In this document: piece after piece, positions 1-64,000 of the stretch | How positions within the stretch are numbered: the stretch's first letter is position 1 | Layout: each line of letters starts with the position of its first letter | Assembly: GCA_947500585.1 (NCBI GenBank) | Contig: CANMSN010000001.1 | Span: 62,001 to 126,000 of the forward strand | DNA: 64,000 nucleotides | Direction: 5' to 3' | Origin: an uncultured Flavobacteriaceae bacterium | GTDB lineage: Bacteria > Bacteroidota > Bacteroidia > Flavobacteriales > Flavobacteriaceae | Notes under the pieces: model-generated | What the model was told of the DNA's origin: nothing | Seen by the model: the letters and a program-made list of their open reading frames with translations, nothing else | Databases searched by the model: none | Made by a program: the position numbers and the translations under genes

Positions 1-1
1 A

Positions 2-733
2 CAAACCCTTGGAGATCATGGATGGACTCAAAAAGATATCTCTGGACATGGTTATAATTGGCTAATAAATAAAGGGGAAACCATTTCAAAAAACACTGGT
101 CCTAAACTTACAGATTCGCAAAACAATATCAGTAATACTTATATCTATGCGGAAGCCTCTGGCGCAAAAATAGGTGATGTTGCAGAAATTATTTCGCCAT
201 GTATAAATGTAGATTACGAAAATTCAGAACTTGAATTCGCATATCATATGTTTGGTGAGCATATGGGAGAATTACATGTTGACATTAAAACTAAAGATGG
301 TTATATAAATGATGTAATCGAACCTCTTATAGGTATGCAACAACAAAATCAAGATGATGATTTTTTAATTCAAGATATTGATTTATCTTCTTATGTAAAT
401 CAAACAATTAATATTCGTTTTAGAGCAATTAGAGGCTCTAGTTGGGATGGCGATATTGCAATTGATAATATTGCATTTAAAACGATAACAACTTCCATAA
501 CAGATGTTCCTGTTAAAGTGTATCCTAACCCAATAAATGGAAATTTACTTTATGTAAAAACCAATAATCTTGATGTGTCTTCTACTTTTTATATTTCAAA
601 TTTAGAAGGACAAATATTCAAGTCTGGCACATTAACAAGCCAACCTATTGATGTTGGTAATTTATCTTCTGGCATGTATTTGATTACTGTACAGAATAAG
701 GATTCAAGAATTACAAAAAAGATAATTAAATAG
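2..733 (+). CDS. Secreted MAM-domain protein with type IX secretion sorting tail (5' end missing)
   Basis: The reading frame is open from base 2, so the gene begins before the window; the ATG at 248 is internal. The visible 243 residues carry a MAM-like jelly-roll segment in the first ~160 residues (AYHMFGEHMGELHVDI, then FRAIRGSSWDGDIAIDNI), a fold seen in extracellular proteases and adhesins. The last ~75 residues form a type A C-terminal sorting domain: VKVYPNP, then SSGMYLITVQ, ending in KKIIK. In Bacteroidota this tail sends proteins through the type IX secretion system to the cell surface or medium. The missing N-terminal part probably holds the catalytic or binding domain, often a metalloprotease, but that cannot be seen here. 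Secretion by T9SS is well supported; the enzymatic function is unknown. Confidence 0.85.
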   Translation, partial: QTLGDHGWTQKDISGHGYNWLINKGETISKNTGPKLTDSQNNISNTYIYAEASGAKIGDVAEIISPCINVDYENSELEFAYHMFGEHMGELHVDIKTKDGYINDVIEPLIGMQQQNQDDDFLIQDIDLSSYVNQTINIRFRAIRGSSWDGDIAIDNIAFKTITTSITDVPVKVYPNPINGNLLYVKTNNLDVSSTFYISNLEGQIFKSGTLTSQPIDVGNLSSGMYLITVQNKDSRITKKIIK

Positions 734-737
734 TGTT

Positions 738-1772
738 TTACTTTCCCTTTAGAATCACTTTATTAATTTTTTTAATTAAACTCGGACCTTCATAAATAAA
801 CCCTGTATAAATTTGAACTAAATCTGCGCCAGCTTCTATTTTTTCAAGAGCATCTTCTGCTGAGTGTATACCGCCTACTCCAATAATTGGAAAGCCTTTT
901 TTACTTTTTTCAGATAAATACTTTATGACTCTAGTACTCTTATCTTTTATGGATTGTCCGCTTAATCCGCCATTTCCAATATGTTCGAGTAACTCATCTG
1001 ATGCTTTTAAACCATTTCTGTCAGTAGAAGTATTACTCGCTATAACACCATCTAAGTTTGTATCAGAAACAAGTTGAATTATTTCATCTAACTGTACATT
1101 ATTTAAATCTGGTGCTATTTTTAAAAGTATCGGTTTTTGCTTTTCAAAACTACTATTGGCTTTTTTAACAGCGCTAATTAATTCTTCTAAATAATCTTTA
1201 TCATTTAGTTTAGCATGGCTTCCCACATTTGGGCAGCTTACATTAAGTACAAAATAATCTACATAAGGATGTAATGCATTAAAACACTCTAAATAATCTT
1301 TGGTATAATCTTCAGGTTTTGTTTGTGTGTTTTTGCCAATATTTCCACCAATAATAAGTTTTCCTTTATTCTTTTTTAACTGTGTTATTGCTGCTTCTAA
1401 TCCCTCATTATTAAAACCCATTCGGTTAATAATTCCTTGATCTTCTTTTAATCTAAAAAGGCGTTTTTTAGGATTTCCTGCTTGAGCTTTTGGTGTTACA
1501 GTTCCTATTTCAATAAAACCAAATCCGAAATTCGCTAGTTCATTATATAACACTGCATTTTTATCAAATCCTGCCGCTAATCCTACTGGGTTTTTAAACG
1601 TTAATCCAAATAAATTACGTTCTAATTTTTTATCATTAACCACATACAAACTTCTAAACAATGTAGAAAAACCAGGGATTTTGGAACTTAACTTTATTAA
1701 TGAAAATGTAAAATGATGAATTTTTTCAGGATCGAAACTAAAAAATAAAGGGCGAAGTAATAATTTGTACAT
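738..1772 (-). CDS. pyrD: Dihydroorotate dehydrogenase (quinone), class 2
   Basis: This enzyme oxidises dihydroorotate to orotate in pyrimidine synthesis, using FMN and passing electrons to the quinone pool at the inner membrane. The 344 residues fit class 2. The N-terminal helix (residues 1-40, [20 protein letters not shown]) is the membrane-association element of that class. The FMN barrel follows, with GLAAGFDKN (~66-74), [24 protein letters not shown] and the C-terminal phosphate-binding [11 protein letters not shown]. The active-site loop reads NVSCPN, with Cys where E. coli class 2 PyrD has the catalytic Ser. The gene is convergent with the T9SS substrate gene, 4 bp apart. Confidence 0.95.
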
Positions 1773-1904
1773 CAGTATTATTTATGCAAAAATACTTCTA
1801 AATAAAAAATTGCGCAATTCAAATGATAAAAATCTCAATAATCGTAACTTTAGACTTTAAAAGCCATTTAATTATCTCACTCAAGCTCTAAATACATTTT
1901 AATT

Positions 1905-3161
1905 ATGATTTCTAAAGAACACATCATAAAACGTTTTGTAAGTTACGTGACTATTGATACAGAATCTGATCCTACTTCAAAAACCACTCCCAGCACAAAA
2001 AAGCAATGGGATTTAGCAAATAAACTTGCCGAAGAATTAAAAACTATTGGGATGCAAGATGTTACTATAGATGAGCATGCATATATTATGGCAACCTTAC
2101 CAAGTAACGTAGATTTTGAAGTGCCGACTATTGGTTTTATTTCACATTTTGATACCTCACCCGATTTTACAGGAGCAAATGTTAGGCCTCAAATTCATGA
2201 AAATTATTTGGGTGGCGATATTTTACTAAACAAAGCAGAAAATATTGTGCTTTCACCAGATTATTTTGAAGATTTACGATTATATATTGGGCAAACCCTA
2301 ATAACTACTGATGGCACAACCCTTTTAGGAGCCGATGACAAAGCTGGTATTTGCGAAATCGTTTCGGCTATGGAATATTTAGTTAATCACCCAGAAATTA
2401 AACACGGAAAAATTAGAGTTGGTTTTACGCCCGATGAGGAAATAGGTAGAGGTGCTCATAAATTTGATGTAGAAAAATTTGGCGCAGATTGGGCATATAC
2501 AATGGATGGCAGTCAAATTGGCGAATTAGAATACGAGAATTTTAATGCGGCGAGTGCTGTAGTAAAAGTAAAAGGGAAAATTGTACATCCTGGCTATGCA
2601 AAAGGAAAAATGATTAACTCCATGTACATTACTACCGAGTTTATTAATTCTTTACCGATGATGGAAACGCCTGAACATACCGATGGTTATCAAGGTTTCT
2701 TCCATTTGCACGATATGAACGGACATGTAGATGAAACTATTTTACAATATATTATTCGCGACCATGATAAAGGCCATTTTGAAGCTCGAAAAGACGTGAT
2801 GCAAAAACTAACTAACGAGTTAAATTCGCAATACGGTAGAGAAGTTATTGTAACAGAAATTAAAGACCAATATTACAATATGAAGGAAAAAATTGAACCT
2901 GTAATGCACATTGTAAATATTGCTGAAGAAGCCATGAAGCAATTGGATATTACCCCATTAATTAAAGCCATTCGGGGTGGTACAGATGGATCTCAGTTAA
3001 GTTATATGGGATTACCATGCCCAAATATTTTTGCTGGTGGACATAATTTTCATGGCAGATATGAGTATGTGCCTGTTGAGAGTATGATTAAAGCTACTGA
3101 GGTTATTTGTAAGATTGCGGAACTTACAGCGATAAAAGATAACCCGATTTACGGAACTTGA
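1905..3161 (+). CDS. pepT: Peptidase T (tripeptide aminopeptidase)
   Basis: This is a cytoplasmic zinc aminopeptidase of family M20 that removes the N-terminal residue from tripeptides. The 418-residue length is normal for PepT. Metal ligands and catalytic residues are visible: SHFDTSPD (~80-87, HxD), GADDKAG (~142, bridging Asp), TPDEEIGRGA (~175, catalytic Glu and ligand), the later Asp in MDGSQIGELEYENF, and AGGHNFHG near the C-terminus (last His ligand). The start ATG lies 132 bp from the divergent pyrD start. No obvious operon partner follows; the next gene has different flanks. Confidence 0.96.
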   Translation: MISKEHIIKRFVSYVTIDTESDPTSKTTPSTKKQWDLANKLAEELKTIGMQDVTIDEHAYIMATLPSNVDFEVPTIGFISHFDTSPDFTGANVRPQIHENYLGGDILLNKAENIVLSPDYFEDLRLYIGQTLITTDGTTLLGADDKAGICEIVSAMEYLVNHPEIKHGKIRVGFTPDEEIGRGAHKFDVEKFGADWAYTMDGSQIGELEYENFNAASAVVKVKGKIVHPGYAKGKMINSMYITTEFINSLPMMETPEHTDGYQGFFHLHDMNGHVDETILQYIIRDHDKGHFEARKDVMQKLTNELNSQYGREVIVTEIKDQYYNMKEKIEPVMHIVNIAEEAMKQLDITPLIKAIRGGTDGSQLSYMGLPCPNIFAGGHNFHGRYEYVPVESMIKATEVICKIAELTAIKDNPIYGT

Positions 3162-3244
3162 CTTTGTAAAAAAATCGGCTAAATTTGCTTATTGTATGAT
3201 ATAGTTCATTAAAAATACAACCATATCTTAACGTTGGGAACAAT

Positions 3245-3670
3245 ATGAAAACAATGAAAGTCCTTACCTTGATATTTTTTGCTTTTATTCAATTGTCTTG
3301 CTTTTGTCAAAGTCTTGAGGAAAGAGAAAAAATAACAGCGGAATTTGAAAGGCGTTCTGATACTGAAATTGAATTATTCAATATGAATTCATCTTCTAAA
3401 CTTTTAGATTCAATACAAATAAAATCTAATTTCTTAAAAAGGAATAATATTGATTACAAGATTCTTGGATTCAGAATCTCTGCTATTGATGAAAATGGGA
3501 AAAAAATATTTTCTTTTAAATCATCGAAAAGCAATCTCATTCCAAATGAATTTAATGAAAAAATTGCTGATTGTGAAGAATGTAAAAGTGTAAAAATCGA
3601 TTTAATAACAATAAATTGGTTTACTGGAACTTATACTATAAAGAATAGTAAAATGTGGAATATTAAATAA
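3245..3670 (+). CDS. Small exported protein of unknown function
   Basis: A 141-residue protein not recognised as a member of a named family. Residues 1-22 look like a signal peptide (basic MKTMK, hydrophobic core, then LSCFCQS). The LSC could be read as a lipobox, but FCQS also fits signal peptidase I cleavage, so lipoprotein status is open. The mature part is Lys/Glu/Asn rich and ends IKNSKMWNIK. An internal CEEC pair (residues ~112-115) could bind metal or form a disulfide. The gene stands alone between pepT and a DUF1801 gene. Its flanks (AACGTTGGGAACAAT before the ATG, GTTGCCTACAAAAAT just after the stop) resemble sequences I recall around isolated genes in flavobacteria, which suggests a cassette-like insertion. 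Function unknown. Confidence 0.6.
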   Translation: MKTMKVLTLIFFAFIQLSCFCQSLEEREKITAEFERRSDTEIELFNMNSSSKLLDSIQIKSNFLKRNNIDYKILGFRISAIDENGKKIFSFKSSKSNLIPNEFNEKIADCEECKSVKIDLITINWFTGTYTIKNSKMWNIK

Positions 3671-3834
3671 ATACAGTTGCCTACAAAAATATATAAAAAA
3701 TTGCTAGTTTTATTCTAAACCAATGTGAGTTGCTTTGTTTGCTAGCTTCTGTTTATTTCTTCGGAAAATTCTAGTACAAAAACACGCAGCATTTTATATA
3801 AATAAACGATATACAAACTTCCAAAATTCAACAA

Positions 3835-4434
3835 ATGAAAAAAATATACTCTGTTGAAGAATATATTGAAGAACATGCACATTTTTCTGAAGCTTTAATC
3901 CTTTTACGAGATATTATTAATTCGACTGAATTAATAGAAACTGTAAAATGGAGTGCTCCTGTTTATACTATAAATAATAAAAATGTTTTGGGCTTATGTG
4001 CTTTTAAAAACCATTTTGGTATTTGGTTTTTTAATGGTGTATTCTTAAAAGATGAATATAAGCTATTGGTAAACGCTCAAGAAAATAAAACCAAAGCGTT
4101 AAGACAAATGCGTTTTGAACATGTAAACGATATTGACAAACATATTGTTTTAAATTACATTAAAGAAGCTATTGAAAACCAGAAACTAGGAAAAGAAATA
4201 AAACCACAACATACTAAAAAAGAAATCCTAATACCTAAAGAACTCAGTGAATTACTATCATCAAACCCTTCTTTAAAAACAAGTTTTAATAGCATTACGC
4301 CTTATAAACAGAGAGAATACTGCGACTATATAAGTTCAGCAAAACGGGAAGCCACTAAACAAACCCGTTTAGAAAAAATAACACCAATGATTCTACAAGG
4401 TATCGGTTTAAATGATAAGTATAAAAATTGTTAA
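3835..4434 (+). CDS. DUF1801 / YdeI-like protein
   Basis: A 199-residue cytoplasmic protein in two parts. Residues ~1-115 match the DUF1801 (YdhG-like) fold: a VKWSAPVYTI segment, FKNHFGIWFFNG and a MRFEHVNDID stretch. Residues ~125-195 are the YdeI-type C-terminal helical domain (IPKELSELLSS, then YKQREYCDYISSAKREATKQTRLEK). Members are widespread in Bacteroidota; some YdeI proteins are linked to stress resistance, but no reaction is established. A small gene with no operon partner. Family placement is fairly sure, role is not. Confidence 0.8.
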   Translation: MKKIYSVEEYIEEHAHFSEALILLRDIINSTELIETVKWSAPVYTINNKNVLGLCAFKNHFGIWFFNGVFLKDEYKLLVNAQENKTKALRQMRFEHVNDIDKHIVLNYIKEAIENQKLGKEIKPQHTKKEILIPKELSELLSSNPSLKTSFNSITPYKQREYCDYISSAKREATKQTRLEKITPMILQGIGLNDKYKNC

Positions 4435-4520
4435 AATATCTTTATAACTTGAGTTCGATTAATTTTATTAGGAAGTATTAGTTATAACTTACTGTTTATC
4501 AGCAAATAAAATGATTATAA

Positions 4521-4603
4521 ATCCTGCAAGGTCTCTTTTTGACCTTGTAGGTATAAAGTACTGATATCAAAATACCTACAAGGTATTCAAAACCTTGCAG
4601 GAT
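4521..4603 (+). repeat. 83-bp structured intergenic repeat, copy A
   Basis: An 83-bp unit with 11-bp terminal inverted repeats (ATCCTGCAAGG ... CCTTGCAGGAT). It contains two inner hairpins (AAGGTC...GACCTT and ATACCT...AGGTAT), so single strands could fold into a branched structure. A second copy of equal length lies inverted at 9610-9692, with about six base differences. Outside copy A there is a further inverted pair, TTGAGTTCGATTA at ~4450 and TAATCGAACTCAG at ~4618, which may mark the ends of a larger element (about 4447-4630). It has no coding capacity. It could be a REP/MITE-like mobile repeat; the mobilising enzyme is not in the window. Confidence 0.8.
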
Positions 4604-4652
4604 AATAGTAATCTCAATAATCGAACTCAGATTTATATATGAAGTTAACAAG

Positions 4653-4680
4653 TGGATTCCTGCCTTCGCAGGAATGACAA
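4653..4680. repeat. REP-like palindrome
   Basis: An inverted repeat with 8-bp arms, ATTCCTGC (4656-4663) and GCAGGAAT (4668-4675), a 4-base loop, flanked by TGG and GACAA. This resembles short palindromes scattered through flavobacterial intergenic DNA. Only one copy is seen in this window. Confidence 0.5.
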
Positions 4681-4718
4681 AAACACAAAAGCTTCCTGTT
4701 TAGGAAGCTTTTGTGTTT
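4681..4718. terminator. Strong bidirectional terminator between convergent genes
   Basis: A perfect 17-bp inverted repeat (4681-4697 and 4702-4718, core AAAGCTTCCT / AGGAAGCTTT) with a 4-base loop, and A/T runs at both ends. It lies 22 bp past the yajC stop and can also end transcription from the DUF1801 side. Confidence 0.85.
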
Positions 4719-4739
4719 AAAGTATGTATATAAATACTC

Positions 4740-5033
4740 TTATTTTTTAACTACAGCTGGTGCATTTAGTTTACTACTCAATTCCATAGAAATGAATGAA
4801 CGTTCTAACTTAATTTTACCAGACATCGTTTCAATAATACAACTACCGTCTTTATCATTAAGCTCTAAAACTTTACCGTGTACACCACTTTTAGTAATTA
4901 CTTTATCGCCTTTTTTTAATTCAGCATTAAATTTCTTTTCCTTTTTAGCACGTTTCATTTGTGGTGCAATCATAAAAAAGTATACGACTACAAACATTAA
5001 TATAAACGGTAAAAACTGACCCATGTCTCCCAT
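4740..5033 (-). CDS. yajC: Preprotein translocase subunit YajC
   Basis: A small single-pass inner-membrane protein that associates with SecDF and the SecYEG translocon. The 97 residues show the expected layout: a hydrophobic N-terminal helix (residues ~7-22, FLPFILMFVVVYFFMIAPQ) followed by a basic patch (KRAKKEKKF) and the soluble YajC domain with GDKVITKSGVHGKV (~43-56). It is the last gene of a nusB / DUF1573 / yajC run and starts 6 bp after the DUF1573 stop, so co-transcription is likely. A strong terminator follows. Confidence 0.95.
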   Translation of the reverse strand: MGDMGQFLPFILMFVVVYFFMIAPQMKRAKKEKKFNAELKKGDKVITKSGVHGKVLELNDKDGSCIIETMSGKIKLERSFISMELSSKLNAPAVVKK

Positions 5034-5039
5034 AATTTA

Positions 5040-5528
5040 TTATTGTGCTGGTTTTTTTGCAGCAGATTGTACTGCAGCGTTAGGATCTGGTTTAACGAAA
5101 GCCGTAATTTTAACACTTTCAGTTCCCTTTTCTGTATTTGCAGTAATATTAATTGATTTTGTTACTTTATTAGTGCCACTGCCGTTAAACTTCACAGTAA
5201 ATTTTCCTGAACTACCTGGAGCTAATGGCTCTCTGCTCCAATCTTGTGGTACAGTACAACCACAAGTACTTTTAATATCGGTAATAACTAAAGGCGCATC
5301 ACCAGTATTTGTATAAGTAAAGCTTGTTTCAACTGGTGTGTTTTTTTCAATTTCACCAAAATCATGTTCTTTCTTATCAAATTCTAAAACTGGGAATTTA
5401 GACGAACTAGCATCTCTAACAGCCGCAGCTGCAATATTACTTTCTTCTATTTTTTTAGCTACATTTTCCTTACAAGAAGTAAATGCCATTAAGCAAACTG
5501 CACTTAATGTTAATACAATTTTTTTCAT
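5040..5528 (-). CDS. DUF1573 lipoprotein
   Basis: A 162-residue exported protein. The signal peptide ends in a lipobox (LMAFTSC, Cys at ~19), so it is probably an envelope lipoprotein. The DUF1573 (Ig-like, ASH-related) domain spans ~48-145, with the hallmark FDKKEHDFGEIEKN, FTYTNTGDAPLVITDIKS and STCGCTVP. DUF1573 proteins are abundant in Bacteroidota and often sit next to yajC; their molecular role is not established. The tail is Ala/Lys rich. It lies 81 bp after nusB and 6 bp before yajC. Confidence 0.9.
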   Translation of the reverse strand: MKKIVLTLSAVCLMAFTSCKENVAKKIEESNIAAAAVRDASSSKFPVLEFDKKEHDFGEIEKNTPVETSFTYTNTGDAPLVITDIKSTCGCTVPQDWSREPLAPGSSGKFTVKFNGSGTNKVTKSINITANTEKGTESVKITAFVKPDPNAAVQSAAKKPAQ

Positions 5529-5609
5529 TTTAAACTATTTAATCATTTGATTAGCAAAAATAGGAATTATTTAATCGATTCTGAAATATTTATCAATTTG
5601 ATAGTAAAC

Positions 5610-6554
5610 TTACATTAATCCGCGACCTACTTTATTTAATGTACCACCCGCTTCATATTCTTTAACCAATTTATCTAATATACCGTTAATAAAAATACTG
5701 CTTTTAGGTGTTGAATACTCTTTGGCTATTTCTAAATACTCGTTTATAGTTACTTTTACAGGAATTGAAGGAAAGTTTTTTAGCTCGCAAATGGCCATTT
5801 GTAATAAAGAATAATCAATATTTGCAATACGATCTGAATCCCAATTTTGGGTTTTACCATCAATTTCTTTATTGATAGCCGTTTTATTTAATAGGGTTTT
5901 CCTAAATAAATCTATTGCAAACTGTTTATCATCAATATCCTTATATAATTTAGGTGTGAAGTGATTTTCTTGTGATGTTTGTTTAACTTTTCGCAATAAC
6001 TTTAAAATAGTTGTATTTACGGTAGGAAGATCGTCTAACCAAGTTAGGTTATTATCTTCCATGTATTCATAAAGCTTATCGTTAGGAGCGATGATATCTT
6101 TAAAAATATCAACAATAAAATCTTTATCTTCTTTGAAGTCAGACACTCTGGTTTGCATATAGTCTTTATACAAATTACTGGAAGTTATGGCTTTAAAAAT
6201 AATATCAACATATTCACCGTCTAGATCCCAATTTGATATGTTATGCGATTCTAGTTGCTCCTTAAGTTCTTGATTATTTTTAAGTAAGAGCAACAGTTTA
6301 TTTTCCACAAACTTTCGGTTTGGGTTTTTATCTTCTTTTGTTGCTAAATGTTTTTTCTGCTTTTTTTGTAAATCGTTTTCTGCTCTTTTCTGAACTTCTA
6401 ATAATAACGACATTAATAAAAGGTACAAGTTGTACATATTATCTATACTAAACAGCAAAAATTTTTGATCTTTACTAAGGTCATCACTTTCACTTCCTTT
6501 AAAAGCATACAACGTTTGCATTACTTTTACACGAATATGTCTTCTGTTTAGCAT
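5610..6554 (-). CDS. nusB: Transcription antitermination factor NusB (long Bacteroidota form)
   Basis: NusB pairs with NusE (S10) on boxA RNA to form the antitermination complex used in rRNA transcription. This protein has 314 residues, about twice the E. coli length, as is usual in Bacteroidota. The N-terminus (LNRRHIRVKVMQTLYAFK) carries the RNA-binding arginine motif, a long helical insert follows, and the NusB core is at the C-terminus (NWDSDRIANIDYSLLQMAICE, IPVKVTINEYLEIAKEYS, FINGILDKL). It is first in the run with the DUF1573 and yajC genes. Confidence 0.93.
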   Translation of the reverse strand: MLNRRHIRVKVMQTLYAFKGSESDDLSKDQKFLLFSIDNMYNLYLLLMSLLLEVQKRAENDLQKKQKKHLATKEDKNPNRKFVENKLLLLLKNNQELKEQLESHNISNWDLDGEYVDIIFKAITSSNLYKDYMQTRVSDFKEDKDFIVDIFKDIIAPNDKLYEYMEDNNLTWLDDLPTVNTTILKLLRKVKQTSQENHFTPKLYKDIDDKQFAIDLFRKTLLNKTAINKEIDGKTQNWDSDRIANIDYSLLQMAICELKNFPSIPVKVTINEYLEIAKEYSTPKSSIFINGILDKLVKEYEAGGTLNKVGRGLM

Positions 6555-6728
6555 AATTACAAAGAACTTAAATTAAAAATCACGAAAGATTATTTACTTC
6601 TATTCGGCAAAAATAATATTATTTTAAAAAATTACTTCATATTATTTGGTTTATTATTCATACCTCATTTTAGGGTATCTTTAACACTTAGTAAATAGCA
6701 AAAAAACAAATTTATTGTTTTAATACTT

Positions 6729-6736
6729 TATCTTTG
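6729..6736 (+). promoter_or_regulatory. Candidate -7 element for the ABC exporter gene
   Basis: TATCTTTG matches the Bacteroidota -7 consensus TAnnTTTG exactly and lies 48 bp before the ATG at 6784. No clear TTTG -33 box is present at 19 bp spacing, so support is partial. Confidence 0.4.
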
Positions 6737-6783
6737 CCCACTTACAAATGGTCTATATCGCATAGTAAACGACTCTTTTTTTA

Positions 6784-8550
6784 ATGAAAGAATTACAACA
6801 TCTAAATAAATATTTTTTAAAGTATAAAGTACATCTTTTATCCGGTGTTCTTATAACCATAGTGGCACGAATATTTTTACTATTTACACCGCGTTTAGTA
6901 AGAGAAATTTTTGTGATTATTGAAAAATATAAAGATGGTAATGTTACTGGAAATAACACTATTCAAGGAGAACTTACGCAAATTATTATTTATATTATTG
7001 GCGCAGCTATAATTGCTGGAATACTCACGTTTTTTATGCGACAAGCTATAATAAATGTTTCAAGATATATAGAATTTGATTTAAAAAATGAAGTTTATGA
7101 ACAGTACCAAAAACTCTCCTTAAATTTTTATAAAAAGAATAGAACAGGAGATTTAATGAATCGTATAAGTGAAGATGTTGGTCGTGTTCGCATGTATGCA
7201 GGTCCTGCCATTATGTATAGTATAAACACCATTACGCTTTTTGTAATTGCTCTAATTTATATGTTTAGTACTGCTCCTAAATTAGCACTTTACACCATTG
7301 TACCATTACCAATATTATCTATAATAATATATAAACTAAGTAAAGAAATACACAACCGTAGTACAGTTGTTCAACAATATTTATCTAAACTATCAACGTA
7401 TACTCAAGAATCATTTAGTGGTATTTCAGTCATTAAAGCTTATGGTATAGAACCTCTTACATCAAAAAACTTTAATGAACTAGCTGAAACCAGCAAAGAA
7501 AAACAGTTGAGTTTAGCAAAAGTACAAGCTTGGTTTTTCCCAATGATGATATTACTTATTGGGGCTAGTAATCTACTAGTCATTTATATTGGTGGTATGC
7601 AGTATATTAATGGAGAAATTGAAAGTTTAGGCACTATAGCAGAATTTATTATTTATGTTAACATGCTTACATGGCCAGTAGCAACTGTAGGCTGGGTGAC
7701 CTCTATTGTGCAACAAGCTGAAGCTTCACAAAAACGAATTAATGAATTTTTAAAGATTGAACCCGAAATTAAAAATTCGACTCTCGAACATACTGAAGTT
7801 ACTGGCGATATTTCCTTTAAAAATGTATCATTCACTTATGATGATACCAATATTCAAGCTTTAAAAAACATAAGCTTCACCATAAACAGAGGGCAAACCC
7901 TTGCTGTTTTGGGAAAAACAGGTTCAGGAAAATCTACAATACTAGACTTAATAGGCAGGCTTTATGATATTGATACTGGCGAAATTCTAGTTAACAACAT
8001 AAAAATAGACAAACATAACCTTACTGATTTACGAAACAGTATTGGTTATGTGCCACAAGACGCCTTTTTATTTTCAGATTCTATTAAAAACAATATTAAG
8101 TTTGGTAAAGAAGATGCTACTGAAGAAGATGTTATTGCAGCTGCCAAAAATGCGCAAGTACACAAAAATATTATAGCGTTTAATAAGGGTTATGATACTG
8201 TTTTAGGAGAACGAGGTATTACGCTTTCTGGTGGACAAAAACAACGTGTATCTATTGCTAGAGCCATTATAAAATCTCCTAAAATCTTGTTATTTGATGA
8301 TTGTTTATCCGCTGTCGACACAGAAACTGAGGAAAAAATCCTCAAAAACTTGAATAAAGTATCTCAAGGAAAAACAACTATTATAGTAAGTCACCGAGTA
8401 TCGTCAGCTAAAAATGCTGATAAAATTATTGTTTTAGATGATGGCAAAATTGTTCAAGAAGGTACTCATGAAACACTTATTAATATTGATGGGTATTACA
8501 AACATCTTTATTTAAAACAATCAAGTGAAAACGTTGAAAATAAAAAGTAA
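6784..8550 (+). CDS. ABC exporter, fused permease and ATPase (MsbA-like)
   Basis: A 588-residue half-transporter that would act as a homodimer in the inner membrane. Residues ~1-330 hold the six-helix exporter membrane domain (ISEDVGRVRMYAGPA coupling region). Residues ~345-580 are the nucleotide-binding domain: Walker A GKTGSGKST (~379), Q-loop YVPQDAFLF, signature LSGGQKQR, Walker B ILLFDDCLSAVD (Asp instead of the usual Glu after the Walker B Asp, then a Cys), and H-loop IVSHRVSSA. Homologues move lipids, peptides or drugs; the substrate cannot be read from sequence. It is divergent from nusB and has no partner genes, which fits a stand-alone lipid or drug exporter. Confidence 0.9.
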   Translation: MKELQHLNKYFLKYKVHLLSGVLITIVARIFLLFTPRLVREIFVIIEKYKDGNVTGNNTIQGELTQIIIYIIGAAIIAGILTFFMRQAIINVSRYIEFDLKNEVYEQYQKLSLNFYKKNRTGDLMNRISEDVGRVRMYAGPAIMYSINTITLFVIALIYMFSTAPKLALYTIVPLPILSIIIYKLSKEIHNRSTVVQQYLSKLSTYTQESFSGISVIKAYGIEPLTSKNFNELAETSKEKQLSLAKVQAWFFPMMILLIGASNLLVIYIGGMQYINGEIESLGTIAEFIIYVNMLTWPVATVGWVTSIVQQAEASQKRINEFLKIEPEIKNSTLEHTEVTGDISFKNVSFTYDDTNIQALKNISFTINRGQTLAVLGKTGSGKSTILDLIGRLYDIDTGEILVNNIKIDKHNLTDLRNSIGYVPQDAFLFSDSIKNNIKFGKEDATEEDVIAAAKNAQVHKNIIAFNKGYDTVLGERGITLSGGQKQRVSIARAIIKSPKILLFDDCLSAVDTETEEKILKNLNKVSQGKTTIIVSHRVSSAKNADKIIVLDDGKIVQEGTHETLINIDGYYKHLYLKQSSENVENKK

Positions 8551-8630
8551 TATTCACTAATTTTCATCATTCCTTTTTTTTCATTTTCTTCAATGAAAAT
8601 CAATATTTTAAAAAGAAACTGTAAAAATTG

Positions 8631-8661
8631 TTGGTTGGTATTGGTTTTTTTTAGATTTTTG
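8631..8661 (+). promoter_or_regulatory. Candidate promoter for the DUF3276 gene
   Basis: TTG at 8631-8633 and GATTTTTG at 8654-8661 are about 20 bp apart. This resembles the Bacteroidota TTG-N19-TAnnTTTG pattern, with one mismatch in the -7 box. The -7 box is 37 bp before the ATG at 8699. Confidence 0.35.
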
Positions 8662-8698
8662 ATTTACAAATGTTAATCGCATAAATTACTAAACAACT

Positions 8699-9085
8699 AT
8701 GAATAATAAGGATATGATGGAGAAAGAGGAAATTTTTTCAAAAGTATTAAGAGCAGGAAGACGAACATATTTTTTTGATGTAAGAGCCACAAAAGCAGAT
8801 GATTACTATCTTACTATTACTGAAAGTAAAAAGTTTACTAATGATGATGGATCATTTCATTATAAGAAGCACAAAATCTATATTTATAAAGAAGACTTTA
8901 CTGAATTTAAAGAGATTTTAGCTGAAATGACCGATTACATTATCAATGAAAAAGGTGATGAAGTTATTAGCGAACGTCATCAAAAAGATTTCAAAAAAGA
9001 ATATGATTCTGAATCACCTCGTGTAACAGAAGCTGATTTAAAAACACCAGAAAGTTTTACTGATATTGATTTTGACGATATATAA
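8699..9085 (+). CDS. PUR-like DNA/RNA-binding protein (DUF3276)
   Basis: A 128-residue protein of the DUF3276 family, whose fold resembles the PUR-alpha nucleic-acid-binding repeat. The core is at ~10-85: KVLRAGRRTYFFDVRATK, DYYLTITESKKF and HKIYIYKEDF. The acidic C-terminus (residues ~95-128) is likely disordered. Bacteroidota members are highly conserved and probably bind single-stranded DNA or RNA; the specific cellular role is not known. It is monocistronic, with its own hairpin terminator after the stop. Confidence 0.88.
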   Translation: MNNKDMMEKEEIFSKVLRAGRRTYFFDVRATKADDYYLTITESKKFTNDDGSFHYKKHKIYIYKEDFTEFKEILAEMTDYIINEKGDEVISERHQKDFKKEYDSESPRVTEADLKTPESFTDIDFDDI

Positions 9086-9109
9086 ACAAATCCTGTTAAA
9101 ATAAACCAA

Positions 9110-9139
9110 AACCGTTGCAGTTACTGTAACGGTTTTTTT
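9110..9139. terminator. Intrinsic terminator of the DUF3276 gene
   Basis: A hairpin AACCGTTGCAGT / ACTGTAACGGTT (one G-U pair, one-base loop) followed by a run of T. It starts 25 bp after the stop and also separates the convergent csaA-like gene. Confidence 0.85.
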
Positions 9140-9154
9140 ATTATTAGATGTCTT

Positions 9155-9490
9155 TTAAGAAACCGTACTGCCATTTTTAACTTTGTTTTCTGGATTTAGT
9201 AGGATGACATCTTTACCATTAACCGCTCCTAAGACCAAACATTCGCTCATAAATTTAGCAATTTGTTTTTTTGGAAAGTTTATAACAGCTATAATTTGTT
9301 TATCAATTAAATCTTCTTTTTTATAAAGTGTAGTAATTTGTGCTGAAGATTTTTTAATTCCTAAAGCTCCAAAATCAATAGTAAGTTGATACGCAGGGTC
9401 TCTGGCTTCTGGAAAATCGTTAACGTCTATAATCGTTCCAAGGCGTAAATCTACTTTTGTAAAATCCTCGAAAGTTATTGTGTTGTTCAT
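9155..9490 (-). CDS. csaA: CsaA-like tRNA-binding protein
   Basis: A 111-residue single-domain OB-fold protein of the tRNA-bind family, like B. subtilis CsaA (chaperone and export-related) and the C-terminal domain of MetRS. Visible hallmarks are FTKVDLRLGTIIDVNDFPEARDP at the N-terminus (given here as FTKVDLRLG and FPEARDP), SSAQIT in the middle, and VLGAVNGKDVILLNPE near the end. The length matches the family. It is monocistronic and convergent with the DUF3276 gene. Confidence 0.88.
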   Translation of the reverse strand: MNNTITFEDFTKVDLRLGTIIDVNDFPEARDPAYQLTIDFGALGIKKSSAQITTLYKKEDLIDKQIIAVINFPKKQIAKFMSECLVLGAVNGKDVILLNPENKVKNGSTVS

Positions 9491-9609
9491 TTTTTAAAAA
9501 TACTATTTACCAAATGAATTTTAAAATGACTGATAATAAATTTGAATACTATTTTCTTTAGAACTTGAGTTCGACTGTAAATTACCTGATTTATAAAATG
9601 ATTGTTATT

Positions 9610-9692
9610 ATCCTGCAAGGTTTTAAATACCTTGTAGGTATTTTGATATCAGTGATTTATACTTACAAGGTCAAAAAAAGACCTTGCAGGAT
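9610..9692 (-). repeat. 83-bp structured intergenic repeat, copy B (inverted)
   Basis: The reverse complement of this stretch aligns end to end with copy A (4521-4603), with about six mismatches and no gaps. The outer 11-bp inverted repeat ATCCTGCAAGG / CCTTGCAGGAT is intact, as are the inner hairpins. A CTTGAGTTCGA stretch at ~9564 matches one outer flank of copy A; the matching outer flank on the other side is missing here. It lies between the csaA-like gene and the peroxiredoxin-like gene. Confidence 0.8.
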
Positions 9693-9769
9693 TTATAACT
9701 TTTTCTATTTAATCTGTGGTTTTGAGGTTTTTTTGGTATAAATCACGAACTTTGACTAAATTCATTATT

Positions 9770-10327
9770 ATGGCTCGCACACCTTCAAATATGATTCCTT
9801 TAGGAACTTTGGCTCCAGATTTTAATTTATTTGATACTGTTTCTAAAAAACACTTATCGCTTCAAGAACTCAAAGGAGATAAAGCCACAGTAATTATGTT
9901 TATTTGTAATCACTGTCCATTTGTAATTCATGTAAATGCTGAATTGGTTAATATAGCAAATGATTATGCAAATAAAGGTATTCGTTTTATTGCTATTTCT
10001 AGTAATGATGCTATTAATTATCCACAAGATGCTCCTGAGAAAATGACTATTCATGCCAAAAATGAAGGTTATCCTTTTCCTTATTTATATGATGAAACTC
10101 AAGATGTAGCAAAAGCTTATGATGCTGCTTGTACACCAGATTTATATGTTTTTGATAGTGATTTAAAACTAACTTACAGAGGACAATTAGATGATTCTAG
10201 ACCAGGAAATGGCATAAAAATAACAGGTAGCGATTTAAGATATGCTATTGATTGTTTAATTGAAAACAAAACAAACACAACCGTACAAAAACCAAGTATA
10301 GGCTGTAATATCAAGTGGAAAGCTTAA
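9770..10327 (+). CDS. Thioredoxin-fold peroxiredoxin-like protein
   Basis: A 185-residue protein of the AhpC/TSA 'PRX-like' group. The start is set at ATG 9770 because homologous sequence begins at MARTPSNMIPLGTLAPDFNL; the frame is open upstream to 9716, but those residues look non-coding. A CNHCP motif (~residues 46-50) gives a thioredoxin-style CxxC pair in the peroxiredoxin position. Other features are GIRFIAISSND and the cis-Pro-like loop ACTPDLYVFD. Likely a thiol reductase or peroxidase of the cytoplasm; the substrate is unknown. Confidence 0.85.
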   Translation: MARTPSNMIPLGTLAPDFNLFDTVSKKHLSLQELKGDKATVIMFICNHCPFVIHVNAELVNIANDYANKGIRFIAISSNDAINYPQDAPEKMTIHAKNEGYPFPYLYDETQDVAKAYDAACTPDLYVFDSDLKLTYRGQLDDSRPGNGIKITGSDLRYAIDCLIENKTNTTVQKPSIGCNIKWKA

Positions 10328-10810
10328 TTATAAGTTTAGTTGCCAAAAACCAACATCTTGCCATTTCCCGAATTTGAAGCCTACTTGTTTTAAATCGGCA
10401 ACTTTAGTAAAGCCAAATTTTTCATGAAGTTTTATACTAGCTTCATTTGGTATTGTTAGAACACCAAGAACAACGTGGTACTGTTCTTTTTTTAGTAAAT
10501 TTAATAATTCCTTATATAGTTTTGTGCCTATTTGTTTTCCAAAAGTATCATGCTTTACATAAACCGTAGATTCCACAGTTTTATTATAGGCAGGTTTTGG
10601 TCTAAATTTACTTCCATAAGCATAGCCTAAAATTTTATTGTTTTCTTCAAAAACGATAAAAGGGTAATCTGCATTAATTCGAGTAATTTTATCAGAAAAC
10701 ATTTCGAATGAAAGTGGCACATCATCAAAAGTAGCCGTAGAATTTAACACATAATAGTTGTAAATTTCTAAAAGCTGTTGGGTATCTGATATTTTAAAAG
10801 GCCGAACCAT
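10328..10810 (-). CDS. GNAT family N-acetyltransferase (phosphinothricin acetyltransferase-like)
   Basis: A 160-residue acetyltransferase. I place the start at ATG 10810 rather than the TTG at 10828, since the protein then begins MVRPFKISDTQQLLEIYNYY as in relatives, and the gene sits 8 bp after the DinB-like gene stop. Motifs: VYVKHDTFGKQIGTKLYKEL (acetyl-CoA loop, Q/GxxG/A form) and the C-terminal KLHEKFGFTKVADLKQVGFKF. Relatives acetylate amino acids such as methionine sulfone or phosphinothricin. Likely co-transcribed with the upstream DinB/YfiT gene. Confidence 0.85.
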   Translation of the reverse strand: MVRPFKISDTQQLLEIYNYYVLNSTATFDDVPLSFEMFSDKITRINADYPFIVFEENNKILGYAYGSKFRPKPAYNKTVESTVYVKHDTFGKQIGTKLYKELLNLLKKEQYHVVLGVLTIPNEASIKLHEKFGFTKVADLKQVGFKFGKWQDVGFWQLNL

Positions 10811-10818
10811 AATTAATG

Positions 10819-11364
10819 TTACATCCAATTATTGCGCTTTAATACATTCTCAATATGCGCATAATGATGGTTGCTATGCCATGCATAATTCCCTATATTA
10901 TAACTTAATAAAACCTTGCTGTTCGTTTCTGGGTGAACAAAATGCTTATTTAAATCTTCTGAATTTAAAGTTTTAAGTAAATACACTAATTTAGTATGAA
11001 TAGCTCTTAAGTGGAGTAACGACATATCTATTGGAGCCGTTTTAGAATCGATTAATTCTGCCCACCTATCTTCGTAATAGGCCTTGATAAGGGGTTTATC
11101 TTCTGTTAAAGTCCATTTAAAACGTGAATAACTATGGTGATGACTATCGGCTAAATGATGAACAACTTGTCTAATCGTCCAGCCATCTGGTCTGTAAACG
11201 GTATCTAATTGGTCATCCGTTAAATCCTCAACAAGTTTTTCTAATCGACTAGGAAAATATTCTAAAATTGAAATCCAACTTTTAATATGGTCTTCTGAAA
11301 TATTGTTTGGACAATCAAATTTTCCTATTGGGTATTTTAAATGCTCAATGTTTTCTACGTTCAA
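10819..11364 (-). CDS. DinB/YfiT-type metal-dependent enzyme
   Basis: A 181-residue four-helix protein of the DinB superfamily, closest in pattern to YfiT, a putative metal-dependent hydrolase or thiol transferase. The three metal-binding histidines are visible: VVHHLADSHHHSYSRFK in the middle and WHSNHHYAHIENVL at the C-terminus. The N-terminal LKYPIGKFDCP is also typical of YfiT proteins. It is followed by the GNAT gene 8 bp downstream. Confidence 0.88.
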   Translation of the reverse strand: MNVENIEHLKYPIGKFDCPNNISEDHIKSWISILEYFPSRLEKLVEDLTDDQLDTVYRPDGWTIRQVVHHLADSHHHSYSRFKWTLTEDKPLIKAYYEDRWAELIDSKTAPIDMSLLHLRAIHTKLVYLLKTLNSEDLNKHFVHPETNSKVLLSYNIGNYAWHSNHHYAHIENVLKRNNWM

Positions 11365-11406
11365 AATATAATTTCTGGTTTTCGTTTAGTAAATTATGCT
11401 TAAAAG

Positions 11407-11838
11407 CTAAGCAACTTTATTCATATCATTTTTAACCCAATTAATGGCAACATGCAAGGAATTAAATCGTTTTATTTTATCTCTAAAAAAAAGATTCTCA
11501 ATCATAGATCCTATAATAGTACCCTTACTTTCTGAAACAACACAATAAGCTTTGAGGTTATAGCTGTTTTTGTAAAATTTTACCCAATCGCCAGGAACTA
11601 CAGAATAAGAGTTAATACGATTAGATATGTATATTAAATTTTCGCCATGTCCTGCTGCATCTCCTAAAAAATCTAATATATCTTGTGAAACTATAGATGC
11701 ATGGTCATCCCAATTAAAGCTTATGCCTTCTTTATATTCTGAAATAAAAAACCCATCAAACAAGAAAACATCACCAAAAGAATAGTTGAATTCTTTTAAT
11801 ATCTCTTTATAAATATCTATTTCTTTTACACTAACCAC
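11407..11838 (-). CDS. Conserved hypothetical protein, possible STAS/SEC14-type fold
   Basis: A 143-residue soluble protein without signal peptide or membrane segment. The pattern of a hydrophobic strand with ENLIYISNRINSYSV, AYCVVSESKGTI, and a final FNSLHVAINWVKND resembles a group of flavobacterial proteins annotated as STAS/SEC14 domain-containing. The match is by eye and weak, and no catalytic residues are evident. It is 42 bp upstream of the DinB-like gene on the same strand, so the three genes could be one transcript. Confidence 0.55.
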   Translation of the reverse strand: MVSVKEIDIYKEILKEFNYSFGDVFLFDGFFISEYKEGISFNWDDHASIVSQDILDFLGDAAGHGENLIYISNRINSYSVVPGDWVKFYKNSYNLKAYCVVSESKGTIIGSMIENLFFRDKIKRFNSLHVAINWVKNDMNKVA

Positions 11839-12090
11839 TCATTAAAACTTAAAATAGATTCACATTTACTAGTCCTATATAAGAACCAAACCCCATAATT
11901 ATATTTGTTTGAAATACTCCATTCAGAAATATAAAAAGAGTATTTCAGACAAACAAATTCTTATATAAATTAAAAAAAATCAAAGTAAACGTAAAAGTCA
12001 AATTACTGATGTGAATTGAATTTAAATGTAAAATAAATAAAATTAACTCACAAAAAATTTAACTACTAGTGTTGAATAAATAATTAATAA

Positions 12091-13023
12091 TTATTTTACA
12101 TCCATCAATTCAACATCAAAAACAAGAGTTGCATCTGGTGGAATTACACCTCCAGCACCTGCGCTACCGTAACCTAAATGACTAGGAATAACAAATCGTG
12201 CCTTGTCGCCTACTTTTAATAAACTGATACCTTCATCCCACCCTGAAATAACTTGACCAACACCTAACGGGAAATCGATAGGTTGGTTACGCTTGTATGA
12301 CGAATCGAAAACAGTGCCGTCAGACAATTGTCCTTTATAATGCACAGAAACTGTTTTACCTTTTTCTGCTTTATTGCCTTTACCTTCTTGAATGATTTGA
12401 TAACGTAAACCACTTTCAGTTTTATTAAAACCAGTTGCCAATTTATCTAATTCTGCTTCTGCAGCAGCTTTAGCTTCTGCTAATCTTTTTTCTCTAGAAC
12501 CTTCAAAAGTTCTAAATGCCTCAACGGCATTATAAGCTTCTGCTTCTGCTCCAACTCTAACAATCTCTAAAGTTTCAATTTTATCGCCTTGAGCAATGGC
12601 ATCTACTACATCTTGTCCGTTAACAACTTTACCAAAAACAGTATGCTTATTATCTAACCAAGCCGTTTCAATATGTGTTATAAAAAACTGACTTCCGTTT
12701 GTACCAGGACCAGCATTAGCCATAGATAAAACTCCAGGACCATCGTGCTTTAAGTCAGGATGAAACTCATCATCAAACTTATAACCAGGGTTTCCAGAAC
12801 CTGAGCCTTGTGGGCAGCCACCTTGTATCATAAAATCTGGAATTACTCTATGAAACTTTAAACCATCATAATATGGCGTTCCTTGGGGTTTAACTTTATT
12901 TTCTAAATTTCCTTCAGCTAAAGCAACAAAGTTACCTACAGTTCCTGGTGTTTTTTGATATTCTAAAGCAACAAGAATTCCTCCTTTAGTTGTGTTAAAT
13001 TTTGCGTATAATCCGTCTTGCAT
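12091..13023 (-). CDS. Cyclophilin-FKBP fusion peptidyl-prolyl isomerase
   Basis: A 310-residue protein joining two unrelated prolyl isomerase folds. The start is placed at ATG 13023 ([14 protein letters not shown]); the longer frame to 13062 adds 13 unlikely residues. Residues ~5-155 are cyclophilin: [15 protein letters not shown] (catalytic Arg), [24 protein letters not shown]. Residues ~155-190 form a charged Ala-rich helix. Residues ~195-310 are [68 protein letters not shown]. No signal peptide, so it is probably a cytoplasmic folding helper. Such fusions occur in Bacteroidota. Confidence 0.92.
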
Positions 13024-13330
13024 TGTTCTAATTTTATTTGAAGCTGCAAATATATGAAACATACATAACTAAAACTTAATACTCAAAGAAAATCATAACA
13101 TGTATGCTACATGTGCCTTTTTACAAAAAAATACAATCACATAAAATGATTTATGATTATAGTTTTACAAAAATCAACTGTTTTGTAAAATATAAGTTTA
13201 AATAAAAAATTATCTTTACGGGATAACGACAACAAAAAACTTACCATATCCTGATATATTTAAGGGATATGATGAGTAATAAAAATTACTGTATAACGAG
13301 TTGTGCTTCATTAACACCAACCGCTAACCA

Positions 13331-14077
13331 ATGATAAAATTCTTTAGAAAAATTCGCCAAAACTTGCTTATGGAAAATAAAACTGGAAAGTATTTCAAAT
13401 ATGCAATTGGCGAAATCATACTTGTAGTTATCGGAATTTTAATTGCTTTATGGCTAAATAATCTAAATCAACAAAGAATTGAATTACGGGATAGTTCAAA
13501 CTTAAAGCTAGCTCTTAAAGAAGAATTACTTGAAAATAAAAAATCTTTCAAAAGTTATAAAAGCTACGTAGAACAATGTCACGGAAAAATCATAACAGTT
13601 TTAAATGTATCTGCAGGTGATAACGATGAGATTACTATAGATACATTAAAAAAGTTAGTTATTGAGATGATGCCAGCTGGAGCAATTGACATCAATGAAT
13701 CAAGGCTTAATGCCGCAAAAACTTCTGGACAATTTAGACTATTAACTTCTGAAGAAAGTAATGCATTGACTAGTTATGAAACTATCTTAGATGGATTTAA
13801 AGAAGCTCGTAAATTGAATAATATTTTTAATAATGAGAATAGGCCTTTATTTTTATATTTCTCTTTAATCGACGACTATAATAAAAGACTATATCCAAAT
13901 GTAGTTTTAACAAAGCATCCGGATTATAATTTATCTGATGAAGATTTTCTGTCTTTTTTAAAAAAGAGAGAGACTTATTTACAGCTTAGTTCCATATTGA
14001 CAAGTGTCCTTGTAGATATTCAATGGTTAGGTGGATTAGATAAAAATATTGATGAAACAATCGAGGCATTAAATTGA
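13331..14077 (+). CDS. DUF6090 family membrane-anchored protein
   Basis: A 248-residue protein with the recognisable DUF6090 N-terminus: MIKFFRKIRQNLL, then a single membrane helix (residues ~26-44, AIGEIILVVIGILIALWLNN). The remainder is predicted helical and lies outside the membrane; orientation is uncertain. The family is common in marine flavobacteria and often multi-copy; function is unknown. The gene stands alone. Its flanks carry GTATAACGAGTTGTGC (13291-13306) upstream and GCACAACATGCGTATATAAC (14101-14120) downstream, an imperfect inverted pair of the kind seen around isolated flavobacterial genes. A 7-bp inverted repeat (CATATCC 13245, GGATATG 13265) also lies in the leader. Confidence 0.8.
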   Translation: MIKFFRKIRQNLLMENKTGKYFKYAIGEIILVVIGILIALWLNNLNQQRIELRDSSNLKLALKEELLENKKSFKSYKSYVEQCHGKIITVLNVSAGDNDEITIDTLKKLVIEMMPAGAIDINESRLNAAKTSGQFRLLTSEESNALTSYETILDGFKEARKLNNIFNNENRPLFLYFSLIDDYNKRLYPNVVLTKHPDYNLSDEDFLSFLKKRETYLQLSSILTSVLVDIQWLGGLDKNIDETIEALN

Positions 14078-14142
14078 GAAACTTAAAATAAATAACGAAA
14101 GCACAACATGCGTATATAACATATAAATAAATCGATAATTAT

Positions 14143-14484
14143 TTAAATCACTAAACTCTTGTCGGTTAATTTAACGAATAAGAAAATAATTGAATATTAA
14201 AAATACTCTGCTTTAGAAATTAAATATATTGCAACTGAATTAATTACTTATAGTTAAGGACAAACTAAATAAAATTAATTCGCTACCTCACTAATAAACT
14301 TTATTCTATACAAACGAAGTTCTTCGTCATCATAGTCGCCATCAAATTCTTCAATGGCATCTTCAATACTATCAGATTCCGATTCCATAAAATAATCATG
14401 TATTTCTTCTTGTTGGTCTTCATCTAAAATATCATGAATCCAATAGTCAATATTCAGCTTAGTTCCTGAATAAACGGTAGCTAT
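14143..14484. repeat. Left direct repeat: duplicated recQ 3' end plus downstream DNA
   Basis: About 340 bp that aligns with 15290-15632 in the same orientation. It covers the last ~70 codons of recQ and ~130 bp beyond the recQ stop. The coding part is ~94% identical and the non-coding part ~89%. The two copies bracket the ParD/ParE-like pair. Boundaries are approximate: similarity starts at TTAAATCACTA and ends just past the GGAACTAAGCTG region of recQ (minus strand). Confidence 0.9.
14275..14484 (-). pseudogene. recQ 3'-end fragment
   Basis: Read on the minus strand, this encodes the last ~68 residues of RecQ, ending in KFISEVAN and a stop, with the final ~66 residues the same as those of the complete recQ at 15423. 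Eleven base differences fall in the last ~200 bp and all are synonymous. The first homologous codons (AIVY in the full gene, ATVY here) mark the break; further upstream is unrelated AT-rich sequence with an in-frame stop. It cannot make a working helicase. The pattern of silent changes means both tails evolved as parts of functional genes before they met here. Confidence 0.85.
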
Positions 14485-14673
14485 AAAAAATAACTAAATC
14501 ATTTGCTAAAACTAAGGTTTGGGCATTTTTGGAAAGTTGCAAAGTTTTTAAATTTAACGATTTCCAATAAAAAAGATAAATAGTAAAAATACGGCTTGTA
14601 TTTAATCTGAAAAGTAACGGCTTGTTTTCCGCCCTACTTGACATACATTTAATGCTATGTGCAATTTTGAGAA

Positions 14674-14705
14674 TTTTGCAATCATACCAATTTTTGGTAT
14701 ATTTG
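14674..14705 (+). promoter_or_regulatory. Promoter with embedded operator palindrome for the toxin-antitoxin pair
   Basis: TTTTG at 14674-14678 and TATATTTG at 14698-14705, with 19 bp between TTG and TA, match the Bacteroidota promoter consensus TTG-N19-TAnnTTTG. A perfect palindrome ATACCAA-TTT-TTGGTAT (14684-14700) fills the spacer and overlaps the -7 box. This is the expected position for a site where the antitoxin represses its own promoter. The ATG of the antitoxin is 18 bp after the -7 box. Confidence 0.75.
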
Positions 14706-14722
14706 ATTAACTTTTTTTAAAA

Positions 14723-14974
14723 ATGAATAAAAACACATCAATATCGCTCGGAAATTATTTTGACCAATTCGTTCAAAGTAGAATAAGTGAAGGTAGATTT
14801 AAGAACGTTAGTGAAGTCATTCGCGCAGGATTAAGACTTTTAGAAGAAGAAGAAAGCAAAGTTATTGCTCTGAAAAACGCAATTCAAGAAGGAATTGACA
14901 GCGGAATTGCTCACGATTTTGACCCAAAAAAACATTTGGAATCCTTGAAAGCGAAAAAGCACTCGAATGGCTGA
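14723..14974 (+). CDS. parD: ParD-like type II antitoxin
   Basis: An 83-residue protein of the ParD/CC2985 antitoxin family. The ribbon-helix-helix DNA-binding part is at the N-terminus (NTSISLGNYFDQFVQSRISE, then GRFKNVSEVIRAGLRLLEEEE, residues ~1-48). The acidic, flexible C-terminus (GIDSGIAHDFDPKKHLESLK) would wrap the toxin. It overlaps the toxin gene by 8 bp. A palindrome in the promoter just upstream is a likely binding site for autoregulation. The pair is framed by direct repeats of the recQ tail, so it is probably a recent arrival. Confidence 0.92.
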   Translation: MNKNTSISLGNYFDQFVQSRISEGRFKNVSEVIRAGLRLLEEEESKVIALKNAIQEGIDSGIAHDFDPKKHLESLKAKKHSNG

Positions 14975-15266
14975 ATATAAACTGACCAACAAAGCTGTCG
15001 AGGATTTATCCAAAATTTGGGATTACACATTTGAGGTTTGGTCTGAAAAACAAGCTGACAAATATTACAATGAAATGATTTTTAATTGTGAAGAAATTGC
15101 TGAAAATCCAGATTTAGGAGAAAACTATGAAGGAATATCAAAGCAACTTCTTGGAGTAAAAGTAAACAGACATATAATATTTTACAGAACTGTGAATGAA
15201 AATTATGTCGAAATAACAAGAGTATTACACGAAAGAATGGATTTAAGGAAAAGAATAACCGAATAA
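14967..15266 (+). CDS. parE: ParE/RelE-family toxin
   Basis: A 99-residue type II toxin of the ParE/RelE superfamily. The family pattern is clear: KLTNKAVEDLSKIWDYTFEV at the N-terminus, ADKYYNEMIFNCEEIAENPDLG in the helical hairpin, then VKVNRHIIFYRTVNENYVEI and VLHERMDLRKRI at the end. ParE members poison DNA gyrase and RelE members cut mRNA; the sequence favours the ParE branch, since the partner is ParD-like. It overlaps the antitoxin gene by 8 bp, so translation is likely coupled. Confidence 0.92.
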   Translation: MAEYKLTNKAVEDLSKIWDYTFEVWSEKQADKYYNEMIFNCEEIAENPDLGENYEGISKQLLGVKVNRHIIFYRTVNENYVEITRVLHERMDLRKRITE

Positions 15267-15289
15267 AAACTACACATAAAAAAAAGCTC

Positions 15290-15632
15290 TTAAATCACTA
15301 GTTCTTAGTCGGTTAATTTAACTCATGAGAAAATAATTAAATATTAAAAATAACTCTGCTTTAGAAATTAAATATATTGCAACTGAAGTAATTACTTATA
15401 GTTGAGGACAACCTGAAGAAAATTAATTAGCTACCTCACTAATAAATTTTATTCTGTACAAACGAAGTTCTTCATCATCGTAATCGCCATCAAATTCTTC
15501 AATAGCATCTTCAATACTATCCGATTCCGATTCCATAAAATAATCATGAATTTCCTCTTGTTGGTCTTCATCTAAAATATCATGAATCCAATAATCAATA
15601 TTCAGCTTAGTTCCTGAATACACAATAGCTTC
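15290..15632. repeat. Right direct repeat (recQ 3' end and downstream DNA)
   Basis: The partner of the repeat at 14143-14484; it includes the real 3' end of recQ. Starts 24 bp after the toxin stop. Confidence 0.9.
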
Positions 15633-17627
15633 CATTTCTTTAATAAAATCTTGCATAGACATCCCTTTGGAAGACGCAATATCATCCAATGGAAGTTTCC
15701 TGTCTATATTTTGAATAATATATAATTTATTTGCAGAATTGCTACCTGTAGATTTTACAACTAAATCATCTGGACGGATAATATCGTTTTCATCAACGTA
15801 ATTAGAAATTAGAGCCACAAAATCTTTACCGTACTTTTTAGCCTTTCCGTCACCAACACCATGCACATTACTAAGCTCTGCAATGGTTATTGGATATTTA
15901 AGCGACATATCTTCTAACGAAGGATCTTGAAAAATAACAAATGGAGGTACGCCTAACTTTTTAGCATTCTTTTTGCGTAAATCCTTAAGCATGCCCATCA
16001 AAACATCATCAGCCACGGCTCCTGCACCTTTTGCAGCCGTTATTACGCTGCCATCTTCTTGTGCGCCATCAAAAAGATGGTCTTCGGTCATCATGAATGA
16101 CTTTGGACTTTTTACAAACGCTTTACCACTTTCAGTAATTTTAATGACGCCGTAGGTTTCAATATCCTTTTTAAGATAACCTGCAACTAAAACTTGCCTT
16201 AGTAAAGCCATCCAATATTTGTTATCATGGTTTTTACCAGAACCAAAAAATGGCTGTTCATTGGTTTTATGAGAATTTATAAGCGCATTTTCTTTACCAA
16301 TAATAACGTTAACCAAATCTTTAGATTTGTATTTTTCATTAGTATTTTGAATAATTTCTAATAATAGTTTAGCTTCATCTTTGGCTTCATTTTGTTTTTT
16401 AGGATGACGTACATTATCATCCATATCGCCACCTTCTCCTGTTTTGGTATCAAATTCTTCTCCAAAATAATGAAGTATAAATTTTCTTCTCGAAATAGAT
16501 GTTTCTGCAAAAGCAACAACTTCTTGCAATAAAGCTTGCCCTATTTCCTGTTCTGCAACTGGTTTCCCAGACATAAATTTCTCTAGCTTCTCGATATCTT
16601 TATAGGCATAAAAAGCTAAACAATGGCCTTCTCCACCATCTCGTCCTGCTCTACCTGTTTCTTGATAATAGCTTTCTATACTTTTAGGAATATCATGATG
16701 AATTACAAAACGCACATCGGGTTTATCAATTCCCATCCCAAAAGCAATGGTTGCAACAACCACATCTACATCTTCCATAAGGAATTTATCCTGATGACTT
16801 GATCGAGTCTTTGCATCCAACCCAGCATGATATGGCACTGCCTTAACACCATTTACTTGAAGTACTTGTGCTAATTCTTCAACCCGTTTTCTACTCAAAC
16901 AGTAAACTATTCCAGATTTTCCATCATTTTGTTTTACAAAACGAATAATATCTGCATCTACATCTTTGGTTTTTGGTCGTACTTCATAATATAAATTTGG
17001 TCGGTTAAAAGACGCTTTAAATGTATTCGCTCCAGTAATACCAAGGTTTTTTATAATATCTTCTTGAACTTTTGGTGTTGCAGTAGCCGTTAAACCTATA
17101 ATTGGAATATTATCGCCTATTCTACCAATAATATGTCGTAAATTTCTATATTCTGGTCTAAAATCATGGCCCCATTCACTTATACAATGTGCCTCATCTA
17201 TAGCCAGAAAAGACACTTTTACCGACCGTAAAAATTCAACATTCTCTTCTTTGGTTAAAGATTCTGGTGCTACATAAAGTAGTTTCGTAATGCCATTTAC
17301 AATATCCTCTTTTACTTGCTTTACTTCGGTTTTATTTAATGAAGAATTTAATACATGCGCAACACCCTCCTCGTTAGAGATACCTCGAATAGCATCAACC
17401 TGATTTTTCATTAAAGCTATTAAAGGAGATACTACTATTGCTGTACCTTCTTGCATTAAGGCTGGTAACTGGTAACAAAGCGATTTACCTCCACCCGTTG
17501 GCATGATTACAAACGTATGCTTTTTTGATATGATACTTTCTACAACGGCTTCTTGAAGTCCTTTGAATTTATTAAACCCAAAGTATTTTTTTAATGCAGC
17601 ATGCAAGTCACTTTTTACTATCGACAT
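15423..17627 (-). CDS. recQ: ATP-dependent DNA helicase RecQ
   Basis: A 3'-to-5' DNA helicase for recombination repair and fork restart. The 734 residues show helicase motifs in order: Walker A MPTGGGKSLCYQLP (~42-55), SPLIALMKNQV, DEAH box AIDEAHCISEWGHDFRPEY (~140), LTATATP, YCLSRKRVEEL, VVATIAFGMGIDKPDVRFV, and the arginine finger region QETGRAGRDG. An RQC zinc/winged-helix region follows, then an HRDC domain (~555-625, given by PITIAELSNVHGVGDGKAKK). A further acidic C-terminal extension (~640-734) is typical of Bacteroidota. Its last ~70 codons are duplicated beyond the toxin-antitoxin pair. Confidence 0.96.
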   Translation of the reverse strand: MSIVKSDLHAALKKYFGFNKFKGLQEAVVESIISKKHTFVIMPTGGGKSLCYQLPALMQEGTAIVVSPLIALMKNQVDAIRGISNEEGVAHVLNSSLNKTEVKQVKEDIVNGITKLLYVAPESLTKEENVEFLRSVKVSFLAIDEAHCISEWGHDFRPEYRNLRHIIGRIGDNIPIIGLTATATPKVQEDIIKNLGITGANTFKASFNRPNLYYEVRPKTKDVDADIIRFVKQNDGKSGIVYCLSRKRVEELAQVLQVNGVKAVPYHAGLDAKTRSSHQDKFLMEDVDVVVATIAFGMGIDKPDVRFVIHHDIPKSIESYYQETGRAGRDGGEGHCLAFYAYKDIEKLEKFMSGKPVAEQEIGQALLQEVVAFAETSISRRKFILHYFGEEFDTKTGEGGDMDDNVRHPKKQNEAKDEAKLLLEIIQNTNEKYKSKDLVNVIIGKENALINSHKTNEQPFFGSGKNHDNKYWMALLRQVLVAGYLKKDIETYGVIKITESGKAFVKSPKSFMMTEDHLFDGAQEDGSVITAAKGAGAVADDVLMGMLKDLRKKNAKKLGVPPFVIFQDPSLEDMSLKYPITIAELSNVHGVGDGKAKKYGKDFVALISNYVDENDIIRPDDLVVKSTGSNSANKLYIIQNIDRKLPLDDIASSKGMSMQDFIKEMEAIVYSGTKLNIDYWIHDILDEDQQEEIHDYFMESESDSIEDAIEEFDGDYDDEELRLYRIKFISEVAN

Positions 17628-17829
17628 GAATTGTTTAAAAAATTAATTTACTATTAAAATACATTAAATATTTAAAATATAATTAGAGTTAATTTAATAA
17701 TGTATTTGGAGAACCCTCATATTTTTTTCGTTAGTTTTGTAACGGAAATTCAAATTACAATAATTATTTAATTTGATTATCATTAAAGATACAAAATCTT
17801 TAAGTATCAACTAAAAAATAAAAAAAATT

Positions 17830-18795
17830 TTGATTAGTAAAGATTCTATTATTGATACTGCAAAAAAAACAATTGAATTGGAAAGTAAATCCATTTTAAA
17901 TCTATCTAATCTTGTGGATAGTGACTTTGCAAATGCAGTAGAACTTATTTACAAATCTAAAGGACGTGTTATTATAACTGGCATAGGTAAAAGTGCCATT
18001 ATAGCTAATAAAATAGTAGCTACTTTAAATTCTACAGGCACACCTGCTATTTTTATGCATGCTGCCGAGGCCATACATGGCGATTTGGGCTTAATCCTTC
18101 AAGATGATATCGTTATTTGCATTTCAAAAAGTGGTAACACTCCCGAAATAAAAGTACTTCTACCCCTGATAAAAAGAGCTCAGAATAAAATTATTGCTAT
18201 TACTGGTAGTAAGACGTCTTTTCTTGCGGAACAAGCAGATTTTATTTTGAATGCTTATGTTGAAAAAGAAGCTTGTCCAAATAATTTAGCTCCCACTACA
18301 AGTACTACGGCCCAATTAGTTATTGGTGATGCACTTGCTATTTGTTTACTAGAATTACGAGGGTTTTCAAGTAATGATTTCGCAAAATATCATCCTGGTG
18401 GTGCTTTAGGTAAAAAATTATATTTACGAGTTCATGATATTTCATCGGTTAATGAAAAACCAAAAGTTAGCCCTAACCATAGCATTAGAGAAGTAATTGT
18501 TGAGATTACTGAAAAAATGCTAGGTGTAACCGCAGTGGTAGACAATGATAAAATAATTGGCATAATAACCGATGGCGATTTACGTAGAATGTTAGCAAAA
18601 GTAGATGATTTTTCTAAGTTAAAAGCTGCAGATATTATGGGAGCAAAACCTAAAAGTATTGATAGTAATGCCATGGCTGTTGATGCCTTAGAAATTATGG
18701 AAGCAAACGATATTTCTCAATTACTTGTTGAAAAAGAAGGTAAATATGCTGGTGTGGTTCACTTACACGATTTAATAAAAGAAGGTATTATATAA
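17830..18795 (+). CDS. kdsD: Arabinose-5-phosphate isomerase (KpsF/GutQ family)
   Basis: Converts ribulose 5-phosphate to arabinose 5-phosphate, the first step towards Kdo for LPS. The 321 residues contain a SIS sugar-isomerase domain (~40-175: GRVIITGIGKSAIIANKIVA, HAAEAIHGDLGLI, CISKSGNTPE) and two CBS repeats (~205-320: TDGDLRRML, MEANDISQLLVEKEGKYAGV). The only sensible start is TTG at 17830: an in-frame stop lies 15 bp upstream and the next ATG is far inside the SIS domain. The TAA overlaps the tatC ATG by one base. Confidence 0.93.
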   Translation: MISKDSIIDTAKKTIELESKSILNLSNLVDSDFANAVELIYKSKGRVIITGIGKSAIIANKIVATLNSTGTPAIFMHAAEAIHGDLGLILQDDIVICISKSGNTPEIKVLLPLIKRAQNKIIAITGSKTSFLAEQADFILNAYVEKEACPNNLAPTTSTTAQLVIGDALAICLLELRGFSSNDFAKYHPGGALGKKLYLRVHDISSVNEKPKVSPNHSIREVIVEITEKMLGVTAVVDNDKIIGIITDGDLRRMLAKVDDFSKLKAADIMGAKPKSIDSNAMAVDALEIMEANDISQLLVEKEGKYAGVVHLHDLIKEGII

Positions 18796-19637
18796 TGGCG
18801 AAAAAAAATATAAATGAGATGTCTTTTTTAGATCATCTTGAAGATTTACGCTGGCACTTAATTCGTATTTGTTTAGCTATTGTAATTGTAGCAACTTTAG
18901 CTTTTATTTTTAGCCGTTTTATTTTTGAAGCCATTATTTTTGCCCCATTAGATATGAGTTTCCCAACTTATGATTTCTTGTGTAAAGCAGCAAATTTCAT
19001 GGGAGTTGATACAACCTTTTGTGCTGATGAAATGCCCATGATTATACAAAGTAGAACCATGGCAGGACAGTTTTCAGCAGATATATGGACTGCAATTCTT
19101 GCGGGTTTTGTAATCTCGTTTCCGTACGTTATTTACCAACTCTGGAAATTTATTAGTCCAGGTTTACATAGTAACGAGCGTAAACACTCTCGTGGTTTTA
19201 TAATCATTTCTTCCTTATTATTCTTTATAGGTGTATTATTTGGCTATTATATTGTAACACCTTTATCAATTAACTTTTTAGCAAACTATAGTATCTCCAT
19301 TATTGTAGATAACCAAATAGATATAAGCTCTTACATTGGTCTAGTTAGATCCTCAGCGTTAGCATCAGGTTTAATTTTCGAGTTACCTATAATTATCTAT
19401 TTTCTAACTAAAGTAGGCTTAGTAACCCCAGAAATATTAAAAAAATATAGAAAATATGCTTTGGTTATTGTGCTAATTTTATCTGCAATCATTACACCAC
19501 CAGATATTGCAAGTCAGGTAATAGTTGCTATTCCTATTTTAATTTTATATCAAGTTAGTATTTATATCTCTAAAATAGTTGTAAGAAACCAAAAACGAAG
19601 CGAGAAAAAACATTCTTATAAACCAAAAACTAACTAA
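18795..19637 (+). CDS. tatC: Sec-independent protein translocase TatC
   Basis: The receptor and core of the twin-arginine translocase, which moves folded proteins across the inner membrane. The 280 residues show the conserved N-terminus MSFLDHLEDLRWHLIR, six membrane helices, and the cytosolic loop FPYVIYQLWKFISPGLHSNERKH after helix 2 (given by YQLWKFISPGLHSNER), which binds signal peptides. ATG overlaps the kdsD stop (TAATG), so the two are translationally coupled. TatA is not in the window. Confidence 0.95.
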   Translation: MAKKNINEMSFLDHLEDLRWHLIRICLAIVIVATLAFIFSRFIFEAIIFAPLDMSFPTYDFLCKAANFMGVDTTFCADEMPMIIQSRTMAGQFSADIWTAILAGFVISFPYVIYQLWKFISPGLHSNERKHSRGFIIISSLLFFIGVLFGYYIVTPLSINFLANYSISIIVDNQIDISSYIGLVRSSALASGLIFELPIIIYFLTKVGLVTPEILKKYRKYALVIVLILSAIITPPDIASQVIVAIPILILYQVSIYISKIVVRNQKRSEKKHSYKPKTN

Positions 19638-19783
19638 GTTTCATACTGTTATTGTAGTAGTATTCAATTCTACATTTACGTCTTGATCTATTAAAAATGC
19701 AACGTTAAACTAAACATAAATTCCAAACTTCTGCTATTATAGTGTATATGATTTTACTATTTTTAGCGTTCAGTAAATAACTT

Positions 19784-20524
19784 ATGATTTTAAGAGCCGA
19801 AAATTTAATGAAGTCCTACAGCGGACGAAAAGTAGTAAAAGATGTTTCCCTTGAAGTTAATCAAGGTGAAATTGTTGGCCTTTTAGGTCCCAACGGAGCC
19901 GGTAAAACGACATCTTTCTACATGATTGTAGGCTTAATAAAACCCAATGGTGGTCATATTTATATAGATAATACTGAAATTACTAAATTCCCGATGTACA
20001 AACGTGCACAAAATGGTATTGGCTATTTAGCACAAGAAGCTTCTGTTTTTAGAAAATTAAGTATTGAAGATAATATTTTAAGTGTACTCCAACTTACCAA
20101 ATTGAGTAAAAAGGAGCAACAAATGAAAATGGAATCGCTTATTGAAGAGTTTGGTTTAGGGCATATTCGAAAAAGTAGAGGCGATTTATTATCTGGTGGT
20201 GAACGAAGACGAACCGAAATTGCCAGAGCTTTAGCAACCGACCCAAGTTTTATACTTTTAGATGAACCTTTTGCAGGCGTTGATCCAGTGGCTGTTGAAG
20301 ATATCCAGCGTATTGTAGCGCAACTCACCAAAAAGAATATTGGTATTCTTATTACCGACCATAACGTGCAAGAAACGCTTGCTATTACCGATAGAACCTA
20401 TTTAATGTTTGAAGGCAGCATTCTTAAAGCTGGTAAACCTGAAGAACTAGCTAGTGACGAAATGGTGCGTAAAGTTTACTTAGGTCAGAATTTCGAGTTA
20501 CGTAAAAAGAAGATTCGGGATTAG
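19784..20524 (+). CDS. lptB: LPS export ABC transporter ATPase LptB
   Basis: The cytoplasmic ATPase that powers LPS extraction by LptFGC. The 246 residues carry Walker [17 protein letters not shown] (~35), Q-loop [15 protein letters not shown], signature [15 protein letters not shown], Walker [14 protein letters not shown] and H-loop [10 protein letters not shown], all in the typical LptB wording. The position after kdsD and tatC suggests an envelope-biogenesis neighbourhood, though 146 bp separate it from tatC. Confidence 0.95.
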
Positions 20525-20724
20525 ATACTAATATTTATTTTATTTTCCCAATTAAGTTATTTCATAAATAACATTAATCCTCGCACTTGAGTCTTAATGA
20601 CTAACTATGTTCACTTATATTTTAACACTCGCAATATAAAAATCAATAATATTCTTGCATATATTTAAAATTTAGTTATATCTTTATGATATCAAAATAA
20701 TATCATTTTAAACTAAATACAATT

Positions 20725-21585
20725 ATGAATCAAGAAAAAATAATTACACCAGCCAATGGATATTTAATGTTACTAATTTTCTTAGTTACATTTTTTGGAA
20801 GCATTGTAGCCATTTTTTTAACAGAAGATATATACTTTACCTTTGCATTATTTGCATCCATTTTTATAGCTTTTGGCTTTGTAATGGTTCAACCGAATAA
20901 CTCTAGAGTATTATTACTATTTGGGAAATACGTTGGTACAATAAACAAAAACGGCTTTTATTGGGTAATTCCGTTCTACACAAAAAAGAAAATTTCATTA
21001 AGAGCTAGCAATTTTGATAGTGAGCGCTTAAAAGTAAATGACAAACTGGGTAATCCTATCATGATTAGTACTATTTTAGTTTGGCGCGTAAAAGACACTT
21101 ATAAAGCCGCTTTTGATGTTGACAATTTTGAAAACTTTGTACGTGTACAAACAGATGCTGCCGTTAGAAAATTAGCAAGTATGTATCCATATGATAATTT
21201 TGCTGATGAAGGACACACCGAAGATATTACACTGCGCTCAAGTGTTAATGAAGTTAGTGAAGCCTTAGAAAAAGAAATACACGAACGCTTATCTATAGCC
21301 GGTATTGAAGTTTTAGAAGCGAGAATTGGTTATTTAGCATACGCTCAAGAAATTGCAAATGCCATGTTAAAGCGTCAACAAGCTACTGCAATAGTAGCTG
21401 CTAGACATAAAATTGTAGAAGGTGCAGTAAGTATGGTTGAAATGGCTCTTGAAGAACTAAGTAAAAAAAATATTGTTGATTTAGATGACGAACGGAAAGC
21501 TGCCATGGTTAGTAATCTGATGGTTATACTTTGTGGAGATAAAGATGCTTCTCCTGTTTTAAATACTGGTACTTTAAATCAATAA
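20725..21585 (+). CDS. SPFH/band-7 domain membrane protein
   Basis: A 286-residue protein with two N-terminal membrane helices (residues ~12-32 and ~35-53) followed by an SPFH (stomatin/prohibitin/flotillin/HflK) domain (~58-230: NNSRVLLLFGKYVGTI, GFYWVIPFYTKKKISLR, RVQTDAAVRKLASMYPYDN, GIEVLEARIGYLAYA) and a coiled coil (AMLKRQQATAIVAARHKIVE). Such proteins form oligomeric membrane microdomain scaffolds. It is followed 46 bp later by a short Arc-type gene, a pairing also known from other bacteria, so the two are probably an operon. A TGATAT...ATATCA inverted repeat lies about 20 bp before the start. Confidence 0.9.
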   Translation: MNQEKIITPANGYLMLLIFLVTFFGSIVAIFLTEDIYFTFALFASIFIAFGFVMVQPNNSRVLLLFGKYVGTINKNGFYWVIPFYTKKKISLRASNFDSERLKVNDKLGNPIMISTILVWRVKDTYKAAFDVDNFENFVRVQTDAAVRKLASMYPYDNFADEGHTEDITLRSSVNEVSEALEKEIHERLSIAGIEVLEARIGYLAYAQEIANAMLKRQQATAIVAARHKIVEGAVSMVEMALEELSKKNIVDLDDERKAAMVSNLMVILCGDKDASPVLNTGTLNQ

Positions 21586-21631
21586 GTAATACATTTGCTT
21601 ATTAAACTTGTGAAGATAACTAACATTCTAA

Positions 21632-21808
21632 ATGGCAAAGAAAAAGGCTTTCGCATTACGTATTAATGAAAATATGCTCAAAGCTATTGAGAAATGGGCT
21701 GCGGATGAATTCCGCAGCACTAATGGTCAAATTGAATGGATGCTAAATGAAAGTTTAAAGAAAGCTAAAAGAAATCCTAAAAACAAAGATTCAGAACAAG
21801 ATGATTAA
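21632..21808 (+). CDS. Short Arc-type ribbon-helix-helix DNA-binding protein
   Basis: A 58-residue protein. Residues 5-45 (KAFALRINENMLKAIEKWA, then DEFRSTNGQIEWMLNESLKKA) fit the Arc/MetJ ribbon-helix-helix fold: a beta strand with basic contact residues, helix A, and helix B after RSTNGQIE. The C-terminus is charged. It would act as a dimer that binds operator DNA. Being 46 bp behind the SPFH gene, it may be its regulator or serve the same membrane function; the inverted repeat upstream of the SPFH gene is a possible target. It is shorter than common ORF cut-offs. Confidence 0.85.
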   Translation: MAKKKAFALRINENMLKAIEKWAADEFRSTNGQIEWMLNESLKKAKRNPKNKDSEQDD

Positions 21809-21828
21809 TTGTCTTTTACACCTTCCGC

Positions 21829-22719
21829 CTACTCCTTCAATAACTTCTTCTTAATAAAAACAAAGGTTTTTAACAATAAAAAGGCCATTAAACCAACACC
21901 AAAGCCTACAATAAAATCTCTAATAAAACTAGGTATGTTTTCTAAAAAGTGATGAAAGAATTCAATTTCATGCACAAATATTCCTCCTGCAACCAATAGT
22001 AAAGCTATAGTTCCTATAACAGATAAACTTCTTATAACCCAAGGCAATGTTTTTATTAAAAGATTTCCAATAATATTGGATACACTTTTTTTATTCTCAT
22101 TTAAACTGACTAATTTCATACCAAAATCATCCATCCTTACTATTAGAGCAACAATACCATAAACACCCACCGTGGCAATTATAGCTACTATAGAAACTAC
22201 TAAAATTTGAAACAAAATAGGTCTACCAATAACAGTTCCAAGGGCTATGATTACTATTTCTACAGATAAAATAAAATCAGTAAAAATTGCAGATTTAATT
22301 TTCATTTTTTCTGCAACAGCTTGTTCTTCTTTAGATAAAACTATTTCACTTTCAAAAGCCTCTTCTTTATGGTTGTCATGTTTATAAGGAAAGAAAAAAT
22401 GATATATTTTTTCAAACCCTTCAAAGGCTAAATAAACACCTCCTAAAATTAAAGCCATAGTGACTGCCCAAGGTGCAAACGCACTAAGCAAAAAGGCAAT
22501 TGGCAAAATAATCAATTTATTAAGTGCAGAACCCTTGGTTATTGCCCATAATACAGGAATCTCTCTAGAGGCTAGAAACCCGGTAGCCTTTTCAGCATTT
22601 ACTGCTAAATCATCGCCCAAAATACCTGCCGTTTTTTTAGTAGAAATTTTACTCATTACTACTACATCATCCATTAATGCAGCAATATCATCTAATAAAG
22701 CAAAAAAGCCTGAAGCCAT
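21829..22719 (-). CDS. DUF808 family inner-membrane protein (YedI-like)
   Basis: A 296-residue polytopic membrane protein. The N-terminus ASGFFALLDDIAALMDDVVV with the following KKTAGILGDDLAVNAEKATGF region is diagnostic of DUF808 (E. coli YedI). About six to seven membrane helices follow. The function of the family is unknown. It is convergent with the Arc gene and 19 bp downstream of pssA on the same strand, so probably co-transcribed with it. Confidence 0.9.
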   Translation of the reverse strand: MASGFFALLDDIAALMDDVVVMSKISTKKTAGILGDDLAVNAEKATGFLASREIPVLWAITKGSALNKLIILPIAFLLSAFAPWAVTMALILGGVYLAFEGFEKIYHFFFPYKHDNHKEEAFESEIVLSKEEQAVAEKMKIKSAIFTDFILSVEIVIIALGTVIGRPILFQILVVSIVAIIATVGVYGIVALIVRMDDFGMKLVSLNENKKSVSNIIGNLLIKTLPWVIRSLSVIGTIALLLVAGGIFVHEIEFFHHFLENIPSFIRDFIVGFGVGLMAFLLLKTFVFIKKKLLKE

Positions 22720-22738
22720 ATTAAGTTCTTTTTAAAAA

Positions 22739-23440
22739 TTATTTTGTGGTTAAATTGTCTAAAACAGACATAATGATATAAAGTAATATGATTATTGGAA
22801 TTGCTGCAAAATGTAAAACAATAATTAGTACTGCACTTAACAAAATAAAAATATATCGTGTAGTATTACCTTTAAAACCATACGCTTTAAATTTTAATGC
22901 AAATAATTTAATGTTACTATTTAGTAACCAACTACTTAATAACGTTACACCAATTAAAAACCATTGATTTAAAATTATGGCATTTAGTAAATCGTTATTT
23001 TGAAACTCTAAAATTAAGGGCAATGATAAAATAAGTAGTGCATTTGCAGGTGTTGGCAACCCTTTAAAATAGGTTTGTTGGTCTTCATCTATATTAAATT
23101 TTGCCAATCGATAAGCTGATGCTAGGGTTATTAATAAGCCAAAAAGCGGTATTATATTTGTTGACTCCCAACTTAAATCTGAGGTTTCCAACAATTTATA
23201 CATGACCAAACCTGGCACTAAACCACTGGTAACCATATCGGCAAGCGAATCTAACTGAAGTCCTAGTTCACTTTGCACATTCAGTTTCCGTGCAGAAAAA
23301 CCATCAAAAAAATCAAAAAATATACCTAGAAACACAAAAAAAGCCCCCGTAATAAAATTGCCATTCAGTATGAAAATTACCGCTACACACCCACAAAATA
23401 AATTTAAAAGCGTTAAAGCATTTGGTATATATTTTTTCAT
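22739..23440 (-). CDS. pssA: CDP-diacylglycerol--serine O-phosphatidyltransferase
   Basis: Makes phosphatidylserine, the precursor of phosphatidylethanolamine, at the inner membrane. The 233-residue protein has the CDP-alcohol phosphatidyltransferase signature spread over residues ~46-70: FFDFFDGFSARKL ... ELGLQLDSLADMVTSG (D-G-x2-A-R-x8-G-x3-D-x3-D). The N-terminus PNALTLLNLFCGCVAVIF is typical of PssA. About seven membrane helices. Confidence 0.92.
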   Translation of the reverse strand: MKKYIPNALTLLNLFCGCVAVIFILNGNFITGAFFVFLGIFFDFFDGFSARKLNVQSELGLQLDSLADMVTSGLVPGLVMYKLLETSDLSWESTNIIPLFGLLITLASAYRLAKFNIDEDQQTYFKGLPTPANALLILSLPLILEFQNNDLLNAIILNQWFLIGVTLLSSWLLNSNIKLFALKFKAYGFKGNTTRYIFILLSAVLIIVLHFAAIPIIILLYIIMSVLDNLTTK

Positions 23441-23528
23441 GTATCTTTTTTTGATCTTGTAAAAATAACAAACAATTTCACTCTAAAGCAATATCTATTA
23501 TAATTTGAAGTTTTAAAGAATGTAAATT

Positions 23529-24626
23529 ATGTGCATCTTTGTAAAAAAATTGCGATTGAAAGCTTACATCACTGCATTATTACTAGTTTTAGCAATGTCA
23601 GTATTTAGTCAAACCGTTAGAAAATATTCTAATGAGTTTATGAATATTGGTGTGGATGCGGCAGCATTAGGTATGAGTAGTGCGGTAACTTCGCAAACTG
23701 CCGATGTTAATTCGGGCTATTGGAACCCCGCAGGTTTATTAAAACTTGAAGATAGTCAACTAGCTTTAATGCATTCTAGTTACTTTGCAAATATTGCGAA
23801 TTACGATTACGCAGCTTTTGCTATGCCGTTAGACGATAGAAGTGCTGTTGGAATCTCGCTCATTCGTTTTGCTGTTGATGATATTTTAAACACTACGCAA
23901 CTTATAGACGCTGATGGGAACATTAATTATGACAGAATTAGCCTGTTTTCTACCGCAGATTATGGTCTTACGTTTTCATACGCCAGAAAACTTCCTGTGC
24001 AAGGATTAAATTATGGCGTAAATGCGAAAGTCATTCGCAGAATTATTGGTGATTTTGCATCATCATGGGGATTTGGATTAGATTTCGGAATTCAATTCGA
24101 AACCAATAATAATTGGAGGTTCGGCATTATGGCACGGGATATTACAACGACATTTAATGCTTGGGCTATTGATGAAGATGAATTTAGTACCATTAGAGAT
24201 GCCGTTGAAGGGCAAAACCAAGAATTACCAGAAACTACAGAAATTACTATACCTAAATTACAAATAGGTATATCTAAATTAGTTGACTTTAACATTGATT
24301 ACACCCTTTTAATGGCTGCTAATTTAAATGTTCGCTTTGAGGAAAATAACGATATCATATCTACATCATTCGCCAGTATAAATCCAGCATTAGGTTTTGA
24401 GTTTGGTTATGTAGATATGGTTTATTTACGAGCTGGAATGGGTAATTTTCAAAATGAATTACAAATAGATAACACCGAGCAATTAAGTTTCCAACCTAGT
24501 TTTGGTGTTGGTTTTAAATATAACGGTATTCAAATAGATTATGCATTTACAGATATTGGTGACCAAAGTGTGGCATTATACTCAAATGTGTTTTCTTTAA
24601 AAGTGGATTTAAGTATCTTTAGATAA
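23529..24626 (+). CDS. porV2: PorV/PorQ-family outer-membrane protein (PorV2-like)
   Basis: A 365-residue exported protein predicted to be an outer-membrane beta-barrel related to FadL/PorV. The signal peptide occupies ~1-28 (ITALLLVLAMSVFSQ). The diagnostic stretch RKYSNEFMNIGVDAAALGMS and SGYWNPAGLL near residues 30-75 identifies the PorV/PorQ family of type IX secretion accessory proteins; PorV shuttles cargo from the translocon to the attachment complex. This protein matches the 'PorV2' group. The first residues (MCIFVK) may be spurious, since a CATCTTTG promoter-like box overlaps them; TTG at ~23550 is an alternative start. It is followed 13 bp later by the DUF4105 gene. Confidence 0.85.
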   Translation: MCIFVKKLRLKAYITALLLVLAMSVFSQTVRKYSNEFMNIGVDAAALGMSSAVTSQTADVNSGYWNPAGLLKLEDSQLALMHSSYFANIANYDYAAFAMPLDDRSAVGISLIRFAVDDILNTTQLIDADGNINYDRISLFSTADYGLTFSYARKLPVQGLNYGVNAKVIRRIIGDFASSWGFGLDFGIQFETNNNWRFGIMARDITTTFNAWAIDEDEFSTIRDAVEGQNQELPETTEITIPKLQIGISKLVDFNIDYTLLMAANLNVRFEENNDIISTSFASINPALGFEFGYVDMVYLRAGMGNFQNELQIDNTEQLSFQPSFGVGFKYNGIQIDYAFTDIGDQSVALYSNVFSLKVDLSIFR

Positions 24627-24639
24627 TATTTTTAAATTC

Positions 24640-25812
24640 ATGCAAAAAACACTATTTCTTCTCGTTTTTATTTTTTCTTATTCAATTTTAAATGCACAGC
24701 AAAATAATTTATCTGATCAAGCCGAGATTAGTGTTTTAACTATAGCCCCAGGCAGTTCATTAAATGATGCTTTTGGACATAATGCATTCAGAATAAAAGA
24801 TTTTAAAAACAATATAGATGTAACTTTTGATTATGGTCGTTTTGATTTTGATGCACCAAATTTCTATTTAAATTTCGCACGTGGAAAGCTTAATTATTCA
24901 ATTGGTAAAGGTGAATTCTATAAATTCTATCAGGTATACACTTATTACAATAGATCAATTAAAGAACAGATTTTAAATTTAACTCAAAATGAAAAGCAAT
25001 CACTTTATAATTATTTACTAGAAAATAATAAACCTGAAAATAGAGATTATTTATACGAATTCTTTTTTGATAATTGTGCTACAAAAATTAAAGATGTTGT
25101 AAATATTACTATAGATAATGATGTTGTTTTTAAAGAACCAAATAACTTTAAGAATGCTACATTTAGAACACTAATCCAGAATAACTTAAATAGAAATTCT
25201 TGGGGTAGCTTAGGAATTGATTTAGCTTTGGGTTCTGTTATAGATACTGAAGCAACTGCAGAAGAGCATATGTTTTTACCAAAAAATATTCATGCTTTTT
25301 TTGAAGTTGCTACTATAAAAAACGGCAATCCTTTAGTAAAAGAGAGTAAAACACTTTACCAACAAAAAGAAACTGTTACTAATAACTCGTTTTTAACGAG
25401 TCCGTTATTTGTTTTTGGAATTATTGGATTAATCATTCTTATTATAACTTTTAAAGATTACAAAAACCATAAACAAACTAAATGGCTAGATATTACTTTA
25501 TTTAGTATTACTGGTATTATAGGTATTTTAATTTTATTGTTGTGGTTTGCTACAGATCATAGAGGCACGCATCATAATTATAATCTACTTTGGGCTTGCG
25601 CACTTAATATTTTAGTCATTGGGCAATTATTTAAAAAGAAAGTGAGTCATTGGTTTACTAAATACATTAAGTTTTTAATAATTCTTTTATGCTTATTAAA
25701 CTTACATTGGATAATAGGAGTTCAGGTTTTTGCTATAGGCTTAATCCCGTTTTTAATAGCACTATTTGTTAGATACTTTTATTTAGTAAAATATTATAAA
25801 GACGTTGCTTAA
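24640..25812 (+). CDS. DUF4105 membrane protein, probable lipoprotein N-acyltransferase (Lnb-like)
   Basis: A 390-residue protein: signal peptide (~1-19, ending LNAQ), a periplasmic DUF4105 domain (~25-230) and about five C-terminal membrane helices (~250-385). Conserved residues include SSLNDAFGHNAFRIKD (His), FDYGRFDFDAPNFY and FFDNCATKIKD (Cys). DUF4105 has been proposed as the Bacteroides lipoprotein N-acyltransferase Lnb, using a Cys-His active site, which replaces the missing Lnt; I rely on memory for that assignment. It probably forms an operon with porV2 and is convergent with the polysaccharide locus, one base apart. Confidence 0.8.
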   Translation: MQKTLFLLVFIFSYSILNAQQNNLSDQAEISVLTIAPGSSLNDAFGHNAFRIKDFKNNIDVTFDYGRFDFDAPNFYLNFARGKLNYSIGKGEFYKFYQVYTYYNRSIKEQILNLTQNEKQSLYNYLLENNKPENRDYLYEFFFDNCATKIKDVVNITIDNDVVFKEPNNFKNATFRTLIQNNLNRNSWGSLGIDLALGSVIDTEATAEEHMFLPKNIHAFFEVATIKNGNPLVKESKTLYQQKETVTNNSFLTSPLFVFGIIGLIILIITFKDYKNHKQTKWLDITLFSITGIIGILILLLWFATDHRGTHHNYNLLWACALNILVIGQLFKKKVSHWFTKYIKFLIILLCLLNLHWIIGVQVFAIGLIPFLIALFVRYFYLVKYYKDVA

Positions 25813-25813
25813 A

Positions 25814-27205
25814 TTATTGTCCTCTGAAGAAAATTACGGTACTCAACGTTTTGATAAGAATGTTAATATCTAGAAAAAAGCTTCTATGTTTAATATAATA
25901 TAAGTCGTATTGAAGCTTTATTAAACTATCATCTACTGAAGAAGCATATTTAGTTTTTACTTGTGCCCAACCTGTTAAACCTGGTTTAACAATATGTCTG
26001 GTTTCGTAAAAAGGAATTAATTGCGATAATTCTCTAACAAAATGTGGTCGTTCGGGTCTTGGACCAATTAAACTCATATCACCTCTTAAAATATTAATAA
26101 ATTGAGGAATTTCATCTACTCTTGCGTGTCGCAAAAACTTACCAAAAGGCGTAATTCGTACATCATTCTTTTTGGCCCAAGCAATACCATCTTTTTCGGC
26201 ATTTTTGACCATAGTTCTATATTTAATAATTTTAAATAGATTTCCATTTTTTCCAATCCGTTCTTGCGTATAAAAAAGAGGTCCACGATTTCCAATAAAA
26301 TTACCTATTAAGACAAACGGAAGGCTTACAACTCCTCCTAAAATACCAATAATAGAAATAAGAATATCAAAAAGCCGATTGAAGAATAGATACATCTTAT
26401 TTTGATTGCTTCTACTAAAAGGGAAATACTTATAAAAATCTTTACCTACAAACTGAACTGGTACACGATGTGTCATGTCCTCATACACTTGAGTATATTC
26501 CTTAATAGGAACTCCGCCCTCTAAAAGCGTAATTAAATCTGTATAAATTTCTGTGGTAATAGATTCAGAATCATAACTAGCAATTACAATTTCCGAGATG
26601 TCTTCATCTTTAATTATTTGATAAATCTGCTTAGGACTATATTCTACTATTCCCTTAAATTTCACCTTTTTATCTTTTCGGGCTTCACAATTTATAAAAC
26701 CAACAATTTTATAGTTTGGATCTGCATCATTAAAAGCTTGAACTATAGCCTCAATATTCGAAGTTTCTCCAACTATTAAACCTTTTTTATAGAATCTAGG
26801 AGATACAATAAAAGTAATATAGATAAAACGCCATAAAAATAGAGCTGATAGAATAGAAAAGTAAAAACCTAATATTTGGAGTCTATTTTCTGGTAAAACG
26901 GGCGTTAAAAATGGGGTTAAAAAATAAAATAGCACAGTAATAGATACCGTAAGAACAATGTTTACATATGTTTTTTCAATATTACTAGATTTTTGTAAAT
27001 CGTAGATTTCAAAAATGGTTCCGAAAATAGAAACATATAAAATAAGCACAAAAATCCAACTCCAATTTTCTTTAGTAATTGTAAAATAATCAAAAGCAAA
27101 AGTATTACCAACAAAATAAAGCACCAGAATTACTGAGAAAATATCGAATAAACGCAAAAGTACTTTTCGTTCTGAAATATTAAAATGAATACTGTTTTTG
27201 GACAT
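25814..27205 (-). CDS. Polyprenyl-phosphate sugar-1-phosphate transferase (WbaP/WcaJ type)
   Basis: Loads the first sugar phosphate onto undecaprenyl phosphate to start each repeat unit. The start is set at ATG 27205 (MSKNSIHFNISERK), giving 463 residues; the longer frame to 27316 overlaps the preceding gene. Four to five membrane helices (~15-150) and a central Rossmann-like region come first. The C-terminal catalytic domain (~275-463) has the reentrant hydrophobic segment, then PLFYTQERIGKNGNLFKIIK, KYRTMVKNAE, LRHARVDEIPQFINIL, DMSLIGPRPERP and KPGLTGWAQV. It is the last gene of the polysaccharide operon, the reverse of the usual first place. Confidence 0.95.
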   Translation of the reverse strand: MSKNSIHFNISERKVLLRLFDIFSVILVLYFVGNTFAFDYFTITKENWSWIFVLILYVSIFGTIFEIYDLQKSSNIEKTYVNIVLTVSITVLFYFLTPFLTPVLPENRLQILGFYFSILSALFLWRFIYITFIVSPRFYKKGLIVGETSNIEAIVQAFNDADPNYKIVGFINCEARKDKKVKFKGIVEYSPKQIYQIIKDEDISEIVIASYDSESITTEIYTDLITLLEGGVPIKEYTQVYEDMTHRVPVQFVGKDFYKYFPFSRSNQNKMYLFFNRLFDILISIIGILGGVVSLPFVLIGNFIGNRGPLFYTQERIGKNGNLFKIIKYRTMVKNAEKDGIAWAKKNDVRITPFGKFLRHARVDEIPQFINILRGDMSLIGPRPERPHFVRELSQLIPFYETRHIVKPGLTGWAQVKTKYASSVDDSLIKLQYDLYYIKHRSFFLDINILIKTLSTVIFFRGQ

Positions 27206-27260
27206 TTTTAAGATTTTTTTCTCCTCGGTAAAGATAACAAGTAAATTTAGATAACAAATG

Positions 27261-28271
27261 TTAAGAGAGCAGAGATATCCATTTTTCCTTAACAATCTCC
27301 CAGTCAAACTGTTCAACTTTAAGTCTAGCGTTTTTACTTAAATTTATAGCTAATGTTTTATCCTTTATTAAGTTTTTAATAGCCGTATTAAAGGCATTTA
27401 CATCATTTGGTTCAACTAATATACCGTCTAAGCCATTATCAATTAAAAAAGGCATTCCTCCTACATTAGTAGAAATAATTGGTAAACCCAAAGCCATAGC
27501 TTCAATAACACTAACTGGCGTATTATCAACATTTGTTGTGTTGATAAATATATTAAAATGTCTTGCCTTATCATGCCATTGTGGCTTAGTTAATCTACCT
27601 GTAAATTCAACATCTAAATTTAGTTTTTTTGCATACATTTTTGTTTCCTCTAAGCTTCCATCATTATCAGGACCAATCATACAAAGCTTAGCTTCAATAT
27701 CATTTTCTTTTAAAGATTTTAGAATATCAATGGCTAACGATGGATTGTAAACTCTGGAAAAAGAACGCACCCATAATAAGTTTACAGCATCTAATGGTCT
27801 TTTCGTAAAAGTATATTTTTTTAGCTCTATAGAATTTGGTATACAAACTACATTTGTATAACCAGATGCTTCAAAATTTGATTTTGTATATAATGAAGGG
27901 GCTACATTTATATGAGCATTGTTAAAAATTGATTTAGATAACCTAGGATTATGCTTTAAACGGTTTGGCAAACCTCCTCCCCTTAAGATTGGAATATATT
28001 TTAAATTTAAAATTCTGCATAACTGACTTACTGCATAAGCGAAGCAAAAATTTAGAGTGCTATATGTATCAATAAGCACATAATCTACTTTTCCTCTAGA
28101 TAACAAAACTGTTAAGAGCATATCAAATAATCTCATCAGTTTATTAGGTTTATTAGATACCAACTTTACGTGAAATCCTTCCATCTTCAAAAAAACACCT
28201 AAAGTCTCTACTGAAGTGGGTGTTTTATTCTTTCCCGATAACTGGTTTCCTATATAAATTATATTTTTCAT
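27261..28271 (-). CDS. Glycosyltransferase family 4 protein
   Basis: A 336-residue GT-B transferase. Start chosen at ATG 28271 (MKNIIYIGNQLSG); an alternative ATG is three codons upstream. The GT4 features are the acceptor-side GGGLPNRL loop, VAPSLYTKSNFEASGYTNV, IPNSIELKKY, and the donor-site stretch ending PVSVIEAMALGLPIISTNVGG (E-x7-E pattern) with GILVEPND. It overlaps the polymerase-like gene upstream by 47 bp, an unusually long overlap. Donor and acceptor sugars are unknown. Confidence 0.9.
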   Translation of the reverse strand: MKNIIYIGNQLSGKNKTPTSVETLGVFLKMEGFHVKLVSNKPNKLMRLFDMLLTVLLSRGKVDYVLIDTYSTLNFCFAYAVSQLCRILNLKYIPILRGGGLPNRLKHNPRLSKSIFNNAHINVAPSLYTKSNFEASGYTNVVCIPNSIELKKYTFTKRPLDAVNLLWVRSFSRVYNPSLAIDILKSLKENDIEAKLCMIGPDNDGSLEETKMYAKKLNLDVEFTGRLTKPQWHDKARHFNIFINTTNVDNTPVSVIEAMALGLPIISTNVGGMPFLIDNGLDGILVEPNDVNAFNTAIKNLIKDKTLAINLSKNARLKVEQFDWEIVKEKWISLLS

Positions 28272-29586
28272 TGGTAACATTTAATAAAGCTAGAGCATAA
28301 ATAAAACCTGGAGCCGCAATTCGCATAGATGAGTGATTAATCGTCGCAAACCAAAAGCACAAAAAGGCGTAAAAGTAATAATTTCTTTTATTTTGAGATC
28401 TATAAATTAGAGGTGCAAAAATAAGAATCCCTAATATGATAATACCCATCATACCATGTTCGCCTAAAATTCGACTCACTTCGTTGTGAGATGTCAAACC
28501 TACTTCTCCCTCTCTAATACGCTCTTCTTTAGCACCACTTGCTCCAATTCCTAAGAAAGGGCTTTTTATAAATCCTTCAATTTCCTCCATAAATAAAGTC
28601 AATCGACCTGTAGAAACATCTGCCTTTTCTTCACCCAAAGCGTTTTCATTAGCATACCGTTTATCTATAAGTCCCATCGTTTGATTAGAACTTATCACCC
28701 AAGTAATGGTTATGACAGCCATGAAAAGCACTAACTGCTTTAGTAATTTCCCTCTTATTACCCATGAGGACTGAAAAAAGTAAGACACTAAAAACACAGC
28801 TATACATAATAATCCTGTTATAACACCTCCTCTACTAAAAGTAACAACTGCTCTAAAAGACATAGCAACAAAAATTGTAATATTCAAAACTTTAATTCCA
28901 AGTTTTGAAGACCTAACAAATAATCTAGCCCCAATAAGAAACATACCTAAACCCAATACTGTAGCCACTTGATTTGGTCCAAAACCACCAGAGGTAGCAG
29001 GATTAGAACCGGTTCCTGTTAATACTTCTTTAATACTAGGCGTATATAGAAATAAGTAGGTTGTTAAGGATACTAAAGGTAATATTACATATAAGAGGAC
29101 ATCATCTAATTGCTTACGACTTATTTTTTTTTCATAGCAAAATAAAGATGCCATACCTAAACAAATAGGACCACTTAATACAAATAAAACATTCTTTCTG
29201 AAATTGGCTTCGTAACTTATAAGCATGGAAGCTACAAAAATTGAAGGCACTAAACAGATTAAAAATATGAAGTAAGGATAGGCTCTACTTGAAATACCTT
29301 TATAAAACATCCCCATCAGCGAGAATAGAATGACAATATATTTTGATGCCTCGTAAGCTAAAGAACTTTTAGTCATTCTGAATAAAATCTCTGCTCCGAC
29401 AAAATAGGCACAACCAATTAACACATATAAACTCTTTTTAGAGTTGGAAGCTTTTATAATTTTTTGTAAAAAATAGAATAGTGCAATTATAAAATATAGT
29501 TTTCCAAGATTCTCATTAAAATAAACGAGTCCTCCAAAAATAATATGAAGTCCAATTAAAGCGCTATAGCCTAACTTATTTTTCAA
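28225..29586 (-). CDS. O-antigen ligase/polymerase-like membrane protein (Wzy-like)
   Basis: A 453-residue polytopic protein with about 12 hydrophobic segments. A large periplasmic loop (~300-385) contains the Wzy_C/WaaL pattern: ADVSTGRLTLFMEEIEGF, SPFLGIGASGAKEERI and GLTSHNEVSRILGEHGMMG (Arg and His as in O-antigen ligases). Such enzymes either polymerise lipid-linked repeat units or ligate polymer to an acceptor. The presence of a polymerase next to an ABC exporter makes its exact role open. It overlaps the following GT4 gene. Confidence 0.88.
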   Translation of the reverse strand: MKNKLGYSALIGLHIIFGGLVYFNENLGKLYFIIALFYFLQKIIKASNSKKSLYVLIGCAYFVGAEILFRMTKSSLAYEASKYIVILFSLMGMFYKGISSRAYPYFIFLICLVPSIFVASMLISYEANFRKNVLFVLSGPICLGMASLFCYEKKISRKQLDDVLLYVILPLVSLTTYLFLYTPSIKEVLTGTGSNPATSGGFGPNQVATVLGLGMFLIGARLFVRSSKLGIKVLNITIFVAMSFRAVVTFSRGGVITGLLCIAVFLVSYFFQSSWVIRGKLLKQLVLFMAVITITWVISSNQTMGLIDKRYANENALGEEKADVSTGRLTLFMEEIEGFIKSPFLGIGASGAKEERIREGEVGLTSHNEVSRILGEHGMMGIIILGILIFAPLIYRSQNKRNYYFYAFLCFWFATINHSSMRIAAPGFIYALALLNVTNEKYNLYRKPVIGKE

Positions 29587-29679
29587 TAGTATGTCTTTAG
29601 AAATTTAAATTATAACTGCACAAATATAAGATTACCAGCTTAGTTTTCATCCAATAAATGAATTACCTACTTACATAAG

Positions 29680-30798
29680 CTAGATTATTTCATTCTTAAT
29701 TCTTTCTAAGTAATAATCGTAAGTAAACAAATTAATGAGATCCGAATCACTTTGCATGGCCTTTAAATCTTCATGCCTTAATTTTTGGATACCCTCAATA
29801 ACATTTTTTAAGTTTTCAGACGTATTGGGAGTGGTTATAAATCCATTTTCACCATCATGAATATATTGACCAATGGATGAAACGTTTGAAACTATGGGAA
29901 TACAACCAAAGTTCAGAGCTTCAGCTATTACTTTGGGAAACCCTTCTGATGCTGAAGAAGGTAACAAAAAGAAATGAGACTTTTTAAAAATCTCAAAAAG
30001 GTCATCAAATTTCATAAAGCCATGAAAAATAAAATGGATATTAGAACTGTGGGCTAAAGATTTGTAAACGTCCATATTAGGACCATTACCGATAAAATGA
30101 ACTTCTTTCACTTTGTCTTTATCATCTAACAATTTAAAGGCTTCTATAATTCGTCTTACTCCTTTTTCATCTTCTAATCTGCCTGCAAAACAAAATATAA
30201 AGGGCTGATTAAAATCTTTATTTTTTGAGATTTCAATACCTTCAAACCTATAGTTTCGACTTAAACAAGGGTTTTCAAAAGTTAAGCATTGCTTAGGCTG
30301 ATTTTCCCAACGTCCATTTATGGTTACTGTTCTATTTTGGTTTTTTAAAAACCATCTTTGAATAGCATAGCCCATTGGTGCATTTTTTTGATTCCAATTA
30401 CCCGCATATTTAAACCAACCTTTTTTATTTGAAAATAAAATTAAAAGCGGTATTAAATAAACACCTATGCCTGTTGGCGCTCGAAATTGAAAAATATCTA
30501 CTTTTTTAAGGTATTTAAAAACTTTTAAAATGGTTTGTGGTGCTTGCCAAATAATCCCCATTTTATCAATTAGCCTTTGCCCACCTGTAAAAGGTAAGCT
30601 AACAAAGTGAACATTATTTTTTGTGTAAGGTACAGAACTTAAAGGTGCTTCTCCTTCTCGGAGTACGGCAATATGATAAATCTCATCAAACATATCTGCT
30701 AAGTGATTAATTTCTGTAACTGTTGACCCCCAACCTACTAGTAAGCCTTTGTCGTTAATATAATGAGATGTATGTGATATTATTAGAAGTTTACTCAA
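29680..30798 (-). CDS. Glycosyltransferase family 4-like protein
   Basis: A 372-residue GT-B enzyme: N-terminal half with GWGSTVTEINHLADMFDEIY, then FCFAGRLEDEKGVRRIIEAF in the C-terminal donor domain, FIGNGPN, and SSASEGFPKVIAEALNFGCI (E-x7-E). The N-terminal domain is unusual for GT4 in lacking a GG-x-G loop. It overlaps the preceding gene by 8 bp (ATG inside its end), indicating tight coupling. Confidence 0.87.
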   Translation of the reverse strand: MSKLLIISHTSHYINDKGLLVGWGSTVTEINHLADMFDEIYHIAVLREGEAPLSSVPYTKNNVHFVSLPFTGGQRLIDKMGIIWQAPQTILKVFKYLKKVDIFQFRAPTGIGVYLIPLLILFSNKKGWFKYAGNWNQKNAPMGYAIQRWFLKNQNRTVTINGRWENQPKQCLTFENPCLSRNYRFEGIEISKNKDFNQPFIFCFAGRLEDEKGVRRIIEAFKLLDDKDKVKEVHFIGNGPNMDVYKSLAHSSNIHFIFHGFMKFDDLFEIFKKSHFFLLPSSASEGFPKVIAEALNFGCIPIVSNVSSIGQYIHDGENGFITTPNTSENLKNVIEGIQKLRHEDLKAMQSDSDLINLFTYDYYLERIKNEII

Positions 30799-31879
30799 TG
30801 CTTTGTATGTATTGTTTTATTATTTTATCCCAATCAAAATTATTTGACCAAGCCTTACTATTCTTTGAAAATTCTACGTAATTATTTTTAATTGTTTTAA
30901 TGGCCGAAATAAGAGCATCACTATCAGTAGGAGTTATTAACTTTCCGGAATAGCCCTCACTTATAGCGTCTAAAATACCACTATTTTTTGCGCCAATTGC
31001 GGGAAGACCTAAAGCATTGGCCTCTATTATGGCAATACCAAAACCTTCAATATCTCCTGTTTTAGTTTCGTTACTGAGCATTACAAAAATATCACTTTCT
31101 AGTAGTATTTTTTGCTTTTCATACTCATCAACTCTACCATAAAATATCAAATGATTACTCACATTCAATTTTGATGCGTAACTCTCAAGCTTTAATTTCT
31201 CAGTAGGGATACCAACAATATGATATTCTAAATTTGGAAAATGCTCTATTAATAATGGTAACGCTTTTATAATATTTATTTGACCTTTTCTTTCTGTAAC
31301 GTTTCCAACAGTAATTAGTTTTAAAGGTTCTGATACAGTCTTAAAATTAGAATGCTCATGCTTTTTTATGTTAAACCCATTTGGAATAACACGTATACGT
31401 CTCAAATTCAAATTACTAATTAAAGATTTTGTATGATTTGACACCGCTATTATTTCATCAAAACATTGCAAAGCATAATTTATTAAAAAACGCTTAAATC
31501 CTTTAAGATTAACTTCACTACCATGAATTATGGCGATACTTTTTTTATTAAACTTATAATTTAAACCAACAAGCCAAAGTGAAAATTTACCAGATGCAAT
31601 TACCACATCTACATTACTAACCCGTTTTAAATATCTAATTATTCTATCTAAATAGGTTATAAAAATAAAAGATCGTCTTTCAATTCTTTCTATAACAAAT
31701 GGCAGTTTACTATCAAATTCTAACTCTTCTAAACCATTTTTAGATCTGTTGTCGCAAAGAACATTAACCGAATAGTTATTTTCACTAAGTTTTAATGCCA
31801 AATTAAAAGCATGATTTCCTATTCCGCCTGGTTGTGGAGGGAATTCTGAAGTGACAATAAGAATTTTTTTAGATTTCAT
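30791..31879 (-). CDS. Glycosyltransferase family 4 protein
   Basis: A 362-residue GT-B transferase with the classical GT4 layout: SEFPPQPGGIGNHAFNLAL at residues ~11-29, IAIIHGSEVNLKG, VIPNGFNIKKHE, LITVGNVTERKGQINIIKAL (donor domain), HIVGIPTEKL, DIEGFGIAIIEANALGLPAI (E-x7-E). Overlaps both neighbours by 8-11 bp. The sugar donor is not predictable. Confidence 0.92.
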   Translation of the reverse strand: MKSKKILIVTSEFPPQPGGIGNHAFNLALKLSENNYSVNVLCDNRSKNGLEELEFDSKLPFVIERIERRSFIFITYLDRIIRYLKRVSNVDVVIASGKFSLWLVGLNYKFNKKSIAIIHGSEVNLKGFKRFLINYALQCFDEIIAVSNHTKSLISNLNLRRIRVIPNGFNIKKHEHSNFKTVSEPLKLITVGNVTERKGQINIIKALPLLIEHFPNLEYHIVGIPTEKLKLESYASKLNVSNHLIFYGRVDEYEKQKILLESDIFVMLSNETKTGDIEGFGIAIIEANALGLPAIGAKNSGILDAISEGYSGKLITPTDSDALISAIKTIKNNYVEFSKNSKAWSNNFDWDKIIKQYIQSIE

Positions 31880-33194
31880 TTATTAGAGCGCCTTCCTTAA
31901 TTTTATTTGAAGAAATTCTCCAAGATTTCACCATTTGAAATATGACTAGTGGAAATATGAAAATAATCAAAAAATACCCTAAAACTAATACTTTTTGATT
32001 ACCCTTATATTTATAAGGGATTAATGATAAAGGTATCATTCTTAATAGCGCATAAATGGAGTGTTTTGTTCCAAAATATGTTCTGAAAAAATATAAAACA
32101 CTGGGTATGGGTCGTGGGGCAAATATATTTTTAGGCCTAAAAGCATCCCAATTACCCATTTCTCTTAAACCTCCAATACCAGCTTTCACATCTACACAAC
32201 TAGCCTCAGGATTAGAAATACTTTTAAACCCTGCTAAAAAACATCGCAAACCAAATTCACCATCTCCCATTCTACCTTTTTCAAATTGTCGATCGAACAA
32301 ACCCACCTTTTTAAAAATACTTTTTTTCAATAAAGCATTCCCTGTAGCAAATTGACTGGCCGAGGCAAAAAATGACCTAGACTTAGGAATACTTTTTCCT
32401 TCTGGATAAAACACACCAGCAGAAATATCAGCTTGGAAAAAATCTAAACACTTTAAATGAGATTCTAACCAATTTGATTTTACTCTAACATCATCTTCAG
32501 ATAATGCTATAAAACCAGAAGAAGCAGCCTTTACAGCAGTATTTCTGGCTAACCAAAGTGCTTTTTCTTCCTGACGAATCAATTTTATATCCAAATTATA
32601 ATTGGTATAAAAATTCGAATCGTAAGGCTCTGATTGATCGACAATAATAACTTCAAAATGTGTGTAAGTCTGTTTTTCTAAATCTTGCAAAACATCTTTT
32701 AAATACTCGTATCTATTGAGTGTTGGTATTACAATGCTAATAAAAGGCATCTCTTTTATGAGGTCAGATTGAAAGCTATAATAATCTGAATACAATAATA
32801 TCTTGTTTTTAAAGCCACAGCGCTTTATATGGCGGGTTTTTAAAAATGCCGGAATGTCTTTGAACGGATTTTTAAAACTCAATAAACGTATTACCAATAC
32901 ATAAAACACCCAAAACGCATGAAAATTTTTACGTATAAATCGATACTCATCAATAACGGGTAGTGTTTCAAATGCTTGATAGGTTTTTGATTCACCTATA
33001 TAGCCTTCTTGTATAGCTTGCCATGATAAATCATAATCTTGAGCAGTTTTCGATTGATATTTAGCATCTAAATCTAAATGACTAATAATGAATTTTGGTA
33101 AACTTTCAATCTGAGGAAAAACAGTAGTATTATTTTCTTTTTTTAATTGAAAATAATGTGTGGGTTGTAAATATTTTAAAAACCTAAAAGGCAT
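31869..33194 (-). CDS. Glycosyltransferase family 2 protein with long N-terminal extension
   Basis: A 441-residue protein. Residues ~1-145 precede the catalytic domain and are not recognised. The GT-A domain (~150-350) has ISIVIPTLNRYEYLKDVLQD, VIIVDQSEPYDSN, WLARNTAVKAASSGFIALSE and EDDVRV (DxD-like). A C-terminal hydrophobic segment (~398-420, YFLIIFIFPLVIFQMV) probably anchors it to the inner membrane. It ends within the start of the GT4 gene downstream and begins 15 bp after the exostosin-like gene. Confidence 0.88.
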   Translation of the reverse strand: MPFRFLKYLQPTHYFQLKKENNTTVFPQIESLPKFIISHLDLDAKYQSKTAQDYDLSWQAIQEGYIGESKTYQAFETLPVIDEYRFIRKNFHAFWVFYVLVIRLLSFKNPFKDIPAFLKTRHIKRCGFKNKILLYSDYYSFQSDLIKEMPFISIVIPTLNRYEYLKDVLQDLEKQTYTHFEVIIVDQSEPYDSNFYTNYNLDIKLIRQEEKALWLARNTAVKAASSGFIALSEDDVRVKSNWLESHLKCLDFFQADISAGVFYPEGKSIPKSRSFFASASQFATGNALLKKSIFKKVGLFDRQFEKGRMGDGEFGLRCFLAGFKSISNPEASCVDVKAGIGGLREMGNWDAFRPKNIFAPRPIPSVLYFFRTYFGTKHSIYALLRMIPLSLIPYKYKGNQKVLVLGYFLIIFIFPLVIFQMVKSWRISSNKIKEGALINEI

Positions 33195-33209
33195 AATTTA
33201 TTGTTGTTT

Positions 33210-34265
33210 TTATGTTGTTGAGGCGTAATATTCTTTAAAAAAACTAAACCGTAATGATTTCTGCCATAACATTCTATTACTCTTACTAAGGACTTGAAAC
33301 TCATCTGGAGATAAACGCTTATGGAACTCTAAAATTTTTTGTGCAATATAACTCATTTCATGAGCTTCTACCCAAACTACGTGACTTTTCCAATCTATTA
33401 TATCATCTAAAGGGACTAAACAATCTGTATTCACAAAAACAGGAATACGTCCCATAGCCAGCGTTTCATAAAAACGAACTGAAAAATTTCCAGCACCTCT
33501 TATGCATAAGACATATTGAGACTGTTTTATATTATTAAAATATTCTAAAGCCGTTTTTTTTCTTAATTCTTTGGTATTAACTCCTGCTCGATAGCGGTTT
33601 CTAAAAATAAAATTTGTGCTGATTGTATTATTACTTTCAATACGTTTCAATAACTGAAAACGAACAAAAGGCGCTACAAAAAAAGGATCAAATTCATAAG
33701 GGTGTTTCTTAAACACATTAATTAAGCGCTTTCTTAAAGTCTTAACAAAAGATTTTAATACTCCTAAAACACTCCCATTGGCATGTCCACAAAAACCTAT
33801 TATTGGTTTTATGCTATACTCTGGAATGTCATTTTTTTTTGTTTGAAAATATGTTTTTAAAGGATCCGTTATAAAAGCCGGCATTCCTTTGTGTAAATGT
33901 GGTAATTGAGATTTAAAGCCACTTGCTCTAAAAACAATAACATGTTCATAAAAAGGCAATGAATAACCAACATCTCCCAAGCTAACTATCCAAACTATTT
34001 TGTTTGTTTTTGCTGCTTTAGCAATGAATAAATTTGCTAAATCTATTTTTTTATGTTGGATATAATAATCCCAAGACATTGTTAATACAGCTACATCCGC
34101 CTTTTCTATGTTTTCTACCAACTGAAAATCTTGTTCTGTAATACCATAATTTTCAATACGTTCTTTATCGGTATAATCTTCACCTTTGAGAAACGGTTTT
34201 AAAAGCGGAAACAGTTGACCTCTAAACTTTGGGCTATAATGCGATTTTGAGTAATAAATTTTCAT
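33210..34265 (-). CDS. Exostosin-like glycosyltransferase (GT47 type)
   Basis: A 351-residue cytoplasmic protein. The C-terminal half shows the exostosin pattern: KQSQYVLCIRGAGNFSVRFYETLAMGRIPVFVN (seen as CIRGAGNFSVRFYE plus AMGRIPVFVN), then LDDIIDWKSHVVWV. The N-terminal half includes ADVAVLTMSWDYY and the IGFCGHANGS segment. Eukaryotic exostosins build heparan sulfate; bacterial relatives appear in capsule loci. The donor sugar is not known. Confidence 0.8.
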   Translation of the reverse strand: MKIYYSKSHYSPKFRGQLFPLLKPFLKGEDYTDKERIENYGITEQDFQLVENIEKADVAVLTMSWDYYIQHKKIDLANLFIAKAAKTNKIVWIVSLGDVGYSLPFYEHVIVFRASGFKSQLPHLHKGMPAFITDPLKTYFQTKKNDIPEYSIKPIIGFCGHANGSVLGVLKSFVKTLRKRLINVFKKHPYEFDPFFVAPFVRFQLLKRIESNNTISTNFIFRNRYRAGVNTKELRKKTALEYFNNIKQSQYVLCIRGAGNFSVRFYETLAMGRIPVFVNTDCLVPLDDIIDWKSHVVWVEAHEMSYIAQKILEFHKRLSPDEFQVLSKSNRMLWQKSLRFSFFKEYYASTT

Positions 34266-34301
34266 TCTTGTAAGAACATATCTTTTTTTAAAAATTAATG
34301 C

Positions 34302-35072
34302 TTATATACGGTTATTTTTTAAAGTTAACAAACCACGCTTTTTAGAATTATAAAATATAAACTCAACGTGAAATCGAATAGCCCTCATTAAACGGTGTAA
34401 CTTAAGTTTTTTCAAAATGTTACGTTTATTTACAGGAACCCCATGCATAATCACCGATTCACTCTGTTGGTTAGGAATAAAAAAATATAAATGCGATATT
34501 GCAATTTTTGCATTAGATTTCATAATGCGAATGGCGTATTCATTTTCACCATAGGGTCCACTAACATTATTTAAAAAGTACCCAAATCTGTTGAAAAAAT
34601 CAGGAGTTGTTAAAAATGGGTTATCACTATATTGAAATGTATTATAATAAAAATTTTTAAGTGAAAACTTTGGAATCAAACTAAAGTTGGTTGATAGCTT
34701 TAACAAATGTGGAAACCTATAATTAGCTTTCAAACGACACATATCTGCCTGTTTATTAGATATAATAAGCTTTGCTTCATCTAGATAGTCTATCAACTCA
34801 GGCTTTACTATAAAATCTTCTTGACAATACAATATAAATTGCCCTTTGCATGCCTTTAATCCTTGATTAAGGTTCGAAGCTAAACCTTGATTTTTTTTAC
34901 TTAGAATGAGAGTATCAACAGGTAAACCTTTAAGGTGAGCTTGAACTTCATCTGTACTACAATCATCAGCAACTACTATTTCTATGTCTTGTAATTTTAG
35001 CTTTTTGAACGCTTCTATACATCTTTTTAGGGCTTCGAACCGATTATAATGTGTAATCAAAATACTAATCAT
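34302..35072 (-). CDS. Glycosyltransferase family 2 protein
   Basis: A 256-residue GT-A enzyme: ISILITHYNRFEALKRCIEA at the start, IEIVVADDCSTDE (donor-binding Asp pair), GLASNLNQGLKACKGQFILY, and CQEDFIV in place of a DxD motif. The C-terminal ~70 residues have no further recognised domain. One of five GT2-type genes in the locus. Confidence 0.88.
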   Translation of the reverse strand: MISILITHYNRFEALKRCIEAFKKLKLQDIEIVVADDCSTDEVQAHLKGLPVDTLILSKKNQGLASNLNQGLKACKGQFILYCQEDFIVKPELIDYLDEAKLIISNKQADMCRLKANYRFPHLLKLSTNFSLIPKFSLKNFYYNTFQYSDNPFLTTPDFFNRFGYFLNNVSGPYGENEYAIRIMKSNAKIAISHLYFFIPNQQSESVIMHGVPVNKRNILKKLKLHRLMRAIRFHVEFIFYNSKKRGLLTLKNNRI

Positions 35073-35131
35073 AATTATAATTTAATTAGTTTCAAAGTTT
35101 ACAAAATTTTCTTATTTAATTTTATAAATAG

Positions 35132-35644
35132 TTATTCTATTTGCTTAATTAATTTAGCTGGTACACCTCCATAAATTGATTTTGGTGGAACACTTTTGTT
35201 AACAACTGCACCAGCTGCAATTACAGCTCCCTTTCCTATCGTTACACCTTGTAAAATAATCGCTCCGCAACCTATCCAAACCTCATCTTCCACAATAATT
35301 GACTTTGTCCATCCACCTCTTCTCTTTTTTGAATCATAAACCAAACTATGATTCATTGTTTCAAAACAAACTCTAGGGGCTATTTGACAATTATTACCAA
35401 TAATAATTTTATCCTTTGGGCAGCCAAATCTAATATCAGTATTCAAAAATGTGCCTTTTCCAATTTCTATATTATAAGCTTTACCTATAGGTCTTATTGT
35501 AAGTGGCCCAAAAATTTTACACTTTCCTTTAATTTTTATACCACTTAATTTATATAATAAATATCTATGCTTATCAAGTATTTTTAACCTTGTAAAATTG
35601 TTTGCTATTGTTAGAAAAATCGCTTCTTTAAGCCCTTGTATCAT
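35132..35644 (-). CDS. Left-handed beta-helix acyltransferase
   Basis: A 170-residue hexapeptide-repeat protein. Repeats run from ~40 to 160, with catalytic His in ETMNHSL (~97), and the terminal coil IIVEDEVWIGCGAIILQGV, IGKGAVIAAGAVV, VPPKSIYGGVPAKLI typical of capsule and O-antigen acetyltransferases (WbbJ/CapG group). It probably acetylates a sugar in the polymer, using acetyl-CoA. Confidence 0.9.
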   Translation of the reverse strand: MIQGLKEAIFLTIANNFTRLKILDKHRYLLYKLSGIKIKGKCKIFGPLTIRPIGKAYNIEIGKGTFLNTDIRFGCPKDKIIIGNNCQIAPRVCFETMNHSLVYDSKKRRGGWTKSIIVEDEVWIGCGAIILQGVTIGKGAVIAAGAVVNKSVPPKSIYGGVPAKLIKQIE

Positions 35645-35656
35645 TATTTAATCTAT

Positions 35657-35846
35657 TTAAAATATGGATATACTTTTTAAATACAAATAAACAGCACATA
35701 TTAAATCTGTTATAAGAGAAGTTACTTTATCTTTATAAGGCTTAATCTCTTGAAAATCCCATTTCTCTATACCCTTTATATTATTTTTGTTAAAGACTTT
35801 CCCCACTCCTTTCTATAGCTTCAATCCCATCATTATACACAATCAT
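35657..35846 (-). pseudogene. Possible frameshifted remnant in a 227-bp gap
   Basis: The gap between two clean genes is longer than elsewhere in the locus. On the minus strand, an ATG at 35846 opens 18 codons (MIVYNDGIEAIERSGESL) before a stop, and a different frame then stays open for ~50 codons to a stop at 35657 (ending AVYLYLKSISIF). One frameshift would join them into a ~65-residue piece with protein-like composition (GIEKWDFQEIKPYKDKV). I cannot name the family. It could be the tail of a gene broken when the locus was rearranged, or chance. Confidence 0.25.
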
Positions 35847-35871
35847 GATACTAATTATATTTATGGTTTAA

Positions 35872-37041
35872 TTAATTCTGTAATTTATAAAACTCTAGAA
35901 AAGCTTGCTGCTGCTTCTCAAGATTAAAATGATCTTTAACACGACTCGTTGCAGCTAACACCATCTGATTTTTAATATCATCGTTTAAACCAATAACGTA
36001 TAATAAGGTTTTAGTTAAAAGTGTATATTCATTTTTAGGAACTACCCAACCAGTTTCCTCATGAATCACATTTTCAGCTAAACCTTCAGCATCAGAAACC
36101 ACACACAACAAACCCATTGCTTGAGCCTCTAAAACGGCATTACAAAAACCCTCTGAAATACTATATTGAATATAAATAGTTGATTTCTCATATAAAGCTA
36201 GAACTTCTTTTCTATTTTTTTTCCCTACTAAATGAACCTCGCCAGTTAAGTCCATTTCATGAACAGCGTAAGCAATCCGTTCAAAATCTTTACCATCTCC
36301 AACAATAGTATAAGTAAACGGTATTTGCTTTTTCTTTAGTTCTGAAAGACTTTGAAGTGTTTGTACTACACCTTTTTTCCAATGCAAACGCGCTACGGTT
36401 AAAAAATTAATTTGTCCTTCAAAATCAACCTTCTTTCCGCAAAAAAAAGAAACATCAATCGCTGGAGTAATTTTTTCTACATGTACAGATTTAGATAACC
36501 CTAAGTCATACGCTAGGTTTATTAAATCATTTGAAATAGTGTGAACTTTATCTACGCGTTTCCATAATAAATTATAACAATTTTTGTGTTTTAATGGATA
36601 AATAGCAATATCAAACCCCCTTAAACTAATAGCCATTTTGGCTCCTATAGATTGGGCTACTAACTCTCTGCCTATAGACATTGTTGCAAACCCAAAATGT
36701 AACCAATCTACTTTTAATTTAAGCAACGTGGCATTAATGTATATTTTTTCAAGACTACGTTTAAAGGACGTATGTTCTTTCTTCTCTAATTTATAGTAAG
36801 TCCAGACCTGTTTATAATAAAAAAATAAGCTTAGAAATACAGGTATCATACTAATAAGTTGAAATACTTTATTCTTATAAACTTTTGTTTGGACTCGTTG
36901 CTCACATAAATCAAAATGCAGATTTTTTTTAGATGTTATTAATAGCACTTTATGCCCATGCTCCTGTAAGCCTTTTATTTTTGAACGAAAAAAAGTTTCA
37001 GAATATCCTGGTGTTGAAGAAAGAATTAAGGCTATTTTCAT
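35872..37041 (-). CDS. Glycosyltransferase family 4 protein
   Basis: A 389-residue GT-B enzyme: SSTPGYSETFFRSKIKGLQE at ~8-27, SLRGFDIAIYPL, VHTISNDLINLAYDLGL, donor domain LTVARLHWKKGVVQTLQSL, IVGDGKDFERI, and SISEGFCNAVLEAQAMGLLC (E-x7-E). The wording resembles the colanic-acid-type WcaL/AmsK group. It lies 3 bp after the sulfotransferase gene. Confidence 0.92.
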   Translation of the reverse strand: MKIALILSSTPGYSETFFRSKIKGLQEHGHKVLLITSKKNLHFDLCEQRVQTKVYKNKVFQLISMIPVFLSLFFYYKQVWTYYKLEKKEHTSFKRSLEKIYINATLLKLKVDWLHFGFATMSIGRELVAQSIGAKMAISLRGFDIAIYPLKHKNCYNLLWKRVDKVHTISNDLINLAYDLGLSKSVHVEKITPAIDVSFFCGKKVDFEGQINFLTVARLHWKKGVVQTLQSLSELKKKQIPFTYTIVGDGKDFERIAYAVHEMDLTGEVHLVGKKNRKEVLALYEKSTIYIQYSISEGFCNAVLEAQAMGLLCVVSDAEGLAENVIHEETGWVVPKNEYTLLTKTLLYVIGLNDDIKNQMVLAATSRVKDHFNLEKQQQAFLEFYKLQN

Positions 37042-37044
37042 TTG

Positions 37045-37848
37045 TTATTCATAGTACTTAGCTCTTACTGCCTTATAGAATTCCAATTCAGGCTTCAATT
37101 TAGCTAATGCATATTCCTTTTCTGTTTCGCTTATTTGAAATTCTACGTTTTTAAAACTACGCTCATTTCTAATATTCAAACTTAAATTTAATGTCTCACT
37201 TAAGTCTTTTACAGCACCATCAAAATTATCTAGAAAATAAACTTTATCTACTTTTTTAAGATTTTTAAGTCCTTCATCAATTTGAAGTGATTGACTAAAC
37301 ATAAATAATTGATTTAATAAATATTTGTCACTAAGATTATCAATAAAGTCCTTAAATGATTTATTCAATAAATTGTGTTGCTTTTTTAATACAAAAAAAG
37401 ACGGGTCTAATTTAAAACCTAAATCGTCGTCTACTTGTGTTACCCAACAATAGTATTTATAAAGTGATACTAATCTTTTATAAGGGTCTCTAAACATTGT
37501 AAAGGTAAAGGTATTCGGTTTGAAATTTAATTCCCATTGTGCAAAATGAGCACTGGCAAATAAATAATTTCCTTTTTCTATTAATTCCTTACTATATCGA
37601 ACAAAAGAATATTTTTTCCCTAAAATAATGGGTTCTCTTCTTACAGTATCTAAAGAGAAATTCTCTAATCCCCAAAAGGCACTATTAATAGAAGTTCCAG
37701 CAGATTTACGGATATGCAAATGATATACTCTATCAATGTCTTTTGGTAAATGTTTGGCATTGTTATAAAAATTTACTGCTAAGAAGATTTTAAATTTTCT
37801 ATAGTATTTTTTATATGTCCAACTATTCTTAATTTTTTTTAAGATCAT
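37045..37848 (-). CDS. Sulfotransferase (PAPS-dependent, family 2 type)
   Basis: A 267-residue enzyme expected to move sulfate from PAPS to a sugar hydroxyl. Two PAPS-binding motifs are visible: the 5'-phosphosulfate loop HIRKSAGTSI (residues 45-54) and the 3'-phosphate motif FTMFRDPYKRLVSLYKYY (~116-133, Arg-Asp-Pro with Arg/Ser). This is the pattern of Golgi-type carbohydrate sulfotransferases and bacterial relatives. CysC and CysQ in the same operon would supply PAPS and remove PAP, which supports a real sulfation step. It overlaps the upstream GT4 gene by 4 bp. Confidence 0.88.
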   Translation of the reverse strand: MILKKIKNSWTYKKYYRKFKIFLAVNFYNNAKHLPKDIDRVYHLHIRKSAGTSINSAFWGLENFSLDTVRREPIILGKKYSFVRYSKELIEKGNYLFASAHFAQWELNFKPNTFTFTMFRDPYKRLVSLYKYYCWVTQVDDDLGFKLDPSFFVLKKQHNLLNKSFKDFIDNLSDKYLLNQLFMFSQSLQIDEGLKNLKKVDKVYFLDNFDGAVKDLSETLNLSLNIRNERSFKNVEFQISETEKEYALAKLKPELEFYKAVRAKYYE

Positions 37849-38936
37849 TTATAAACCATTAATTTATATAAACTTTCTCGTTGCTTAATAAATGAATTTA
37901 AACTAAAATTTTGATAGACCATATCTATCAATTCCAAACTGTTAAATTCATTATTATTAACAAAAATATTTATTTTCTTAGCCAAATCATTACTGTCAGA
38001 TGGTTCAAATAAAAACTGCGGATATTTATACAGAACATCTTTAATACCAGATATATTAGAACCAATAACTGGTATTCCCATAGCCATAGCTTCTAAAGGC
38101 GCTATGGGCATACCTTCTTTCCGCCCTTCATTTTTTGTAGGTATTACAAAAACATTAGACAAAGCAAGGTATGGTTTTACATCCATTTTTTTTCCTAAAA
38201 ACAAAAATTCATCAGTATGATATTTTATTTTTAGTGCCTCTGCATAATCACTTTCGTCATTTCCTATTATTAATACTTTTATGCGCTCATTATTAATAAT
38301 TCTAACAGCTTCTAATAATATTTCAATCCCCTTTACAGGTACCATATTAACAACTGTAACAACAATAAAATCATCTTCAATTAACCCTAAACTGCCTGCT
38401 AACTCTAAATCTTTATCCTGTGGTTTATATTCCGTGGTATCAACACCCAGAGGAAGCTGAATCACTTTATCTGGTATCCATTTAAAAAAATCATTCACCA
38501 TATCATTATTAATAGCTATGATTTTAGAGCTCAATTTTGATCGCCATACCCAAGATTTATTACCCCATCCCATGGCTTTTTTAGTATATAAGAAAGGGAT
38601 TCCTGCTAGTTTTGCAGCTAACGGTTCAGAAAAATCAGAACTCCAGTGCCATGAATGTATTACATCAAATTTATGTTTTTTAAAAAAACACCTTATTTTC
38701 CAAACTCTAAAAAAAAATGTGCTTAACGGTTTATATTCAGTAGTAAACTGGAAAACATGAATAGGAATTCTTAATTCTTGTACCTTTTTAAAAAATGCTC
38801 CTCTTGTATGAAAAACACATATTTCTGGCGCAAAAATAGTTTTATCCAAACCTTTTACTAAATCATAAACTACTTTTCCACTTCCAGCAGTATCAAAGTT
38901 TGGAATTGTATATAATATTTTAATTTTCTGAGACAT
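37845..38936 (-). CDS. Glycosyltransferase family 4 protein
   Basis: A 363-residue GT-B enzyme: YTIPNFDTAGSGKVVYDLVK at the start, HSWHWSSDFSEPLAAKLAGI, AMGWGNKSWVWR, LPLGVDTTEYKP, VVTVVNMVPVKGIEILLEAV (donor domain), GNDESDYAEA, and KEGMPIAPLEAMAMGIPVIG (E-x7-E). Its end overlaps the sulfotransferase start by 4 bp (ATGA-type coupling), so this sugar may be the one that is sulfated. Confidence 0.92.
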   Translation of the reverse strand: MSQKIKILYTIPNFDTAGSGKVVYDLVKGLDKTIFAPEICVFHTRGAFFKKVQELRIPIHVFQFTTEYKPLSTFFFRVWKIRCFFKKHKFDVIHSWHWSSDFSEPLAAKLAGIPFLYTKKAMGWGNKSWVWRSKLSSKIIAINNDMVNDFFKWIPDKVIQLPLGVDTTEYKPQDKDLELAGSLGLIEDDFIVVTVVNMVPVKGIEILLEAVRIINNERIKVLIIGNDESDYAEALKIKYHTDEFLFLGKKMDVKPYLALSNVFVIPTKNEGRKEGMPIAPLEAMAMGIPVIGSNISGIKDVLYKYPQFLFEPSDSNDLAKKINIFVNNNEFNSLELIDMVYQNFSLNSFIKQRESLYKLMVYK

Positions 38937-38940
38937 ACAA

Positions 38941-39555
38941 TTATGATTCTATAGATCTAATTACTCTAGCGGGATTGCCTGCTACAACACTATTTGAAGG
39001 CACAGATTTAACCACAACTGATCCAGCCCCTATGATCACGTTATTACCAATTACTATATCTCCAATAATACATACGTTTGCTCCTACCGTTACATTGTTT
39101 CCAATAACTGGAAGCAAATTATTATCATTAAACTTATTACCTATGGTTAACCCGTTTCTGAATTCAAAATTTTCTCCTATGCGCTTCGCATTTATTACGG
39201 TTGAAAAAGGATGAAAACATACCAATCCACCTGATATTTTAGTACTTCCAAAAATCTTACACTCATAACCTGTTTTAAATAATTTATTTAAATATGCTCT
39301 CTTTTTTTTTGTTCTCCAAAAGAAAATAAAGGCAAACGCAGGATAATAAATCATGAGGTGTTCAAATTTCTTTTTTGTACTCAAATTCATGGCATGACAG
39401 CCTCTTACTTCATAAGTGCGATTTATATCGGAAATAATGATTTCATTAGATTTTACATATTTTTTGAAAAAAAAATACAGCACTAATTTTTTCAAACTAT
39501 GTCTTAATAAAAATATGGGGCTCATTATACTCATGCTATAACGGGAGAAATACAT
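38941..39555 (-). CDS. Serine-acetyltransferase-like sugar acyltransferase
   Basis: A 204-residue protein with a helical N-terminus (~1-85) and a left-handed beta-helix (~95-195): FHPFSTVINAKRIGENFEF, VIGNNVTVGANVCIIGDIVI, NNVIIGAGSVVVKSVPSNSV, AGNPARVI. This layout resembles CysE but the locus points to a sugar O-acetyltransferase. Acetyl donor and target are not provable from sequence. Confidence 0.85.
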   Translation of the reverse strand: MYFSRYSMSIMSPIFLLRHSLKKLVLYFFFKKYVKSNEIIISDINRTYEVRGCHAMNLSTKKKFEHLMIYYPAFAFIFFWRTKKKRAYLNKLFKTGYECKIFGSTKISGGLVCFHPFSTVINAKRIGENFEFRNGLTIGNKFNDNNLLPVIGNNVTVGANVCIIGDIVIGNNVIIGAGSVVVKSVPSNSVVAGNPARVIRSIES

Positions 39556-39581
39556 CTATGTTTACAAAAATAATATACTTT

Positions 39582-40343
39582 TTATTTAGCTATAAATGAT
39601 GGATTTAGTAACGTTTCCTTATTGTATTTTAATTCTAGTCCGTCCACGGTTTTTATATTATATCCTAATACTTTTAATATACTATGTGACGCTGCTGTGT
39701 CCCACTCCATTGTAGGCACAAATCTAGGATATATATTTGCTAATCCTTCAGCGATTAGCATAAATTTCAATGAACTTCCCATTGAAATTAGCTTAACATT
39801 ACCTGTAACAGCATTAATATACTCTTGCGTTTCTTTATTTGAATGCGATTTAGAAGCCACAACAACAGTTTCTATCTCATCAAATTTCAATACTTTTTTA
39901 TCTAGCTTTTTTTTCACTCCACCATCTAGAATAAATGGGTTAATCTTATCGCCTCCAACATACATTTTATGTAATACTGGAACATATACAATTCCAAATA
40001 CAGGTATATCATCTTTCATTAAGGCAATATTTATAGTAAACTCGCCTGTTTTGAGTATAAATTCTTTTGTGCCATCAATAGGGTCAATACACCAATACAG
40101 ATTCCATTTTTTTCTCACCTCATAAGGTGTGTGCCTACCTTCTTCTGATAAAATAGGTAAACCATATTTTATTAATCCATCTGTTAAAATTTGATGAGAA
40201 CGTGTATCTGCATTTGTAAGCGGTGATAAATCAGCTTTTTCTTCAGTCTTTAAAGTATCTGTATTATTATATATCTCTAAAACGGCCTGACCTGCTTTTT
40301 CCGTTAATAGAACTAAATCATCTAGTATACCTGCTATCTCCAT
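39582..40343 (-). CDS. cysQ: 3'(2'),5'-bisphosphate nucleotidase CysQ
   Basis: Hydrolyses PAP (3'-phosphoadenosine 5'-phosphate), the by-product of PAPS-dependent sulfation, to AMP. The 253-residue protein has the Mg-binding motifs of the lithium-sensitive phosphatases: SEEG (66-69), DPIDGTKEF (87-95) and the C-terminal EWDTAASHSIL (~217-227). It sits 2 bp after cysC and upstream of the sulfotransferase in the same operon, which points to a dedicated sulfation cassette. Confidence 0.94.
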   Translation of the reverse strand: MEIAGILDDLVLLTEKAGQAVLEIYNNTDTLKTEEKADLSPLTNADTRSHQILTDGLIKYGLPILSEEGRHTPYEVRKKWNLYWCIDPIDGTKEFILKTGEFTINIALMKDDIPVFGIVYVPVLHKMYVGGDKINPFILDGGVKKKLDKKVLKFDEIETVVVASKSHSNKETQEYINAVTGNVKLISMGSSLKFMLIAEGLANIYPRFVPTMEWDTAASHSILKVLGYNIKTVDGLELKYNKETLLNPSFIAK

Positions 40344-40345
40344 AA

Positions 40346-40948
40346 CTATAACTTTATTTTGTTACTGAGTTTGAACATTATAGTTTCAATAATATCAGGT
40401 ATATTTTTATTTTCAGTATCTATGATCATATTAGGTTGCGTCGGTTTTTCATAAGGTGCATCAATACCAGTAAAATTTTTAATCTCACCCTTTCTTACCT
40501 TTTTGTAAAGTCCCTTAACATCTCTACGTTCACATTCTTCAATAGATGTTGACACAAAAATTTCAAAGTAATTTTCACTTCCTACAATATTTTTAATATT
40601 TTCCCTGTCTTTTATATACGGTGCCACAAAAGAAGCTATTGTAATTATTCCAGTATCAATAAATAATTTAGAAACTTCCCCAACACGTCTTAAGTTTTCA
40701 GACCTACTCTCTGGTGCGAAATTTAAATCTTTATTAAGACCATTGCGTAAATTATCACCATCAAGAACAACAGTTCTAATACCCTGTTCATAAAAGCATA
40801 TATCAAGAGCATCAGCTATTGTTGATTTTCCAGAACCCGAAAACCCCGTCAAAAGAATCAAAAAAGAATTATGATTATTCATTTTTGTTCTTTCTGTTTT
40901 AGAAATTGATAACGATTGTGGAATTATATTTTTTTTCATCTGTGACAC
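40346..40948 (-). CDS. cysC: Adenylyl-sulfate kinase CysC
   Basis: Phosphorylates APS to PAPS, the sulfate donor. The 200 residues carry the P-loop GFSGSGKST (35-43), the APS-binding DGDNLRNGLNKDLNF (63-77), the SENLRRVGEV region and GIDAPYEKP near ~153-161. The N-terminal NIIPQSLSISKTER is normal for CysC, so the first ATG is kept. ATP sulfurylase (CysDN or Sat), needed to make APS, is not in the window. Confidence 0.95.
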   Translation of the reverse strand: MSQMKKNIIPQSLSISKTERTKMNNHNSFLILLTGFSGSGKSTIADALDICFYEQGIRTVVLDGDNLRNGLNKDLNFAPESRSENLRRVGEVSKLFIDTGIITIASFVAPYIKDRENIKNIVGSENYFEIFVSTSIEECERRDVKGLYKKVRKGEIKNFTGIDAPYEKPTQPNMIIDTENKNIPDIIETIMFKLSNKIKL

Positions 40949-40987
40949 TATAGAATTATCTTCATGTTTTCAAGAATTAGATCCTTA

Positions 40988-42376
40988 TTATTCCTTATTT
41001 GTTTTCTGAAAATACAGGCTCAAAGTTAGTAACATACTTATTGAATGTGAATAGAAAACCTTATTATTATTGTAGAATAAATCATAAAACTTATTAACCA
41101 CATTTTTTTTAACAATACGATTAAATTCTTCAGAAAACAACATCTCTTTTAGGTTTTTATCATTCGTATCTCCCAAAAACTGTAACTCCCAATTTCTTTG
41201 AATATATTTTTTACCCAATGCCGCATTCAATTCTCTTTTTAATTTATTCACTATCCGATACGGTAAATTAAAAGGGGTTTTATTTAAATGATAATTATAC
41301 AAATTAAAGGGTTTATTTTCTTGCCAAGTTATTTTTGCCAATTTTGGATTTCTCTTTTTAATATAGGCAATTTGCATTTTTCTATCTGCAAGGAAATCTT
41401 CTGGGACTGTACAGATGAACTCACACATCGCATTATCATAATAAGGCAACGTTATTGGTTTTTTATTTTCAAAAACAGACAAATTGATAGAAGTCCATCT
41501 AGGTGCCCAATACATAGACTTAAATGCCCGTATTTTAGCACTAGAATTTTCTATATTTATTGCGCTTAACAAAGTTTGCACTCTCTGGCGTAAATAGGTT
41601 TCAAAATCACCATCTAACTTCCAATACTCCCAAAGTGTCTTTGCGAGTTCAAGCCCTCCTTTTTTTATAATTTTTTTTAAAACCAATTCCAATTCTTGAT
41701 CTGTGCTCAAACGATCTTCACACATGCTATCAAAAAGTACATCGCCCCAATGGCCTAAGGAAAATACGTCTCCCATAGCATCAAACTCATCAATTACAGC
41801 CATTTGACGGGGGTGTGTAAAATCTGAATAGCAGTTATTAATTCCAGCAAGGTCTTCTATACTACCCCATAAATAACCATTTGGAATCTCAAATTCTTGA
41901 AACTTAAAGCTACAAGCCTTGGCTATTTTTTTTGATAGTTTGGCCTCTTTATATCCTCCTAAAAAACTATAACTATAGGAATTTACAGATTTACCAAGCT
42001 GTTTTAAGGCCACAGCCTGTGTTCTGCTATCTAAACCTCCTGAAAGCGGTAAAATAACTTGCTTATGCCCTGTTTGTTTATCAATAGTGCTTTCAAACAA
42101 GTTCGTAAAGGTTTTTAAACAGGCATCAAAAGACACGTTAGTTGGTGTATAATGCCATGTAAACCAAGGTTCGCTTTTAATTAAATAACCTTCATCATCA
42201 ATAGTATTTATGCTTGCTGATTTTAATACAACTTCATCTTTCCAATACGTATCTTGATCTAGAAAAAAACCAATAGCGGTAAATACGCAGATGGCTTCCA
42301 GATTAAGTTCATGCGGTGCTTTTATTTTAGCAAACTGCTGCCTTGTAGGTATAATGTCTGTTTTAATTATTTTCAT
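40988..42376 (-). CDS. Asparagine-synthase-like amidotransferase lacking the glutaminase domain
   Basis: A 462-residue protein with the AMP-forming synthetase domain of asparagine synthase: the pyrophosphate loop LPLSGGLDSRTQA (SGGLDS at 112-117) and LGHWGDVLFDSMCE. The N-terminus starts MKIIKTD, with no Cys2 nucleophile, so the glutamine amidohydrolase half is absent; ~100 residues of unrecognised sequence take its place. In polysaccharide loci such proteins are thought to amidate uronic acids or modify amino-sugar groups (as suggested for WbpS). The ammonia source is unknown. It overlaps the next gene upstream by 14 bp. Confidence 0.85.
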   Translation of the reverse strand: MKIIKTDIIPTRQQFAKIKAPHELNLEAICVFTAIGFFLDQDTYWKDEVVLKSASINTIDDEGYLIKSEPWFTWHYTPTNVSFDACLKTFTNLFESTIDKQTGHKQVILPLSGGLDSRTQAVALKQLGKSVNSYSYSFLGGYKEAKLSKKIAKACSFKFQEFEIPNGYLWGSIEDLAGINNCYSDFTHPRQMAVIDEFDAMGDVFSLGHWGDVLFDSMCEDRLSTDQELELVLKKIIKKGGLELAKTLWEYWKLDGDFETYLRQRVQTLLSAINIENSSAKIRAFKSMYWAPRWTSINLSVFENKKPITLPYYDNAMCEFICTVPEDFLADRKMQIAYIKKRNPKLAKITWQENKPFNLYNYHLNKTPFNLPYRIVNKLKRELNAALGKKYIQRNWELQFLGDTNDKNLKEMLFSEEFNRIVKKNVVNKFYDLFYNNNKVFYSHSISMLLTLSLYFQKTNKE

Positions 42377-43541
42377 TTATGCAAGCCTTGTATAATCCTT
42401 CCATGCCTTGAAGCATCTTTTTATCCGTAAATTGTTCTTCAACTTTCTTTCTGGCTTGTTGGCGTACATTATCCAGTTCCTCTTCTGAGCTGTTATTAAA
42501 ATCTATAACCGCATCCGCAAGGGCTTCTGGATTTCGCAAAGGCACTACCCAACCTTCTTGTTTATGTTCAATAAGCTCTGTCATACCACCACAATTTGTA
42601 CTAATTACTATGGTACCTAAGGCCATAGCCTCAATAGCTACATTAGCAATACCCTCTTCTATACTTGGTAATAGCATAGCATCCGCGCTTTTAATTGCTT
42701 CAAACACGTTTTGTTGTGGCAAAGCATCTAACAACGCTACCCGCTCTTCTAAATTATAAAACGCACGCAGATATATCAATTCTTCTTCTTGTCCAGCGCC
42801 TACAATAGTATATTTAAAATCAATACCTTGGGCTTTTAACAATGCGCAAGCTTTTAGCGCATAACTATATCCCTTTTTCCAATGCGGTCGTCCTACAGAT
42901 ATTAACCTCAACCGTTTTCCCTTCTTATAAGAAATTTTGAATGGAATCTCTGATAAATTTAAACCGCTATACACCACATGGTCTATTTTAGAAGGATTAG
43001 AATAAATAAAATCTCCTTTTTTAGAGATCGCCTTGGATACGGAGTGAAACCCAGCCATTTTAGGAAGCCACTGCTTTAAATAGTTTAGGTTTTCGTAATC
43101 AATAAAAGGTCGTACATTAATATGATAACCACGTTGACTTAATACTACAGGATATGTATTTTGAGACAATATGGGTTCTAAAATAGGGATATTAGAGACC
43201 CATTGGGCATGAATAATATCTGGTTTTATGGTATTAACAACCCGTTTAAAATTTTGATTTTGAAGTTGTTTTCTATTAAATTTCATGATATTTATTAGCG
43301 TTGAAACCAACAATTTTATAGACCATTGTGATAAAGCTATAGATAAAGACGTTTTTATAAACCCAATTTTACTAGAGTTTGAACCCAGCTTCACGTAATG
43401 TACCCCCTTAACCTTATGCTTTACAGTTTCATTAAAGCCTAAAACATAAACTTGATGAGATTTGACTAACCCTTCTATTAATCGATTAATAAATGCTGTT
43501 GTTTTAAACGAACCGTCGAAGATTATTATTTTTAAGCTCAT
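42363..43541 (-). CDS. Glycosyltransferase family 4 protein
   Basis: A 392-residue GT-B enzyme: IIFDGSFKTTAFINRLIEGL near the start, IIHAQWVSNIPILEPIL, VLSQRGYHINVRP, VVYSGLNLSEIPF, LISVGRPHWKKGYSYALKAC (donor domain), IVGAGQEEELIYLRA, and EEGIANVAIEAMALGTIVIS (E-x7-E) with GWVVPLRNPEALADAV. It overlaps the asparagine-synthase-like gene by 14 bp. Confidence 0.92.
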   Translation of the reverse strand: MSLKIIIFDGSFKTTAFINRLIEGLVKSHQVYVLGFNETVKHKVKGVHYVKLGSNSSKIGFIKTSLSIALSQWSIKLLVSTLINIMKFNRKQLQNQNFKRVVNTIKPDIIHAQWVSNIPILEPILSQNTYPVVLSQRGYHINVRPFIDYENLNYLKQWLPKMAGFHSVSKAISKKGDFIYSNPSKIDHVVYSGLNLSEIPFKISYKKGKRLRLISVGRPHWKKGYSYALKACALLKAQGIDFKYTIVGAGQEEELIYLRAFYNLEERVALLDALPQQNVFEAIKSADAMLLPSIEEGIANVAIEAMALGTIVISTNCGGMTELIEHKQEGWVVPLRNPEALADAVIDFNNSSEEELDNVRQQARKKVEEQFTDKKMLQGMEGLYKACINENN

Positions 43542-43556
43542 ACCGTTTATTCTATA

Positions 43557-44417
43557 TCATTTTTTAAAAAATAATATTCTATTTTTTATACGATTAGCAA
43601 AAGATGGTTTTTTTTTAATAATCATAAGCTCATTATTAATACTAACATCATGCGAAGCAACTATATTATAAATTTTCTCTGGGGTTATTGAACCTGAAAA
43701 TTCACCTTTTATTACTTTCAAATTGTTCTTTAGTATTTCTTTGGTTTTAGCTTTTAAATCATCAATATCAGGATAAGATTTATTATCAGAATAATAACCA
43801 TCTATAAACCCTTTAATGAAAATTCTAAAGTCATAATCTAACTTTCCGCGTTCTAGCCAGTATACAAAAAGGCTTGACCACTTAAAATGTTTTATACCAT
43901 GAAAAAAAGCTTTTCTATATATATCCTCGTAGAATTGAAAAAAATCATGTAAAGCAAATAGTCTACTTTCCTCTACAAAATTAAAGCCGTCCTTTTTCAT
44001 TTTACTGTATAAGAAGGATTCTGGTCTTACCTCATTTTTAATCTCCTTATAATATTTTTTTGCATTTTTTAAATTTTCAGTTAAATACAAATGTGGTCCT
44101 CCCGACTTTGTACCTCCTCTAAATTTATCAATTATATAACCTTGATAAACATATAAATTAGTAGAATTTATACTAGCTCGGTTTACCATTTGTGTTATTG
44201 CATTTGGTACTATAATTAAATCAGCATCTATAGCCAATGTCCATTTTTTACCTTGTTTAAGCCCAATATCAAACGTTTTAATTACGGCTTCACTAAATGG
44301 TTTTTCCTCAATAATAAAAACGTTCTCTTCGTTAACTTCATTTAAAACTAAATTTTTACAAGCAGATATTGTTCTTTCATTTGCTGATCTAATTACTACA
44401 GTAATATCATTTATCAT
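43557..44417 (-). CDS. Putative GT-A-like glycosyltransferase
   Basis: A 286-residue protein not firmly assigned. The N-terminal ~120 residues look like a GT-A nucleotide-sugar fold: ITVVIRSANERTISACKNLV, VFIIEEKPFSEAVIKTFDIG, and WTLAIDADLIIVPNAI, which offers an Asp-x-Asp metal motif. The C-terminal half is Lys/Phe rich without known motifs. The place between GT2 and GT4 genes supports a glycosyltransferase or related transferase, but the family should be regarded as unknown. Confidence 0.6.
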   Translation of the reverse strand: MINDITVVIRSANERTISACKNLVLNEVNEENVFIIEEKPFSEAVIKTFDIGLKQGKKWTLAIDADLIIVPNAITQMVNRASINSTNLYVYQGYIIDKFRGGTKSGGPHLYLTENLKNAKKYYKEIKNEVRPESFLYSKMKKDGFNFVEESRLFALHDFFQFYEDIYRKAFFHGIKHFKWSSLFVYWLERGKLDYDFRIFIKGFIDGYYSDNKSYPDIDDLKAKTKEILKNNLKVIKGEFSGSITPEKIYNIVASHDVSINNELMIIKKKPSFANRIKNRILFFKK

Positions 44418-44427
44418 AAAAATATAT

Positions 44428-45351
44428 TTATACTTTTAATTTTAATATCCACAATTTAATTGTATTATTTTTTACATTAAAAATACCATTAAAAATAAGA
44501 GCCCCGAAAAAGTAGATATAAGAATAAATTTTAAACCCAAATTCCTTAAAAGGCACTAAAAAATAACTTCCAATGTTTTTTAATTTTATGGTTATATTAA
44601 ACTTATATACTCTATTAAGAGTAAAGTAAGACAACCCTTTATAACTATCCAAATTATTAATTTTAAGCATAACTTGCAATGCTTTTGCAACTTCTAAACC
44701 TTCTCTTTGTATCCGACCTTCAGCTGATTGATTTTTATAAGTAAAAGCATTCTCTACTTTTTTCACTCTGTTATTAATCTTTGATGAATACATGTCATGA
44801 ATATAGTCTTCATTATTTCTCAGTTCCACCCAATGATTACTTAAAGATACTTGACTTCGCCACAAGCAAGAACTTGTACTCCAACTTCTATTATATGTTT
44901 GAAAAATACTTGGTACTATGCTTTCAGGAATAATATCTCCAACACGTCTTCCTACTTCCACACCCAATTTAACTACAATTGTATTTGAGAATACCATCCC
45001 CGTACTTGGGTTTACATTCATTACATGAACACATTCTTCTAAAAAATTTTCGCTCCAAAAATCATCAGAATCTAAATAGCATATATATTCTCCCTTTGCA
45101 TTCGCTCTTCCTATTTGTCTGGCATAACCTGGTCCTCTATTTTTAGAATATCTAAAAAGTTTAACATCAATAATATTGCCTTCATTAACAACAATAGGTA
45201 ATGTGGAGCCATCATCAACAACAATAACCTCAAAATTTTTATAGGTTTGCTTTGTTAATAATTCAATCGCTTTATTTAACAACTCTTGTCTATTAAAAAC
45301 AGGTATAACTACGGAGACTAATTTTTCGATTTCTGATTTAATTTCGTTCAT
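44428..45351 (-). CDS. Glycosyltransferase family 2 protein
   Basis: A 307-residue GT-A enzyme: VSVVIPVFNRQELLNKAIEL (~12-31), FEVIVVDDGSTLP, RGPGYARQIGRANAKGEYI, CYLDSDDFW (DxDD metal site at ~93). The C-terminal segment (~265-290) is hydrophobic and may dip into the membrane. The sequence is AT-rich, as are its neighbours. Confidence 0.92.
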   Translation of the reverse strand: MNEIKSEIEKLVSVVIPVFNRQELLNKAIELLTKQTYKNFEVIVVDDGSTLPIVVNEGNIIDVKLFRYSKNRGPGYARQIGRANAKGEYICYLDSDDFWSENFLEECVHVMNVNPSTGMVFSNTIVVKLGVEVGRRVGDIIPESIVPSIFQTYNRSWSTSSCLWRSQVSLSNHWVELRNNEDYIHDMYSSKINNRVKKVENAFTYKNQSAEGRIQREGLEVAKALQVMLKINNLDSYKGLSYFTLNRVYKFNITIKLKNIGSYFLVPFKEFGFKIYSYIYFFGALIFNGIFNVKNNTIKLWILKLKV

Positions 45352-45446
45352 ATTTTAATATTGGCCATCATAGTTTTAATAGCAATATTGAAGCGTATTA
45401 ACTTGTTTTTATCTCAAATGTATTTGAATTTAAGAACACTTATTAG

Positions 45447-46430
45447 TTAAAATTCAAAATTATCAATTAGATTGTATGAATACCTTTTAAGTTTATAACT
45501 TCTCTTATTACTTAGCAAAGATATTCTAATTATTAGGCACAATTTAATCTTATAATAAAAAGGTAAAACATTTTTTAAGCCCTTTAACATAAACAAAATG
45601 TTTTCTTTATCTCTATTTTTTAATCCCAAAAAAATTAATTTAATTATGGCGTTGTAATAATATTTAAACACTTCAAAATCTTTAAGTGCGTGTGCTCTTT
45701 TAATGTTTGCTACATAGTTAAATGACAATGATGCAGCATATGGTTTAAAATATACCTCACTTTTTTTTGATATAGAATTATCATGCTGCCTGTATAAAAA
45801 CAAGGACTTATTCAAAATGGTATACTTATTAGCAGGTAGTTTAAAAAATAACCGTGAAAAAAATTCGGATTCTTGACCTTTTTTTATTTTAGTTGAAAAT
45901 AAGGATTTATCTTTTAAAAACGATTTTCTGAATAATACAGATGGCGTTAAGACTTCTAGCTGCCACATTGCATAATCTTTGTATAGGAATGTATTTACCT
46001 TTAAATCAATATTTCTTATAAGCTCAAGATTATAATTGGTGTGACTACCAGAACAGATAACCAAATCTATATTTTTGGTAAACGCTGAAACCTTAGTTTT
46101 CAAATAATCAGGTAACATTACATCATCACTGTCAAACCACTGAATATAATCTCCTTTACTCTGCTCAAACCCATAGTTACGAGCACCATTGCCACCAGAC
46201 GAATAGCTATCTGGACGTTTATGGTATTGAAAGCGATTATCATTTTTTACATATTCGTCAATTATACCCTTAGTATTATCAGTAGACCCATCATCCACAA
46301 TAATACATTCCCAATTCGTGTAGGTTTGTGCTAAAACAGAGTCTAAAGTCTCTTTTAATAAATGTGAGCGATTAAAAGTTGGGATTATAATCGAAATTAA
46401 ACTAGACTTTTTCAATTCAATAAATCCCAT
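45447..46430 (-). CDS. Glycosyltransferase family 2 protein
   Basis: A 327-residue GT-A enzyme with a very clear active-site series: ISIIIPTFNRSHLLKETLDS (~12-31), CIIVDDGSTDNTKGIIDEYV, GNGARNYGFEQSKGDYIQWF and DSDDVM (metal site, ~105). Starts 5 bp after the triple-fusion gene, so the two are surely co-transcribed. Confidence 0.93.
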   Translation of the reverse strand: MGFIELKKSSLISIIIPTFNRSHLLKETLDSVLAQTYTNWECIIVDDGSTDNTKGIIDEYVKNDNRFQYHKRPDSYSSGGNGARNYGFEQSKGDYIQWFDSDDVMLPDYLKTKVSAFTKNIDLVICSGSHTNYNLELIRNIDLKVNTFLYKDYAMWQLEVLTPSVLFRKSFLKDKSLFSTKIKKGQESEFFSRLFFKLPANKYTILNKSLFLYRQHDNSISKKSEVYFKPYAASLSFNYVANIKRAHALKDFEVFKYYYNAIIKLIFLGLKNRDKENILFMLKGLKNVLPFYYKIKLCLIIRISLLSNKRSYKLKRYSYNLIDNFEF

Positions 46431-46435
46431 AAAAC

Positions 46436-48268
46436 CTATTTATGTGCCACAAATAATGGTCGCTTATTATTAGCTATATTCAATTCATCATCTGACAAAC
46501 CAAGATATTCGACTTTTTTAAATCCATTATTAACTAAATTTTCTTTAATATAATCAACATTAGTATTGCTATTACCTTCAAAATATAAGGTTTTTAAGCA
46601 GATAGCATTAAGTTTCTTAAAAAACGCATCTTTATCTTTTAAATGACCTAGTACTGCTAAACAGAATACAATATCATAAGGAGTATTAAACTGTGATTTA
46701 AAATAAGTACTTTCTACATCTACTCTTTTAAAAGAAAGCTCTTTATCTTTAAAATGTAATGATTTAATGATATTAGAAATTTGGACCTTATCATTATCAT
46801 ACTCGATTCCTAATGCAGATGAAGGCTCATACTCCATTAAACCTGATAACAATGCTCCAATATTACTTCCAATATCTAAAATATTTTTATTATGAATATC
46901 CTTTTTAGTTATATTAAAGTTCTCAAGCCGTTTTTTTATGTTTCTTTGACCAATTTTTTCATCTATTTGAAGATGTTTTAAATTAAACGTTGCATATATA
47001 TATCTATTTACCAACGTATGTCTAGCGTCTTGGTCTTGTTTTCTAGTAAAAAAAGATCCAGAAATTTTATATAATTTTTCTTTAAGAAATGAGTCAAATA
47101 ATTCTTTAAAATGATTTTCATCTCTAATATTAAATATCTTTTTTAAAGAAAAATCACTATGTCCTAACACACACATATTCTTAGTTAAAAAGGGCGATTC
47201 CAAGAACTTACCAGTAACATCATAAGACTCAAAAAAGTCAATATTTGAATTTAACTTTTGGCTAGTTTCAAAGTCTATAATCTTAATTCCATCAGGTGTA
47301 TAAAATATATTTTTTGCATGAAAATCACAATGCGCTATATTTTTACTATATATCTCAATCAAACAAAATATAATCTCACCAAAAATATCTAATCTTTCAT
47401 TTGGAGCAACTGTATCAATATATTGATCTAATCTATATTTATTATCAATAAATTCAAAAATAAGGTAATCACTTGCTATACTTAATATTTTAGGTAACCA
47501 ACTGTATCCTTCAAAAAGGCTATACATATCTAATTCATTTTTATATGAATCCACACCCTCTTTTGAATTCATATAGCTCTTTTTTACAGCTTTCTTGTTT
47601 TCAAACTCTATGATTTCAACAATAGTTCTGTCACTGATAGTTTTATCTCCAAAAGTCTTAAATTGAACATCTTTCTTTATGTAAAGTAATCCATTTTCTT
47701 TCCCATAACGGCCTTTTTCATCTACCTCCTTATACAACTCCTTATCTCTATTTTTTAATATCTTAAATTTTTCAGAACCTACAATTGATAATGGAGGTAC
47801 ATTACCCGAAACCACAGTGCCCATACCAATTATTACACCATCTCCTATAATAGTTCCTGGTGTAATGCAGACATTCATTCCTATCCATACATTTTTACCT
47901 ATGACAACTTCTTTTTTTATGAATTCATTATTGTAAGGTAAAATATCAGAGTTATAATTATGATTAATAGTATAAAGCACAAGATTTCTACTTATGTGAG
48001 TATTATCACCAACTGAAAGGCCTCCTTCAGCTTTTATAAAGGCATTATTCCCTATATGAACATTTTCTCCTAATGTTATTTTTTCAGGACTTGAAATTGA
48101 AAGTTCGGTTCCCCAAAAAAAAGAATCCTTCCCTTTTTTTACTTTATTAAAAATAATATTTGAATTTAGTTTTTCTTTTCTTTTTATTTCTGATATTATG
48201 TGATTAACTAGTTTATCTAGCAAGGGCTTTAATTTGCTTTTTATTTTATTTTTTAATTTTTTCTTCAT
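46436..48268 (-). CDS. Three-domain fusion: acyltransferase, kinase, methyltransferase
   Basis: A single 610-residue frame with three enzyme types. (1) Residues ~50-165: left-handed beta-helix acyltransferase with catalytic His in YTINHNYNS (His103) and the coils VVIGKNVWIGMNVCITPGTI and IIGMGTVV. (2) Residues ~200-400: eukaryotic-like/lipopolysaccharide-type kinase with Lys in AVKKSY (~229), Glu in KNELDMY (245), catalytic loop HCDFHAKN (313-320) and metal motif DFE (332-334). (3) Residues ~445-610: class I SAM methyltransferase with motif I ILDIGSNIGA (463-472) and acidic GIEYD (~489). The gene lies 1 bp after the Wzt-like ATPase. Known enzymes that cap ABC-exported polymers (WbdD) join a methyltransferase and a kinase in the opposite order; this may be an analogue with an added acyltransferase. 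Function is inferred. Confidence 0.85.
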   Translation of the reverse strand: MKKKLKNKIKSKLKPLLDKLVNHIISEIKRKEKLNSNIIFNKVKKGKDSFFWGTELSISSPEKITLGENVHIGNNAFIKAEGGLSVGDNTHISRNLVLYTINHNYNSDILPYNNEFIKKEVVIGKNVWIGMNVCITPGTIIGDGVIIGMGTVVSGNVPPLSIVGSEKFKILKNRDKELYKEVDEKGRYGKENGLLYIKKDVQFKTFGDKTISDRTIVEIIEFENKKAVKKSYMNSKEGVDSYKNELDMYSLFEGYSWLPKILSIASDYLIFEFIDNKYRLDQYIDTVAPNERLDIFGEIIFCLIEIYSKNIAHCDFHAKNIFYTPDGIKIIDFETSQKLNSNIDFFESYDVTGKFLESPFLTKNMCVLGHSDFSLKKIFNIRDENHFKELFDSFLKEKLYKISGSFFTRKQDQDARHTLVNRYIYATFNLKHLQIDEKIGQRNIKKRLENFNITKKDIHNKNILDIGSNIGALLSGLMEYEPSSALGIEYDNDKVQISNIIKSLHFKDKELSFKRVDVESTYFKSQFNTPYDIVFCLAVLGHLKDKDAFFKKLNAICLKTLYFEGNSNTNVDYIKENLVNNGFKKVEYLGLSDDELNIANNKRPLFVAHK

Positions 48269-48269
48269 T

Positions 48270-49541
48270 CTATCTCCACTTTTGATTAACTAAAATTATT
48301 TGATGGCTAGCCGCTGGTAATTTTCCTGAATTATAAAAATCTCCAGACTCTACAATAATATTTCCTGCCTCCTTTATGCTATCATATACTTCAGCAAAAC
48401 TAGTTATATTAATATTATAATTATAAATCCCTGCAGTGAACGGTATTTTATTTAATTCACAATAAAAGAATGATACTCCATGTGAAATATCATAATATTT
48501 ATTAATTGAATCGCTCTTAAATGCGGTAAGCATTGAATTATCCAAATTAAAAACACCTATACCTATTGAGCATTTTTTGTATACTTCTTTATCATAGTTT
48601 TCAACCTCAATTTTAACTTTAATTTCTTGACCTGAAACTAGAGATTTACAATCTTTATTATTTGAGTTTATAAAAGAAACATTTTTAATTTGTAATCCTT
48701 TCTTTTTATTTTCTCTTTTCACCTTAAAAGTTGATAATTCTCCTTCTCCAATTGTAGTATACTCTTCAACTATGCTAGCAGTATCACCAATTCTTTTTAC
48801 ATACCCATTCTGTAATAGAATACATTTACTTGTTAATGATTTAATTGTAGCCATATTGTGACTTACAAACAAAACGGTTCTACCATCGCCTTTACTAATT
48901 TCCTGCATCTTACCAATAGCTTTTTTTTGAAATTCAGCATCACCAACAGCTAGAACTTCGTCAACTATTAAAATATCAGGTTCTAAAAAAGCGGCTACTG
49001 CAAAAGCTAAACGCACTTTCATACCAGAGGAATACCGCTTTACAGGGGTATCTATATACCGTTGGCATCCTGAAAAATCTATAATCTCCTCTAATTTGGC
49101 ATTAATCTCAGCTTTGGTCATGCCTAAAATAGCACCATTTAAAAAAATATTTTCCTTCCCGGTCATTTCTGGATGAAACCCGGTACCAACTTCTAGTAAA
49201 GACGCAATACGCCCTTTCGTTTTTATTTCACCTGTAGTGGGTCCTGTAACTTTTGATAAGATTTTAAGAAGTGTGGATTTACCTGCGCCATTTTTTCCTA
49301 TAATACCTAACACCTCACCACGCTCTACTTCAAAACTAATATCTTTGATCGCCCAGGCATACTCGGAGTTTCCAGTAGTCGATCTATCGTTAGTTTCACC
49401 TATTTTTAAATATGGGTCTTCTTTACCTCTAATTTTATGCCACCACCTATTCATGTCATGACTAATAGTACCTGTTCCAATAGTGCCTAAGCGGTATTGC
49501 TTAGAAATATTTTCTACTTTTAAAATAATGTCTTTCTGCAT
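48270..49541 (-). CDS. wzt: Polysaccharide ABC transporter ATPase with C-terminal domain (Wzt-like)
   Basis: The ATPase half of a polysaccharide exporter, 423 residues from ATG 49541; the longer TTG start at 49556 would overlap wzm. The nucleotide-binding domain (~1-245) has Walker A GKNGAGKST (~82-90), signature KRYSSGMKVRLAFAVA, Walker B DILIVDEVLAVGD and H-loop FVSHNMATI. The C-terminal ~165 residues are a separate beta-rich domain (from ~265, LQIKNVSFINSNN, VKIEVENYDKEVY, FYCELNKIPFTAGIYNYNIN). In E. coli O8/O9a, Wzt uses such a domain to recognise the capped end of the chain. The gene lies 1 bp from wzm and 1 bp from the triple-fusion gene. Confidence 0.93.
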   Translation of the reverse strand: MQKDIILKVENISKQYRLGTIGTGTISHDMNRWWHKIRGKEDPYLKIGETNDRSTTGNSEYAWAIKDISFEVERGEVLGIIGKNGAGKSTLLKILSKVTGPTTGEIKTKGRIASLLEVGTGFHPEMTGKENIFLNGAILGMTKAEINAKLEEIIDFSGCQRYIDTPVKRYSSGMKVRLAFAVAAFLEPDILIVDEVLAVGDAEFQKKAIGKMQEISKGDGRTVLFVSHNMATIKSLTSKCILLQNGYVKRIGDTASIVEEYTTIGEGELSTFKVKRENKKKGLQIKNVSFINSNNKDCKSLVSGQEIKVKIEVENYDKEVYKKCSIGIGVFNLDNSMLTAFKSDSINKYYDISHGVSFFYCELNKIPFTAGIYNYNINITSFAEVYDSIKEAGNIIVESGDFYNSGKLPAASHQIILVNQKWR

Positions 49542-49542
49542 G

Positions 49543-50391
49543 TTAAATCGTATCAATAAAACTTTTCTCAGTTTTATTAAAAATTAAAATCCCTAGTAAA
49601 AACACAACTACTGTAAATACTAAAGTGTAAACAACACCAAATACAGATGTTGTACCCTCTCCTAATAGTAAATAACGAGAAAACTCTATAACATAAGCCA
49701 TTGGGTTATAATCTACTGCCCAAGCAAAACCATTGTCTTTAAACAAACTATAAGGTAGTGTTACTAAAGAAATATACATGAGCAATTGCACACCAAAAGT
49801 TAGTAGAAAAGATAAATCTCTATATTTTGTAACCATTGATGAGATAATCATCCCTGTACCTAAGCCTAATAGCCCCATGACCAAAATAATAACAGGAAAA
49901 TAAATAGCATATATATTAGGTCTTACTAGACTACCTTGATATACAAAATACAGATAAAATACTACAAATAGACCAAGTTGAATGCCAAATTTTATCAAAT
50001 TTGAAAGTACTACAGACAAGGGCATAATTACTCTTGGAAAATACACTTTTCCAAAAATGGCTTGATTTTTTTTAAACGTATCAGCTGTTCCTGTTAAACA
50101 CTCTTTAAAATAATTCCAAGAAACCACTCCTGCTAGGTTAAATAAAAATGGCGGAATACCACCCGTATCAATATTAGCAATAGTATTAAATACCAGAGTA
50201 AAAATAACAGTAGTAAACAAAGGTTGTATAACAAACCAGAGCGGTCCTAAAACGGTTTGCTTATAAACTGTTATTACATCACGTTTTACAAACAGCAATA
50301 ATAAATCACGGTACTGCCAAACCTCTTTAAAGTTGAAATCTATTAATTTCTTTTTTGAAGAAATTGTATATAACCAGCTTTCTTCTTTCAT
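49543..50391 (-). CDS. wzm: Polysaccharide ABC transporter permease (Wzm-like)
   Basis: The membrane half of the exporter, with 282 residues and six predicted helices of the ABC-2 type. The N-terminal amphipathic part reads WLYTISSKKKLIDFN and EVWQYRDLLLLFVKRD, followed by KQTVLGPLWFVIQPLFTTVI, all typical. ATG overlaps the epimerase stop by 4 bp (ATGA). The first codons of this gene are echoed in a remnant at 51444-51644. Confidence 0.94.
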   Translation of the reverse strand: MKEESWLYTISSKKKLIDFNFKEVWQYRDLLLLFVKRDVITVYKQTVLGPLWFVIQPLFTTVIFTLVFNTIANIDTGGIPPFLFNLAGVVSWNYFKECLTGTADTFKKNQAIFGKVYFPRVIMPLSVVLSNLIKFGIQLGLFVVFYLYFVYQGSLVRPNIYAIYFPVIILVMGLLGLGTGMIISSMVTKYRDLSFLLTFGVQLLMYISLVTLPYSLFKDNGFAWAVDYNPMAYVIEFSRYLLLGEGTTSVFGVVYTLVFTVVVFLLGILIFNKTEKSFIDTI

Positions 50392-51437
50392 TCTTTTGTA
50401 TTATAATCTAAATAAAACTCTACAAACTTTTTAATACCATCTTGAATGGTTGTTGCAGGTTTAAAACCAATGTAATCATACAAACTATCAGCATCTGCAT
50501 AGGTTGTTGTTACATCTCCTGGTTGCATAGGTTTCAAATCAATTTTCCCTTTTTTTACCAATGCTATTTCAAGAGCTTTTACATAATCCATTAATGGAAT
50601 AGGACTATTATTACCAATGTTAAAAATTTGATAAGGTGCTGTACTTTTTGAAGCTAGTGGTTTCTTTTTATCAAATTCAGGATGGTTGGCTTTAGGTGGT
50701 TTTGGTAACAACCGGTTAATGGATTCTACAATATCGTCTACATACGTAAAATCTCTAGTCATTTTACCAAAATTAAATACCTCAAACGGCTGATCTTCAA
50801 CTATGGCCTTGGTAAATATATACAGTGCCATATCTGGTCTACCCCATGGGCCATATACTGTAAAGAAACGTAACCCTGTTGATGGGATTTTAAATAAATG
50901 TGCATACGAATGTGCCATCATTTCATTTGCTTTCTTACTTGCTGCGTACATAGACAAGGGATGGTTTGTTGAGTTATCTTCTTTAAATGGTATATCTTCA
51001 CTCAATCCGTAAACAGAACTTGAAGAGGCATAAATAAGATGTTCTACTGGAAAAGCTCTACAACACTCTAAAACATTTAAAAACCCTGTAATATTATTAT
51101 CTATATACGATTGTGGGTTAATTAATGAATACCTTACACCTGCTTGGGCTGCCAAATTTATAACAAAATCAAAACGATGACGTTCAAATAAGGCTTTCAA
51201 ATTTTCTAAATCTTGCAAATCTAGTTTAACAAATGTAATATTGCCTTTTACTTCTTTATTGGTTTGAAGCCCTTTCGTATCAACTCCCAGCGCCTCTAAA
51301 CGTGCTAATTTTAAATTAACATCATAATAATCGTTAATAATATCTAAACCATACACATCGTAACCTTGAGCTATCAGTTTTTTTGACAAATGAAACCCAA
51401 TAAAACCAGCTGCTCCTGTAATTAATACTTTTTTCAT
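50388..51437 (-). CDS. UDP-glucuronate 4-epimerase-like NAD-dependent epimerase
   Basis: A 349-residue short-chain dehydrogenase/reductase. NAD-binding GAAGFIG (8-14), then YDVYGLDIINDYYDVNLK, NLAAQAGVRYSLINPQSYI, catalytic SSSVYG and YAASK (~159-163), TVYGPWGRPDMALY, and TRDFTYVDDIVES. This wording matches enzymes that interconvert UDP-glucuronate and UDP-galacturonate. The substrate would normally come from a UDP-glucose dehydrogenase, and a fragment of such a gene lies immediately upstream. It overlaps wzm by 4 bp. Confidence 0.9.
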   Translation of the reverse strand: MKKVLITGAAGFIGFHLSKKLIAQGYDVYGLDIINDYYDVNLKLARLEALGVDTKGLQTNKEVKGNITFVKLDLQDLENLKALFERHRFDFVINLAAQAGVRYSLINPQSYIDNNITGFLNVLECCRAFPVEHLIYASSSSVYGLSEDIPFKEDNSTNHPLSMYAASKKANEMMAHSYAHLFKIPSTGLRFFTVYGPWGRPDMALYIFTKAIVEDQPFEVFNFGKMTRDFTYVDDIVESINRLLPKPPKANHPEFDKKKPLASKSTAPYQIFNIGNNSPIPLMDYVKALEIALVKKGKIDLKPMQPGDVTTTYADADSLYDYIGFKPATTIQDGIKKFVEFYLDYNTKE

Positions 51438-51443
51438 TGTAAC

Positions 51444-51644
51444 CTAAATATCTGATTTTGAATTCGGCAATACTGATTTCATATCAAATATTACATTAAT
51501 ATTATCTAAATAGACTTTTAAATCTAAACTTATAAACTTATTATATTTTACTATTAACATAAGGTCTTGATATCTGTTTTTTTTTGAGAATATTGTATAT
51601 AACCACTGGTTTGTCTGAATGTGGTACGTTTTAGTTGGAGTCAT
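51444..51644 (-). pseudogene. Recombination scar: wzm-like 5' end joined to the 3' end of a nucleotide-sugar dehydrogenase gene
   Basis: A 66-codon frame that is two pieces of other genes. The first ~23 residues end QWLYTIFSKKN, close to the Wzm N-terminus WLYTISSKKK; at DNA level TGGTTATATACAAT is shared exactly with the wzm start. From YQDLMLIVKYNKFISLDLK to IFDMKSVLPNSKSDI the protein reads like the C-terminal UDP-binding domain of UDP-glucose/UDP-GalNAc dehydrogenases, which end in a DxKxxLxxxxxxxRL pattern. Removing one T from GATATTTAGG restores the expected SDIRLQ ending with an ATGA overlap to the epimerase start. So a dehydrogenase gene once stood here and was lost by a deletion that fused it to a wzm-like start. 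Confidence 0.7.
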
Positions 51645-51652
51645 TAATTTAG

Positions 51653-54115
51653 TTATACGTTTTGTTTAAATATCTGTTTCATCTTATCAATAAAACTTTT
51701 CTTTTTATTATTTTCATGATAGGTATTACCATAAACCCCATAACCATAGCCGTAACCATAACCGTAACTTTTACTAGAATTGTCCTTATAAAAATTTAAC
51801 ACAAAACTTAAATTCTTTATTTCTTTCATTTTATACTTGGCATTAATAAATTGTAACATGCCTTTTTTGGTATAGTTTAATCTGAGAATAAAAATATTGG
51901 TATCTGAATATTTGGCTAAATCTTGTGCGTCTGTCACTATACCAAGCGGTGGCGTGTCTAAAATAATGACATCATATGCCTCTTTAAGTGAGCTAATTAG
52001 TACATCCATACGATCGCTTATAAGAAGCTCTGACGGATTAGGTGGTACAGGACCAGCAGTTATAATATCTAAATTCTCTACTTCTGTAGTGCTTGTTACC
52101 GCCTCTAAACTCTGCTCACCTATCAAATAATTAACAACACCTATTTTGTTAGTAAGATTAAAATCGTCAAATATTTTTGGCTTTCTTAAATCTAAACCTA
52201 CTAAAACGGTTTTTTTACCAGATAAGGCATATATGGTTGCCATATTAATAGCACAAAACGTCTTACCTTCGCCACTCACAGACGACGTAATGAGTATGGT
52301 TTTTGCCTGCTTATTATTATTTTTTAATATAAATTGTAAGCTAGACCGAATGGCTCTAAAAGATTCGGCTACTGCAGATTTTGGTTTTTGAAAAACAACT
52401 AAGTTATTTTTATTTTTTTCCTTACCAATAACACCCAAAATAGAAATGCTAGACAATCGCTTAACGTCTTCCACTCCATGAATGGTATTATCTAAAAAAT
52501 AAACTACAAAAAGTGTAATTATAGGAATAAAAAAACCTGCCAAAAGACCAATTAAATAACTTAATGAGGTATTGGGGCCTACTTTACCACCACCAATATC
52601 TTTAGCCCCATCAACAATAACAATGTCTGATATATTTGCTGCCCGAGCAATAGCTGCCTCACTTCTTTTGGTTATATATTGATCATATGCTGCTTGACTA
52701 ACGTTAAGTTGTCTTTCTATTTTCAAAAATTCTTGCTGGTCATTAGGTAAATTTGACAGTCTACTTTGTAAAACTCCTATATTACTATTTATATTTTTTA
52801 ATTGCGTTCCTAAAGTGTTTTTGGTAGATGCAATAGTTTCCAAAAGCACATTTTTTTCAGCATCGATTTGCCTATCTATATTTTGAAAAATACTAGATTC
52901 TTCTCGTGTGGTATACTCTCGTGTTTTTCTTTCTGTAGATAATGCTAAAATCCTAGTTACACCACCTATAATATTTACTTCTGTGATGCCTACTGATGTT
53001 GGCGCAGCAATACCAGAATAGTCTCTTCGTGTTTTAAGATAGGTTTCTAAAGAATTTAAATAATTTAGTTTAACATTAGTCTCTTCTTGTTGCTTTTGGA
53101 AATTTTGCAAATTATCTGATATTTGCTGCATATCACCCTCAACGTCTATGATATTATTCTTTTTCCTGAAGTTATCCATTTTTTGGCTAACATCTTTAAT
53201 ATTAGAATCTACAGATGTTAAACTACTATCGATAAATTTAATAGTATTAGTTGCAAATTGGTTTTTACGTTCCAGTTCTGTCTTACTTAAAATAGCAGAG
53301 GTGGCGTTTAAATAATCAACAATTTTATTTTTGTTATGCCCAATTAACGTGAGTTGAATAATAGATGTAGATTTCTGGAGAGATGCTACTTTGATAGTCT
53401 TTTGAAAACTATTTACTACTTGGTCAAAGTCTTTAAATCTTAAAAAATATTCACTATTTGGTTCAATATTATAATCTGGTTTAAGTTCAAGAATACCGTT
53501 TAAAAAAGGAAGCTCTATAGCTTCTCCTACTTTAAATGTTTTATTAAAAGCACCAACTGGCAAATTGTAAATAGTTTGAAATGATTTAGTTGTATATAAT
53601 TGGCCTTTTCCTTGTTCGTCTTCAAATTCGGTAAACAGTTCAAAACTATTTTCATTTAAAAACCGAATACCAATAAAATTATCTAACAACTGGGGTTCAG
53701 CTAAGTTTAGCGTAAATGTAAAAGGTGCTTTTTTATAAATATCAATTTTTTGATATTTACCCTCTTGCAAATAATCCATATAAAACTTTAAAGAATCTAC
53801 TACCAATTCATTATGTGTTCTTGTTTTGAAGGTTGTAATAATCTGTCCTACTTTATCTGAAACTCCACCCCAATTAAAAGAAATACTTGTATTGGCAGTA
53901 GAAAATGGACTTTTGTTATTTTCAATAGAAATTAATGAACTTAAGCTATAAACATTTTGTTTTCTTGCATTAATAAAATATGCCACCAACAAACCTAGAG
54001 TTAAGCATAATAAAAAAACTTTCCAATAGTTTAAGATTTTATTAAAAAACCCTTTAATATCAAAGGAAAAATTTAAGCCTTCTTCATCTATATTTTGAAT
54101 GTCATGATCTAACAT
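51653..54115 (-). CDS. wzc: Wzc-like polysaccharide co-polymerase and tyrosine autokinase
   Basis: An 820-residue inner-membrane protein that controls polymer length and export together with Wza. Order: first helix (~32-48, FLLCLTLGLLVAYFINA), a long periplasmic Wzz/GNVR region with coiled coils (~300-480), second helix (~520-540), then a BY-kinase domain (~580-770) with Walker A SVSGEGKTFCAINMAT, Walker A' LVGLDLRKPKIF and Walker B VIILDTPPLGIVTD. The C-terminal tail (~784-799) is a Gly-Tyr repeat (SYGYGYGYGYGVYGNTY) that would be the autophosphorylation cluster. It starts 3 bp after wza. Confidence 0.95.
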   Translation of the reverse strand: MLDHDIQNIDEEGLNFSFDIKGFFNKILNYWKVFLLCLTLGLLVAYFINARKQNVYSLSSLISIENNKSPFSTANTSISFNWGGVSDKVGQIITTFKTRTHNELVVDSLKFYMDYLQEGKYQKIDIYKKAPFTFTLNLAEPQLLDNFIGIRFLNENSFELFTEFEDEQGKGQLYTTKSFQTIYNLPVGAFNKTFKVGEAIELPFLNGILELKPDYNIEPNSEYFLRFKDFDQVVNSFQKTIKVASLQKSTSIIQLTLIGHNKNKIVDYLNATSAILSKTELERKNQFATNTIKFIDSSLTSVDSNIKDVSQKMDNFRKKNNIIDVEGDMQQISDNLQNFQKQQEETNVKLNYLNSLETYLKTRRDYSGIAAPTSVGITEVNIIGGVTRILALSTERKTREYTTREESSIFQNIDRQIDAEKNVLLETIASTKNTLGTQLKNINSNIGVLQSRLSNLPNDQQEFLKIERQLNVSQAAYDQYITKRSEAAIARAANISDIVIVDGAKDIGGGKVGPNTSLSYLIGLLAGFFIPIITLFVVYFLDNTIHGVEDVKRLSSISILGVIGKEKNKNNLVVFQKPKSAVAESFRAIRSSLQFILKNNNKQAKTILITSSVSGEGKTFCAINMATIYALSGKKTVLVGLDLRKPKIFDDFNLTNKIGVVNYLIGEQSLEAVTSTTEVENLDIITAGPVPPNPSELLISDRMDVLISSLKEAYDVIILDTPPLGIVTDAQDLAKYSDTNIFILRLNYTKKGMLQFINAKYKMKEIKNLSFVLNFYKDNSSKSYGYGYGYGYGVYGNTYHENNKKKSFIDKMKQIFKQNV

Positions 54116-54118
54116 AGA

Positions 54119-54913
54119 TTAAAGTCTATTAATTAATAAAATAGTAGTAGATACAAACGTAAGTGATGACAAAATAATAGCTAAAGTTTCTGTACCCGTT
54201 GTCCCTGTACCCCATGACTTTTGTTTTAAAGGTTTAACATATATAATGTCATTAGGTTGTATATAGTAGTAGGGGGATTGCATTACGTTAACATCTAATA
54301 AATTTAAATGATGTACTTTTTGTCCTTGGGGGTATTGACGGATAATCATGACATCCTTCCTATCTCCCACAGTTGCAATTTCACCTGCATTAGCTATAGC
54401 CTCAAAAATATTTAATTTATTTTGGTAAAAGGTTCGCGATCCAGGATTGCCAACCTCACCATTTACTGTATAGCGCAGTCCTGTTAATTTTACCGAAACA
54501 AATAAATTTGCGGTTTCTTTAAATTGTTCTTCCAGTAATTTCTTTTCAATAAGCTTTTCCAATTCCTCAGTAGTATAGCCCAAAACGTTAATATACCCTA
54601 AAATGAGTACTCTAATATTACCATGTATATCAACCGAGAAACCATCAAAATAAGCACGCTCTTCGCTACCTGCATTTAAATCCTGATTGCCTACTGGGTT
54701 AAAAATTTGTACACTTTCCTGATCAAGTGCTTTCACCCTTATATTTAAGATATCATGAATTTGAATACGATATGGCGTAGGAAGCTCATTAACTACCAAT
54801 GTCGAATCTATTCCCTGTTTTGTTTGCTGAATATATACCAATTCCTTATTAGGTATACATGACACCAAAACAACATTAATAAATATAATAAAAATGAGAA
54901 AAATTTTCTTCAT
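54119..54913 (-). CDS. wza: Wza-like polysaccharide export lipoprotein
   Basis: The outer-membrane channel or periplasmic export protein. The 264 residues start with a lipoprotein signal ending LVSC (Cys ~19). The poly-export domain (~45-130: LPTPYRIQIHDILNIRVKAL, YFDGFSVDIHGNIRVLILGYINV) is followed by an SLBB-type domain (~145-225: YTVNGEVGNPGSRTFYQNKL, IFEAIANAGEI, YYIQPNDIIYVKPL) and a C-terminal hydrophobic anchor (~240-262). It is the first gene of the ~29-kb minus-strand locus, directly behind the candidate promoter. Confidence 0.94.
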   Translation of the reverse strand: MKKIFLIFIIFINVVLVSCIPNKELVYIQQTKQGIDSTLVVNELPTPYRIQIHDILNIRVKALDQESVQIFNPVGNQDLNAGSEERAYFDGFSVDIHGNIRVLILGYINVLGYTTEELEKLIEKKLLEEQFKETANLFVSVKLTGLRYTVNGEVGNPGSRTFYQNKLNIFEAIANAGEIATVGDRKDVMIIRQYPQGQKVHHLNLLDVNVMQSPYYYIQPNDIIYVKPLKQKSWGTGTTGTETLAIILSSLTFVSTTILLINRL

Positions 54914-54935
54914 TCTGAGGCGATTTGATTTTTAG

Positions 54936-54966
54936 CAAATATAAGTTTTCACGTTGAAGAATAAAA
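54936..54966 (-). promoter_or_regulatory. Candidate promoter of the polysaccharide operon
   Basis: On the minus strand, TATATTTG (54943-54936) matches the Bacteroidota -7 consensus TAnnTTTG. A TTTT at the -33 position (54966-54963) sits exactly 19 bp away, with one mismatch to TTTG. The -7 box is 22 bp before the wza ATG. It is the only good candidate in the short divergent gap and probably drives the whole locus. Confidence 0.55.
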
Positions 54967-55018
54967 CTTATGAGTGACTTTTTGGTTTTTTATCCCATAT
55001 TTGCAAAAAAACTATCTA

Positions 55019-56881
55019 TTGAATTATTTAACAGTTGAAAACATATCAAAATCTTACGGCGAGTTAACACTTTTTGAGAATATTTCATTTAGCGTTCATA
55101 AAGACCAGAAAATAGCTTTTGTTGCTAAAAACGGCACGGGTAAAACCTCTATTTTAAACATGCTTTCTGGTGATGATGAAGCCGATTCTGGAACTATAAC
55201 GTACAGAAACGATATTGTCGTGTCCTTTTTATCACAAGACCCAAAATTTGATAAAACTTTAACTATAGAGGAAACTATTTTAGCGAGTGATAACCCCATT
55301 TTAAAAGTAATTTCTAATTATGAAAAAGCCCTTTTAAATCCTGATGATTCAGATACCTATCAAAAAGCTTTTGAAGCTATGGAGCAACATGAAGCTTGGG
55401 ATTTTGAAACACTTTACAAACAAATACTTTTCAAACTAAAGCTTGAGGATTTAAGTCAAAAAATAAGCACCCTTTCTGGTGGACAAAAAAAACGTTTAGC
55501 ATTGGCTAACGCTTTAATTAACAAACCAGATTTATTAATTTTAGATGAACCAACAAATCATTTAGATTTAGAAATGATTGAATGGCTAGAAGCTTTTTTT
55601 GCAAAAGAAAACATCACGCTTTTTATGGTAACACACGATCGTTACTTTTTAGAGCGGGTATGTAATGAAATTATAGAATTAGATGAAGGCCAACTATACA
55701 GTTATAAAGGTAATTACTCGTATTATTTAGAAAAACGTGAAGCACGTATTGAACTTGAAGCTACTGAAACTGGTAAAGCCAAACAACTTTTTAAAAAAGA
55801 ACTAACTTGGATGCGTAGGCAACCAAAAGCGAGAACCACAAAATCCAAATCGCGTATTAATGATTTTGCTGACATAAAACATCGCGCGCACCAACGCAGA
55901 AACGACCACGAGGTTCAACTAGAGTTAAATATGGAGCGTTTAGGAAGTAAAATTCTAGAATTCCATAAAGTATCAAAAGCCTTTAAGGATAAAGTTATTC
56001 TTGATGGTTTTAATTATATGTTTCAAAAAGGAGAACGTGTGGGTATTATAGGTAAAAATGGTACAGGCAAAACTACGTTTTTAAATATTTTAACCGAAAC
56101 TGCAAAGCCCGATTCTGGAAAAGTAATAAAGGGCGACACTATTAAATTTGGGTATTATACTCAAAATGGCATCGCAATAAAACCAGAACAAAAGGTTATT
56201 GATGTTATTAGAGAGTTTGGTGATTATATTCCTTTAAAAAAAGGAAAGCAAATTAGCGCACAACAACTTTTAGAACGCTTTTTGTTTAGCAGAAAAAAAC
56301 AGTATGATTTTGTTGAAAAACTTAGCGGTGGCGAGCGTAAACGGTTATATTTATGTACCGTTTTAATTCAGAATCCAAATTTTTTAATTCTTGATGAACC
56401 TACTAACGATTTAGATATTGTTACTTTAAACGTCCTTGAAAGCTTCCTTTTAGATTTCCCTGGCTGTGTCATTGTTGTATCTCACGACCGTTATTTTATG
56501 GATAAGGTTGTTGATCACCTTTTTGTTTTTAAAGGCGAAGGTGTAGTTGAAGATTTTCCCGGAAACTATACAGATTATCGTGTTTATGAAGATAGCCAGC
56601 CTGTTATCTCAAACACTTCTGAAGACAAAAAAGAGAAAACATCCTGGAAACAAAATGATGCTAAAAAGTTGTCGTATAACGAAGAAAAAGAACTTAAAAA
56701 CATTGAGAGTAAATTGAAGTCCTTGACATTTGATAAAAAGGAAATAGAAAATAAATTTAATAATCCTGATTTATCACAAGACGAGATCAATACATTATCA
56801 GAAGAATTACAAAAAATCATCAATACCATGGATGCTAAAGAAGAACGATGGTTTGAATTATCTTCAAAATTAGAAGAATAA
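55019..56881 (+). CDS. ABC-F family ATPase
   Basis: A soluble protein with two ABC ATPase domains and no membrane part; the family binds ribosomes and relieves translation stalls. I choose the TTG at 55019, which gives 620 residues beginning MNYLTVENISKSYGELTLFE, as in relatives; the longer GTG frame at 54974 adds residues that look like leader. First domain: Walker A AKNGTGKTS, signature LSGGQKKRLALA, Walker B LLILDEPTNHLD. Linker (~240-310, RQPKARTTKSKSRIN). Second domain: GKNGTGKTT, LSGGERKRLYLC, FLILDEPTNDLD. A C-terminal coiled coil (~545-620) ends the protein. Likely the Uup-type subgroup. Confidence 0.93.
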   Translation: MNYLTVENISKSYGELTLFENISFSVHKDQKIAFVAKNGTGKTSILNMLSGDDEADSGTITYRNDIVVSFLSQDPKFDKTLTIEETILASDNPILKVISNYEKALLNPDDSDTYQKAFEAMEQHEAWDFETLYKQILFKLKLEDLSQKISTLSGGQKKRLALANALINKPDLLILDEPTNHLDLEMIEWLEAFFAKENITLFMVTHDRYFLERVCNEIIELDEGQLYSYKGNYSYYLEKREARIELEATETGKAKQLFKKELTWMRRQPKARTTKSKSRINDFADIKHRAHQRRNDHEVQLELNMERLGSKILEFHKVSKAFKDKVILDGFNYMFQKGERVGIIGKNGTGKTTFLNILTETAKPDSGKVIKGDTIKFGYYTQNGIAIKPEQKVIDVIREFGDYIPLKKGKQISAQQLLERFLFSRKKQYDFVEKLSGGERKRLYLCTVLIQNPNFLILDEPTNDLDIVTLNVLESFLLDFPGCVIVVSHDRYFMDKVVDHLFVFKGEGVVEDFPGNYTDYRVYEDSQPVISNTSEDKKEKTSWKQNDAKKLSYNEEKELKNIESKLKSLTFDKKEIENKFNNPDLSQDEINTLSEELQKIINTMDAKEERWFELSSKLEE

Positions 56882-56894
56882 TAGTTTAGTCCCC

Positions 56895-56954
56895 TCGAGC
56901 GCAGTCGAGAGGTTTTCAAAAAACACATATAAATGAGGTCTCGACTGCGCTCGA
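56895..56954. repeat. Long inverted repeat behind the ABC-F gene
   Basis: A perfect 16-bp inverted pair, TCGAGCGCAGTCGAGA (56895-56910) and TCTCGACTGCGCTCGA (56939-56954), with 28 bp between. The arms are GC-rich compared with the surroundings. It resembles a dispersed flavobacterial palindrome and may double as a terminator for the ABC-F gene. It overlaps an in-frame extension of the next gene, which argues for the later ATG start there. Confidence 0.75.
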
Positions 56955-56968
56955 CCAGACATAGCAAT

Positions 56969-57742
56969 ATGTTTCACCAAATACTTCAATACATAAAATT
57001 CTTATTAAAATCCACCAATCAACATGGTGTACATTCCCCTTTTGTGTATCATTTAATTACCAAATGTTTTTACGACAAAACAGGTTATGAAGCCTATAAA
57101 GACATTGTAAATTACAAACAAGCCCTTTTAAAAAATACGAGTACGATTGAGGTTACCGATTTAGGTGCTGGTTCACAGGTTATGAAACAGCGCGAACGAC
57201 GTATTTCAACAATGGCTAAAAATGCTGGAAGCACAATTAAAAAGGCTAAACTTTTACACAGACTAACTGCTTATTTTAAACCTAAAACTGTTTTAGAACT
57301 TGGTACATCCTTAGGAATAGCAACTCACTCTATAAGTTTAGGAAACCCAAATTCAACAATTACAACAATTGAAGGCTGCCCAAATATTTCAGAGTTTTCA
57401 AAAAAGAATTTTGAAAAACATCAATTAAAAAACATAACTAGTATTAATGGTGATTTTAAAGATGAAATTATAAAAATAAAGTCAAAATCTTTTGATTTTA
57501 TTTTCTTTGATGGGAACCATCAAAAAGAAGCTACGTTAAGCTATTTTGAAACATTACTAAACACTGTGAACAACAACTCCGTTTGGATTTTTGATGATAT
57601 TTATTGGAGTAAAGACATGACAGAAGCTTGGGAAGCCATTAAAAAACACCCTAAAACTACTGTTACTATTGATACTTATTTTTGGGGATTTGTATTTTTC
57701 AGAAAGGAACAGGTTAAAGAACATTTTTCAATAAGAGTTTAG
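56969..57742 (+). CDS. Class I SAM-dependent methyltransferase (O-methyltransferase-like)
   Basis: A 257-residue protein from ATG 56969; the upstream ATG at 56933 lies inside an inverted repeat and is unlikely. The N-terminal QHGVHSPFVYHLITKCFY is a recognisable flavobacterial opening. Methyltransferase core: VLELGTSLGIATHSISLG (motif I), ITTIEGCPNISEFSKKNF (acidic Glu after strand 2), FDFIFFDGNHQKEATLSYFE (motif like catechol O-methyltransferases) and WIFDDIYWSKDM. The substrate is unknown. Confidence 0.86.
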   Translation: MFHQILQYIKFLLKSTNQHGVHSPFVYHLITKCFYDKTGYEAYKDIVNYKQALLKNTSTIEVTDLGAGSQVMKQRERRISTMAKNAGSTIKKAKLLHRLTAYFKPKTVLELGTSLGIATHSISLGNPNSTITTIEGCPNISEFSKKNFEKHQLKNITSINGDFKDEIIKIKSKSFDFIFFDGNHQKEATLSYFETLLNTVNNNSVWIFDDIYWSKDMTEAWEAIKKHPKTTVTIDTYFWGFVFFRKEQVKEHFSIRV

Positions 57743-57769
57743 CTGATTAGTTGCTAAGTCGTTGAGATT

Positions 57770-57815
57770 CTTTTAAATTTGAAGAAACTTGGCGCCTTTG
57801 CGTCTTTGCGAGAAA
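57770..57815. repeat. Dispersed intergenic motif
   Basis: The stretch with CTTGGCGCCTTTGCGTCTTTG, shown here as CTTGGCGCC and TTTGCGTCTTTGCGAG, resembles a short sequence I recall from many flavobacterial intergenic regions. It is more GC-rich than its surroundings. Only one copy is present in this window, so the call rests on memory. Confidence 0.3.
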
Positions 57816-57822
57816 AAAGAAA

Positions 57823-58395
57823 ATGAAAATATACACAAAAACAGGCGATAAAGGTACCACCGCTTTATTTGGCGGCACTCGTGTACCAAAACATCATATA
57901 CGTATTGAAAGCTACGGAACGGTTGATGAATTAAATTCACATTTAGGTTTAATACGCGACCAAGATATTAATCAACATTACAAAGAAGTTATTATGGACA
58001 TCCAAGATAAACTCTTTACAGTTGGTGCAATATTAGCAACAGATCCTGAAAAAGCCATTTTAAAAAACGGAAAAGAACGTTTAAATATTGAAAAAATATC
58101 TGCTAAAGACATCTCCTTTTTAGAACAAGAAATGGATGCCATGAATGAAGCATTACCACCTATGACGCATTTTGTTTTACCAGGTGGCCATCAAACAGTG
58201 TCATTCTGTCACATAGCGCGTTGTGTTTGCCGTAGAGCCGAACGATTAGCCACTGCTCTAAACGATTTAGAACCTTTTGAAGCGAATGCTTTAATGTACT
58301 TAAACCGTCTTTCTGACTACCTTTTTGTATTGGCACGAAAGTTGTCCTCAGACTTACAAGCAAATGAAATTAAGTGGATTCCTGAGAAAAAGTAA
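57823..58395 (+). CDS. Cob(I)yrinic acid a,c-diamide adenosyltransferase (PduO type)
   Basis: Transfers the adenosyl group of ATP to cob(I)alamin to make coenzyme B12. The 190 residues show the PduO N-terminal ATP-binding segment MKIYTKTGDKGTTALFGGTR (1-20), ESYGTVDELNSHLGL (~30-44), and the later HFVLPGGH and ARCVCRRAERLATAL (~133-160, Arg residues for ATP) plus YLNRLSDYLFVLAR. No cobalamin synthesis genes are nearby, which fits salvage. Confidence 0.94.
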   Translation: MKIYTKTGDKGTTALFGGTRVPKHHIRIESYGTVDELNSHLGLIRDQDINQHYKEVIMDIQDKLFTVGAILATDPEKAILKNGKERLNIEKISAKDISFLEQEMDAMNEALPPMTHFVLPGGHQTVSFCHIARCVCRRAERLATALNDLEPFEANALMYLNRLSDYLFVLARKLSSDLQANEIKWIPEKK

Positions 58396-58447
58396 TTTTT
58401 CGAAGAATTTATTACAAAGGCGAAAAACAAGTAAGTTGTATAACGTC

Positions 58448-58479
58448 ATTGCAAAACATTTAGAAAATGTTGTGGCAAT
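58448..58479. repeat. REP-like hairpin
   Basis: Outer arms ATTGC (58448-58452) and GCAAT (58475-58479), inner arms AACATTT and AAATGTT, preceded by CGTC. The design resembles small dispersed palindromes of flavobacteria. The rest of the 287-bp gap 58396-58682 shows no gene, only AT-rich DNA and the promoter described next. Confidence 0.45.
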
Positions 58480-58630
58480 CTGTTAAATCGATAAAAGATT
58501 TAATGCTAAGTCAAAATAAAACCACTTAAAAGTTCTTGTATTTATTAACAAGTCAAGAATAAATTTTAAGTGTTTAAAGTACACGCAGCATACGTTCTTA
58601 AAATTAATGATTAAATAATTCGTTTTTTTC

Positions 58631-58660
58631 TTGTGTGTTTAAACTAAAAATTTATTTTTG
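58631..58660 (+). promoter_or_regulatory. Promoter of the DUF2795 gene
   Basis: TTG (58631-58633), 19 bp, then TATTTTTG (58653-58660): a full match to the Bacteroidota TTG-N19-TAnnTTTG pattern, 22 bp before the ATG. Confidence 0.65.
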
Positions 58661-58682
58661 CAAAAAATTAAACGCATAACAC

Positions 58683-58904
58683 ATGTATTGGACTTTAGAA
58701 TTAGCATCTTATTTAAGTGATGCGCCATGGCCAGCAACAAAAGACGAATTAATAGATTACGCTATTAGAACGGGAGCGCCTTTAGAGGTTGTTGAAAATT
58801 TACAGTCGATTGAAGATGAAGGTGATTCTTATGATTCGATTGAAGAAATTTGGTCAGATTACCCAACAGACGAAGATTATCTCTGGAATGAGGATGAATA
58901 TTAA
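58683..58904 (+). CDS. DUF2795 family small acidic protein
   Basis: A 73-residue protein strongly conserved in flavobacteria. The DUF2795 helix-turn part (residues ~1-45: MYWTLELASYLSDAPWPATK, ELIDYAIRTGAPLEVVENL) is followed by a very acidic tail (DEGDSYDSIEEIWSDYPTDE). Function unknown. It has its own consensus promoter and a terminator behind it. Confidence 0.88.
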   Translation: MYWTLELASYLSDAPWPATKDELIDYAIRTGAPLEVVENLQSIEDEGDSYDSIEEIWSDYPTDEDYLWNEDEY

Positions 58905-58930
58905 TAATATTGCATGCAGCATAGATAAAA

Positions 58931-58956
58931 AAGTCTCGATTTGAGGCTTTTTTTTT
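58931..58956 (+). terminator. Intrinsic terminator after the DUF2795 gene
   Basis: A hairpin AAGTCTC / GAGGCTT (one G-U pair, 4-base loop) followed by nine or more T residues, 27 bp past the stop. Confidence 0.8.
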
Positions 58957-58967
58957 GTTCTAAAATG

Positions 58968-58975
58968 TATCTTTG
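58968..58975 (+). promoter_or_regulatory. Candidate -7 element for secA
   Basis: TATCTTTG matches TAnnTTTG exactly, 86 bp before the secA ATG. No good -33 box is present at 19 bp, because the preceding terminator occupies that region. Confidence 0.4.
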
Positions 58976-59018
58976 AATGCTTTTCGAGATACAAGAAAAA
59001 TATAACATATAAACACAC

Positions 59019-59048
59019 GTTACACACAGTAAAAAAGTGTAACTTTTT
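59019..59048 (+). promoter_or_regulatory. Hairpin with U-run in the secA leader
   Basis: GTTACAC (59019-59025) and GTGTAAC (59037-59043) form a 7-bp stem followed directly by TTTTT, ending 14 bp before the secA ATG. It looks like a weak terminator or an attenuator-like structure between the likely secA promoter and its start codon. Function is a guess. Confidence 0.45.
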
Positions 59049-59061
59049 AAAATATACACAC

Positions 59062-62000
59062 ATGAGTTTTTTAAATTCTGTACTTAAGGTATTTGTTGGC
59101 GACAAGTCTAAACAAGATGTAAAAGCCATATCGCCTTTAGTTGATAAAATTAAAACCTTTGAAGCTGCTTTAGAAGCACTTTCGCACGATGAATTAAGAG
59201 CAAAAACTGCTGAGTTTAAAGCTAAAATTGCTGAAGCTAATGCTGCTATTGATACCGAAACCAAAACCTTATTAGAGCAAGCTGAAAACACTGAAGATAT
59301 TGATGCACGCGAAGATATTTATGAGCAAATAGACAATTTAAAAGATGATGCTTATAAAATTACCGAAGATGTTTTAAACACCATTTTACCAGAAGCTTTT
59401 GCAGTTGTAAAAGAAACTGCTAAACGCTTTGTAAACAATACATCTATTGAGGTTACCGCAAATGAATTTGATAGAAGTTTATCCGGCGAAAAAGAATATG
59501 TTACTTTAGAAAACGACAAAGCTTTTTGGGCAAACTCTTGGGATGCCGCAGGAAAACCTATTACTTGGGATATGGTGCATTACGATGTACAACTTATTGG
59601 TGGTATTGCCATGCACGAAGGTAAAATTGCAGAAATGCAAACAGGTGAAGGTAAAACGTTGGTAGCAACACTTCCCGTTTATTTAAATGCTTTAGCGGGA
59701 AAAGGTGTGCATTTAGTAACCGTAAACGATTATTTAGCAAAACGTGATAGCGCGTGGATGGCTCCAATTTTTGAGTTTCATGGTTTAAGTGTAGATTGTA
59801 TTGATTATCATCAACCTAATTCTGCTGCTCGTAAAAAAGCTTATAACGCAGACATCACATACGGTACAAATAACGAATTTGGTTTCGATTATTTACGTGA
59901 TAATATGGCGCATTCACCAGATGATTTGGTACAACGCCCACATCATTATGGTATTGTTGATGAAGTAGATTCTGTTTTAGTCGATGATGCACGTACACCC
60001 CTAATTATTTCAGGGCCTATTCCACAGGGCGATCGCCATGAATTTACAGAGTTAAAACCAAAAGTTGAAGATATTGTTAGTGTACAACGTAAATATTTAA
60101 CAGGTGTTTTAGCTGAAGCGAAGAAACTTATAAAGGAAGGCGACACCAAAGAAGGTGGTTTTCAATTGCTACGTGTATATCGTGGTATCCCTAAAAACAA
60201 AGCCCTTATTAAATTTTTATCTGAAGAAGGTGTAAAATTACTTCTTCAAAAAACTGAGAACTTTTACATGCAAGACAACAACCGTGAAATGCCAAAGGTT
60301 GATGCTGAATTGTACTATGTTATTGAAGAAAAAAACAATCAAATTGAATTAACAGATAAAGGGGTTGAATACATTTCTGGAAAAGACAATCCTGACTTTT
60401 TCGTCATGCCAGAAATAGGTATTGAAATTGCTAAAATTGAAGAAAAAGGACTTTCTAAAGAGGAAGAAGCCAATGAAAAAGAAGAACTTTTTAAAGAGTT
60501 TGGTGTAAAATCGGAACGCATTCATACGCTAAATCAACTTTTAAAAGCCTATGCTTTATTTGAAAAAGACACACAGTATGTGGTGATGGAAAATAAAGTG
60601 ATGATTGTTGATGAACAAACGGGACGTATTATGGATGGTCGTCGTTATTCTGACGGCTTACATCAAGCTATTGAAGCCAAAGAAAATGTAAAAATTGAAG
60701 ATGCTACCCAAACTTTTGCTACAGTAACCCTTCAAAATTATTTTAGAATGTACCGCAAACTCTCTGGTATGACCGGTACTGCGGTAACAGAAGCTGGCGA
60801 GTTCTGGGAAATCTACAAACTAGATGTCGTTGAAATCCCAACTAACCGTCCTATTGCTCGTGATGATAAAGAAGATTTAGTTTATAAAACGAAGCGCGAA
60901 AAATATAATGCGGTTATTGATGATGTTACGCAACTATCTCAAGCTGGACGTCCGGTTTTAATTGGTACAACATCAGTTGAAATTTCAGAGTTATTAGGAA
61001 AAATGCTTAGTATTCGTAAAATACCGCATAATGTATTAAATGCAAAACAGCATAAAAAAGAAGCTGAAATTGTAGATCAAGCAGGTAAAAGTGGACAAGT
61101 TACCATTGCTACCAATATGGCTGGTCGTGGTACCGACATTAAATTATCTGATGAAGTCAAAGCCGCAGGAGGTTTAGCCATTGTAGGTACTGAGCGTCAT
61201 GATTCACGTCGTGTTGATAGACAGTTACGTGGTCGTGCAGGTCGTCAAGGAGATCCAGGAAGTTCACAATTTTATGTATCGCTAGAAGATAACTTGATGC
61301 GTTTATTTGGTAGCGAGCGTATTGCTAAAATGATGGATAGAATGGGATTAAAGGAAGGTGAAGTCATTCAGCACTCTATGATTTCGAAATCCATTGAGCG
61401 TGCTCAGAAAAAAGTTGAGGAAAATAACTTTGGGGTTCGTAAGCGTTTATTAGAATATGATGATGTTATGAATGCACAACGTGAAGTGGTTTATAAACGT
61501 CGTTATAATGCATTGAATGGTGAACGTTTACGTGTTGATTTAGCTAATATGATTTTTGATACGTCTGAAGGTATTGCTGAAACTAATAAAGGTGCTAACG
61601 ATTATAAAAATTTCGAGTTTGAATTGATTCGTTATTTTTCAATGAGTTCGCCAATTACTGAAGACGAATTCGGAAAATTATCGGCTCAAGATATTACATC
61701 AAAAATATACAAGTCGGCTTTTGAGCATTACAGAGAAAAAATGGCACGTAATGCAGATATTGCTTTCCCTGTTATTAAAAATGTTTATGAAACGCAACGC
61801 GATAAATTTAAACGTATTGTAGTACCTTTTACTGATGGTGTTAGAAGCTTAAACGTGGTTACTGATCTTGAAAAGGCCTATGAAACCAACGGTAAGCAAT
61901 TAATTACCGACTTTGAAAAGAATATTACACTTGCTATAATTGATGATGCTTGGAAAACCCATTTGCGTAAAATGGATGAATTAAAACAATCGGTTCAATT

Positions 62001-62415
62001 AGCGGTTCATGAGCAAAAAGACCCATTATTGATTTATAAATTTGAAGCCTTTGAGTTATTTAAAGCGATGATTGACCAAGTAAATAAAGATGTTATTTCA
62101 TTTTTATTTAAAGGCGAATTACCTCAAGAAACGCAAAACACCATTCAAGAGGCAAGAGCCCGAAAACAGGAAAAATTAAACGTTCAGAAAGATGAAATTC
62201 CTAATTTAGATGAACGTTCTGCGCAAAACAGAGCAGCTGGAAACACACAACGAAACCAAGAAGTTGTGGAAACCATTGTTCGTGACCGCCCAAAAATTGG
62301 ACGTAATGATCGTGTAACTATTAAACACGTATTAAATGGTGAAAATAAAACTTTAAAATACAAACAAGCAGAACCCTTAATTACTAAAGGCGACTGGGTT
62401 TTGGTTGAAGATTAA
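59062..62415 (+). CDS. secA: Preprotein translocase ATPase SecA
   Basis: The motor that pushes unfolded preproteins through SecYEG. The 1117 residues are longer than E. coli SecA (901), as usual in Bacteroidota, with inserts at ~60-130 and ~330-470. Motifs: EMQTGEGKTLVATLPVYLNA (Walker A), TVNDYLAKRDSAWM, GTNNEFGFDYLRDNM, VDEVDSVLVDDARTPLIISG (DEAD-like), LSGMTGTAVTEAGEFW, TNMAGRGTDIKL, RHDSRRVDRQLRGRAGRQGD (Arg fingers). The C-terminus ends in a short basic/acidic tail without the Cys zinc-binding motif of the E. coli protein. Monocistronic, with a strong terminator. Confidence 0.97.
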   Translation: MSFLNSVLKVFVGDKSKQDVKAISPLVDKIKTFEAALEALSHDELRAKTAEFKAKIAEANAAIDTETKTLLEQAENTEDIDAREDIYEQIDNLKDDAYKITEDVLNTILPEAFAVVKETAKRFVNNTSIEVTANEFDRSLSGEKEYVTLENDKAFWANSWDAAGKPITWDMVHYDVQLIGGIAMHEGKIAEMQTGEGKTLVATLPVYLNALAGKGVHLVTVNDYLAKRDSAWMAPIFEFHGLSVDCIDYHQPNSAARKKAYNADITYGTNNEFGFDYLRDNMAHSPDDLVQRPHHYGIVDEVDSVLVDDARTPLIISGPIPQGDRHEFTELKPKVEDIVSVQRKYLTGVLAEAKKLIKEGDTKEGGFQLLRVYRGIPKNKALIKFLSEEGVKLLLQKTENFYMQDNNREMPKVDAELYYVIEEKNNQIELTDKGVEYISGKDNPDFFVMPEIGIEIAKIEEKGLSKEEEANEKEELFKEFGVKSERIHTLNQLLKAYALFEKDTQYVVMENKVMIVDEQTGRIMDGRRYSDGLHQAIEAKENVKIEDATQTFATVTLQNYFRMYRKLSGMTGTAVTEAGEFWEIYKLDVVEIPTNRPIARDDKEDLVYKTKREKYNAVIDDVTQLSQAGRPVLIGTTSVEISELLGKMLSIRKIPHNVLNAKQHKKEAEIVDQAGKSGQVTIATNMAGRGTDIKLSDEVKAAGGLAIVGTERHDSRRVDRQLRGRAGRQGDPGSSQFYVSLEDNLMRLFGSERIAKMMDRMGLKEGEVIQHSMISKSIERAQKKVEENNFGVRKRLLEYDDVMNAQREVVYKRRYNALNGERLRVDLANMIFDTSEGIAETNKGANDYKNFEFELIRYFSMSSPITEDEFGKLSAQDITSKIYKSAFEHYREKMARNADIAFPVIKNVYETQRDKFKRIVVPFTDGVRSLNVVTDLEKAYETNGKQLITDFEKNITLAIIDDAWKTHLRKMDELKQSVQLAVHEQKDPLLIYKFEAFELFKAMIDQVNKDVISFLFKGELPQETQNTIQEARARKQEKLNVQKDEIPNLDERSAQNRAAGNTQRNQEVVETIVRDRPKIGRNDRVTIKHVLNGENKTLKYKQAEPLITKGDWVLVED

Positions 62416-62481
62416 TATTTCTTAAAATATTTAAATTTATTGCCAGTAAATAAAAATTATTCTTCTTGTTAATGTATAGTA

Positions 62482-62515
62482 AAAAATCCTTTTGGAGCTT
62501 CCAAAAGGATTTTTT
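62482..62515. terminator. Strong terminator behind secA
   Basis: A 14-bp perfect stem AAAAATCCTTTTGG (62482-62495) / CCAAAAGGATTTTT (62501-62514) with a 5-base loop and T-run. Confidence 0.88.
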
Positions 62516-62559
62516 AGTCTAAATAGAGTTATCTCCTTTCTTATTACACCTCTAAATAG

Positions 62560-62590
62560 TTTCGAACCGCTTAACTATTCATTATTTTTG
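62560..62590 (+). promoter_or_regulatory. Candidate promoter of crtI placed directly before the ATG
   Basis: TATTTTTG (62583-62590) matches the Bacteroidota -7 consensus; TTTC sits at the -33 position (62560-62563) with exactly 19 bp between. The -7 box ends 5 bp before the ATG at 62596, so transcription would start at or next to the start codon. Confidence 0.4.
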
Positions 62591-62595
62591 TTAAT

Positions 62596-64000
62596 ATGAA
62601 AAAGAAAATCATCATTATTGGCTCAGGAATAGGTGGTTTAGGTTCGGCAGCATTATTAGCTAAATCGGGTTACGATGTAACTGTTATCGAAAAAAATCCT
62701 ACTATTGGAGGGCGAGCTAATATTTTTAAAGCTGATGGCTATACTTTTGATATGGGACCTTCGTGGTATCTTATGCCAGATGCTTTTGAGCACTATTTTA
62801 AATTGCTAGATGAAGATATTTCAGATCACTTGGATTTGGTTAAACTATCCCCTTCCTATCGTGTTTTCTTTTCAAATGACAAAGAATTACCTGTTGTTGA
62901 TATTCATTCAGATTTAGAGAAAGATCTCCCTTTATTTGAAAAACTTGAACCAGGCATAACGCCTAAAATTACTGAATACTTAAAACGTTCTGGTGAGCAA
63001 TACGCTATGGCTAAAGACACCTTTATGTATCGTAATCTAGGATTTTCAACGGATTTTCTAAAATGGAGTATTATTAAAAAAGGTATTGAACTTAACCCAT
63101 TTCAGACGATGCAGTCTTATCTAAATAAATGGTTTAAAAGTGATAGACTAAAAAAAATACTTGAGTATACCTTAGTTTTTTTAGGATCAGATCCTGCTAA
63201 AACGCCTGCAATGTATAACATCATGAATGCCATTGATTTTAATATGGGTGTGTATTATCCAAAAGGTGGTATTTATGAAATTGTGAAGGCATTAGTTAGA
63301 ATTAACGAAAAACATGGCACTAAATTTATTACCAATTCCCCTGTCTCAGAAATTCTAATCGAAGGTAAGAAGGCGGTTGGAGTGAAACTAAATAATAATG
63401 AAGAATTAAAAGCTGATATTATAATATCAAATGCCGATTTGTGGTTTACTGAAACAAAGTTATTAAAGCCACCATATCAAACTTATCCAGAACGCTATTG
63501 GGAAAAGTCAGTTTTAAGTCCAAGCGCATTTATAATGTATCTCGGTTTAGATAGAAAAATAGATATTTTAAGTCACCATAATTTACGTTTTGGTGAAGAC
63601 TGGAAACAGAATTTCAAGGAGTTATTTGATACACCTCAACTTCCAGAAGACCCAAGTTATTATATTTGTAAACCTACAGAAACAGATCCTGACCTATCTC
63701 CCAAAAATACTGATAATTTATTTGTTTTAGTCCCAATCCCTCCTGGTTTAGATCTTTCTCAAACAGATATGAGTACTTACAGGCAAAAAATATTAAATCT
63801 GATAAAAACAGATATTAATTTACCTGATATTGAAGACTATATTGTTTATGAACGTTCTTATTGGAGTGATGACTTTAAAAGAGATTATAATGCGTATAAA
63901 GGCACAGCTTTAGGTTTAGCACACACTTTAAAACAGACATTAAGTCGTCCTTTAAATTATAGTAAAAAGGTTAAAAATCTATATTATGTTGGTGCTGGTA
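62596..64000 (+). CDS. crtI: Phytoene desaturase family protein (CrtI type; 3' end outside window)
   Basis: The frame is open from ATG 62596 to the end of the window (468 codons), so only the last ~20-30 residues are missing. An FAD-binding Rossmann motif stands at the N-terminus (IIIGSGIGGLGSAALLAKSG, then EKNPTIGGRAN). It is followed by the CrtI-type FDMGPSWYLMPDAFE, PAKTPAMYNIMNAIDFNMGV with YYPKGGIYEIVKAL, and the near-terminal NLYYVGAG. This family desaturates phytoene to lycopene in the carotenoid pathway; relatives include CrtD and CrtO-like enzymes, but the pattern is that of CrtI. crtB and other carotenoid genes would be expected just beyond the window. Confidence 0.92.
   Translation, partial: MKKKIIIIGSGIGGLGSAALLAKSGYDVTVIEKNPTIGGRANIFKADGYTFDMGPSWYLMPDAFEHYFKLLDEDISDHLDLVKLSPSYRVFFSNDKELPVVDIHSDLEKDLPLFEKLEPGITPKITEYLKRSGEQYAMAKDTFMYRNLGFSTDFLKWSIIKKGIELNPFQTMQSYLNKWFKSDRLKKILEYTLVFLGSDPAKTPAMYNIMNAIDFNMGVYYPKGGIYEIVKALVRINEKHGTKFITNSPVSEILIEGKKAVGVKLNNNEELKADIIISNADLWFTETKLLKPPYQTYPERYWEKSVLSPSAFIMYLGLDRKIDILSHHNLRFGEDWKQNFKELFDTPQLPEDPSYYICKPTETDPDLSPKNTDNLFVLVPIPPGLDLSQTDMSTYRQKILNLIKTDINLPDIEDYIVYERSYWSDDFKRDYNAYKGTALGLAHTLKQTLSRPLNYSKKVKNLYYVGAG

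Follow-up and report, generated by a model that had tools for sequence, protein, structure and literature searches.

RESULTS

A three-domain fusion gene adjoins an ABC polysaccharide exporter

The window, as we call the whole 64,000-nucleotide stretch analysed here, carries on its minus strand a single open frame with an ATG start (46436-48268) that encodes a 610-aa protein. We refer to it as AKM, for acyltransferase-kinase-methyltransferase fusion. It is separated by 1 bp from the preceding Wzt-like reading frame, since the latter ends at position 48270. An earlier note on this DNA had described an uninterrupted frame of 610 codons lying 1 bp after a Wzt-like ATPase, and the coordinates bear this out. 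The features on which the analysis rests are as follows:

45447-46430, minus strand: GT2 glycosyltransferase immediately after AKM (domain match; 31% identity over 213 aa to the GT2 of L044, a related locus described below)
46436-48268, minus strand: AKM, the acyltransferase-kinase-methyltransferase fusion, 610 aa (open reading frame, Pfam, full-length relative in L044)
46439-46948, minus strand: class I SAM methyltransferase part of AKM, aa 441-610 (Methyltransf_23, structural model, fold matches, alignment, profile match to the WbdD methyltransferase)
46949-47698, minus strand: kinase part of AKM, aa 191-440, with a confident core at about aa 201-350 (Pkinase/RIO1, structural model, fold matches, alignment)
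47699-48268, minus strand: hexapeptide-repeat acyltransferase part of AKM with His103, after a basic N-terminal stretch, aa 1-190 (Hexapep)
48270-49556, minus strand: Wzt-like ATPase with C-terminal domain (ABC_tran, Wzt_C; 50% identity over 431 aa to the Wzt of L044)
48345-48716, minus strand: Wzt_C domain of this ATPase, aa 281-404, the proposed cap reader (Pfam; co-variation with the next gene)
49543-50391, minus strand: Wzm-like ABC-2 membrane subunit (ABC2_membrane, 4.9e-14)

Ahead of AKM, the minus-strand run comprises a Poly_export/SLBB protein, a Wzc-like protein, an epimerase-like ORF (called by eye and from the annotation of a short match), Wzm and Wzt. After AKM come glycosyltransferases, an APS kinase, an inositol-monophosphatase-family protein and a sulfotransferase, together with two further hexapeptide acyltransferases, a Wzy_C protein and a Bac_transf sugar transferase. 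The exporter is recognised as a Wzm accompanied by a Wzt that bears a C-terminal Wzt_C domain, and both are present. The Wzt frame is listed from a TTG codon and its real start possibly lies slightly downstream. That this ATPase has an extra C-terminal domain had been proposed from the sequence; the Wzt_C model matches it at E 8.9e-7, with a score of 29.4 bits that is slightly under the Pfam cut-off of 30.4. Wzt_C was matched at E 0.01 or better in 32/32 Wzt proteins scanned.

All three parts of AKM have Pfam matches (Hexapep, 1.3e-10; Pkinase, 2.5e-8; RIO1, 6e-6; Methyltransf_23, 2.2e-8), and the motifs are arranged along the chain as His103 in YTINH, HCDFHAKN at 313-320 and ILDIGSNIGA at 463-472. 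The relative with the same architecture, found in a Saprospiraceae MAG (L044), is a 611-aa protein that is 42% identical to AKM over 571 aa (E 1e-147), and because of it the fusion is unlikely to be a chance event. Its gene likewise lies directly after Wzm and Wzt and ahead of a GT2. The Wzm proteins of the two loci are just 32% identical. Pfam matches, motifs and this relative agree with the earlier reading of three activities in one chain. The Pkinase match (aa 267-356) precedes that of the methyltransferase (aa 450-557), which upholds the further claim that the order is opposite to that of WbdD.

The acyltransferase, kinase and methyltransferase parts

The N-terminal part of AKM combines hexapeptide repeats with a catalytic His, as hexapeptide O-acetyltransferases do. 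It shares the repeats and the active-site His region with the WbbJ/LacA type and, unlike those enzymes, carries two additional fused domains. The WbbJ model matches it at 8.7e-20, but the 71 bits scored fall well below the equivalog cut-off (243), and its PDB matches are SACOL2570- and LacA-type acetyltransferases; structure prediction modelled it poorly. His103 can also be read from the sequences of L044, L048 and L050. L048 is a solo acyltransferase of 183 aa in a polysaccharide region of a Sulfitobacter plasmid; it shares 45% identity with the acyltransferase of L044 and stops at the position where the linker of the fusions begins. In L050 (genome G196), the gene after Wzt encodes the same acyltransferase type (45% over 194 aa to that of AKM) fused to a sulfotransferase, with no kinase-methyltransferase; set against AKM, this is domain swapping at one genomic position. 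The basic stretch of AKM, aa 2-45, is helical in the model at low confidence and forms the longest predicted helix of the protein. A membrane-binding N-terminal helix was considered and set aside: the hydrophobic moment is unexceptional (reached by 144/1000 shuffles for the window, 279/1000 for L044 and 399/1000 for L048) and stands out in L050 only, where 18/1000 shuffles reach the value.

For the middle part, the Pkinase score of 34.1 bits exceeds the Pfam cut-off of 31.7. Lys230, His313, Asp315, Asn320, Asp332 and Glu334, the last two within an IIDFE motif that can be read from the sequence, are invariant across an alignment of four kinase relatives; the alpha-C glutamate of the AKM kinase is absent in L044. 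When the kinase was predicted alone from the four relatives, a protein-kinase core emerged at model residues 17-166 (block pLDDT 67-93), flanked by residues 1-16 and 167-266 with pLDDT below 50; the C-lobe was poorly modelled. The best 50 Foldseek matches of this model are all kinases by title, one being called merely a 'phosphotransferase', and the VIA matches listed are kinases by title except for one pre-40S particle. The best VIA match has a Z score of 16.2 (rmsd 2.9, 152 residues), and archaeal Rio2 matches with Z 15.1 (rmsd 4.7, 166 residues). Of the best 50 entries from a viral fold library, most bear kinase names and a few are unnamed or named otherwise. The earlier note would have abandoned its reading had structure prediction pointed away from a kinase; the prediction instead returned a kinase fold, and the ATP and Mg motifs are in the sequence. 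A Kdo-kinase model matched two relatives with scores under its cut-off. We take the DFE form and the HxDxHxxN loop to resemble those of small-molecule or glycan kinases.

The methyltransferase part has ILDIGSNIGA as motif I; SAM motif residues are invariant in the alignment, and Gln441-Arg442-Asn443 is kept unchanged in three relatives. A profile alignment pairs this part with the WbdD methyltransferase (prob 92, E 6.7e-7), and its gap-free extension places Gln35-Arg36 of WbdD over Gln441-Arg442, a register of two residues only. The phosphate pocket of WbdD includes Gln35-Arg36, according to the portion of PMC3482155 available. The pocket residues Arg31, Cys33 and Asn34 differ in AKM, and Phe194, Asp195 and His197 fall outside the comparison. 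Sequence by itself lends no support to WbdD as the nearest methyltransferase, generic methyltransferases matching equally well or better; WbdD is also absent from the matches of the methyltransferase-only profile at E 0.1. It does not appear among the best 50 Foldseek or VIA matches of either the full model or the kinase model, a statement confined to those matches. For the full AKM model, Foldseek places the methylphosphate capping enzyme MePCE first (E 7.9e-9), whereas by VIA Z score (16.8) MePCE ranks 23rd, tied with its neighbours; as support for methylphosphate capping, this model-based match is suggestive only.

Relatives of AKM are rare

Plain protein similarity matched 1/299 family genomes, namely the source genome alone; the genus comprised no genome but this one. 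A kinase-plus-methyltransferase profile at 1e-15 retrieved only the genome itself from 395 genomes of the class and 395 of the order, the family, class and order sets overlapping. No AKM relative appeared in a first plain scan of genome contigs, in phage records (0) or in viral contigs. As the scan of genome contigs needs peptide patterns, the count of relatives is a lower bound. Plasmids gave no match at 1e-5 with the kinase-methyltransferase query and two weak matches, a Piscinibacter kinase (4e-4) and one methyltransferase found with the Shouchella query. Searching with the kinase only, at 1e-3, matched 35/395 phylum genomes, source genome included; the best besides the genome itself was G511 (6e-29), then G430 (L037, 1e-8), with weaker ones after. 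Six other proteins whose sequences were inspected resemble common Ser/Thr or ABC1-type kinases to the eye and were set aside.

A profile built from the window and G511 kinases found three loci in genome contigs, G511 included. The G511 protein (L045, 1945 aa) comprises TPR and GT41, an FkbM methyltransferase and a C-terminal kinase, among neighbouring ORFs read as flagellar. In Shouchella tritolerans (L046), a 785-aa protein joins GT2, TPR, kinase and methyltransferase, and is surrounded by collagen-like repeat proteins and GT2-like proteins. The kinase-methyltransferase fusion recurs in three genomes, with one architecture common to the window and L044 and a second in L046. Judging from L044, L046 and G511, the kinase is a portable module that sits on glycan-building enzymes with or without the methyltransferase.

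These loci bear on two points raised beforehand. Co-occurrence of the same architecture with a Wzt C-terminal domain, suggested as a check, is seen in L044, where the fusion follows a Wzt with a matching domain. Homologues in loci without an ABC exporter had been named as a sign against the proposal: the kinase-methyltransferase pair of Shouchella is of this kind, in that no exporter was seen by eye among the ORFs of its 20.5 kb locus, but the pair is fused to a GT2 there, so a glycan-modifying role still fits. Among the literature matches listed (titles and abstract openings of open-licence papers), nothing described the AKM architecture, and the same was true of the matches for exosporium glycan kinases.

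The gene after Wzt in other Bacteroidota

A profile of the Wzt C-terminal domains of the window and L044, searched against 199 family and 198 class genomes, matched 21 and 11 of them, respectively, with the source genome in both; 30 others were examined. These 30 loci are a non-random sample, because they were picked by similarity to the window and L044 domains. With genes taken as ORFs of 90 aa or more and classes assigned by us, the gene in the slot after Wzt encodes a methyltransferase in 14 loci, a sulfotransferase in eight (one of them, in L050, fused to the AKM-type acyltransferase), a pyruvyltransferase in two, a kinase in one (L059) and an acyltransferase in one; the remainder are two glycosyltransferases, one MptE-like protein and one Wzm. 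By our reading, non-glycosyl modifying enzymes thus occupy the slot in 26/30 loci, or in 23/30 if Pfam has to match with an E-value no higher than 0.01 and in 18/30 above the Pfam curated cut-off. The calls without a Pfam match are the methyltransferases of L063 (by eye), L072 and L073 (BLAST to L070/L071), and those under the curated cut-off are L051, L054, L059, L070 and L071; the glycosyltransferase of L060 was called by eye. The slot gene of L061 joins a P-loop-like motif (by eye, without a Pfam match) to a methyltransferase that the AKM methyltransferase profile matches at 2.8e-13. The AKM kinase profile had no match at 1e-3 among all ORFs of the 30 loci.

Further along, at slot+2 (30 genes; 25 of 46 matched families listed), there are at least 10 GT2, at least three FkbM, at least three class I methyltransferases, at least two sulfotransferases and at least one hexapeptide protein. 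At slot+3 (26 usable genes, of which 25 were scanned, the 92-aa ORF of L053 being excluded; 25 of 37 families listed), we count at least 11 GT2, at least five GT1, at least two sulfotransferases, at least one FkbM and at least one class I methyltransferase. Among the families listed, both positions hold more glycosyltransferases and fewer modifying enzymes than the slot itself. Judged from these assignments, the gene after Wzt in Bacteroidota loci is a variable slot of putative glycan-modifying enzymes. Literature matches listed for a capping slot in Bacteroidota (open-licence papers; titles and abstract openings) held nothing on the subject.

The Wzt C-terminal domain and its neighbouring gene

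Does the C-terminal domain of Wzt follow the gene in the slot? For this comparison, the ATPase part was taken as residues 70-270 of the window Wzt and the C-terminal domain as the remainder of the C-terminal side. Labels were shuffled 2000 times within groups, with L044 as its own family and with finer classes than above (a BLAST-homologous methyltransferase group of seven, a Methyltransf_24 group of three, eight sulfotransferases that are mostly non-homologous to each other by BLAST, two pyruvyltransferases, two AKM, the rest single). Across families, the 20 pairs that share a slot class have a C-terminal identity of 0.301 and the 242 pairs that differ in class one of 0.198, a difference reached in 0/2000 permutations; for the ATPase part the values are 0.679 versus 0.654 (48/2000). 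Leaving out the window, L044 and two near-duplicates gave 0/2000 for the C-terminal domain and 113/2000 for the ATPase. Without the near-duplicates L073 and L078 alone, the C-terminal domain remained at 0/2000 in both tests, and the ATPase stood at 72/2000 over all pairs and 136/2000 across families. Over all pairs, the ATPase follows the slot class too (20/2000), as relatedness would give; after regression on the ATPase, the C-terminal domain is still at 0/2000, or 1/2000 without near-duplicates.

The C-terminal domains of the window and L044 are each other's closest match (mutual rank 1 of 31), while their ATPases rank 23rd and 19th. This match is not circular, as L044 was found via the kinase and not via Wzt; the other 30 loci were chosen by the C-terminal-domain profile. 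At C-terminal identity of 0.35 or more (13 pairs, two near-duplicates dropped), the slot genes are homologous in 8/13 pairs, compared with 3/241 pairs below 0.20; for slot+2 the corresponding figures are 4/13, window-L044 among them, and 28/241. Five of the 13 closest pairs lack homologous slot genes (L058/L060 at 0.53, L056/L060, L056/L058, L062/L067 and L065/L068), so the rule is not strict. On these sequence comparisons, variation in the C-terminal domain of Wzt tends to go together with variation in the adjacent gene. Joint transfer of neighbouring DNA could be the source of this co-variation.

DISCUSSION

Comparison with known chain terminators

In known systems a cap stops elongation and certifies the chain for export, and the C-terminal domain of Wzt reads it; the caps named in the consulted part of PMC9445017 are few, namely methyl, (methyl)phosphate and Kdo. 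The same part presents cap recognition by the Wzt C-terminal domain of A. aeolicus as established and mentions caps that are O-methylated sugars. WbdD acts on the chain end first by phosphorylation and then by methylation, as stated in the accessible portion of PMC3482155. As far as the available accounts go, WbdD of E. coli O9a and K. pneumoniae O3 resembles AKM in uniting a kinase with a class I methyltransferase on a single polypeptide, and in belonging to an ABC-exporter locus where Wzt bears a C-terminal domain. The catalytic motifs of the AKM kinase align with those of the WbdD kinase (profile prob 91). Both the kinase and the methyltransferase align with WbdD by virtue of belonging to large superfamilies. 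The differences are considerable: WbdD has an N-terminal methyltransferase followed by the kinase, whereas AKM has the reversed order plus an N-terminal acyltransferase; WbdD extends into a C-terminal coiled coil that acts as a molecular ruler, whereas the AKM chain ends with the methyltransferase and shows no coiled coil on a predictor-free reading; AKM has DFE instead of DFG, and sequence similarity is low. Given its domain order and coiled-coil status, we do not claim AKM as a member of the WbdD family.

A methylphosphate terminus is also made in K. pneumoniae O7, by an enzyme pair unlike WbdD in sequence and predicted structure (PMC11231755, in the part available). ORF6-N of that system, like AKM, offers a kinase and a methyltransferase, which there jointly make the terminus, and to the extent that this source describes it, it is a precedent for a second build of the methylphosphate-making activity. 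In the same account ORF6-N starts with the methyltransferase and has an AmiN-like kinase, a CBM-like domain, a coiled coil and GT modules, and no acyltransferase is described for it (PMC11231755); AKM carries one, and differs from ORF6-type terminators in both order and domains. The Wzt C-terminal domains of E. coli O9a, R. terrigena and A. aeolicus occupy the same position on Wzt as here, according to the excerpted PMC9445017. The window domain has diverged too far to match solved domains by sequence: at E 1, its profile retrieved no Wzt domain structure from the PDB.

A model for AKM

We read AKM in terms of capping logic because a kinase-methyltransferase fusion follows a Wzt with a cap-reader-type domain, as in known systems. 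By analogy, AKM is most likely a terminator that resembles WbdD in how it works but differs from it in build. We consider it probable that AKM caps chain ends and that Wzt reads the cap; that the cap contains methylphosphate is a more tentative proposition, which we put at a little under an even chance. We infer substrate, product, reaction order, chain-length control and cap recognition from this analogy. AKM would modify the non-reducing end of the polysaccharide in the cytoplasm, and Wzm-Wzt would then export the chain. The kinase domain would phosphorylate a hydroxyl on the last sugar, and the methyltransferase would transfer a methyl group to this phosphate or to a different hydroxyl of the end sugar. 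Hexapeptide acyltransferases are usually trimers, and WbdD is a trimer held together by a helical bundle. The acyltransferase of AKM may therefore O-acetylate the end sugar, serve as a trimer platform that gathers three kinase-methyltransferase arms in the manner of this bundle, or both. The C-terminal domain of Wzt would finally bind the cap and admit the chain for export. The earlier note had AKM ending or priming the polymer. Ending it, with the cap read by Wzt, is partly supported as an interpretation by the L044 locus with the same fusion, the variable slot and the co-variation of the C-terminal domain; priming gained no support.

How do other explanations fare? AKM might decorate the sugars of repeat units or side branches internally, its place beside Wzt reflecting the mosaic nature of such clusters. 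The two further hexapeptide acyltransferases, the sulfotransferase and the APS kinase of the cluster are in keeping with this, as are AKM-type kinases fused to glycosyltransferase-type proteins elsewhere, but the slot position and the cross-family co-variation of the Wzt C-terminal domain, against the weak one of the ATPase, are not, and we regard internal decoration as unlikely. The co-variation could itself be mere linkage if the 3' end of Wzt and the next gene recombine as a block. Homologous slot+2 genes in 4/13 of the closest C-terminal pairs, window-L044 included, agree with such hitch-hiking; yet the ATPase part of the very same Wzt gene follows only weakly, slot+2 follows less than slot+1 (4/13 versus 8/13, and 28/241 versus 3/241 at identities below 0.20), and Wzm has diverged between the window and L044, all of which makes it less probable still.

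AKM could also cap the chain end without methylphosphate, by acting on different hydroxyls or by placing the methyl on a sugar oxygen as in A. aeolicus, and this we deem somewhat unlikely. The AKM methyltransferase is generic by sequence, many slot methyltransferases come without a kinase, and sugar O-methyl caps do exist (PMC9445017, in part). The persistence of the kinase-methyltransferase fusion across three genomes and two architectures speaks for methylphosphate instead, as do the L061 slot gene, in which the by-eye P-loop-like motif is joined to a related methyltransferase, and the Gln-Arg register with the phosphate pocket of WbdD. A degenerate fusion, in which the acyltransferase works and the kinase-methyltransferase is a pseudo-enzyme scaffold, is by far the least credible. 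It would accommodate the missing alpha-C glutamate of L044 and the occurrence of the same acyltransferase type alone (L048) or with a sulfotransferase (L050), but it sits poorly with six invariant catalytic residues in four kinases, with the invariant SAM motif residues and with the kinase-methyltransferase pair that stands without an acyltransferase in L046.

What would capping by AKM imply beyond this locus? In Bacteroidota the slot after Wzt is conceivably an exchangeable capping slot, which we advance with some doubt. It would be filled by methyl-, sulfo-, pyruvyl-, phospho- or acyltransferases or their fusions, and the Wzt C-terminal domain would recognise the product, so that export is locked by a password. 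The password set by AKM, an acetylated methylphosphate end, would be the most elaborate of all, and its acyltransferase would be a shared carrier for either a kinase-methyltransferase or a sulfotransferase. If true, the kinase-methyltransferase of AKM would add a third way of building an enzyme that makes methylphosphate to the two known from WbdD and O7 ORF6. If the slot does hold a capping enzyme in Bacteroidota, the sequences of many genomes would allow caps to be predicted, caps bearing sulfate or pyruvate would become testable, and Wzt C-terminal domains would be available to glycan engineering as readers with known partners.

Other genes of the polysaccharide cluster

The cluster that holds the acyltransferase–kinase–methyltransferase fusion (AKM) also carries a sulfation set, and a sugar transferase and a Wzy_C-type protein lie in one cluster with the ABC exporter:

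37045–40948, sulfation set: APS kinase, inositol-monophosphatase-family protein and sulfotransferase
25814–29586, Bac_transf sugar transferase and Wzy_C-type protein
43557–44417, 286-aa protein flanked by glycosyltransferases

By eye, the inositol-monophosphatase-family protein is CysQ-like. The L044 locus, from a Saprospiraceae MAG with the same AKM fusion, likewise has ORFs that read as sulfotransferases. The 286-aa protein lacks a significant Pfam match, its best hit being GT2 with E 0.054, and at E 1 nothing in NCBIfam matches it.

Genes following Wzt in other Bacteroidota loci

In L061 (G025:C1, 1892–3100), the gene following Wzt joins an N-terminal P-loop-like motif, GPSSAGKST, in a part without a Pfam match, to a relative of the AKM methyltransferase, and is perhaps a second kinase–methyltransferase cap enzyme, made with a different kinase. 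The gene directly after Wzt in L050 (G196:C5, 1889–3250) fuses an acyltransferase of the AKM type to a sulfotransferase, a possible sulfate-cap counterpart of AKM. The corresponding gene in L059 (G171:C1, 4100–5989, minus strand) encodes a 630-aa protein whose protein kinase match scores 30.4 bits, under the cut-off of 31.7, with a region N-terminal to it that by eye resembles a nucleotidyltransferase. Two loci from kinase searches, L037 (G430) and L036 (G511), resemble this arrangement in appearance. In L051, the methyltransferase gene that follows Wzt is present twice in tandem (1942–2640 and 4390–5088), as is the GT-like gene behind it, and the copies share their first 60 residues.

Kinases are also fused to glycan enzymes in other loci. 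A GT2–TPR–kinase–methyltransferase protein of Shouchella tritolerans (L046, 8783–11137) is surrounded by more GT2-like proteins and by proteins with collagen-like repeats, and the locus perhaps has a role in spore-surface glycosylation. L036 encodes a 1945-aa protein (7501–13335) ordered TPR/GT41, FkbM methyltransferase, kinase, which might modify flagellar glycans; nearby ORFs resemble FlgL and FliD by eye.
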